A program made the translations under genes and the position numbers. The notes below the pieces were generated by a model. It worked only from the letters and a program-made list of their open reading frames with translations, did not search any database and had not been told where the DNA came from. This document shows, one piece after another, positions 1 through 34,310 of a stretch of 34,310 nucleotides of DNA. The stretch is taken from positions 1 to 34,310 of the forward strand of contig JAAYVN010000021.1 in the NCBI GenBank assembly GCA_012517155.1, written 5' to 3'. How positions within the stretch are numbered: position 1 is the first letter of the stretch; the number at the start of each line of letters is the position of its first letter. The stretch is from Ignavibacteriales bacterium. Its GTDB lineage: Bacteria; Bacteroidota; Ignavibacteria; Ignavibacteriales; Ignavibacteriaceae.

Positions 1-1345
1 AAGGACTTCTTGATGAACCCCAGTTGCTACTGTCCTGAGAAGCAGAATTAACTGAAATTCTTTCTAAGGAGACACCTCCCGCTGCACCACCCCAGGAAGG
101 AGAGTAATAAAGACTATCCAGAACCACACCAAGAGAATCTTTTATTACCAGCGCATCTCCGGTGTTATTCAGTGCGGGGAAATTAGCTGTATAAAAATAC
201 GTGATCCCGGGAAATGAATTCAGAAGCGAAGAGTCCTTGCTGATTACAGCGAATTCTTCTGAAGGGAGTAAGACATCTTTGCCTGAAAGATAAGCAGTTG
301 AATTGTTATCTGAAATTGTGAACTTCTTAAGATTTATAGTGTGTCCTGTGCGGTTGAAAAGTTCGATCCATTCCGGCATTGGGCTTACCGGAGCATACAT
401 TATTTCGTTTATTACGAGGTCGTTGTACTCGTTATAAGATTCCTGAACAGTGAAGGAGGAAAAACGAATATTGTTTGTTGAGTCTTCATCTCCTATGGTT
501 GATACTTTTAGAATAAGATAATATGTACCGGGCTGAAGATTCTCTATCTCGAAAACGAGTATCAGCGAATCACCGGGGGGCAGATTTGCAAAGTCGTCTT
601 CAAAAATCATTTCCTGTTGAACCGGAACAGAGTCCTTATTCGCATCCGAAAAAAGCTGCACGTTATAAGCGGCAAGATTATTGAACCCGCGATTCACGAC
701 TTTCATGTTGACTGTTGCCGTGCCTCCTGAAAGAATAAGTGATGGTGTTACGGTGAGAAGGTTAGCTTCCACATCTAACATTTTGGGGGATATACTATTT
801 TTATAACCGGGTGTGCCATTTAAATGCAGGGAGTTTCCCCAATTACCGGAGGTGTTATCCCCCGATAATAGAATTTTCTCGTCGGAAAAAGAAAGCTGGT
901 TATTGGCTGAATATGTATATACTTGTGATGAGTCCCCCGGGGATCTGATCAGGTAAAGGACTCTTGAGGTTGTGTTTGCCATTCCATTCGTACCGAAGGA
1001 GTTGTCTTTTATCTTTAGTATCAACGCTTCTGAAGGAATGAGATTTTTATATATCCCCGAATCCAGCGAATAGTCACCTTCAAAGATAACAGCGTAGGAG
1101 CGGGGAGGTAAAACGGTTCCGTATCCCGCATCCTTTATGCTATCGGGATTAGAGGTATAATACTTCAGAGTGAATGATGCGAGGTTTATATACTCCGTTT
1201 CACTCTGATTATATAGTTCAATAAATTCATTATTTCCCGAAGCAGGATAAAACATAACTTCGGAAAGAATAATATCCGGTTCTCCCTGAGGGAAAATATA
1301 AGCACTGAGGGAGAAAAGGAATAATAGTGCGTAATTAAGACGCAT
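1..1345 (-). CDS. Secreted lamin-tail-domain protein, C-terminus beyond the window
   Basis: Open reading frame without a stop up to the left edge, about 448 visible codons. It starts at the ATG whose product begins MRLNYALLFLFSLSAYIFPQ, a typical cleavable signal peptide. Two lamin-tail-like beta-sandwich segments can be read: residues about 22-190, with 'IILSEVMFYPASGNNEFIEL', and about 305-445, with 'LVINEIMYAPVSPMPEWIEL' and the usual end 'SLERISVNSASQDSSNWGSS'. Between them (about 195-300) is a CARDB-like beta segment with 'LPPGDSLILVFEIENLQPGTYYL'. In Ignavibacteria and Bacteroidota such multidomain proteins are surface or secreted, often with a T9SS sorting domain, which here would lie outside the window. 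It follows pyrC by 41 nt on the same strand, so it may be co-transcribed, but no functional link to pyrimidine synthesis is evident. The domain call is by motif; the exact function is unknown. Confidence 0.8.
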   Translation of the reverse strand, partial: MRLNYALLFLFSLSAYIFPQGEPDIILSEVMFYPASGNNEFIELYNQSETEYINLASFTLKYYTSNPDSIKDAGYGTVLPPRSYAVIFEGDYSLDSGIYKNLIPSEALILKIKDNSFGTNGMANTTSRVLYLIRSPGDSSQVYTYSANNQLSFSDEKILLSGDNTSGNWGNSLHLNGTPGYKNSISPKMLDVEANLLTVTPSLILSGGTATVNMKVVNRGFNNLAAYNVQLFSDANKDSVPVQQEMIFEDDFANLPPGDSLILVFEIENLQPGTYYLILKVSTIGDEDSTNNIRFSSFTVQESYNEYNDLVINEIMYAPVSPMPEWIELFNRTGHTINLKKFTISDNNSTAYLSGKDVLLPSEEFAVISKDSSLLNSFPGITYFYTANFPALNNTGDALVIKDSLGVVLDSLYYSPSWGGAAGGVSLERISVNSASQDSSNWGSSRSP

Positions 1346-1386
1346 TAAATTTGCCCCAGTCGTTCAGACTATTTAGTTAATAAATT

Positions 1387-2676
1387 TTAGATCTCGATAA
1401 AGCTCCCCTTATAATACATTTTACCTTTATTTAATACTGCAACCGACCTGCCCTGAAGCAGTCTTTTGTTAAACGGAGAATTTTTTGACTTTGATTTGAA
1501 TTTTGAAATATCTACAGTCCAAATTTCATCCGGATCAAAGATTGTAAGATTAGCCTCGGCTCCGACTTCGATTTTGGGAATGGGAATGTTTAATATTTTC
1601 CGTGCATTGATTGCAAGTTTTTCTATCATTTGTTCCAGGGAAAGTATTTTCTTGTGATATAATTCAGTAAATGCAAGTCCGATCTGTGTTTCCAGACCCA
1701 CAATGCCATTTGGCGCATCTTCAAATTCAACCTCTTTTTCCTCAATGGCGTGAGGGGCATGATCGCTCGCAATACAATCAATTGTCCCGTCTTTCAAAGC
1801 TTCAAGAATTGCAGTCACATCCGCATTAGTTCGGAGGGGCGGATTCATTTTTGTGTTCGTATCGTATGTCTTAACCGCGTCATCCGTCAGGGTAAAGTGA
1901 TGAGGAGTTACTTCCGCGGAAACTTTTATTCCTCTGGACTTTGCCATACGGACTAATTCAACTGAACGCCTGGTGCTGATATGGGCAATGTGTATGCGCG
2001 CGTCCAGATATTCGGCAAGAAGAAGATCCCGGCTCACAATAATATCCTCAGCCACGGAAGGAATCGGAGGAAGTCCAAGAAGAGTTGAGTTAAAACTCTC
2101 ATTCATAGCACCTCCTGCAAGTGAGTCATCTTCACAATGGTCAATTATCGGAAGATTGAACATTTTTGCATACTCCAGTGCAGTCCTAAGTATTCTGCTA
2201 GATTTAACCGCAACACCATCATCCGAAAAAGCCACTGCTCCGGCATCATAAAGCTCTGCCATCGGAGAAAGCAGTTCACCTTTTCTTTCTACTGTTACAG
2301 CCCCAACCGGAAAAATATCCACAAGATTATTTTTTGCTTTCTCTTTAATAAAGGTGACTACTTCCGCAGAATCTATTGCCGGGGTTGTATTGGGCATGCA
2401 GGCAATTCCCGTAAATCCACCGTTAGCTGCCGCAAGGGCACCCGTCTCGATTGTTTCCTTATCTTCCCGTCCGGGTTCTCTAAGATGCACATGCATATCG
2501 AAGAAACCGGGAGAACAATATTTATCAGTTAAATCATAGACTTTGGAATTTTTAGAATCCTCGGGGGTAATATTTCCTATTTTAGTGATTATTCCATCCT
2601 CAATTATCAGGGAGGTTTTTTTGTTCAGATTCTGTTCGGGATTAAAAGCAATAATATTTTTCAATGCAATTTTCAT
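1387..2676 (-). CDS. pyrC: Dihydroorotase (class I, PyrC)
   Basis: Catalyses the reversible cyclisation of N-carbamoyl-aspartate to dihydroorotate, the third step of de novo UMP synthesis, in the cytoplasm. At 429 aa it has the length of class I (Bacillus/Aquifex-like) enzymes. Metal ligands are visible: HVH in 'DMHVHLREPG' (H62, H64), the bridging aspartate in 'AFSDDG' (D152/D153), H180 in 'IDHCEDD', H232 in 'IAHIS', and the catalytic D305 in 'ASDHAPH'. The aspartate in place of a carboxylated lysine fits this class. A strong ribosome binding site (AGGAAGGAAG) lies just upstream of the ATG. It is the third gene of a pyrR-pyrB-pyrC operon, 14 nt after pyrB. All catalytic residues seem present, so it should be an active enzyme rather than the inactive PyrC-like subunit found with some ATCases. 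Confidence 0.97.
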   Translation of the reverse strand: MKIALKNIIAFNPEQNLNKKTSLIIEDGIITKIGNITPEDSKNSKVYDLTDKYCSPGFFDMHVHLREPGREDKETIETGALAAANGGFTGIACMPNTTPAIDSAEVVTFIKEKAKNNLVDIFPVGAVTVERKGELLSPMAELYDAGAVAFSDDGVAVKSSRILRTALEYAKMFNLPIIDHCEDDSLAGGAMNESFNSTLLGLPPIPSVAEDIIVSRDLLLAEYLDARIHIAHISTRRSVELVRMAKSRGIKVSAEVTPHHFTLTDDAVKTYDTNTKMNPPLRTNADVTAILEALKDGTIDCIASDHAPHAIEEKEVEFEDAPNGIVGLETQIGLAFTELYHKKILSLEQMIEKLAINARKILNIPIPKIEVGAEANLTIFDPDEIWTVDISKFKSKSKNSPFNKRLLQGRSVAVLNKGKMYYKGSFIEI

Positions 2677-2690
2677 AATTAACTTCCTTC

Positions 2691-3611
2691 CTAATTTTGA
2701 GTGCCAAGTAAATAAAGAACCGCCATGCGAACAGCAACCCCGTTGGTAACCTGCTGCAGGATTATCTGATTCATGCCGTCGGCAATTTCAGACGAGAGTT
2801 CAACTCCTCTGTTTATTGGACCAGGATGCAGTATCAGTATATCCTTTCCTAGCCGGTCAAGCCTTTCGCGTGTAATTCCGAAGTAGTTATGATATTCCCT
2901 TATAGATGGAAAATATTCACGGGCTTTCCGTTCAAGCTGTATCCTGAGAACATTCAGTACATCGTTTTCCATTATTGCGTCATCTATGCGATGATATACT
3001 TTTACACCAAGATCTTCAATAAAACCAGGGATCATTGTGGCCGGACCGCAAACTGAGACCTCGGCACCAACGGCTTTCAGCCCAAAAATATTGGAAAGTG
3101 CAACCCTGCTGTGTGCAATGTCCCCGACTATGCAAACTCTTACTCCCTGGAGTCTCCCAAGTTTTTCGCGTATTGAATAGAAATCGAGCAGCGCCTGTGT
3201 CGGATGTTCATGGGTACCGTCTCCGGCGTTTATCACATTGCAGTTTGAGATTTGTGTGAGAAAATAAGGAACCCCTGCAGCTGAGTGCCGGACAACTATC
3301 ATATCAACTTTCATTGCTTCGATATTTCTTATGGTATCCTTAAAAGTCTCCCCCTTCTTCACACTGCTGGTGGAAACTGAAAAGTTCAGGGCATCTGCAG
3401 AAAGTCGTTTCTCTGCAAGTTCGAAGGAGATGCGCGTACGCGTTGAGTTTTCGTAAAAGAGGTTGACCACTGTTTTTCCCTGCAGCGTGGGAACTTTTTT
3501 AATTGGTCTGTCGAGAACTTCTTTAAAAGTAGTGGCGGTATCCAGTATGAGCAGAATATCTTCTTTTGGGACACCTTGCAAGCCAAGCAAATGTCTACTT
3601 GTTAGCGGCAT
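2691..3611 (-). CDS. pyrB: Aspartate carbamoyltransferase catalytic subunit
   Basis: Transfers the carbamoyl group of carbamoyl phosphate to L-aspartate, the committed step of pyrimidine synthesis. The 306-aa length is typical of a catalytic chain. The carbamoyl-phosphate loop 'FYENSTRTRISFELAEKRL' (S56-T-R-T-R), the 80s loop 'STSSVKKGET' with its lysines, 'DGTHEHPTQALLD' (H134, H136, Q139) and 'HPGPINRGVE' near residue 262 are all present; the usual HPGPMNRG has Ile for Met here. No pyrI regulatory chain follows, so the enzyme is probably the unregulated trimeric type, with control at the RNA level by the adjacent pyrR. It starts 4 nt after the pyrR stop codon, which indicates translational coupling. 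Confidence 0.97.
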   Translation of the reverse strand: MPLTSRHLLGLQGVPKEDILLILDTATTFKEVLDRPIKKVPTLQGKTVVNLFYENSTRTRISFELAEKRLSADALNFSVSTSSVKKGETFKDTIRNIEAMKVDMIVVRHSAAGVPYFLTQISNCNVINAGDGTHEHPTQALLDFYSIREKLGRLQGVRVCIVGDIAHSRVALSNIFGLKAVGAEVSVCGPATMIPGFIEDLGVKVYHRIDDAIMENDVLNVLRIQLERKAREYFPSIREYHNYFGITRERLDRLGKDILILHPGPINRGVELSSEIADGMNQIILQQVTNGVAVRMAVLYLLGTQN

Positions 3612-3615
3612 ATAT

Positions 3616-4167
3616 TTATTCCTTTCCGTCTTTTACGTCCACCAAATAAACGGCATCTTCACCGTCCACTTCACTAAGTCTTACCCTTACCTCTTCATCA
3701 ATGGAGGTGGGTATGTTTTTGCCAACATAATCCGCGGTTATCGGAAGTTCACGATGACCCCGGTCAACCAGTACGCAAAGCTGTATTGTACTGGGACGTC
3801 CATAATCCATAAGCGCGCAGAGAGCAGAACGGATTGTGCGACCGGTAAAAAGGACGTCGTCTATGAGGATTATATCCTTTTCGTTAATATCAAATGTAAT
3901 ATTTGATACTGAAACCTGAGGTTGTTTCAGACGGGTCCGGAAATCATCTCTGTACAAGGTTACATCAAGAATGCCGAGTGGAATATTAAGTTTTTCAATC
4001 TCTTCAACTTTTGAATGAATTCTTTTAGCCAGGAATTCTCCGCGTGTCCGGAGACCCATAAGCACAAGGTTATTTGAGCCTTTGTTTTTCTCGAGAATCT
4101 CATGCGCCATGCGGGTGATGATTCTGGAGAGACTTGTTTCATCAACGAGTGTAGCTTTAATTTTCAT
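3616..4167 (-). CDS. pyrR: PyrR: pyrimidine operon regulator / uracil phosphoribosyltransferase
   Basis: 183 aa with type I phosphoribosyltransferase fold. The PRPP loop is 'LIDDVLFTGRTIRSA' (residues about 101-115), followed by 'VLVDRGHRELPITADYVGK', characteristic of PyrR rather than of Upp. In Firmicutes PyrR binds pyr mRNA with UMP/UTP and causes attenuation; it also has modest uracil phosphoribosyltransferase activity. It is the first gene of the operon, with pyrB 4 nt downstream. A purine-rich ribosome binding site (AAAAGGAG) lies about 10 nt upstream of the ATG. The leader between the predicted promoter and the ATG is about 128 nt, long enough for RNA regulation, but I could not find a clear terminator/antiterminator pair in it. 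Confidence 0.95.
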   Translation of the reverse strand: MKIKATLVDETSLSRIITRMAHEILEKNKGSNNLVLMGLRTRGEFLAKRIHSKVEEIEKLNIPLGILDVTLYRDDFRTRLKQPQVSVSNITFDINEKDIILIDDVLFTGRTIRSALCALMDYGRPSTIQLCVLVDRGHRELPITADYVGKNIPTSIDEEVRVRLSEVDGEDAVYLVDVKDGKE

Positions 4168-4294
4168 GGGAATAATACTCCTTTTCTCCGGACGGATACG
4201 TTTTAATGGGGGGTTTGTTTTGCCTGATTTGCAGCATATAAGTTTCCTTTCCTATTTCTCTGAATAGAATTAAAGGTTAATAAAAAATGTCCTT

Positions 4295-4326
4295 CAAATA
4301 TAGTTTAATTCTTAAAAACGTCAAAA
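4295..4326 (-). promoter_or_regulatory. Bacteroidota-type promoter for the pyrRBC operon
   Basis: Read on the minus strand: TTTTG (4326-4322), a 19-nt spacer, then TATATTTG (4302-4295). This matches the TTTG-N19-TAnnTTTG consensus of the Bacteroidota housekeeping sigma factor exactly. It lies in the divergent pyrR/rsgA gap and would give a leader of roughly 120 nt before pyrR. Confidence 0.75.
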
Positions 4327-4371
4327 GAATTTTTTATTATAATCTCTCCATAACTTGCAGACTCCCCTTTT

Positions 4372-5370
4372 TTGGTTAATTTTGTCATAATATTTATAAA
4401 TATTTGCGAGGTTGAGATTAACGGAACAGTTATCAGAATTGAAAAGGATTACTTTGTTTCTGAGAGTGAAAGCAGGAATATCTACCGCTGCACTTTAAAA
4501 GGAAAATTCAAAAAAGATTTTCATATGAAGAAAGACAAGCAGTATGCTCTTGATATTGCAGTGGTTGGAGATTTTGTGGAGTTTACCCCGAATGATGCGA
4601 AAAGCGGAGTTATACACAAGATACTGCCCAGGAATAACTATATTTCCCGTAAAGCACCTAAGATTAAGGGCTCGGGCTACAGGGGCGAACGGCTTGAGCA
4701 GGTGATTTCAGCGAATATTGACCGGCTGGTGATTGTATCTTCGATTTTTGAGCCGGTTTTCAATTATCGGGTAATAGACAGGTTTTTAGTAGCGGCGGAG
4801 TCATCACACATTGAGTCAATAATTGTTCTAAATAAAATGGATCTCGATCAAGCCAGGCTGGCAGAAGAATTTATAGCAGCATACAGAGAAATCGGTTATA
4901 CAGTGATACCTGCAAGTATAATCGATAAAAGAGGAATTAAGGAAATTAAGGAAGAAGTGCGGAACAAAAAGACGATATTCTGGGGGCAGTCAGGTGTTGG
5001 AAAGTCATCCCTGATAAATGCGCTTTACCCAAACTTAAATCTGGGGACGGGAGAGATCAGCAGTTTTAATCAGAAGGGGAAACATACGACCGTTACCTCG
5101 ACAATGATTCCCACTGAAGAGGGAACATATATCATTGATACACCGGGAATAAGAGAAATTGATCCTTTTGGGATTCAAAAACAGGATCTGGGACATTACT
5201 TTATAGACTTTCTACCCTATATCAATGCTTGCAAGTTCAGCACCTGCACACATAACCACGAGCCGGGTTGTGCGGTTGAACAAGCGGTTAATGATGAAAA
5301 GATCTTCGATTTCCGGTATGAAAGCTATCTGCGTCTGCTGGAAACTATTGAGCAGGATATTCTTTTTTAG
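4372..5370 (+). CDS. rsgA: RsgA, circularly permuted ribosome-assembly GTPase
   Basis: Binds the 30S subunit late in assembly and hydrolyses GTP to release assembly factors. The order of motifs is permuted as expected: N-terminal OB fold (about 18-90, 'GTVIRIEKDYFVSE'), then G4 'NKMD' (154-157), G1 'GQSGVGKSS' (205-213), the switch 'GKHTTVTS' and G3 'DTPG' (256-259). The C-terminal zinc-binding segment has C287, C292, H294 and C300 in 'CKFSTCTHNHEPGC'. The start is uncertain: the listed TTG adds about 16 residues with no counterpart expected in the family and has no ribosome binding site. A start nearer 'EINGTV' would require a rare ATT codon (position 4417), which does follow GAGG closely. 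Divergent from pyrR. The stop codon abuts the tandem-repeat array. Confidence 0.93.
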   Translation: MVNFVIIFINICEVEINGTVIRIEKDYFVSESESRNIYRCTLKGKFKKDFHMKKDKQYALDIAVVGDFVEFTPNDAKSGVIHKILPRNNYISRKAPKIKGSGYRGERLEQVISANIDRLVIVSSIFEPVFNYRVIDRFLVAAESSHIESIIVLNKMDLDQARLAEEFIAAYREIGYTVIPASIIDKRGIKEIKEEVRNKKTIFWGQSGVGKSSLINALYPNLNLGTGEISSFNQKGKHTTVTSTMIPTEEGTYIIDTPGIREIDPFGIQKQDLGHYFIDFLPYINACKFSTCTHNHEPGCAVEQAVNDEKIFDFRYESYLRLLETIEQDILF

Positions 5371-5654
5371 GTGACGGGTACCTAGTACCTGGTGACGGGT
5401 TACTAGTACCTGGTGACGGGTACCTGGTACCTAGTAACTGGTGACGGGTGCCTGGTAACTGGTGACGGGTGCCTGGTAACTGGTGACGGGTGCCTGGTAA
5501 CTGGTGACGGGTACCTGGTAACTGGTGACGGGTACCTGGTAACTGGTGACGGGTACCTGGTAACTGGTGACGGGTACCTGGTAACTGGTGACGGATACCT
5601 GGTAACTGGTGACGGGTGCCTGGTTCCTAGTAACTGGTTCCTGGTGACTGGTTA
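5371..5654 (+). repeat. 21-bp tandem-repeat array (minisatellite)
   Basis: Roughly a dozen copies of a 21-bp unit, CTGGTGACGGGTRCCTGGTAA, begin at the base after the rsgA stop and end about 30 nt before the four-helix-bundle gene. Copies at the edges are more divergent (CTAGTACC, GGTTCC) than those in the centre, where several are identical; this is the pattern expected from slippage or unequal exchange. Because 21 is divisible by three, one frame stays open and would encode a VTGDGYL heptad repeat, but I do not regard that as a gene. Confidence 0.97.
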
Positions 5655-5684
5655 AGTTTTTTTATAATATTAAGTGGGTGATTT

Positions 5685-6032
5685 ATGTTAATTAAAGAAT
5701 TTGAGGATATTCAGTCATGGCAAATTGCTAAATCTATTTATCTTGAGTCAAAAGTAATTTTTAAGGACGTTAAAGATACTGTTTTTCTTTACCAGTACTT
5801 CAGAGCTGCCCTGAGTATTATGAATAATATTGCCGAGGGTTTTGAAAGAAGAACAAGTAAAGAGTTCGGGTACTTTCTGAATGTTGCCAAGGGATCAGCA
5901 GCCGAAGTGAGGAGCATGCTTCATATTGCTGTTGAGTTGAAATATTGCAATGAAGATAAATACAGCCTCCTTGTAGAAAAATGTATAAGTGTTTCTAAAT
6001 TAATTTCAAAATTATCAACGTCCATTAAGTGA
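5685..6032 (+). CDS. Four-helix-bundle protein (S23 / 23S rRNA intervening-sequence protein family)
   Basis: 115 aa, almost entirely helical, with the family hallmarks 'FEDIQSWQIAKSIY', 'FRAALSIMNNIAEGFERRT', 'FGYFLNVAKGSAAEVRSML' and a C-terminal amphipathic helix. The family (Pfam PF05635-like) includes proteins encoded within 23S rRNA intervening sequences and the bAvd accessory protein of diversity-generating retroelements; the free-standing members have no established function. Here there is no rRNA gene or reverse transcriptase nearby. The gene is enclosed by a 21-bp repeat array upstream and by an inverted fragment of the same repeat downstream, so gene plus repeats looks like one cassette. 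A paralogue with similar motifs lies at 19101-19451. A GTGGGTG stretch stands before the ATG as a weak ribosome binding site. Confidence 0.9.
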   Translation: MLIKEFEDIQSWQIAKSIYLESKVIFKDVKDTVFLYQYFRAALSIMNNIAEGFERRTSKEFGYFLNVAKGSAAEVRSMLHIAVELKYCNEDKYSLLVEKCISVSKLISKLSTSIK

Positions 6033-6034
6033 TA

Positions 6035-6075
6035 TAACCAGTCACCAGGTACTAGCAACCAGTCACCAGTCACCG
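6035..6075 (-). repeat. Inverted fragment of the 21-bp repeat downstream of the four-helix-bundle gene
   Basis: About 41 bp that, read on the minus strand, repeats the CTGGTGACTGGT theme of the upstream array. Its first 15 bp (6035-6049, TAACCAGTCACCAGG) are the exact reverse complement of 5640-5654, so the four-helix-bundle gene is bounded by perfect 15-bp inverted ends. The next bases (CTAGTACC in inverted reading) also occur at the outer part of the array. Confidence 0.9.
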
Positions 6076-6080
6076 TTGGG

Positions 6081-6111
6081 TTTGTGAACGGAATTATATG
6101 GATTATTGTTT
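6081..6111 (+). promoter_or_regulatory. Possible promoter for the PorE-like gene
   Basis: TTTG at 6081-6084, 19-nt spacer, then TATTGTTT at 6104-6111, which deviates from TAnnTTTG by a one-base shift. The spacing is right and it lies 46 nt before the ATG, but the second element is imperfect. Confidence 0.3.
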
Positions 6112-6157
6112 CTAAATAGGTGTGTTTTTTTTAATTTTTAATTTTAGGAATTATCGA

Positions 6158-7978
6158 ATGATACGTGTATTTATTCCTGTTATGTTTGTTCTTATTGCCT
6201 CTTTTTTATTCCCCCAGGCAGGGGCGACGGGTCCTAAATCTAAAACGAAACCGATTGACCTTTCTACGGCTCCAACTTCTAAGAATCTTGGACAATATGA
6301 AGAGTTTGTTAAAACTAATGCTCCTTCGGAGGATGCGTTTGTGGCTATTCAGCGAATTGCGGAGAAATTTATTCAGGACGGAGAATGGGATAAGGCTGCT
6401 GATGTGTTTGGGAATTTCCGTTCTTATTTTAAGGGGATGGAGAAGCGCTTTGAGAAGATGTCTGCCCTGCTGAATGCAGCTAAACAGGACCTGATTGTTA
6501 CTAATCTGGGTGAGGGAATTAACTCCCCTAAATACGGTGAGTATAAACCGAATCCTTCGGCGGACGGATCGTATATGTTTTTTACGAGGGCGGAGAATCC
6601 GGACAATCTGGGGGGTGAGGATATCTGGGTGTCGGAATTCAGTAATGGTAAATGGGGAAAAGCCGAAAATCTGGGAAAGATTATCAATACTAAAGGAAAT
6701 GAGAGTATTAACGCAATTTCCGCGGACGGAAACAGGATTCTTATATTTGGGAATTACTCACAGAGTCTGGGTAACGGAGATATATTTTATTCGGATAAAA
6801 CGCCCGAGGGGTGGAGTAAGGTGAAACATATTGACGAGCCTGTTAACAGCCCGGATTTTGAGTCGGACGCGATGATTACGAGTGACGGGAATGCGCTTAT
6901 TTTTACTTCGGACAGAAAAGGGGGAGTTGGTCCTTATGCGGAAAAAGGAGCTGATGAGCTTTTTCACGGTGATTACTGGGGAAATCTTGACATTTATGTT
7001 TCTCTAAGGGAGGGGGATGAATGGGGAAAACCGATTAATCTGGGACCTACGATAAATACTCCATTTGCAGAGAGGACTGCGTTTCTTCATCCGGACGGGA
7101 AGACGCTCTATTTCAGCTCGGACGGGCATTACGGTTTGGGGCACCTGGATGTGTTTAAGTCTGTGCGTCTGAATGAGAATTCGTGGACTGAGTGGAGCGA
7201 GCCGGTGAATCTGGGGAAGGAGATTAACACGGTTAGCGATGACTGGGGATATAAGGTTGCTACATCAGGTGATCTGGCTTATTTTTCTGCCGTAAGGGAC
7301 GGAGCTTATGACTTGTTTTCGATTACGCTTCCGGCTGAGCTGAGACCTGATCTGGTTGCTACGATACGCGGAAAGGTTACTGATGACAAGGGGAATACGC
7401 TTGAGGCGGATATTGTGTGGGAAGACCTTGGAACGGGAAAGAATGTTGGTCAGCTAAAGAGTGATCCTCAGAAGGGGACGTATTTTATAGCGCTGCCACT
7501 GGGAAAGAATTATGGTTATTATGCTGAGAAGAAGGGGTATTATCCGGTTTCAAAGAATGTGGATTTGAGCGACAAGAGTAAACCGCTTAATATTACGGAG
7601 AATATTGTGCTTGTGTCTATTGAGGAGATGAAGGCACGGGAGCTTTCTGTAAGGATTAATAATATCTTTTTTGATTTTAATAAGTTTGAGCTGAAGCAGG
7701 AATCGTTTACGGAGCTAAACAGGCTTGGTAAGATTCTTAAGGAGAGTGACCTGAAGGTGGAGATTGGGGGACATACGGACTCGAGGGGGAGTGATAAGGC
7801 GAATCTTGAGTTGTCGAAGAAGCGTGCGCAGTCTGTTGTGGATTATCTGGTGTCTGTCGGCGTGAAGAAGGAGAATCTGATTGCCAAGGGATACGGCGAG
7901 ACGAAGCCGGTTAGTGTTACGGATACTGAAGAGGGATATGCTCAGAACCGAAGGGTGGAGTTTAAGTTCGTTAAGTAG
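6158..7978 (+). CDS. PorE-like envelope protein: beta-propeller, regulatory domain, OmpA domain
   Basis: 606 aa from the ATG at 6158. An upstream GTG at 6122 would prepend an implausible stretch, while AGGA lies 8 nt before the ATG. Signal peptide 'MIRVFIPVMFVLIASFLFPQ'. Then come a short helical (TPR-like) segment to about 110; PD40/WD40-type propeller blades about 120-400 ('NPSADGSYMFFTRAENPDN', 'ALIFTSDRKGGVG', 'KTLYFSSDGHYGLGHLDVF'); a carboxypeptidase-regulatory-like beta domain about 405-490 ('ATIRGKVTDDKGNTLEADI'); and an OmpA peptidoglycan-binding domain in the last 110 residues ('FFDFNKFEL', 'GGHTDSRGSDKANLELSKKRA', 'AKGYGETKPV'). This order matches PorE, the OM-associated, peptidoglycan-anchored component of T9SS. 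Unlike PorE it has no obvious lipobox cysteine. A role in anchoring an envelope complex is inference. It is followed by a 9-bp-unit repeat and a terminator. Confidence 0.85.
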   Translation: MIRVFIPVMFVLIASFLFPQAGATGPKSKTKPIDLSTAPTSKNLGQYEEFVKTNAPSEDAFVAIQRIAEKFIQDGEWDKAADVFGNFRSYFKGMEKRFEKMSALLNAAKQDLIVTNLGEGINSPKYGEYKPNPSADGSYMFFTRAENPDNLGGEDIWVSEFSNGKWGKAENLGKIINTKGNESINAISADGNRILIFGNYSQSLGNGDIFYSDKTPEGWSKVKHIDEPVNSPDFESDAMITSDGNALIFTSDRKGGVGPYAEKGADELFHGDYWGNLDIYVSLREGDEWGKPINLGPTINTPFAERTAFLHPDGKTLYFSSDGHYGLGHLDVFKSVRLNENSWTEWSEPVNLGKEINTVSDDWGYKVATSGDLAYFSAVRDGAYDLFSITLPAELRPDLVATIRGKVTDDKGNTLEADIVWEDLGTGKNVGQLKSDPQKGTYFIALPLGKNYGYYAEKKGYYPVSKNVDLSDKSKPLNITENIVLVSIEEMKARELSVRINNIFFDFNKFELKQESFTELNRLGKILKESDLKVEIGGHTDSRGSDKANLELSKKRAQSVVDYLVSVGVKKENLIAKGYGETKPVSVTDTEEGYAQNRRVEFKFVK

Positions 7979-7979
7979 C

Positions 7980-8015
7980 GTTTGTAACGTTCATAACGTT
8001 TATAACGTTTGTTAC
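7980..8015 (+). repeat. 9-bp-unit repeat, locus A (four units)
   Basis: Four consecutive 9-mers: GTTTGTAAC, GTTCATAAC, GTTTATAAC, GTTTGTTAC, then GG. They begin one base after the stop codon of the PorE-like gene and end just before its terminator hairpin, in the same orientation as the gene. Each unit junction creates AACGTT. Confidence 0.95.
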
Positions 8016-8022
8016 GGAATTG

Positions 8023-8055
8023 AAAGGAGTCTGATTGGAGCGGGCTCCTTTTTTT
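8023..8055 (+). terminator. Rho-independent terminator after the PorE-like gene
   Basis: AAAGGAGTC (8023-8031) pairs with GGCTCCTTT (8043-8051) with one G-T wobble and an 11-nt loop; a run of T follows. It lies about 45 nt after the stop codon with the 9-bp repeats in between. Confidence 0.8.
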
Positions 8056-8582
8056 ATGTGTTATTCCGGAGGGTTTTTCTGTAAAAGTCTTCCCTTCCGA
8101 GACGCTTCCGACACGCTTCTGCTCCTCTCCCGACCATTCTCTTATTAACTCACAAACTAAATATGTTTTTCACTTATGAGACAGCTTCTATTCCAGCTAA
8201 ATTTGCATAAAATATTTTGAGAGTGTTGAAATAGTCAACAGTCCCCGGAGGTCTGATTTTAGGGTATAAATTTATGCCCTTTTAGGCATGGTTGATCGAA
8301 GTTAGATCGAAGGAGGAGTGAGGGGGAGAACTAAGGAAAGAGGGTAAAAAATTTGGTATCTTTGGCGTTAGGGAAGGTAAAGCAGGAAAAGTGTGTTGAA
8401 AAAATCAGCAATGACTTTTACTTTCTGTAAGGAAGAAGAGATGACTCTTTAAAAATATCAGGTTATGGACTCAATAGAAATGTCAGTAAACAGTTAACTT
8501 AGGACCTCAAAAAAGAGAGGAAATGTGACATTATGGAATAAATGTAAAGGAATCTATTAGCAAACAAACTGCTCTCAATTCC
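8056..8582. other. Gene-free stretch with small inverted repeats
   Basis: No convincing coding frame on either strand. Visible structure: TGTTGA-aatag-TCAACA (8224-8240), a perfect 6-bp inverted repeat; GGGTATAAATTTATGCCC (8262-8279), an 18-bp near-palindrome; a short direct repeat GATCGAAG near 8294 and 8305; and a strongly purine-rich block about 8305-8350. TATCTTTG at 8357-8364 resembles a Bacteroidota -7 element but has no TTTG at the right distance. GGAATTGA-type sequence follows the 9-bp repeats at both ends of the gap. It could hold a degenerate gene, a small RNA or operators; nothing here is firm. Confidence 0.5.
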
Positions 8583-8609
8583 GTTATAAACGTTACAGAC
8601 GTTACAAAC
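8583..8609 (-). repeat. 9-bp-unit repeat, locus B (three units), overlapping a stop codon
   Basis: Read on the minus strand: GTTTGTAAC, GTCTGTAAC, GTTTATAAC, then GG. The first unit lies inside the end of the second PorE-like gene; its TAA is the gene's stop codon (8602-8604). Same orientation as the gene. No clear terminator follows. Confidence 0.93.
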
Positions 8610-10350
8610 TATTTTTTATTCTCAGCACCACGCGGCGGTTTTTAGCGCGACCCTCGTTCGTATTATTCGGAGCAACAGGGTCACTCTCGCCATACGCTTT
8701 AACGTCAAAGGAGTCATCCTCCAGCCCGCGTTTTATCAGTTCACCGAAGACAGTCTGCGCTCTTTTGAGGGAGAGTTTTTCGTTGTATTTTTCACTTCCA
8801 ATAGCGTCTGTATAACCCCCAATTTCAATTGTAATCTGACTGTTTTCAGATTGGTTTTTCAGCAGGTTTGCGACATAATCGAGTTTGGGATGGAATGACT
8901 TATCGAGGTTATATTTATTAAACTCAAAGAAGACCGTTATAAGCCCGTCGGAAGTATCAATACGAACCTGATTCTGTGAGATAAGAGTAATATCCTTCCT
9001 GATGTATGAAGCGGTATCGGAATTAAAAGCAAGAGTCAGAAGGACGGGATTATATCCGGAAGCAGATGCTACAATTTTATAATCTGTAAAGGGATCAAGG
9101 GAAATGCGGTACTCCCCTTTTAATGAATCACTTGAAACCTGCAAAACTGAATTGTCAAGCAGTCCGGTAAGAGTTATATCCGCTTTAACCGGTTTTCCGA
9201 GTTCATTTTTTATCAAACCGGAGAGAAGCAGTTGTTTATCAAAATTATAAAAATCATCCGGAAGAATGCAGGAGTAAATATCTTTTGTATTGCTAAAATA
9301 TGCTGTTTTGCCGTCACCGATAATCATGAAACCCCAGTCATCCTCCGGCGAGTTAACAGTATAGCCAAGATTTACAGGTTCAGACCATTCCGTCCAACTG
9401 GATTCGGAAAGGCGTTTTGAAACAAAAATATCCAATCCGCCAAAACCGGTATGTCCGGTTGATGAGAAGAAGAGGTATTTGCCATCGGGAGTCAGGTATG
9501 GTGTCCTTTCGGCCATTTCGGTGTTTATAACCGGACCCAAATTAATTGGTTCCTGCCAGACAGAATCCTTTAAGAGCGAGAGATAAATATCCGTATTCCC
9601 CCAGTAGTCGCCATTATAATGAGTCCCTTTTTCCCGAAAACTCCCCACTCCCCCCGGGCGGTCTGATGTGAAGATCATAATATTATTTTTTACGAGACTT
9701 CCGTCAGAATCGAAATAATTGGAGTTTACAGGAGTTGAAAATTTCTTCAATAAATATTTGCCTGAAGTTGTTTTTTCCGCAAGGAACAGATCTCCGTTAA
9801 CTGATCCCGTATAAAATCCCATAATTATGATCTTCTGCTTATCAGAAGAAATATAAGTGGGCACTTCATTAGATGAGGTATTCAAAGATCTGAGAGGAGA
9901 AACCTCTCCCCAGTCCTTGCCTGTTCTAGAAACATAAAAAATATCCTCTCCACCGCCTCCTCCGTTTCTCCTGTGTGCACAGAAATACATTTCAGAACCA
10001 TCCTCGGAAACCACCGGATGATATTCATCACTGGACAACAAGTTAAGAGATTGCTGATACTCTGATGAGCGTAAGGATGTTTTTGTTTTGCTCAATCTGA
10101 TAAAGCCATTTATCTCTTCTTTTTCCTCCGGAAAGAGGTCCCGGTTCAAACCAATGTACTTTATTGCCCTGTTTCCCTCCCCCTTTTGGATCATTTGCAA
10201 AATGTTGCTTTTCATTTCCCGAAAACTCTTAGGAGAATCCTGATTCTCTTTCGCTGTATTTTGCAAACTGTTAAATGAATATGAATTCTGCGAGTGTACT
10301 AAATTTGTTATTACAAGTAAAACAATTATTAATGATAATTTATATTTCAC
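8602..10350 (-). CDS. Second PorE-like beta-propeller / OmpA envelope protein
   Basis: 582 aa, a paralogue of the product of 6158-7978 with the same layout: signal peptide 'MKYKLSLIIVLLVITNLVHSQ', helical N-terminal segment to about 95, PD40 blades about 100-380 ('HPVVSEDGSEMYFCAHRRNG', 'MIFTSDRPGGVG', 'KYLFFSSTGHTGFGGLDIF'), a CarboxypepD-regulatory-like domain about 385-460 ('LLSGLIKNELGKPVKADITL') and an OmpA domain at the end ('VFFEFNKYNLDKSF', 'IGGYTDAIGSEKYNEKLSLKRA', 'VKAYGESDPV'). The aspartate of 'YTDAIG' and arginine of 'LKRA', which bind the peptidoglycan peptide in OmpA domains, are both present. Convergent to its paralogue. It lies downstream of the terminated envelope operon 10472-17125 on the same strand and is probably its own transcription unit. 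The last codons and the stop fall in the 9-bp repeat. Confidence 0.85.
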   Translation of the reverse strand: MKYKLSLIIVLLVITNLVHSQNSYSFNSLQNTAKENQDSPKSFREMKSNILQMIQKGEGNRAIKYIGLNRDLFPEEKEEINGFIRLSKTKTSLRSSEYQQSLNLLSSDEYHPVVSEDGSEMYFCAHRRNGGGGGEDIFYVSRTGKDWGEVSPLRSLNTSSNEVPTYISSDKQKIIIMGFYTGSVNGDLFLAEKTTSGKYLLKKFSTPVNSNYFDSDGSLVKNNIMIFTSDRPGGVGSFREKGTHYNGDYWGNTDIYLSLLKDSVWQEPINLGPVINTEMAERTPYLTPDGKYLFFSSTGHTGFGGLDIFVSKRLSESSWTEWSEPVNLGYTVNSPEDDWGFMIIGDGKTAYFSNTKDIYSCILPDDFYNFDKQLLLSGLIKNELGKPVKADITLTGLLDNSVLQVSSDSLKGEYRISLDPFTDYKIVASASGYNPVLLTLAFNSDTASYIRKDITLISQNQVRIDTSDGLITVFFEFNKYNLDKSFHPKLDYVANLLKNQSENSQITIEIGGYTDAIGSEKYNEKLSLKRAQTVFGELIKRGLEDDSFDVKAYGESDPVAPNNTNEGRAKNRRVVLRIKNSL

Positions 10351-10423
10351 GTTATTCTATCTAAAAAAAAATTTACATTGTGAATATACACAAAAAACCA
10401 GTTAGTTTGAATCCAATAATTTC

Positions 10424-10453
10424 AAAAAAAAACCCACATTTCTGTGGGTTTTA
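10424..10453 (-). terminator. Rho-independent terminator of the envelope operon
   Basis: AACCCACA (10431-10438) pairs perfectly with TGTGGGTT (10443-10450) around a 4-nt loop; on the minus strand a run of nine T follows. It lies about 22 nt after the stop codon of the 576-aa gene. Confidence 0.93.
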
Positions 10454-10471
10454 AATAATCTAACCGTATTT

Positions 10472-12202
10472 CTAGAAGTTAAACTTAATAATCGGGCTAA
10501 AAATAACCTGAAGATCCTTTGCCCAAGGTTTCAGATCTTCTTTCTTTACAGTTCCGATTGCAACTTTAGTCATGAAACCCCAGGTGTCATTAAATAAGAT
10601 CTCGAAATTTGTACCAAAGTAACCGATACTTCCCTGGAAATCACTATGATATGCAAGTTCTAACTTATAAGTTGTAAATCCGTCATATCTTGCCAAGCCT
10701 GTTTTGATAAAGAAAACATTATGGAAAGCTTTGAAAATATCACTGCTTTTATTCAGGTCTTTCTCTCTGACTTCGATAACCGCGGGATCAAATGTGTATT
10801 CTCGAACATCAACCTGAGCAGCTCCTATTGATGCCTCCCAATAACCGAGGTCGATATTCGGGAATGGCTCAATTGGTTTCGGCAATATTTTGTACTTTTT
10901 CAGTTCATAAGAGAGAAATGACCTGAGTGAGTTGAAAATAAACGGAGTTTTTTCCTTGAAGTTATCTGACTTCCTGTCGTTAATTGACATCTTCCCTTCA
11001 AAAATAAACTCAAAGTCCTTGCCAAATTCATCATTTACTAAACCGGGTATAGGGGTTACGAGTTTTAAATAAACAGCCTGACCTGAATTAACAAAACGCG
11101 TATCTGGTTCGGATTTCTTAAAGACACGTTCAAACGGGAAAGTTATACCAAATGAAGTTGAGACATATTCTCTGTGTTTATCGAATGTATTATCCCTGCG
11201 TGCATATTTCAGACCCAGGTTATACTCATCCATATACCAGCCGAGAAGGGGTATTCTGTCATATCCCCATTGACCGAAAAGAGAGAAATCATGGTAAACC
11301 GGTTTTGATTCTTCAAGTACAGTCTTCTCATCCGGAACACTATAAGTCCTTATTCTGTAAAGGAGATACTCCGGCGAGAATGCGGAAATATAGACTGAGT
11401 TATAAGTCAGTTCGCTTACTGATGGTTCCAGACCCTCGTCAAAAGAAAGCCAATAAACTCTGTTGCCAAGTCTGGTGAACTGATCAGCTGTCAGGACATT
11501 GCGGAAATCCTCAAGGAGGATTCTGTCGTATATTTCGAATCTGTAATCAATAGGAAGTTTGGTTTCAGACTCTCTCAGGAAAGTAATAGCATCAATTTCC
11601 TCGTTGTAAAAGTTTTTCTCAACCAGGATTACGAGTCTAAGTCTCTTAACTAATCTTGAATACTCAACGGTTGCCTGACAACCAAGGTTGAAGAGTTTTT
11701 TGGCAATTTCCAGTTTGCTTGCCACATCAAAAATAAATTGCTGATCAGTAATTAACCATTGTTCTTTGGTTTTGTATTCGCTTTTGATAATAAAATCATC
11801 AAGCAATGATTTCAGACTTACATCGCAGATCTCGAGGCTCTTTTTCCTGAGGAGGATGCTGTAAATTGAGGGGCTTAGTTTTTCATAAAGTGTTAAGCCA
11901 ATTTCATTCTCAATGATTTCAATATCAGGAATTGAGGAACCAGTAACTGATAATTTAATCTGAGTGATTCGTGTGCCATCCTTACTAACTTCGGCAGTAA
12001 TATCCAGATTTGTTTGCGCAAGGAAATCCTCAAACTGATCACTAGAAATTGGTTGATTAGTAGACGTATAGTTGCTGCCTAAAAACTGAAAGCGCTTAAT
12101 TAATTTTTTAATTATCTCATCCTTGTAAGAGTCTGCGGAATAGCTGACAGATGAGAAAAGCGCTAAGCATAACGTTATAATTAAAATACTTTTATTTTTC
12201 AT
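10472..12202 (-). CDS. Unrecognised exported protein with probable C-terminal outer-membrane barrel
   Basis: 576 aa, not assigned to a known family. Signal peptide 'MKNKSILIITLCLALFSSVSYSA'. Residues about 25-290 are mixed alpha/beta with many charged residues ('YKTKEQWLITDQQFIFDVASKL'). From about 310 the sequence alternates polar and aromatic residues in long strands ('YHDFSLFGQWGYDRIPLLGWYM', 'YNLGLKYARRD', 'FKTGLARYDGF'-like segments) and the chain ends '...IIKFNF', with the terminal phenylalanine common in barrels inserted by the Bam machinery. This suggests a periplasmic N-domain joined to an outer-membrane barrel. Last gene of a minus-strand operon (24 nt after the preceding gene) and followed by a strong terminator. 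Confidence 0.75.
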   Translation of the reverse strand: MKNKSILIITLCLALFSSVSYSADSYKDEIIKKLIKRFQFLGSNYTSTNQPISSDQFEDFLAQTNLDITAEVSKDGTRITQIKLSVTGSSIPDIEIIENEIGLTLYEKLSPSIYSILLRKKSLEICDVSLKSLLDDFIIKSEYKTKEQWLITDQQFIFDVASKLEIAKKLFNLGCQATVEYSRLVKRLRLVILVEKNFYNEEIDAITFLRESETKLPIDYRFEIYDRILLEDFRNVLTADQFTRLGNRVYWLSFDEGLEPSVSELTYNSVYISAFSPEYLLYRIRTYSVPDEKTVLEESKPVYHDFSLFGQWGYDRIPLLGWYMDEYNLGLKYARRDNTFDKHREYVSTSFGITFPFERVFKKSEPDTRFVNSGQAVYLKLVTPIPGLVNDEFGKDFEFIFEGKMSINDRKSDNFKEKTPFIFNSLRSFLSYELKKYKILPKPIEPFPNIDLGYWEASIGAAQVDVREYTFDPAVIEVREKDLNKSSDIFKAFHNVFFIKTGLARYDGFTTYKLELAYHSDFQGSIGYFGTNFEILFNDTWGFMTKVAIGTVKKEDLKPWAKDLQVIFSPIIKFNF

Positions 12203-12226
12203 AAATTTTCTACTTTTTAATTATTA

Positions 12227-13720
12227 TTAAAATCCGTAACGTAATCTAAACTGCACAAGCAGACCGCTGTTGGAGTATTCCTCATACTCTTTTTTGACTC
12301 CCAGCACTTTATCCGTCAGGAACATGCTTTCAAGCCGCCCTACAAGTTTTGACTGTCCTAACTGATAGCTAAACAACTGCAACCAGGCACCAACCTTAAA
12401 CTTACTATCAAAGAAGCGGATATTTGCCCCAAGCAAGTAATTTGGTCTCGGCTCGGTAAGCATGTTGTAAGTAACTTCAACGACCGGAAGTACTGTTATA
12501 TTGCTAACTTTTCTGGAACCAATAAAAACATCATTATTGTACTCGGCAGCAAAAACATCATATCCGCCTACACCAAAGTCAAATTTAAGTTTGTGGAACT
12601 CATTGAAGTCCCAGAAGAAAGAGTGGGTAAATTGGAAATCAAAGAAGGAAAAATAAGAATAATCATTAATGATCCCTTTATTAACCTGCTGTGGATCAGT
12701 GTATTTATTGGAAGAAACCGATGCATAAAGGTTGAAATAGAGAGGTGAATTGAAAAAATAGAGATCAAGTACACCGCCACTGTTGCTGTTGAGATTTCCC
12801 TTTTTGACTGATTTGTATAAACCGGCTTCACTTCCTGCAAGAACGTTATTTGTTTTTGCATAAAGCCTGAAGTCCATTCCCCAGTCATTAAGATAACTTG
12901 TTCCGGGAATAACAAATCGTAATCCCCATTTTATATTATCGTTTTGACCAGGCAGGAGAGGGAGAACTTTTTCATTTCGGTTCACATCAGCGGCTATCAG
13001 GAAGTGGTTATTCTCATCTCCGCCAAGGAAGTTTTCAGATAAGAAAGTCCAGTACAAGGTCAACCTGCTTAGGTATGTAAAGTCAACTGTAAACGCAGGT
13101 TTGTTTGTATCTTCCGATCTCTGATAAATAAAAGGATCATTTATCCTTTTTTCTACCAGGAATTTACTTTCTTCAACGTTTTTCGGAGTTGTTGCCGTAA
13201 GAGCAGGATCCTGCGGACCGACAATTTGTTCCCCATAAAGACAAGCAAATACAAAAGCCTCTAGTAATTTATATTCATCAACAGAGGAATTCTTCAAATT
13301 ATAAATTTGCCAGAAGTTAAAGTTCTGCCCGTTTTGATCAGTATCTCTAATCCACAGAATATGCTGAATATCTGCACGTTCTTTGAGGGCAACTCCCGGT
13401 TCCCTATTAACAAAATAGAAACGATAGGTTTTATTTTTGTTAAATCCAAAGAAACGCTGTCCCGAACCTTTATCTACAAGTTTAAGAAACTCATCAGACG
13501 AAAGATCCAGTTTGTCCTTCAACCCTATTGAACTTAAAATCTGATTTATATTATCCAGCTTCTGGGAAGTAAAGGCAACCGGGGCTGAATTGACATCGAT
13601 TTTTAAGTATCTCGTTGAATTTCCTTTTACGTAATCTTCAATCATATCTGATATTGTATATTTATTTTGTCCCAATACCAGGGTTGTAAAGAACAGTGAA
13701 AGTAAAATTATTCTTTTCAT
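12227..13720 (-). CDS. Unrecognised exported protein, probable outer-membrane barrel
   Basis: 497 aa; I do not recognise the family. Signal peptide 'MKRIILLSLFFTTLVLGQ'. Residues about 25-195 are mixed. From about 205 come strand-like segments typical of an outer-membrane barrel ('FTVDFTYLSRLTLYWTFLSE', 'FLIAADVNRNEKV', 'YFNLYASVSSNKY', 'HKLKFDFGVGGYDVF', 'PNYLLGANIRFFDSKF'), and the chain ends '...VQFRLRYGF' with terminal phenylalanine. In size and layout it parallels the next gene (10472-12202), so the operon may encode two barrels of one complex. 16 nt after the 370-aa gene. Confidence 0.75.
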   Translation of the reverse strand: MKRIILLSLFFTTLVLGQNKYTISDMIEDYVKGNSTRYLKIDVNSAPVAFTSQKLDNINQILSSIGLKDKLDLSSDEFLKLVDKGSGQRFFGFNKNKTYRFYFVNREPGVALKERADIQHILWIRDTDQNGQNFNFWQIYNLKNSSVDEYKLLEAFVFACLYGEQIVGPQDPALTATTPKNVEESKFLVEKRINDPFIYQRSEDTNKPAFTVDFTYLSRLTLYWTFLSENFLGGDENNHFLIAADVNRNEKVLPLLPGQNDNIKWGLRFVIPGTSYLNDWGMDFRLYAKTNNVLAGSEAGLYKSVKKGNLNSNSGGVLDLYFFNSPLYFNLYASVSSNKYTDPQQVNKGIINDYSYFSFFDFQFTHSFFWDFNEFHKLKFDFGVGGYDVFAAEYNNDVFIGSRKVSNITVLPVVEVTYNMLTEPRPNYLLGANIRFFDSKFKVGAWLQLFSYQLGQSKLVGRLESMFLTDKVLGVKKEYEEYSNSGLLVQFRLRYGF

Positions 13721-13736
13721 AAGTTATCTTTATTTA

Positions 13737-14849
13737 TTATTGTTTAAAAATTGCAAATAGATCTTTGTTAACCGTCTTGCCGAATGTATCGGTAAATTGC
13801 AGTTTAAGTGTGCAAAGTTTTCCAAGTTGTGAAGCAATAGCTTTTTTATCAACAATTAGGACAAACTCCTTTGCTGACTGACGAGTATCATAAATAAAAG
13901 GTTTCTCATTTAATTCAATTCTCGCCCCTACTGAAGCTATCCCTTGCATTGGGAAAACAAACATACTTCCATTCGGTAGCTCATCTTCATATCTGAATTT
14001 AATTTCAAAGTTACTATCATCGGATAGACTCAGTTCCTTTGGATTGTTTTTACTGTCTGACCAAGTGTGTTTTACAATTAGATTTTCAGGATTGAACCTT
14101 AATTTCGAACTCCATTGGGCTTTTTCTGTAGGAGAATATTGAATTATCTCACCGCGATATTTACCGGTTATAGTAAATACCATATCCCTGTTATCCGGAT
14201 CTGCAAAAATATCGTCGAGTACGACCTGACTACCCTTTTTTTCTTCTGTTTTATCCTTGAACGTAAACTCATAAGAATAATAAGTACTGTCAGGGTTGGG
14301 ATGGTCTTCAAGTCCAACTGCAGCAAAATTCACCGCAAGTTTTGTCCCAATTACATAAAATTCTTCAAGGTTAATAGGAATTGCCATTCTTGGGTACATT
14401 ACCTGCACCTTAAATTCATTATTCCCAAGAATCTTTCTGTCTCCGGGGTAACTGCCATCTGCATTAGCGCAATTTGCACAACTTACAGACGGTCTAAATG
14501 ATATTGTGTAGGTTTTACCTGGCTTTTTAAATAAAATCCTCGCCACACATGAGGCTGGATAGCCCATTCCAAAACTCGTTGTGGTATTAAAACGCGAATT
14601 ATAAAATGGTCTAGCATATACAATTTTAACTTCATTCTCATCCGGCGTTTTTCCTTGTTCATCTTTAATACTTATATTGGAGGGTCCAAAGGTTATTCCG
14701 GTTGTGGGATAGTATACAAGTGGTTCTTCGGGAAGAACTTTATCTGTATAAGGATAAACTGAATAAGTGGGTACCTGCCCAAACATATTCCCTACAAATA
14801 ACAGACAAAGGAAAAGAGTAAATTTAAATAATCGCAAGGTATTTGTCAT
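13737..14849 (-). CDS. Unrecognised secreted beta-rich protein (Ig-like domains)
   Basis: 370 aa. Signal peptide 'MTNTLRLFKFTLFLCLLFVGNMFGQ'. The mature chain is beta-rich and appears built of two or three Ig-like modules: about 30-150 ('GPSNISIKDEQGKTPDENEV', with two CxxC-like cysteines in 'SCANCAN'), about 155-255 and about 260-370. No membrane segment after the signal peptide, so periplasmic or surface. In GldM, the periplasmic part of the T9SS motor, Ig-like domains follow the N-terminal membrane segment in a single chain; here a similar arrangement could be split between this gene and the preceding one. That comparison rests on topology alone. 12 nt after its upstream neighbour. Confidence 0.7.
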   Translation of the reverse strand: MTNTLRLFKFTLFLCLLFVGNMFGQVPTYSVYPYTDKVLPEEPLVYYPTTGITFGPSNISIKDEQGKTPDENEVKIVYARPFYNSRFNTTTSFGMGYPASCVARILFKKPGKTYTISFRPSVSCANCANADGSYPGDRKILGNNEFKVQVMYPRMAIPINLEEFYVIGTKLAVNFAAVGLEDHPNPDSTYYSYEFTFKDKTEEKKGSQVVLDDIFADPDNRDMVFTITGKYRGEIIQYSPTEKAQWSSKLRFNPENLIVKHTWSDSKNNPKELSLSDDSNFEIKFRYEDELPNGSMFVFPMQGIASVGARIELNEKPFIYDTRQSAKEFVLIVDKKAIASQLGKLCTLKLQFTDTFGKTVNKDLFAIFKQ

Positions 14850-14861
14850 GGTTTACTCCAA

Positions 14862-15806
14862 TTAAAAAAGTGATAACCTGATAATAACAGGTATTTTATT
14901 GCTAACTTCGTAATAAAAATCATCTTCATTGGAAAATCCAAGATTTTGTTTCCCTTTGAAGTTTTTATATACTTCTTTTTTAAATTCTTCAAAAGCTTTT
15001 TCTTTTTGAACAGGCTCGTTAATAGAAGCTGTTTTCTCCAGAACCTCATTGGCTTTCTTGACAATTTCATCAACTGCAGAGTTAGAAAGCTCAAACTCAG
15101 GATTAATACCTGTCTTTGTAACGTAATTAGCTAATCGTTCTCCTTCAAGACCGAGAAAAAGCCTTGCAGCAATTGTTTTAAGTATTTTATTCTGTTCTTC
15201 TCTTTTGTCAATACCATATTCAGCTTTAAAATCCTGCCTAACCTTATCAGTCGGTTGCAACAGTTTTTCGAAGAGTTGCTCGGTATTTCTGGGTGCAATT
15301 TCATCCGATAAAATTCTTGGGGTTTTAGAATAGACATAATATTTAAGTATAACATCTCTCCTACCAGTTAAAAGCCCCTTCACATTTCCGGGAACCTCAA
15401 GAAAGAAGGTTTGAACTGTTAATTTGCATTGATCCGCATCTTTTGTAAGATATATTTTCAACTTGTTATCCGATGTTTGTGATGATAACTTGTCGGGAAA
15501 AAAATTTGCCCCGAAGAGATTCCTGCTAGCAGGATCCAGTTCGGCAAAAAATTGGACACTTGCTTTTTCAGTTTCCGAGATTAGTTTAGGAGCAAAAATC
15601 GTATAAGACGACGGAGTAGCTTCTTGAAAACTCACTTTATAGACATTATCGGGTTGATTTGTAGCCACACCCAATTTTTGTATTGCGGTTTTCACTATAG
15701 CATCAAGAGTCAAGCTTTCGACAAGAAGATCTCGTTCGTGAATAACAACTAGTAATTCAGCAATAACCACAAGATAAAGTACAAAGTAAACTATTTTTGC
15801 TTTCAT
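14862..15806 (-). CDS. Single-pass membrane protein with periplasmic domain (GldM-like topology)
   Basis: 314 aa, family not recognised. One N-terminal membrane segment (about residues 5-22, 'IVYFVLYLVVIAELLVVI') with a glutamate, E17, inside it, preceded by two lysines, so the bulk should be periplasmic. The body is alpha/beta, then largely helical from about 200 ('DEIVKKANEVLEKTASINEP'). An AGAGG ribosome binding site lies 8 nt before the ATG. A charged residue in a lone N-terminal helix is a feature of ion-driven motor stators such as GldM, ExbD and MotB, and the preceding gene encodes a polytopic protein also with a buried glutamate. I infer, with modest confidence, that the two form an inner-membrane complex. 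11 nt after the preceding gene. Confidence 0.7.
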   Translation of the reverse strand: MKAKIVYFVLYLVVIAELLVVIHERDLLVESLTLDAIVKTAIQKLGVATNQPDNVYKVSFQEATPSSYTIFAPKLISETEKASVQFFAELDPASRNLFGANFFPDKLSSQTSDNKLKIYLTKDADQCKLTVQTFFLEVPGNVKGLLTGRRDVILKYYVYSKTPRILSDEIAPRNTEQLFEKLLQPTDKVRQDFKAEYGIDKREEQNKILKTIAARLFLGLEGERLANYVTKTGINPEFELSNSAVDEIVKKANEVLEKTASINEPVQKEKAFEEFKKEVYKNFKGKQNLGFSNEDDFYYEVSNKIPVIIRLSLF

Positions 15807-15817
15807 TCTAAAAACCT

Positions 15818-17125
15818 CTATTGATTTGTAATAGGTTTATTTCCGTTATTTCCATCATTAAACTTAACGCCAAGAGTCTGTTTTATCTCCATAATTGTCT
15901 TATTAAAACTGATCAGTTGTTCCTGAAGTTTATTTTCATTTAGCTTCGATGAAATTCCATTAAGGGACTTGCTAATTTTCTCAATTGCGACCGAGAACTC
16001 TGTAACATTTGATGGATCAATGCTGGCAAGTTCTTGTAATCCTGAAGCAAATATGTTTTTTAAGTTTTCAAATTCAATTTTTTTATTAATAATATCGAGA
16101 TATGGGTAATTTCTAGTTGGATTTTCCCTATCCCTATAAATCAACCCCTTTGAGACGTTCGTATTAAGAGTTGCCAGCAAACCTTCCAGTTCGGAAAAAT
16201 CCACTTTAAGGGGTTGATGCTGTGATAATTTAATCAATTCCTTAAAATTATCGATAGATAAAGGTTGACCACTTCTTCCACCCGATTCATCTATCTTAAC
16301 ACTATCCATATTATTTTCTTTTTCATCTTTAAAGAATGTGAAAACAGCTAAACATACTAAGAGGGAAAATTCAAGGAACAAAGCAACAAAAATAACCCAG
16401 AGTGCAAGACTTTTGTCTTCAATAACAAACGATGGAAATGGGAATCCCAATTTTTCAATTTTATTACCCAATCCTCTTAATCCAACCACGATGACTAATA
16501 GCCCAGCACCAAAATAAACTAAACCTGTAATATTATTTTCATATCTGTTTATGTATGAGGTTGTCATTTTATACCCAAGTATTGATAATGACCGCCTCGA
16601 TAATTCTTCGGGATCTCCTTTGATTATATATCTCTCGCCAATAGAATATCTTCTGCGGAGTAGTATACCGTTTATTAAAAAAGTTAGTGAAATTAAAGAA
16701 ATTCCAAGAACAAAAACAATAAGAGTAACTTGCTTGTCAATAATAGTTCCTGTTGCATTTAATACCCATAAGGTAATGGCAGAAATAATCGAACAAATTA
16801 GAAAAAGATACAGAACAAGTTCTGTATAACAAGAGCTTTTAATAAGTTTGTTTAATCTGTCTATTCCATCTTGATTAATCAACAGGTTTTCATCGCTCAA
16901 TTGATTGCCTGCTTTTTCCAATTCGATAATCTTATTTTCACTGAGATTTTCTTTAGTAACATCATCTCTGTCTTTAATTTCCATGAGGAAATTTGTTTTT
17001 AAAATATTGAAGGTTTCCTCTCGCTCGTTATGTACGAACTCCTGTTTAGGAAAATCTTTAAACCTGAGAATTGATTTTTGGATTTCTTCAGGTTTAACAA
17101 TTAATCGGTCACGTGTCCTAAACAT
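15818..17125 (-). CDS. Four-pass inner-membrane protein with cytoplasmic helical tail (GldL-like)
   Basis: 435 aa from the ATG at 17125; a TTG at 17140 would overlap the GGAGGAG ribosome binding site, so it is rejected as start. About 100 charged cytoplasmic residues, then membrane segments at about 102-123, 133-156, 198-217 and 239-265, and a helical, probably coiled-coil cytoplasmic tail to the end. The last helix carries a glutamate (E252 in 'FVALFLEFSLLV'). The third and fourth helices ('VYFGAGLLVIVVGL' and the Glu-bearing helix) recall the two-helix hairpin of GldL, which uses a membrane glutamate for proton flow, and the tail recalls the GldL cytoplasmic helices. The match is by eye and not secure. 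First large gene of the operon. Confidence 0.65.
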   Translation of the reverse strand: MFRTRDRLIVKPEEIQKSILRFKDFPKQEFVHNEREETFNILKTNFLMEIKDRDDVTKENLSENKIIELEKAGNQLSDENLLINQDGIDRLNKLIKSSCYTELVLYLFLICSIISAITLWVLNATGTIIDKQVTLIVFVLGISLISLTFLINGILLRRRYSIGERYIIKGDPEELSRRSLSILGYKMTTSYINRYENNITGLVYFGAGLLVIVVGLRGLGNKIEKLGFPFPSFVIEDKSLALWVIFVALFLEFSLLVCLAVFTFFKDEKENNMDSVKIDESGGRSGQPLSIDNFKELIKLSQHQPLKVDFSELEGLLATLNTNVSKGLIYRDRENPTRNYPYLDIINKKIEFENLKNIFASGLQELASIDPSNVTEFSVAIEKISKSLNGISSKLNENKLQEQLISFNKTIMEIKQTLGVKFNDGNNGNKPITNQ

Positions 17126-17148
17126 ATTTTTCTCCTCCAATATAATAT

Positions 17149-17415
17149 TTAATAATTTGGTTTTCCCTTGAATAAAACAAGTTCATTTTTTAATAAGCTA
17201 AAATTCCCATTACAAACCATAGAAAGATAAACAGCGTATTGACCGATAAAATTGCTATAACAAACCGGATTTTTATTTATAGAAAACCCTTTATTTTTCG
17301 ATATGAAAAAATATTCGGAGTTTAAACGATATATAAGTCCTGTTATTTGGAGTTTTAGAAAAAAAACGGAAAAATACAATATTGCCCTCCGCATAATCGG
17401 TAGATTTGTCGTCAT
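17149..17415 (-). CDS. Possible small protein at the head of the envelope operon
   Basis: 88 aa frame beginning at an ATG with AAAGGA 5 nt upstream, ending 23 nt before the next start. Contains one hydrophobic stretch near the N-terminus ('AILYFSVFFLKLQITGLIY') after two arginines. No family recognised. It might be a small membrane protein, or the stretch may simply be the leader of the operon; the good ribosome binding site and spacing favour a gene only slightly. Confidence 0.35.
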   Translation of the reverse strand: MTTNLPIMRRAILYFSVFFLKLQITGLIYRLNSEYFFISKNKGFSINKNPVCYSNFIGQYAVYLSMVCNGNFSLLKNELVLFKGKPNY

Positions 17416-17498
17416 TAATTCCTTTCCGTGAATGTTACACCGAAAAATAAGAAAAATATTTTTATAATCAATTACTTTTTTTTAAGAACACACTTTTT

Positions 17499-19049
17499 TT
17501 ACGAAAACCAGGCGAAAAATTGCTTTAAAGCACTCCTGGCTTCGGGTTTTATGTAGTAAAAATTGACTCCGCGAGGGGTGACTTCCCAGAATTCTTCCTG
17601 CTCGGTGCCAAAAATTATTCCTTCGATTTTTTTGATTCTTGCAAGAGGTTCAACCTGCATATCACGGAAAATAACCCTTGCTAATTCCTCCTCGCCGTGA
17701 AGAAGGTAATATCCGGCAAGTTTGACTTGCGCAATTCTAACTCCGATAAGGGATACTTCCTTTGCACTTAGTTCCTTTTCCCCTGCTTCAGCCGGTTCGT
17801 CCACCGTGAGGAAAAGATCGAGAAGTTCTTTTATATTGCCGACTTTTTTCTGATGCGCGATTTCATTTATGCGGCAGAGATCGTGGGCAGCGGTTTCGAG
17901 AATAAAGAGTACCTGGTTTTTGTTTGCTTCCTGTCCGTAATACTTGAAATAAACAGATATTTTTTCAACGATCTCGGGAAATTTCGAGAGCATTTCTTCG
18001 GCAATAATCCGGTAATGTTCGAGTGTGTTGAAAGCTGAACGGGGATCTTTATCCCGGATCGAGGCTCGCAGGTAGGAATTGAAGTATTTCAGGCAGTTTT
18101 CAATTGCCCCTTTATCCCCCCATCTGACTGCTTCGATTGTTATCAGTTGTGTGTTGAGCAGGACTCCGCTTGCCACATCACGGAGTTTGGTTTTGGAGTT
18201 GTTGAATATTACTTCGTAAAGACTAAGTATTTTTCTTTCGAGATAGATCTTTTCTTTTTCTATATGGCTAAGGACGAATTCACTGTAGCTGGAAAAGTCG
18301 GGATCAATTTTTTCTTCATCGGTAATTCTGAACCACTCTTTTGGAAGATTGCTTTTTATAGTAAAGTAGTCAACAAGTATTTCCCTTAAGCTGGTAAGAG
18401 AAAGGATGGTGACAGCTCTATCCCCCTGAAATACGGAATTAAGGGCAATATCACCGATGAAATCAATGTCTTCTTTCGTTTTCCGCTTTGTTTTAAGTAT
18501 GCCTTTCAATTCCCCTGGCATGTTTTCTAATTTATTGAGCGCACTGCGGCTTACGTATGCCAGGAAGTTTTCGGGACGGAGGAAGTTGAATATATAATTG
18601 AAGTGAGGAATGACAAATAAAAGTGAAAGTATGATAAGAACAAGCGTGAAGGTTATACTGAAGTAGTTAAGGGAACGCTCGTTTATCGTATTTACTACAA
18701 GTACTGTGTTTATTGATGTTATTACATACAGACTTATTACGGCAACGTTAAAACGGTCACCCACAAAGAGGTCCATTATTTTGGATGAATATTTGTTGGC
18801 GGCTAACTGCACGATAATCGCGATAACTGTTATCTCAATACCAAGGATAGCAACTATCACTTCCCCAAGTCCGCTAAGGGTGTTGGTCAGGTTTCCGATA
18901 TCGGTACTGTAGAGTACGGCAAAGGGATGGACTCCTTCCCTTATCAGGAGGAAGTCAATTCCGCGGAGTATCCCGAAGATGCCTATACTGACAGCGACAA
19001 GAATCAGTAAAGGTTTTAACCAGATTTTTGTGTTAGAAAGTTTTAGCAT
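17499..19049 (-). CDS. DUF2254-like membrane protein
   Basis: 516 aa. N-terminal membrane region with about four segments: 12-33, about 58-83 ('EVIVAILGIEITVIAIIVQL'), about 101-121 and about 130-150. A large soluble, mainly helical domain follows from about 160 to the end. The segment 'LGIEITVIAIIVQLAANKYSSKIMDLFVGDRF' resembles the conserved core of DUF2254 membrane proteins (…SitlvalQLASsqfSPrll…), whose function is unknown. Its start codon lies 4 nt from a 9-bp-unit repeat that occupies its 5' leader, with no normal ribosome binding site (AAACGGAA before ATG). It is not part of the downstream envelope operon by spacing (about 83 nt). Confidence 0.7.
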   Translation of the reverse strand: MLKLSNTKIWLKPLLILVAVSIGIFGILRGIDFLLIREGVHPFAVLYSTDIGNLTNTLSGLGEVIVAILGIEITVIAIIVQLAANKYSSKIMDLFVGDRFNVAVISLYVITSINTVLVVNTINERSLNYFSITFTLVLIILSLLFVIPHFNYIFNFLRPENFLAYVSRSALNKLENMPGELKGILKTKRKTKEDIDFIGDIALNSVFQGDRAVTILSLTSLREILVDYFTIKSNLPKEWFRITDEEKIDPDFSSYSEFVLSHIEKEKIYLERKILSLYEVIFNNSKTKLRDVASGVLLNTQLITIEAVRWGDKGAIENCLKYFNSYLRASIRDKDPRSAFNTLEHYRIIAEEMLSKFPEIVEKISVYFKYYGQEANKNQVLFILETAAHDLCRINEIAHQKKVGNIKELLDLFLTVDEPAEAGEKELSAKEVSLIGVRIAQVKLAGYYLLHGEEELARVIFRDMQVEPLARIKKIEGIIFGTEQEEFWEVTPRGVNFYYIKPEARSALKQFFAWFS

Positions 19050-19053
19050 TTCC

Positions 19054-19089
19054 GTTTGTAACGTTTGTAACGTTTATAACGTTTATAAC
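19054..19089 (+). repeat. 9-bp-unit repeat, locus C (four units), in a 5' leader
   Basis: Four perfect or near-perfect units on the plus strand: GTTTGTAAC twice, GTTTATAAC twice. It lies between the end of the broken four-helix-bundle gene and the start of the DUF2254-like gene, both on the minus strand, so relative to both genes the repeat is inverted compared with loci A, B and D. Confidence 0.95.
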
Positions 19090-19100
19090 GTAAATATTTT

Positions 19101-19451
19101 TTATGTTTTTAATGTCTTTATTAAATTCGATAAAATTTTTGAAATATGATCTGCGTTGTCCGAGATTTAATTAAAATCCTTTTGTGATAAGTAGTTTAAC
19201 TCCAATCCAATATACAACATGCTCCGAACTTCAGCACAGGAACCTTTTGCAATATATAAAAACTGCTTGAATTCACTGTTTGTCTGTCTTTCGAATCCTT
19301 CGGCGATGTTGTTCATTATAGACACTGCCGCTCTGATTATTTGTCTTTTGAAGTCATAATCTTTGTTTTCGGCAAATATCCTGTATAAATCCAAGACCAT
19401 CTCCCTGGCTATCTGCCAGGATTGTATATCTTCAAATTTGTCAAATTTCAT
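19101..19451 (-). pseudogene. Four-helix-bundle protein gene interrupted by one in-frame stop
   Basis: Paralogue of the product of 5685-6032: 'FEDIQSWQIAREMVLDLY', 'IIRAAVSIMNNIAEGFERQT', 'FKQFLYIAKGSCAEVRSMLY'. Translation stops at TAA 19167-19169 after 94 residues. Reading on in the same frame gives 'ISDNADHISKILSNLIKTLK' plus a threonine, then TAA at 19101-19103. That tail aligns with the last helix of the paralogue ('LVEKCISVSKLISKLSTSIK'), giving 116 codons against 115. So a single sense-to-stop substitution removed the fourth helix, or the stop is real and a shortened protein is made. No frameshift is needed to restore the frame. A 9-bp-unit repeat follows 11 nt after the ancestral stop. 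Confidence 0.85.
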
Positions 19452-19534
19452 TATTCTAATATAATAATCTTTAATTATTGCGCAAACGCTGAATTCAGAA
19501 AGGTGCTTTCAGTTCTTCAGATAAAATCAGGTAA

Positions 19535-19630
19535 GGAAAATCACTCAATACACTGAGATAATTATCTCAATTGAACTTACTCAATTGCTTGAGATAATTT
19601 ACTTAATAAGTTGAGTAAATCAATAATTTT
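19535..19630. repeat. Palindromic TTGAG/CTCAA cluster flanked by 9-bp direct repeats
   Basis: Upstream of the broken four-helix-bundle gene. Contains TGAGATAATTATCTCA, a perfect 16-bp palindrome (about 19554-19569), ACTCAATTGCTTGAG, and TTTACTTAATAAGTTGAGTAAA, an imperfect hairpin; TTGAG or CTCAA recurs every 11-14 bp in alternating orientation. The direct repeats ATCAGGTAA lie at 19526-19534 and 19631-19639, on either side. It could be a small non-autonomous element with a target duplication, or a cluster of binding sites. Confidence 0.6.
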
Positions 19631-19704
19631 ATCAGGTAAAAGAAAAAGACATTTATGAAAATCGAATAAGGATATTCATTGATCCGAAATTAGAATATCA
19701 TGAT

Positions 19705-21420
19705 TCAGAGATTCACCGTATTCTTGATTATTTTTTTTCCGGAAAGTTTGAGTAGATCCGGTAAGTTTTTTATAGTTTGGCGATCTTTTTCTTTGGCTTC
19801 TTCGTCCAGTTCTTCATAAGGAATTATATCCGGATGGGTTTTAAGCAAAAGATTCTTCTCTCCCGGAGCATATCGCCATCCATTCAGCAATTTTTCATCC
19901 ATCCACCTGATATGTTCTGCCTTTGCCATTTTTTCAAGCAATTCCTTGTCTTTGGCAGGATCGATTGCCTGAGGCGGATGATTAACCGGAACCAAATCAT
20001 ATCCGAATGAGTTAAGTTTTAATTTTATGTGAAAAGCCTGCTGTCTGTTGGCTTCTTTTAACTCATGCGGAAGGTTATCCCAGTCAACAAGTGTTTTATT
20101 TTGCTCTTTCGTAATTCCGCGTTGAGTTTCGCTCTCAACGTATTTTTGGTGAATAATTTCGGCAATTTTCTCAATTTCTTCATTTACAAGCTGATCATAC
20201 AAACAGGTTTTCTCGTATATATTAAAATATTTTACAGTATTAATCCTTTTTAATAACTCTCCTTCGCTGATAAGCTGTGTGAGATTTGAATTCCTTTGAA
20301 AAGCGACGAATATATTTGATCCGGAACGCAACTGACCAATTTGTTTTACCAGGGAATAACTGAGTACATCGTTTGTTAAGCATATGAAAATCGATTCATA
20401 GTTCCAACTCGACAAATATGTCCGGAAATTATTTATGGTAAGCTTTTCAATTTCAGTTTCTTCATAATCGAGTTCAATAAGTTCATAAATTGAGGGATAA
20501 TCATTTCTGAATGAATTAATTTCTTTTTGTGCATTTTTGTCGATTACCGTCACCAATAATTTGGTTTGGTATGAATAGTGGTGAAGCAGTGCCGCTTGAA
20601 TCAGTATGCTCTTGCCGGTTTTCCCAAATCCCAGCATCATTATTTTCAACTGTTTTTTATCTTCAGAAAAGTCTTTGCTAATGAGGGGATATTCATTTAT
20701 CAGGATTTCACTTCCCCGCTTATAGACATTTACGATTCTGGAGTCTAACATATCGTTGGGTTGCAGAAATATCTGATGTGATTTAAATATTTCCTCTATA
20801 AGCGGTTGATAAATCTGAACATAACACAACACCCGCTTATCCGTTAATCCTGAGCCGAACAAATTATAGATGTTGGTAACTATTTCAATATTCAGTTCAT
20901 CGCTGTCGTTAAGGAGAAAAACAGCTTTGGCTTTTTTTACGCTTGCCTTTCTTAATGCGGTAATATCAGCCGGGTGTTCATTTATCCATATGGTTCCTTC
21001 GGTGCGCAGATTCAGCAAGCTGTGCTGATCAGACCCCGGTTCTATTAGTACAACCTTCATTTTTTTCGACAGAACATCCCTTAGAAGTATTAATGATTTA
21101 TTGCTGAGTCCGCAAATCACAATGTGGTTTTTCAGGAACATCAATCCTAAGTTTTTTTGAAAGAGCCCTACGACTGATTTTATTGTTGCATAAGCAGTGA
21201 TAAGCGGTGCAGCGAATCGGGCTAACTGAAGATAATTGTTGACTAATGGAACAACATCCCCGGACTGCAGAACAAAGAGCTGGATAGAGAGATACATGGC
21301 ATCAAGCAATCCCCTTCCTGCACTTCTGAATCCAATAACACCAATCAGGAAAACTAAAATGGCTGCCAGTCCGATAAGGTGCCACTCATATTCTTTAAGT
21401 CTGAATTTAGACTGTTCCAT
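19705..21420 (-). CDS. Membrane TrkA-N (RCK-like) protein with C-terminal RyR domain
   Basis: 571 aa. Two membrane segments, about 13-31 and 64-86, enclose a stretch 'YLSIQLFVLQSGDVVP' where a two-helix channel would have its pore loop, but there is no TVGYG filter. Then a TrkA-N/RCK-type Rossmann domain begins about 98 ('NHIVICGLSNKSLILLRDVL'), and a second nucleotide-binding segment near 265 has GFGKTGKS ('LKIMMLGFGKTGKSILIQAA'). The C-terminal ~100 residues (about 465-560) form a RyR domain: 'MAKAEHIRWMDEKLLNGWRY', then 'KTHPDIIPYEELDEEAKEKD'. RyR domains in prokaryotes are thought to bind nucleotide-type ligands. It starts 4 nt after the TIR gene, so both are one unit; ion-channel or membrane effector controlled by a TIR-made nucleotide is a reasonable inference, not shown. 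Confidence 0.85.
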   Translation of the reverse strand: MEQSKFRLKEYEWHLIGLAAILVFLIGVIGFRSAGRGLLDAMYLSIQLFVLQSGDVVPLVNNYLQLARFAAPLITAYATIKSVVGLFQKNLGLMFLKNHIVICGLSNKSLILLRDVLSKKMKVVLIEPGSDQHSLLNLRTEGTIWINEHPADITALRKASVKKAKAVFLLNDSDELNIEIVTNIYNLFGSGLTDKRVLCYVQIYQPLIEEIFKSHQIFLQPNDMLDSRIVNVYKRGSEILINEYPLISKDFSEDKKQLKIMMLGFGKTGKSILIQAALLHHYSYQTKLLVTVIDKNAQKEINSFRNDYPSIYELIELDYEETEIEKLTINNFRTYLSSWNYESIFICLTNDVLSYSLVKQIGQLRSGSNIFVAFQRNSNLTQLISEGELLKRINTVKYFNIYEKTCLYDQLVNEEIEKIAEIIHQKYVESETQRGITKEQNKTLVDWDNLPHELKEANRQQAFHIKLKLNSFGYDLVPVNHPPQAIDPAKDKELLEKMAKAEHIRWMDEKLLNGWRYAPGEKNLLLKTHPDIIPYEELDEEAKEKDRQTIKNLPDLLKLSGKKIIKNTVNL

Positions 21421-21424
21421 AATA

Positions 21425-22657
21425 TCAGTAATCTTTTATACAGCGGACGCTAAAGCCATAAGCTTTGTTATTTAACAGCAGGGAAAGACCCCCGGAAGTT
21501 AAGGATGGTTTTAATCTTAACCTGTAAGCGTTTTTATCCCCTTCATCAGAGGAAGACCACAAATAAGCATACTCTCCGAGTCCGCTGAAATCGCCATTAT
21601 AAAGACGATTACCAGACAGTGGGGTGGAAAACAAACCAAATTCTGATTTTATTTCAATTAGATTTCCGCCGTTTTTAATACTAAAGACGCTTTCATCTTC
21701 GTTTACTGCATTAACAATAGATTCTAATTCAAGTATGTCCGGTATATGCCATCCTGCAGGCGCAAGACCCCGGGGATCGTTAACGGCATACCAATTATAT
21801 AACTTACCGATTTTTTTTCCATTCTCAGAATTATTATTGTAATAACACCAGGCACCCTGTTTCTTTTCCCAGTCTTCAGGAGTTTTTGCCTGTGGTATCA
21901 TATCTCCGTTGCGATATGTGTCAACATTCAGGTTTTCCAGCATCCACAGTTGATCACCTTTATTAATTTTTTTTACCGGTATTTGGGTAATAACCTCAGG
22001 CTTAGTTTTTTCTGGGGTTTTCTCATTTTGAAGTTCAAAGACTTTGCGTATATCACTTTTTTGAGAATCAATCCCAGCTATAACTTCATCAGCCATTTCC
22101 CGGTTTTCTTTATCCGGTATTTTTTCTTCTTTAATTGATCCGTCAATATCAGATGAAATTGTTTTAGCCTGGATAAAGGAATCGGGGAGGGGAGCGGATT
22201 TAACCTTGGGGCTTTCACCTAGCACATCAGGAACAATTTTCATAAGTTTGTGCACATAGATTTCATCCGGGAGTTCGTATTTTTTTATTGCCTGTATTGA
22301 ACTTAACATAAGTTTCAATCCGAATTTGAGGACAGCTTCTTCCAGATACATAACAAGAAAGCGTTTATTCTCATCAAATGCGAAATTTATTTCATTTCTG
22401 ACGTTTCTGGAGTTTACCGCTTTTTCCGACATAAACACAATAAACATTGTAGCATCTTTTATAGCATTCTCAATCTCTTCTGACCATTCAGATCCGGGGG
22501 TGATGCCCTCATCATACCAGATTCGAAATCCCATTTTGTTTAATCTAAGAAGTTCCGGAAAAACCAGATCAGAGTCCTTGTGAGAATAGCTTGCAAAAAT
22601 ATAGGGCTCTGTGCCGGTATAGGCAGGGAAAGGGAGTTTTACTTTTTTTTCATCCAT
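21425..22657 (-). CDS. TIR-domain protein with C-terminal FISUMP domain
   Basis: 410 aa, no signal peptide, cytoplasmic. TIR domain about 18-142: 'YIFASYSHKDSDLVFPELLR', 'GFRIWYDEGITPGSEWSEEI', 'ATMFIVFMSEKAVNSRNVRN' and E89 in 'RNEINFAF', at the place of the catalytic glutamate of NAD-cleaving TIRs. A low-complexity linker (about 143-232) follows. Residues 233-410 match the Fibrobacter succinogenes major paralogous (FISUMP) pattern: 'DQLWMLENLNVDTYRNGD', 'GKLYNWYAVNDPRGLAPAGW', 'YLWSSSD', 'YGFSVRCIKD'. FISUMP domains are normally on exported proteins, so fusion to a cytoplasmic TIR is unusual; the fold is thought to be related to C-type-lectin/FGE-like recognition domains. First gene of a two-gene unit with the RyR protein. 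Ribosome binding site weak. Confidence 0.88.
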   Translation of the reverse strand: MDEKKVKLPFPAYTGTEPYIFASYSHKDSDLVFPELLRLNKMGFRIWYDEGITPGSEWSEEIENAIKDATMFIVFMSEKAVNSRNVRNEINFAFDENKRFLVMYLEEAVLKFGLKLMLSSIQAIKKYELPDEIYVHKLMKIVPDVLGESPKVKSAPLPDSFIQAKTISSDIDGSIKEEKIPDKENREMADEVIAGIDSQKSDIRKVFELQNEKTPEKTKPEVITQIPVKKINKGDQLWMLENLNVDTYRNGDMIPQAKTPEDWEKKQGAWCYYNNNSENGKKIGKLYNWYAVNDPRGLAPAGWHIPDILELESIVNAVNEDESVFSIKNGGNLIEIKSEFGLFSTPLSGNRLYNGDFSGLGEYAYLWSSSDEGDKNAYRLRLKPSLTSGGLSLLLNNKAYGFSVRCIKDY

Positions 22658-22802
22658 AAATTGTGCCCGGATTTAATATATTTTAATAAAATGTTATGTG
22701 GTTTTTTTAATATTATTATAAAGCCTTAGAAATATAACACATTTTTAGGCTTATTAAATTACAAAAAATAGCTTGACTGACAAAAATAATTTTTTGCCAG
22801 GA

Positions 22803-22832
22803 TAAAAAAAGCCGGCATTTCTGCCGGCTTTT
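22803..22832 (-). terminator. Rho-independent terminator after the subtilase gene
   Basis: AAGCCGGCA (22809-22817) pairs perfectly with TGCCGGCTT (22822-22830), 4-nt loop; on the minus strand a T-run follows. It lies beyond the 9-bp-unit repeat, about 45 nt after the stop codon. Confidence 0.95.
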
Positions 22833-22834
22833 CC

Positions 22835-22870
22835 GTTATAAACGTTATGAACGTTAAAAACGTTACAAAC
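22835..22870 (-). repeat. 9-bp-unit repeat, locus D (four units)
   Basis: On the minus strand: GTTTGTAAC, GTTTTTAAC, GTTCATAAC, GTTTATAAC, then GG. Placed between the stop codon of the subtilase gene (5 nt away) and its terminator, same orientation as the gene, exactly as at locus A. Confidence 0.95.
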
Positions 22871-22874
22871 GAAT

Positions 22875-25800
22875 TTACTTCATCAGAATCATTTTCTTGG
22901 ACATAACGGTCTTGCCGTTTGTACCGGTGGCGTTCATCTGATAAATGTAAGTTCCGCTGGCAAGTTTCGAAGCATCGAAATCTACTTTGTAGTAGCCGGC
23001 TTCCTTTGTTTCGCTTACGAGCGTGGTTATAAATTCACCTATTGAACTGTAAATACTGATTGTTACATCGGATTTTTCCGGTAACGAATAAGTGATTGTT
23101 GTGTTCGGATTGAACGGATTCGGGAAGTTCTGATCTAGAATGAATGCCGTTGGTAGTCCGAGTTCAACTTCAATTATTTTACTGTACTCAAAATCTCCGT
23201 TGTAATCGATTTGTTTCAGTCTGTATTCATATTTACCGACTGAGTTGTTTTTGTCAACAAATGTATATGAATGGGCTTGTGCCGAGCTTCCGTTTCCTTC
23301 AACAAATCCTGCTTCTTTCCAGCTTTCGGTACCGGATAGGCGTTTTTCAACTTTAAAGCCCTGGTTGTTTGTTTCGGTAGCGGTTTCCCATTTGAGTTGT
23401 ACCTGTCCGTTAACAGCTTCTGCTGTGAAGGAGGTCATTTCTACAGGTATGGGAACTATGGTCATAGAAACCGGAACTGTAACTGACGGGAGATTGGTTG
23501 CATTGCTAGTAACAACCACATCCATTGAGTAAGCACCCATCGGATAGTCTTCGGTTTTGAAAGTAAGAAGCAGATTAGCGGTATTACCATTGAAAAGTGT
23601 CCCGTTAAGCGGGCTGTTGGTTACCAGCCAGTCAGGCTCAGCAGAGAATTTGAGAGCAAGGTTGTTCTTAATGTAGTTGGCATTGTAGGCAACTTGCAGA
23701 CCGATTGTTCCGGTTGCATTTTCCAGACCAACAGAAGCTGAGTTTATAGTACCCGTCATTGTGTTATAATAAACAATAATTTTTCCGCTTGAGTACATGT
23801 GAACCTGCCAGGTATAGCCGGCTGTTCCGCTGTATCTCTGGTAGTTGGTCCACTGAACGATCATCTTGTTGCCGTCCTGTTTGTAATGAACTGTGCCGGG
23901 AGCTTTAGCATCAAGGTCATCCCAGAAGGGGCAAATGAGTTCATTAGGAACTGCTGAAGTGGGGAGTGCTGCATTTGTAAATGAATTAGTGGTGATAGGT
24001 GCAAAGCAGATAAATCCGTTTGAGGAGAGATAGAACTGTGTTTTTACCTGTCCGTAGAATTTAAAGTTAAATCCGAAATTATATGGTCCGGAATAACCCT
24101 CATCCGTGGCACCAAAGGTACCTGTAGCAACCCAGTTGGTAATAGGAGTTCCGGTTGTTGAAATATCGTTCCAAACATAAGCCGGTCCGTTTGGCTCGTC
24201 ACTGTCGATCCATTCGTAACCACCGAGATCCGGACCGCCGCTTCCCTCAATTGACTGACCGTAGATAATTGTAGGATTATCCTTATCCTGAACTGCTTCG
24301 GTTTCATTCTTTGAAGGAATAACCTGTATCCTGTACTTCCCTTCCGGGAAAGTATTGTTTGCAAAGGCAACATTGTAGTCCAGGGTTGAAGGGAATCCTG
24401 CGTTATTTGTGATATGTATAGTATCGGAGATTTCTCCACCGGCTGCCAGAGTTTTCGTAAGTGTTAAAGGAGTAACGAGTACAGTAGGTGCCTGAAGGGT
24501 TGATGAACTTCCGGGATTGGAGAGGACGCTCCAGTTGCCCCAGGTATCTCTCGATCTAACATTGAAGTAATAAAGTGTGTTTGAGGTTAAACCTGTAACA
24601 ATAAGTTGCTCGGGTGACCCCGGTGCAGCGGGTGCATTGGGGAAGTTAACCGGTGTGGCTGCAGCAAATGTTGTTGTATCGGTAATCGGAGTAGTTGATA
24701 TTCTGATATCGTATCTCGTTACGCCACCCACACTTGTATCGCTTGGTGCTGTCCAATTGAGCATTAGACTGTTAGATGTAGCGTTTCCAACGGAAAGGTT
24801 TGTTATCGGAGTTGGAGGAATAACATCAGGTGTTCCTAATGAAAGGAACGCTGCATATAAGTCAATGAGTCCTTTTCCGTAGTTGTTATCTTCGCCGGCT
24901 GTTCCAAGATCTTTTGCAGTGTTGTAAAGAGCCATTTTGAGTTGATGTCCGGTTAATGTAGGGAAGGCGGATTTTAAGAGAACAATAGCGCCTGCGACGT
25001 GCGGGCTTGCCATTGAGGTTCCGTCGAGCAGGTTATAACCGGTTGTGGTTCCTGAGGAGCGTACGTTAACTCCGGGAGCTGAGACTTCGGGTTTAATTAA
25101 CAAGGAACCTGTTCCGCCGCAAGTTGAAGGACCACGTGAGGAGAAAGATGCAATCGGGTTATTATTTCCTCCATTGTACAGGGCACCATCAATAGCTGCT
25201 ACGGAGAAAACGTTTACTTCGTTAGTGCTAATATTTTTTGGTTTTGTTACTGTGCTGGCACCTGGTCCGTTATTTCCGGCTGAGAAAACAACCGCGATAC
25301 CTGCAGCTTCTACAGAGTTAAGAGTAGTAACATATATACCTGAGCATTCGTCACTAACGTTAGGATCGTACCATGAACAGCTAATAGCATCGGGCATATC
25401 GGTAATGGTTGACGGATTTCCGTCCGGATTCATTGCCCACTGGAAAGCTGCAACAGAGTTGGATGTGTGAGGAGATGAGCAGATTGTTTTAGCTGCAATC
25501 CATTCAGCATCAAAAGCAACACCAACTGTATCGGGAGTAGTTAATGATCTTCCCACCATTGTTCCCATGGTATGGGAGCCGTGACCGTCGCAGTCTGATG
25601 TAGTTGTTGCACCTGGCTGTGAAGGATCGAACCATGCCTGGCCCGGAGGAACATGATTACCTCTCCATTTATGCTGAAGTGCCGGATGGGTAGGATAAAC
25701 ACCGGTGTCGATATTCATGGCGATTCTGTTTTGACCGGTAATTCCCATTTGCCAGAGCAAGTGGGCATTGATAACTCTAAGACCTAATTCTGTTGTTTCA

Positions 25801-26267
25801 ATTCCGGTTGGAGATTCACTTGAAATTGTGGGTCTATCGTATTGAAGAACTGCATCCAGATCCATTTCAAGGATTTCGATGCTATTCGTTAACTGCTGAT
25901 AAATTTCGGGTTTTGCCTCGATCATTATCATGTTTGCAATCCAAAAAGTCTGATATTGAAAGACCTTCTTGCTTGCCAGATTGGCTTCAAGAAAAGCGAT
26001 AAGATTGCCCTGAGTTTGAGCGGCTTTTTCCTGGAGAGCAGTAATAACTCTGAAAGAACGCTCTTCAAGAGTAGCTTTTTCTTCATAAAGCTGTGCATCC
26101 AAGCCTACAATGTCCACCTGATCGCGTAAAAAGATAAGACCTCTTACGAATTCGTTTTCTTCGCTGTTTGCAAGAGCGGTTTGAAGACGGGTGCTAACCA
26201 TTGCCTGGCTATAGACATCAGTAGCCATTAGAAGGAGTGTTAGTAAAAGTAAAAGATTTTTTTTCAC
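22875..26267 (-). CDS. Secreted subtilisin-like serine protease with T9SS sorting domain
   Basis: 1130 aa. GTG start with AAGGA 7 nt upstream; signal peptide 'MKKNLLLLLTLLLMATDVYS'. Propeptide-like segment about 25-142. S8 catalytic domain about 165-475 with D187 ('NIDTGVYPTHP'), H229 ('DCDGHGSHTMGT'), oxyanion N332 ('SAGNNGPG') and S418 ('GTSMASPHVAG'). FN3 domain about 483-590 ('PPTPITNLSVGNATSNSLML'). Then a beta domain of the type seen in secreted Bacteroidota proteases ('YNFGFNFKFYGQVKTQFYLS', 'NELICPFWDDLDAKAPG') and a further beta domain. The last ~80 residues are a type A T9SS sorting domain: 'FILDQNFPNPFNPNTTITYS', 'GYYKVDFDASKLASGTYIYQ', 'SKKMILMK'. All catalytic residues are present. 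Exported by Sec, then T9SS, and probably released or attached at the surface. Substrate unknown. Confidence 0.95.
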   Translation of the reverse strand: MKKNLLLLLTLLLMATDVYSQAMVSTRLQTALANSEENEFVRGLIFLRDQVDIVGLDAQLYEEKATLEERSFRVITALQEKAAQTQGNLIAFLEANLASKKVFQYQTFWIANMIMIEAKPEIYQQLTNSIEILEMDLDAVLQYDRPTISSESPTGIETTELGLRVINAHLLWQMGITGQNRIAMNIDTGVYPTHPALQHKWRGNHVPPGQAWFDPSQPGATTTSDCDGHGSHTMGTMVGRSLTTPDTVGVAFDAEWIAAKTICSSPHTSNSVAAFQWAMNPDGNPSTITDMPDAISCSWYDPNVSDECSGIYVTTLNSVEAAGIAVVFSAGNNGPGASTVTKPKNISTNEVNVFSVAAIDGALYNGGNNNPIASFSSRGPSTCGGTGSLLIKPEVSAPGVNVRSSGTTTGYNLLDGTSMASPHVAGAIVLLKSAFPTLTGHQLKMALYNTAKDLGTAGEDNNYGKGLIDLYAAFLSLGTPDVIPPTPITNLSVGNATSNSLMLNWTAPSDTSVGGVTRYDIRISTTPITDTTTFAAATPVNFPNAPAAPGSPEQLIVTGLTSNTLYYFNVRSRDTWGNWSVLSNPGSSSTLQAPTVLVTPLTLTKTLAAGGEISDTIHITNNAGFPSTLDYNVAFANNTFPEGKYRIQVIPSKNETEAVQDKDNPTIIYGQSIEGSGGPDLGGYEWIDSDEPNGPAYVWNDISTTGTPITNWVATGTFGATDEGYSGPYNFGFNFKFYGQVKTQFYLSSNGFICFAPITTNSFTNAALPTSAVPNELICPFWDDLDAKAPGTVHYKQDGNKMIVQWTNYQRYSGTAGYTWQVHMYSSGKIIVYYNTMTGTINSASVGLENATGTIGLQVAYNANYIKNNLALKFSAEPDWLVTNSPLNGTLFNGNTANLLLTFKTEDYPMGAYSMDVVVTSNATNLPSVTVPVSMTIVPIPVEMTSFTAEAVNGQVQLKWETATETNNQGFKVEKRLSGTESWKEAGFVEGNGSSAQAHSYTFVDKNNSVGKYEYRLKQIDYNGDFEYSKIIEVELGLPTAFILDQNFPNPFNPNTTITYSLPEKSDVTISIYSSIGEFITTLVSETKEAGYYKVDFDASKLASGTYIYQMNATGTNGKTVMSKKMILMK

Positions 26268-26401
26268 TTTTTGTTCCTTTTGTTAGTTGGTGTTTATGAT
26301 TTAACTGAAAATATGAATGAAAAAATAGCGATATTTTTTTTCTTACACAATAGAATTAATTCACCAATTTTTGATTTCTGTTAAAACTCGGTTATTTTTT
26401 G

Positions 26402-26409
26402 TATATTTG
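26402..26409 (+). promoter_or_regulatory. -7 element of a Bacteroidota-type promoter
   Basis: TATATTTG, a perfect TAnnTTTG, 30 nt before the ATG of the TonB-receptor-like gene. The upstream element at the expected distance is only partial (TGTT), so the call rests on this box and its position. Confidence 0.5.
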
Positions 26410-26438
26410 ATAATGATTATTTTAATGAACAATAGGTA

Positions 26439-28394
26439 ATGCGAAAACTTTTTTTGTTAATTCTTCTGTTTTCTCCTCTCGCATCAGGACAAACGGGTAT
26501 TGATACCCTTAAGGGGATAAGCGATTCCTCTCTGGTTGACACAACTGCCGCAATGACTGTTGATACATTATTTTCGATTCAACAGTCACCCCTGTTCGAA
26601 GAGAGCAGTTTTATATTGAGAGAGGATCTGGTGTTTACGGATTACAGATATACAGGGGATTTTTTCAATTCTTTCCCGACTGTTTTTAACAGAAATTACG
26701 GTTTTGTTGGTCAACCGAATGAATTGATTCTATATGGCGCAGGAAATAACGGGATTAGTTTCCTGATGAACAGCATCCCGGTAAATGACAGGTTTTACAA
26801 CTCTTTTGATCTTAACCGGGTACAATCGGAGAATATTGATTCGATAGAGGTTATTCCGCCATCAAGAAGTTTTTTGTATGGAACGGAAAACAATATCGTC
26901 GCGTTGAATTTCCTAACAAGGGACTTTGTGCCTCCGGCTCCTTATTCCAGAATACGCTATTATGAGGGACCGGGAGAGGAGGGAATGGTGGATGTACAGT
27001 TCAACACCATGTTTTCACAGAAGACAAATTTTTTACTTGATATTTCCAATAAAAAGGTTGAGGACTCATATACAAACTCATCCTCGTCATACTGGCAGGG
27101 AAACATTAAGCTAAAATACTTTTTCTCAAACCTGCTGAATGTTTCGGGGAGTTACTTCTTTAACAAGGGGACTACTTCCTTAAACGGTGGTATTGACCGT
27201 GAGAAAATTGCTTCTCAGTATGAGAATATTGATGATATACTTTATAATGAGTATCTGGCGCCGGTTGTTTATCCATACAGGTACCGAAAGAGCAACAGTC
27301 ATAAAATACAACTTAAAACACTTCTTAAGCTTAGCAGAAATACTCTGACCGAGATTAATTTATATTATGATAAAAACCTTGACGAAAACCGTCAAAATGA
27401 ACACGGGCTTGCTGCAAATCAGGAAGGGCTTAAGTTTGATGAATCCTACGATGTTATAGGGGCTTCCGTAAAACAGAATTTTTCCCTTTCCCTGTTTCGC
27501 CTGGATCTTTACGGCTTTCATGAAACAAGGAATTTAAAGAGAATCTATTATTTGAATCCCCGGCTTATTCCCGATTTGTCATTAAAGGAAAACATATCCG
27601 GCTTTGCCGGAAATCTTAATATAAATATTGCTCCGCTTGGGATTACCCCTTCATTCTTTGCCAAGTCAGTATATTTCAGGGAAAATGTTTACAATGGCTT
27701 TGGTAGCGACCTGACTCTGCGTCCTGCAGAAAACGTTAAAATCTACTTTGGGATAAGCAGATATGAGCGCTTTCATTCATACTTTACTACTGCCACATAT
27801 AAACCATCAGTGATTTCCATTGACGGTTCCTTTGAGTATACATCCGGTTCGCTTTTTACCAGGTTAGTTGTTTACCAGAGATACTATGATTCGGATTTCC
27901 CCAATCCATTAAGTGCCAGTACGACCATTCTGACTGAAAATCTTTACAAGAATGATATGGGAGTCGGGTGTTTTATAAAATACGGTTATGAGTTTATTGA
28001 AACCGACCTGATGCTTTCTTATCACTCAGCAACAAGAAAAAGCGAGGTTAAAGATCCTATACCCCAATTATCGGGTAATTTGGGAATCTATTATCGCAAT
28101 GTACATTTTGACTCCAGCCTGGTTGTCAAAGGAGGATTTACACTTGATTTCAGGAGTGAAAAAGGACATACTATAACGGATCCATTTTTAAGAATGCCTG
28201 CGATCATCAGTTTCAGGGAGGCGGTTCCGGCTTCATTTACAATCGATTTCCAAGTATCCGGCGAGATAAAGCAGGCAGCGATACTATACTTCACTTTTGA
28301 AAATATATTAGACAACAAATATTATATTGAACCATATTTCCCGATGCCAAGGCGTGGGATCCGTTTTGGCGTAGCCTGGGAATTATTTAATTAG
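26439..28394 (+). CDS. TonB-dependent-receptor-like outer-membrane protein with plug domain
   Basis: 651 aa. Signal peptide 'MRKLFLLILLFSPLASGQ'. A plug-like domain about 60-170: 'NELILYGAGNNGISFLMNSI' and 'IDSIEVIPPSRSFLYGTENN', which matches the usual TBDR pattern of a ligand loop followed by '..ieVirGp.s..yG....ggvInfiTk'. From about 175 on, long amphipathic strands of a barrel ('QTNFLLDISNKKVEDSY'-like), ending 'GIRFGVAWELFN'. No clear TonB box was seen near the N-terminus, and the chain is short for a 22-strand receptor, so it could be a reduced, possibly transport-inactive member. It precedes rpiB by 9 nt, so both are probably co-transcribed. Substrate unknown. Confidence 0.75.
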   Translation: MRKLFLLILLFSPLASGQTGIDTLKGISDSSLVDTTAAMTVDTLFSIQQSPLFEESSFILREDLVFTDYRYTGDFFNSFPTVFNRNYGFVGQPNELILYGAGNNGISFLMNSIPVNDRFYNSFDLNRVQSENIDSIEVIPPSRSFLYGTENNIVALNFLTRDFVPPAPYSRIRYYEGPGEEGMVDVQFNTMFSQKTNFLLDISNKKVEDSYTNSSSSYWQGNIKLKYFFSNLLNVSGSYFFNKGTTSLNGGIDREKIASQYENIDDILYNEYLAPVVYPYRYRKSNSHKIQLKTLLKLSRNTLTEINLYYDKNLDENRQNEHGLAANQEGLKFDESYDVIGASVKQNFSLSLFRLDLYGFHETRNLKRIYYLNPRLIPDLSLKENISGFAGNLNINIAPLGITPSFFAKSVYFRENVYNGFGSDLTLRPAENVKIYFGISRYERFHSYFTTATYKPSVISIDGSFEYTSGSLFTRLVVYQRYYDSDFPNPLSASTTILTENLYKNDMGVGCFIKYGYEFIETDLMLSYHSATRKSEVKDPIPQLSGNLGIYYRNVHFDSSLVVKGGFTLDFRSEKGHTITDPFLRMPAIISFREAVPASFTIDFQVSGEIKQAAILYFTFENILDNKYYIEPYFPMPRRGIRFGVAWELFN

Positions 28395-28403
28395 AGAGAA
28401 ATT

Positions 28404-28847
28404 ATGAAAATATTTATCGGAGCAGATCACGGGGGATTTGAACTCAAAGAAAAAATAAAAGACTTCCTGGTAAAGAACAAATTTGAGACAGAGGATACGG
28501 GAAGTATTGTTTACGACAAGACCGATGACTATCCCGATTTGACTATTAATCTTGCACAAAAAGTTACTGCAACTCCCGGTTCAAAAGGAATAATGATCTG
28601 CGGAAGCGGAGTCGGAGCATGTGTTGCGGCAAATAAAATTAAGGGTATCAGGGCATGTGTGTGTCATGACACCTATTCTGCACATCAGGGAGTTGAGCAT
28701 GACAATATGAATGTGCTTTGTTTGGGGGGGCGAATAGTAGGGTATGAACTGGCGTTTGAGATAGTCGGAGCTTTTGTGAGAGCGGAATTCTCAAATGAAG
28801 AGAGACATATCAGACGACTGGAGAAAGTGCTTAAGCTGGAAAATTAG
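28404..28847 (+). CDS. rpiB: Ribose-5-phosphate isomerase B
   Basis: 147 aa, full length for RpiB. Interconverts ribulose 5-phosphate and ribose 5-phosphate in the pentose phosphate pathway. Motifs: 'IFIGADHGGFELKEKIKDFL' (D8, H9), the catalytic C66 in 'MICGSGVGACVAANK', H99 in 'GVEHDNMNVLCLGGR' and the anion-binding arginine region 'IRACVCHDTYSA'. Presence of C66 argues for a true RpiB and not a LacA/LacB subunit. It begins 9 nt after the TonB-receptor-like gene, with AGAGAAATT as ribosome binding region. Functional relation to the receptor is not evident. Confidence 0.95.
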   Translation: MKIFIGADHGGFELKEKIKDFLVKNKFETEDTGSIVYDKTDDYPDLTINLAQKVTATPGSKGIMICGSGVGACVAANKIKGIRACVCHDTYSAHQGVEHDNMNVLCLGGRIVGYELAFEIVGAFVRAEFSNEERHIRRLEKVLKLEN

Positions 28848-28926
28848 AATGTAATCCGGGACGGTAAAAAAGAGTTTACATTAAAGCAACATATTGTATT
28901 GCTGTTAAACCAAAAGTATCCCGCTT

Positions 28927-30039
28927 TTATTTATTCAGATATTCTTTATAAAAGTCAATAACACGCTGAGAAAGTAGTTCGATTTCAAAATTCTCAATTG
29001 TTCTCTTTCTTGCTGCTTTACCCATTTTTTCTCTAAGTTCCCGATTTTCGATAAGTGTTTCTAATTTTTCTTTCAAGTCAACAGCATTCCCTTTTTCAAA
29101 AAGCAGGGACGTTTCACCATCAATTGCGATATCAAGAATTCCATCAGTACGAGAAGCAACCGAAGCTCTTTCCATTGCCATGGCTTCGATAAGTGCAATT
29201 CCGAAAGCTTCGGAATGGGAGGGAAAGACAAATATATCCATTGCATGGAGAATGTCGGGAGTATCTTTGCGAAAGCCGGTAAAAATCACATTCCCCGGGA
29301 TGTAATCGTTTGCCATTTTTTCAATATGATCTGCATATTCATCTTCTCCACGACTTGCTTCCCCGACTATCATAAATTTCAAGTGTTTATATTTCCCGCA
29401 AAGTTCGCGGGCTGCTTCAAGAAACTCCTCATGACCTTTACCCGGACTGAATCTTGCCAGCATTCCCATAACTAAATCGTCCGCGCCGATATTATATTCA
29501 TTCCTGATCTTTTCTCTGTTGGACATATGTGGATTGAACTTTACCGTGTCCACTCCGTTGTGGAGTAATCTTATCTTTGAGATGTCCAGTGGGCAAGTAT
29601 CGAGCAAATTTTTCCTGATTACCTCACTAATAGCGAAAGCACAGGTCAGGCGTTTATAAATCCATTTGTGGATGAAATCTTTTTTAACTATGTAGGAACC
29701 TACCTGTTTGGTAAGAAAAACCGGTATATTTAGTCGGGCCAGTTTAACAGCCGGAATGATAAGGAAAAGGTCTTTTGAGAATTGTGTGTGAATTAAATCG
29801 TATTCCCCTCTTTTCAGAATCCGTTTTAATTTCCGAACCTGTAACGGATGGAAGTATGAGGAAAACCTGAAGGAATGAGTTTGGATAACCATACTGATGG
29901 CTTCTTTATGAATCCGCGAATCCTTATAACAGATAAGTTCCACATCATGTCCCCTGTTCTGAAGTTGCTTTAGGGCTGTAAGGGCAAATAGTTCCATTCC
30001 GCCCCAGCTTTGAGAGAGGCAGGAGTAAAGAATATTCAT
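28927..30039 (-). CDS. GT4-family glycosyltransferase
   Basis: 370 aa, GT-B fold. N-terminal acceptor domain starts 'MNILYSCLSQSWGGMELFAL', with the glycine-rich loop and 'HDVELICY'; a C-terminal nucleotide-sugar domain contains 'GMLARFSPGKGHEEFLEAAR', 'VIFTGFRKDTPDILHAMDIF' and the E-x7-E motif 'SEAFGIALIEAMAM'. Retaining transfer from a nucleotide sugar to an unknown acceptor, cytoplasmic side. The hallmark order and E-x7-E place it in GT4 (the 'glycos_transf_1' group). It follows the SpoIID-like gene by 5 nt, so the two are translationally linked; a shared role in cell-envelope polymer building is likely but not specified. Confidence 0.92.
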   Translation of the reverse strand: MNILYSCLSQSWGGMELFALTALKQLQNRGHDVELICYKDSRIHKEAISMVIQTHSFRFSSYFHPLQVRKLKRILKRGEYDLIHTQFSKDLFLIIPAVKLARLNIPVFLTKQVGSYIVKKDFIHKWIYKRLTCAFAISEVIRKNLLDTCPLDISKIRLLHNGVDTVKFNPHMSNREKIRNEYNIGADDLVMGMLARFSPGKGHEEFLEAARELCGKYKHLKFMIVGEASRGEDEYADHIEKMANDYIPGNVIFTGFRKDTPDILHAMDIFVFPSHSEAFGIALIEAMAMERASVASRTDGILDIAIDGETSLLFEKGNAVDLKEKLETLIENRELREKMGKAARKRTIENFEIELLSQRVIDFYKEYLNK

Positions 30040-30044
30040 GGTTA

Positions 30045-31388
30045 TTAATAAATTTTCTTCAAATGTGAGTTGTGATAATAATGATTAAGAATCTCGTCAA
30101 AATGGAAATTATTTTCGGACATGACCGCTGCGCCAATCTGACATAATCCGACACCGTGTCCCCAGCCCGCGCCGTAAATCACAAATTTTTGTGGAATACC
30201 ATTTTTAAGATCCTCTTTTTCAATAACAATAGCGCTGCTGTAAAGATGTGATTTGGAAAGGGTTTTTCGTATTTCCAGTTCCTTGCCAACAATCATAGTT
30301 CTCTTTGAACCAACAATTTTCATTTTAATCAACCGGGCTGAAGCGCCTCTCTGAATTGGAATTATGTCTGCTATATCTCCGAAATCGATGCCTCTTTTTT
30401 TTCTGATCAGTTCAGCCAGTTCAGCCTGCGTGTATTCAATCCGCCATCTGTAGAAGTCTGAAGTTTCCTGATCATAATCCAGCAGAACCTGAGCAAGTAT
30501 CTTTTTATCTGTAGTATTGCAATAAGCCTGCGGACTTGATTTGATCCATTTAACCGCATTGGCCTCAACGGTAAAGTCAGTTTTATAGTTATCCGGTTCG
30601 TACTTGTAATCAACAACGGGTACGAGATAGTCAAAATGTTTAGGTTCCCAAACATTCTCGAAAGCTTCAGTAATTCCACCGCAAGCTTTATAAAATCTTG
30701 CGTCGCAAACTTTTCCAAGAGAATCGGTCAGAACAATTCCTTTTGTCTCTTCGACAGCTGTTACTGCAATATCGGTAAAAATCTTAGTAACCCCCTGATA
30801 ACGCTGGCAATGGTCATCAGCACATACATCAAACAGAGCATGGTCTTCGCGGTCATACCATTTGGTAATTTCATCCTCTTTTAAAATTGTGCTGGAATAG
30901 TCAACGCGTTCCTGTTTGATTGTTTTTGATTTCTCGATTTGGGCAAGAAGCCAACTTCGGGAGATTACGGAGTGGGCTTTAAGCAGTTCAATATTGCATT
31001 TTGCACTCATCTCAGATGAAATTACACTTTTAAGGTACTCGTCAATCGAAATAGTGTTTATGGCGGTCAATTTATTTTCATTAGCGAGGAATTTAAGAAT
31101 ACCGCTGAAATTCTGTTTTTCTTTTCGCTGCCAATGAAAGTCGACACCGATAACAACATCCCTAAGTGTAAAGGATTCTGTAGCCGGATTCGTCGGGGTG
31201 AAAAGGACTTCTTTTTCGAATTCCAATTTTTGTCCTTTATCCTGAACGATGATCTTATCTCCCTGTACTTCGGCTTTGAATTTACCGCTTAAAGTTTTGC
31301 CTGTACGATTAATATCAAAATCCCCGTACAGTTCAAAATTTATTTTTTTCTCAGTCATTATACCGACATTAATCTCAGGCACGCTCAT
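30045..31388 (-). CDS. SpoIID/LytB-domain protein (no signal peptide)
   Basis: 447 aa when started at the ATG at 31388; a TTG at 31445 would add 19 residues over the likely promoter and is rejected. SpoIID-type features: 'NTISIDEYLKSVISSEMSAK', 'LKAHSVISRSWLLAQI', 'AVEETKGIVLTDSLGKVCDA', 'FYKACGGITEAFENVW' and the C-terminal 'YGAGWGHGVGLCQIGA' with 'FDEILNHYYHNSHLKKIY'. SpoIID is a lytic transglycosylase acting on denuded peptidoglycan; LytB relatives enhance amidases. Here no signal peptide or anchor is visible, so how it would reach the wall is unclear. In Bacteroidota relatives an exported or alternative role is possible. Upstream of, and coupled to, the GT4 gene. Confidence 0.85.
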   Translation of the reverse strand: MSVPEINVGIMTEKKINFELYGDFDINRTGKTLSGKFKAEVQGDKIIVQDKGQKLEFEKEVLFTPTNPATESFTLRDVVIGVDFHWQRKEKQNFSGILKFLANENKLTAINTISIDEYLKSVISSEMSAKCNIELLKAHSVISRSWLLAQIEKSKTIKQERVDYSSTILKEDEITKWYDREDHALFDVCADDHCQRYQGVTKIFTDIAVTAVEETKGIVLTDSLGKVCDARFYKACGGITEAFENVWEPKHFDYLVPVVDYKYEPDNYKTDFTVEANAVKWIKSSPQAYCNTTDKKILAQVLLDYDQETSDFYRWRIEYTQAELAELIRKKRGIDFGDIADIIPIQRGASARLIKMKIVGSKRTMIVGKELEIRKTLSKSHLYSSAIVIEKEDLKNGIPQKFVIYGAGWGHGVGLCQIGAAVMSENNFHFDEILNHYYHNSHLKKIY

Positions 31389-31421
31389 ATCACACTCACA
31401 AAAATTGTTAAAAAATGATTT

Positions 31422-31454
31422 TAAATATACAAATCCATTCTTCAATCATCAAAA
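31422..31454 (-). promoter_or_regulatory. Probable promoter for the SpoIID-like/GT4 pair
   Basis: On the minus strand TTTTG (31454-31450), 20-nt spacer, TATATTTA (31429-31422). One base off TAnnTTTG and one base long in spacing; leader of about 30 nt before the ATG at 31388, which supports that start over the upstream TTG. Confidence 0.5.
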
Positions 31455-31571
31455 CAAGCTCTTTGTCGAATCGCTGACAAATTTGAACAGTAAAGTACTA
31501 CAATTTCCTAAAATTTTGGGAAAAGGTTTATAAGGGCAAAGTCAAAGCGGCCGGAGTAAACCGTAATTTTG

Positions 31572-31603
31572 TTTTGAAATCTACGTAATAATAGTTTATT
31601 TTG
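31572..31603 (+). promoter_or_regulatory. Possible promoter for the FN3 lipoprotein gene
   Basis: TTTTG (31572-31576), 20-nt spacer, TATTTTG (31597-31603), close to the Bacteroidota pattern with a one-base contraction of the -7 box. It is 49 nt before the ATG. Confidence 0.35.
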
Positions 31604-31652
31604 TAAGTGAGAAAATAGAATTTTTAGTTCCGTATATATAATTTTTATAAAA

Positions 31653-33482
31653 ATGAAAAATTCAATAAAATATTGTGTGGCAGGTGTACTTTCCCTTCTT
31701 CTATTCCGGGGCTGTCTTGAGCCTCAAACTGTTGAGAATGAAAATGCTCCTTATACAATGGATATAGTGTCGCCTAAAAGCGGTGATTCCATAGTAGTGG
31801 GGAGGAATTTCATAACCTATTCAGCGGAAGACAATCCCAATGGGGGTGGATTTAGTCAATTTGAAGTATTTTTAAATGGGTTATCGCATAAAGTTTTTGC
31901 AGTAAGTGCAGACAGCGGAAGCCCTAAACTTTACTTTGATGTTGACTCTTCACAAACCATAGGAAGTAAATTGTCAATTTTTGTTACAGCTTATAACCGC
32001 ACAGGGGGATACAAAACAAGTGAGCCGGTGAGCGGTTTGGTAGTCAAGGAAAACACTAATCCGCCAAATGCACCGGATAGTTTAATAGCACCGTATATAA
32101 CCCCGACTTCAATTTTATTGGTTTGGGTGGACAATGCCACAAATGAAACCGGGTATGAGATTTACAGAAGTGTAAATAACAACTCGAATTATTCACTTTT
32201 AACGACAAGACCTTCAAATACAATAAGTTATGCAGACAATACGGTATCAACTAATTTTAATTATTTTTACAAGGTACGGGCAATAAACAAGTATGGAGCC
32301 TCAAGTTTCAGCAACGAAGTGGGGATATCGTCAGGCAGTTCAACATCGACTTCTGACACTCCTTCAGAGGTCAAGGGGGAAGTGCTTGGAGCTACACAGA
32401 TAAAGATTTCCTGGAAACTATCTTCAAATTCAAGTTTGAATGGATTTGAAATTCAAAGAAGACAAAGCAGTACGGATAATTGGACAGCTATTGCCTACTT
32501 ACCAAACACTGCAAGGGAATATCTGGATAATAATCTGACAGCATCTCAAGCATATAGTTATCGTATTGTCGCAATATACTCAACCAAAAAGACTTTTTCT
32601 TCAATAATAACGGTGACCACAGCATACAAAGATATTCCAGCACCGACTAACTTCAGCGCAAGTTATAACGCTGCAGAGGGGCATATACTGCTCACGTGGA
32701 CAAATAACAGTAATCAAGAAAACGGCACGTATATCGAGAGACGGGATGTGGCAAACGAGTTTACAGTAATTGCTATTACACAGCAGGGAGCATCGAGTTT
32801 TCAGGATCCTGTCTTCTCGCAGTTGAACCAGTCCGGGATCACTTATCAATACAGGATAAGACAACTCACTACTGAAAGCTTCTTTACTCCGTACAGCAAT
32901 ACAGAGTCGGTAATAATACCGTTCACGCGACCTGTGGCGCCAAAAAACTTTACGATGAGTGAACTTACCGAGGGAGAAAGATTCCTATTGAATTGGACAT
33001 ATCAAGCGGGTGCATATGATTATTTTGAGATATATGTGCGAGAAGGTGATAGTCCAAATTATCAGGTATATACAACATCATCAATGTCATATACTTTACA
33101 GGGATTGGAAAAGACAAAGATATATGGCGTTAAGGTGAGAGCTGTTAAAGGGGGTTATGGTGGTGACTATACCAGTGAATTGACAACACCATTGTTAAAA
33201 CCGGTTAATCTTGTAGCAACTCTTTCGTATTTTATCACATCTCCTTTGGTAACTCTTAACTGGACAAACAGAGCACCAAACGCAAGTTATATTGAAATTG
33301 AAAGAAGAAACGTAGGGGATATTAACTACTCACGAATTAAGACAGTGGGGTTGACAGGACCATATCAAGATTCCACAGTGAGTGTTCAATCTGATTACGA
33401 ATATAGAATAAGAGTTATCAGGACAGTTCCTCCCCTAGCGACATCTGGATATTCTAATATTTCAAGAATTGTGATTCCCTAA
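31653..33482 (+). CDS. Probable lipoprotein with five FN3 domains
   Basis: 609 aa. N-terminal 'MKNSIKYCVAGVLSLLLFRG' is followed by C21, a plausible lipidation site, although FRGC departs from the usual LAGC lipobox. An Ig-like module spans about 33-130, then five fibronectin type III modules at about 134-226, 234-326, 330-426, 428-514 and 516-609. Each begins with a proline-rich lead such as 'PPNAPDSLIAP' or 'RPVAPKNFTM' and carries the FN3 'YxYRVRAI'-like strand ('NYFYKVRAINKYGASSFSNE', 'YSYRIVAIY', 'YQYRIRQL', 'YEYRIRVI'). No catalytic domain and no T9SS sorting domain. Likely an outer-membrane-attached surface protein for adhesion or binding. Convergent with the DUF4143 gene, sharing a hairpin. 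Confidence 0.85.
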   Translation: MKNSIKYCVAGVLSLLLFRGCLEPQTVENENAPYTMDIVSPKSGDSIVVGRNFITYSAEDNPNGGGFSQFEVFLNGLSHKVFAVSADSGSPKLYFDVDSSQTIGSKLSIFVTAYNRTGGYKTSEPVSGLVVKENTNPPNAPDSLIAPYITPTSILLVWVDNATNETGYEIYRSVNNNSNYSLLTTRPSNTISYADNTVSTNFNYFYKVRAINKYGASSFSNEVGISSGSSTSTSDTPSEVKGEVLGATQIKISWKLSSNSSLNGFEIQRRQSSTDNWTAIAYLPNTAREYLDNNLTASQAYSYRIVAIYSTKKTFSSIITVTTAYKDIPAPTNFSASYNAAEGHILLTWTNNSNQENGTYIERRDVANEFTVIAITQQGASSFQDPVFSQLNQSGITYQYRIRQLTTESFFTPYSNTESVIIPFTRPVAPKNFTMSELTEGERFLLNWTYQAGAYDYFEIYVREGDSPNYQVYTTSSMSYTLQGLEKTKIYGVKVRAVKGGYGGDYTSELTTPLLKPVNLVATLSYFITSPLVTLNWTNRAPNASYIEIERRNVGDINYSRIKTVGLTGPYQDSTVSVQSDYEYRIRVIRTVPPLATSGYSNISRIVIP

Positions 33483-33494
33483 GATAAAATTTAA

Positions 33495-33521
33495 CCGGCT
33501 TCATTGTCATAATGAAGCCGG
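33495..33521. terminator. Hairpin between convergent genes
   Basis: CCGGCTTCATT (33495-33505), 5-nt loop, AATGAAGCCGG (33511-33521): a perfect 11-bp stem. It begins 12 nt after the lipoprotein stop and overlaps the last codons (PASL-stop) of the minus-strand gene. T-rich sequence follows only on the minus strand (TTAAATTTT), and no T-run follows on the plus strand, so termination in both directions is likely but not textbook. Confidence 0.7.
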
Positions 33522-34310
33522 AAAAATCACCTTCTCCTTAAAACCTGTATTCCGGCTGATAAGATAATATTCCTTTAGTTTAAGTTTTTCCGCGAGGAAT
33601 CTGAGTCGAGTAAGGTCATTCGCGTCAGCTTTTAATTTAACTTCAAACCCTCTTTTCCCATCCAGTATGAAATCAATTTCGGCAGTGTTCCTGTGATTGT
33701 AAAAAGATAAATCTCCATATAGAGAAAGCTGATTTGCAATGCAATTCTCAAAAAGTTGTCCTTCCGTAACACTTCCGAGGACATTTAAAATTCCGGTATC
33801 TGAAAAATAAACCTTCTTTCCGCCGGCAACCCTGCTCCCCGGTTTTGAAGAATATTTCGGAATCAGTTTAATAAAGAAGGTACCCTGCAGTAATTCGAGA
33901 TAGTCATAGACTTTAACTCGGTTAACACCAAGCTCGCTGGCAAGTTTTGTTACATCAAGCATATTTCCTGTTCGGGGGACCAGGAGAAGGATTAAATCCC
34001 GCAACTCTCTGATATCCTTCAGATCGCTAAGTAGACGAATGTCTTTTTCAAAAAAGGATTTAAGAATATTAGTAAGAATTAGTTTTTTTGTAGCATTGTC
34101 GGGGGTAGTTACAACTTCCGGGAATCCGCCATACTGTAAATATTCGCTATATTCGAATTCATAACGGAGAGAATTCAATTCGCTCTGTTCGGATATGCTT
34201 TTGGAAAAATCAGCTGCTGATGTTTCAATATCCTCCTTCTTTTCCTTAAAGAATAAGAATTCCTGAAACGATAAAGGGGGAAGTTCAAATAAAAATTTTC
34301 TGCCGCTTAA
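33507..34310 (-). CDS. AAA ATPase with DUF4143, C-terminal part (N-terminus beyond the window)
   Basis: The frame is open to the right edge; 267 codons are visible. The window begins in the middle of the ATPase at 'LSGRKFLFELPPLSFQEFLF', which in this family ends the AAA domain (LxGRxxxxxLxPLSFxEFL). The DUF4143 part follows: 'YSEYLQYGGFPEVVT', a winged-helix stretch 'LDVTKLASELGVNRVKVYDY' and a nuclease-like core 'NTAEIDFILDGKRGFEVKLK' with E, D and E/K residues in the D-xn-ExK arrangement. Members are predicted ATP-binding proteins of unsettled role, common in variable regions and sometimes suspected of toxin or defence functions. The frame's internal TTG at 34178 is not a start. Convergent with the FN3 gene. 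Confidence 0.88.
   Translation of the reverse strand, partial: LSGRKFLFELPPLSFQEFLFFKEKKEDIETSAADFSKSISEQSELNSLRYEFEYSEYLQYGGFPEVVTTPDNATKKLILTNILKSFFEKDIRLLSDLKDIRELRDLILLLVPRTGNMLDVTKLASELGVNRVKVYDYLELLQGTFFIKLIPKYSSKPGSRVAGGKKVYFSDTGILNVLGSVTEGQLFENCIANQLSLYGDLSFYNHRNTAEIDFILDGKRGFEVKLKADANDLTRLRFLAEKLKLKEYYLISRNTGFKEKVIFPASL

Follow-up and report, generated by a model that had tools for sequence, protein, structure and literature searches.

Gene content of the locus

The window analysed here, a stretch of 34,310 nucleotides from an Ignavibacteriales bacterium, carries five closely packed minus-strand genes which are separated, in order from gene 1, by gaps of 11, 12, 16 and 24 nt (span 10472-17140; Table 1). 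The original prediction had counted five or six genes with gaps of 11-24 nt; five of them, with these gaps and on this strand, were confirmed, while the sixth ORF found no better match than E 2.8 among the fetched loci and is probably not a gene. A strong terminator had been proposed as well, and a terminator-like hairpin does lie at the operon end, although such patterns are region-wide no commoner than in shuffles (5 observed vs 7.1 expected). The first reading had recognised none of the five as a known family, and for genes 1-5 no Pfam family reaches its cut-off (three hits of gene 1 stay below threshold) and there are no NCBIfam matches. In the same Pfam and NCBIfam searches of the window contig, no GldK, GldN or adhesin was recognised in the window.

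Upstream of gene 1 a DUF2254-type membrane protein is encoded, which is found at this place in 20 of 37 loci. The PD40-OmpA protein past the terminator resembles PorE, with 172.6 bits against NF052230 (far under the 600-bit cut-off), and in L239, a window-type relative, B2 is followed by a PD40-type gene as well. Judging from its C-terminal domain (TIGR04183, 26.5 bits, cut-off 23), the S8 protease is a T9SS cargo on the same contig; it belongs to the context and lies outside the operon.

Table 1. Positions of the operon genes and neighbouring features in the window
Feature	Position	Strand	Details
S8 protease with T9SS C-terminal sorting domain	22875-26267	-	PF18962 37.5 bits, cut-off 27
DUF2254-type membrane protein, conserved upstream neighbour	17499-19049	-	Pfam PF10011 58.9 bits, cut-off 28.8
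Sixth ORF, probably not a gene	17149-17415	- (as read in the original prediction)	88 aa
Gene 1	15818-17140	-	440 aa; ORF coordinates
Gene 2	14862-15806	-	314 aa; ORF coordinates
Gene 3	13737-14849	-	370 aa; ORF coordinates
Gene 4 (B1)	12227-13720	-	497 aa; ORF coordinates
Gene 5 (B2)	10472-12202	-	576 aa; ORF coordinates
Intrinsic terminator-like hairpin, operon end	10452-10429	-	10 pairs and T tail, 3' of gene 5
PD40-OmpA protein, past the terminator	8602-10350	-	resembles PorE

Conservation of the gene set

A search with gene 1 found 37 named loci, in which gene 2 (36 loci), gene 3 (34), B1 (31) and B2 (30) adjoin in the same order. Since this order recurs over 37 loci, which is more than chance, the gene set is a conserved operon. 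Outside the order, L166 has a 118-aa gene 1 followed by genes 2, 3, B1 and B2. Separate occurrence of the genes in related genomes, which would have spoken against a joint machine, was not observed: when up to five candidates per genome were scored for gene 4, the 8 order genomes with a match all fell within the 9 that have gene 1. The ninth of these (G140) carries genes 1-3 together with another outer-membrane-type protein that replaces B1/B2 (L047; named counterpart L237). Matches were also listed for G232 and G151, but these are interrupted by stop codons and the two genomes are not included among the carriers. The B1 tree joins the window with L239, each on a long branch, which makes their relationship uncertain.

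The putative motor pair

Hydropathy divides gene 1 into four membrane segments (108-126, 138-156, 203-221 and 249-267) with E257 inside the last. This bears out the four-pass protein with a buried E252 that had been described, E252 being E257 counted from an ATG five codons later. The GldL-like core (~186-290) comprises two membrane segments, R222 and E257. E257 is kept in 38/38 aligned rows, so that the GldL feature of two membrane segments with a conserved TMH2 glutamate is present; R222 is likewise kept in 38/38 rows, and lies within the motif that selected the loci. In F. johnsoniae, GldL E49 is needed for motor function, according to the accessible text of PMC8986121. Matches in other genomes cover at most residues 141-323, and no E-value below 1.1 was obtained for residues 1-185 among the fetched loci; as far as can be judged from sequence, the N-terminal extension with two more membrane segments is confined to the window.

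Gene 2 is the anticipated single-pass protein with a buried E17: its one segment spans residues 5-23 of 314 with E17 inside, followed by the periplasmic part. E17 is kept in 36 of 37 rows and an ERD motif (24-26) in all 37. Most members of the family are ~200 aa long, compared with 314 aa for the window copy.

The original prediction saw in these two proteins the topology of GldL/GldM. With full-length profiles, the gene 1 family matches canonical GldL at 80.1% and a score of 44.9 (null: best of 40 block-shuffles 31.5, reversed profile 32.6). After removal of the tails, all comparisons with the canonical proteins fall within the null, taken as the best of 60 block-shuffles: gene 1 against GldL scores 16.0 (null 26.1), the GldL-like proteins of the class 29.4 (30.8), gene 2 against GldM 17.1 (18.7) and the GldM-like proteins of the class 11.6 (20.3). 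The latter match canonical GldM at 24.7%, in a co-linear manner. The curated models are silent: gene 1 has no match to GldL TIGR03513, which is over cut-off in 0/41 relatives including the own genome, and gene 2 has none to GldM TIGR03517, which was not found in G000 and is over cut-off nowhere in the class sample, compared with 70/296 elsewhere in the phylum. What stands is a GldL/GldM-like pair, most likely ion-driven, heading an envelope-spanning operon, but not canonical membership. As to a canonical gldKLMN elsewhere in the genome, proposed as a check, curated GldL and GldM reach cut-off nowhere in the tested order genomes. There is no GldK or GldN family among the five genes either, and GldN profile matches reach at most 8.8%.

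Neither GldL nor GldM was listed, up to an E-value of 5, in PDB-sequence searches with A2, A4 and A6 (the GldM-like profile), and with A7 GldL appeared at 0.13, below coiled-coil noise. Across 59 order genomes A6 gave matches in 4, and in two of these, G140 and G330, the match is the short gene 2. In both loci of the class that were scanned, a GldL-like paralogue adjoins a PorU-type C25 peptidase. The suggested likeness to ExbB/D and MotA/B was not supported: gene 1 has no MotA_ExbB (PF01618) domain and the hhalign comparison of its family gives 0.2%, which rejects ExbB/TolQ/MotA membership. Elsewhere the own genome has two ordinary PF01618 members. A Zorya ZorAB system was rejected as well, since none of genes 1-5 matched a PADLOC-DB family at an E-value of 0.01 or below.

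Gene 3 and the outer-membrane-type proteins

Gene 3 had been called a secreted Ig-like protein, and for the family representative L206 the predicted fold indeed consists of Ig-like domains (mean pLDDT 92.0). The protein is a candidate periplasmic stalk or linker. Fold searches with L206 gave generic Ig and complement-type chains among the matches listed; PorM/GldM is not among the 50 listed in either search, which excludes nothing. We also considered a split GldM, in which genes 2 and 3 together would form one GldM, and found it unsupported: gene 3 matches canonical GldM at 0.6% and the GldM-like proteins of the class at 0.9%. Judged on length, gene 2 does not have the GldM layout of D1-D4 in one ~520-aa chain, and the separate Ig-like chain comes next. 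The gene 3 family profile matches B1 at 47.6% and B2 at 41.9%, a likeness that may reflect shared signal peptides only.

Genes 4 and 5 had been described as two probable barrels ending in Phe. The L206 model of the B2 family has a mixed helix/strand N-terminal part and a beta-barrel (mean pLDDT 82.6, pTM 0.62), and on this fold B2 is predicted to be an outer membrane barrel with such an N-terminal domain and a C-terminal Phe. B1 is a probable outer membrane barrel with an N-terminal periplasmic domain and a C-terminal Phe, as judged from its sequence and from a middling match between the two family profiles (49.5%). The modelled B2 barrel resembles the channels FadL, TodX and OmpG (best Z 13.1; Foldseek TM-scores ~0.2-0.3). 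Neither protein matches a named family, and both have large N-terminal domains. The number of cysteines per column stays at or below 3 for B1 (52 rows) and 2 for B2 (50 rows).

Giant repeat proteins and the T9SS of the lineage

In 11 of the 23 loci with a visible next gene the operon is followed by a giant repeat protein, while 12 of 23 show none there; L219 was excluded because its next ORF is a second B1, and the 11 loci are not independent, L211 and L212 being near-copies. The three giant proteins taken in full have 4,635-5,413 aa and a T9SS sorting domain over cut-off in 3/3. By analogy they are like the SprB-type adhesin. On the window contig no giant T9SS-exported adhesin was recognised.

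SprA was found in the own genome, with no T9SS gene recognised beside it when the gene starts were inspected by eye. T9SS sorting domains occur in 59/59 order genomes tested. Because 46/59 reach at least 81 scored matches, among them 16/17 carriers of the operon and also 30/42 non-carriers, scored counts do not separate the two groups. Loose sorting-domain candidates are more numerous in carriers (median 210 in 17 carriers vs 145 in 42 non-carriers, p 0.003, uncorrected for genome size and kinship). A diverged T9SS core, as originally envisaged, is not supported in the sense of a part needed by every T9SS of the lineage, since in 18 of the 27 order genomes sampled SprA is present and the operon is undetectable. 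In the accessible text of a motility-gene survey, Melioribacter and Ignavibacterium have the PorV-SprA-Plug complex and no other T9SS protein (PMC11705866). I. album is given as non-motile and M. roseus as swimming by flagella in the available part of PMC9318685. Among the matches listed in the literature searched, the text at hand held no description of gliding or adhesin motion in Ignavibacteria.

Possible function of the operon

Taken together, the five genes seem to encode a strongly diverged counterpart of the Bacteroidota proton-driven secretion/gliding motor. Most plausibly the gene 1/gene 2 pair works like GldL/GldM, the T9SS/gliding motor, although family membership is unproven. The inner-membrane motor would consist of gene 1, probably arranged in a ring, and gene 2, probably a dimer, and the buried glutamate of gene 1 would cycle protons. 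From the periplasmic part of gene 2, motion would then be relayed by the Ig-like chain that gene 3 encodes and reach the B1/B2 barrel proteins, whose N-terminal domains would face the periplasm. Because the operon of relatives often runs on into a gene for a giant repeat protein that bears such a sorting domain of the T9SS, the machine would most likely energise the T9SS-linked export of a giant adhesin, its movement on the surface, or both, comparable to GldLM-SprF-SprB in Flavobacterium. We hold with moderate confidence that the operon encodes such an ion-driven, envelope-spanning GldL/GldM-like motor, and our best reading is that of a GldLM-type machine, specific to the lineage, which serves a giant adhesin.

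Other explanations have to be weighed against it. The operon might be the T9SS core motor of the lineage, serving the secretion of all cargo and having no role in gliding. Its head has the same architecture as gldL-gldM, the curated models score over cut-off neither in the relatives (GldL) nor in the class sample (GldM), whereas SprA and numerous sorting domains occur, and carriers are richer in loose sorting-domain candidates; yet most SprA-bearing order genomes sampled do without the operon and at least 81 scored sorting domains are common in non-carriers too, and we regard this explanation as unlikely. We consider it improbable that the genes encode an energiser of the Tol/Ton type, ion-driven and unrelated to the T9SS, for transport through the B1/B2 barrels. 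A motor-like pair combined with barrels would fit such a function, as would the resemblance of B2 to channel proteins (at the low TM-scores given above) and the 12 of 23 loci where no giant adhesin comes next, but there is no similarity to ExbB/TolQ/MotA and in the other 11 loci the giant sorting-domain protein lies directly downstream. Finally, genes 1 and 2 might be merely motor-like and the operon a passive envelope scaffold or tether. The resemblance to canonical GldL does come largely from coiled-coil tails; however, the buried glutamate and the ERD motif are kept in nearly all rows and GldL/GldM-like pairs from other parts of the class match strongly, so that a passive role seems very remote.

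Under the motor reading, the operon may be an unrecognised motor because of its GldL/GldM-like look and because the gene set of relatives often ends in a giant surface protein; it may thus have been overlooked in a lineage reported to have a secretion pore but no motor. The PorV-SprA-Plug complex without other T9SS proteins, as described in the available text of PMC11705866, raises the question of what drives the pore, and the operon is a motor candidate for part of the lineage. For members that lack it, either the T9SS needs no GldLM motor or there are motors that have diverged still further. Given the linkage to the giant sorting-domain protein, these bacteria are predicted to glide or to move their adhesins. 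It might even be, as a tentative and rather less probable extension, that the operon represents a second lineage of T9SS-linked gliding machinery, with a proton-driven motor, a two-chain stalk (membrane protein and Ig chain), paired B1/B2 barrels instead of a GldK/GldN/SprF layer, and an adhesin of 5,000 residues, and that uncultured Ignavibacteria glide or move adhesins.

Comparison with known systems

With MotA/ExbB/TolQ (PF01618) the operon has the logic of an inner-membrane motor in common, but no sequence or profile similarity. Another comparable system is GldL/GldM (PorL/PorM), where a two-segment protein with a conserved TMH2 glutamate and a tail is likewise followed by a single-segment protein with a periplasmic body, and where the gene 1 family shows full-length profile similarity, yet stays below the curated cut-offs. 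Unlike GldM, the gene 2 family is shorter and a separate Ig-like chain is encoded next; unlike in gldKLMN, two barrel-type genes stand at the place of gldN; and unlike GldL, the window's gene 1 carries two additional membrane segments. GldL/GldM-like pairs from other families of the class (L163, L165, L173, L176, L179, L180 and L181) match the gene 1 and gene 2 profiles at 99.3% and 96.2%, respectively, but their second protein is one chain of ~480-510 aa and B1/B2 were not matched in those stretches. According to the accessible text of PMC12635249, SprF of Flavobacterium has a twin-cysteine tail, whereas B1/B2 have no conserved cysteine columns, and SprB is a type B substrate, whereas the sorting domain of the giant proteins is of type A (TIGR04183). 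As in the SprB/SprF arrangement given there, the relatives have outer-membrane-type proteins directly before a giant repetitive sorting-domain protein.

Results

The operon in the window comprises five minus-strand genes (Table) separated by gaps of 11, 12, 16 and 24 nt, with a T-tailed hairpin at the end. None of the products reached the cut-off of a Pfam family or matched NCBIfam. Hydropathy gives four hydrophobic segments in gene 1 (440 aa), one in gene 2 (314 aa) and a signal-like segment at the start of genes 3 and 5; gene 4 has a similar start, judged by eye only. In predicted structures the gene 3 family shows Ig-like domains over residues 21-359, and the B2 family a mixed N-terminal part followed by a barrel resembling FadL, TodX and OmpG (the best match has Z 13.1 over 224 aligned residues at rmsd 4.0; best Foldseek E 2.6e-4, TM-scores about 0.2-0.3). 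Elsewhere in the window, the TIR fusion and the TrkA-N/RyR-domain protein beside it are possibly a conflict or signalling pair.

Table. Positions of the operon genes and their neighbours
Feature	Position	Strand	Description
Gene 1	15818-17140	minus	GldL-like candidate motor protein
Gene 2	14862-15806	minus	GldM-like
Gene 3	13737-14849	minus	Ig-like
Gene 4 (B1)	12227-13720	minus	outer-membrane-type
Gene 5 (B2)	10472-12202	minus	outer-membrane-type
PD40-OmpA protein	8602-10350	minus	downstream of operon; resembles PorE, below cut-off
PD40-OmpA protein	6122-7978	plus	downstream of operon, convergent with the former
DUF2254-type membrane protein	17499-19049		upstream of motor genes, conserved; 49-61% identity in five relatives
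TrkA-N/RyR-domain protein	19705-21420		adjoins the TIR fusion
TIR fused to Fibrobacter-major domain	21425-22657

Used as a query, gene 1 matched 39 of the 296 genomes of the phylum, every one in the class Ignavibacteria, and outside its own genome these matches were confined to residues 141-323 at most. Alignment A2 of gene 1 matched 40 of the 296, among them one genome outside the class (G151) whose match contains stop codons; by A2 the own genome holds a single copy. Within the order Ignavibacteriales gene 1 was found in 9/27 genomes by A2 and, after removal of G232, in 17/59 by alignment A7, and the eight order genomes with a gene 4 match (alignment A1) all lie within those nine.

We picked 37 named loci by a gene 1 match and the motif I[IV]VGLRGLG; they are mostly MAGs, 30 titled Melioribacter(aceae) or Ignavibacteria/-ales/-aceae/-ae and seven other. 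Genes 1, 2, 3, B1 and B2 are present in 37, 36, 34, 31 and 30 loci, the gaps being due to contig ends except in L237, L240 and L241, where a ~300-aa protein of a different family stands in place of B1/B2. In this variant the substitute is outer-membrane-type, and the GldL-like protein has ~350 aa and a long tail. B1 is doubled in 20/37 loci, the second copies forming a single clade, and a DUF2254-type gene (two profiles under one label, separated by length and position) lies upstream in 20/37. Outside the order, one locus carries gene 1 (118 aa), genes 2 and 3, B1 and B2 consecutively (L166, genome G055) and another genes 1 to 3 and B1 (L055, G014).

Gene 1 residue E257 is present in 38/38 rows, as is R222, whose count is biased because it sits within the locus-selecting motif. 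In gene 2, E17 occurs in 36/37 rows (Q in the other) and E24-R25-D26 in all 37. One locus of Melioribacter sp. BM5_bin.15 (L239) is organized like the window, with a long gene 2 (375 aa), a long B2 (574 aa) and then a PD40-type gene; its assembly also holds the common operon type (L236). Since its gene 1 has only 180 aa and the N-terminal 185 residues of the window's gene 1 have no relatives among the fetched loci, this extension is so far particular to the window.

In 11 of the 23 loci with a visible gene after the last B2, a repeat protein starts 8-85 nt further on and extends beyond the locus edge; that of L206 matches all ten others by BLAST. Traced along the same contigs, three measure 5,413 aa (G116), 4,635 aa (G009) and 5,237 aa (G259), all with Por_Secre_tail, the T9SS sorting domain, over cut-off. 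The protein of G300, the fourth one traced, is 3,782 aa long or longer. A second-type B1/B2 pair occurs in 11/11 loci with this adhesin-like protein and in 7/12 without; in L215 it is the sole pair, assigned by tree.

The translocon protein SprA was found in 40 of 41 relatives (39 over cut-off), in 228/296 genomes of the phylum and in 27/27 of the order, and T9SS sorting domains in 59/59 order genomes. Canonical GldL (TIGR03513) was over cut-off in none of the 41 relatives, and canonical GldM (TIGR03517) in 70/296 genomes, none within the class. A survey (PMC11705866) lists PorV, SprA and Plug as found in Melioribacter and Ignavibacterium, and other T9SS proteins as not found.

Profile-profile comparison placed the gene 1 family at 99.3% with GldL-like proteins of the class's other families and, at full length, at 80.1% with canonical GldL (class GldL-like against canonical, 80.9%). 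The gene 2 family reached 96.2% with class GldM-like proteins, which gave 24.7% with canonical GldM in a co-linear alignment. The gene 1 family scored 44.9 against canonical GldL, versus at most 31.5 in 40 block-shuffles and 32.6 for a reversed profile; ExbB/MotA scored 15.4 in this control set. With tails removed (60 shuffles per comparison), scores against canonical GldL were 16.0 for gene 1 (null best 26.1) and 29.4 for class GldL-like proteins (30.8), and against canonical GldM 17.1 for gene 2 (18.7) and 11.6 for class GldM-like proteins (20.3).

In the class's other families, a GldL-like protein of 440-463 aa adjoins one of 1,740-1,938 aa in four loci (L050, L053, L054, L058); both large neighbours scanned (L050, L053) are C25 peptidases of the PorU type. 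Two genomes (G043, G059) hold three distinct GldL-like genes each, pieces of one gene merged, which suggests several motors apiece. In two families elsewhere in the phylum (L092-L095), a short GldM-like protein (380-399 aa), under the curated GldM cut-off, adjoins a GldL-like one; a GldN profile found no match among the neighbours at 1e-4.

Discussion

The best account of the operon is a GldLM-type proton motor that, by way of gene 3 and B1/B2, would drive a giant T9SS protein's export, its movement at the surface, or both. The scattered occurrence of the operon is more in keeping with an accessory trait, for example gliding, than with a universal secretion motor. We found no description of the operon in the part of the literature searched.

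As the full-length profile likeness to canonical GldL has to be read against the tail-less results, our comparison stops short of saying that the two proteins are GldL and GldM. That the gene 1/gene 2 pair works like GldL/GldM is well supported by the sequence comparisons.
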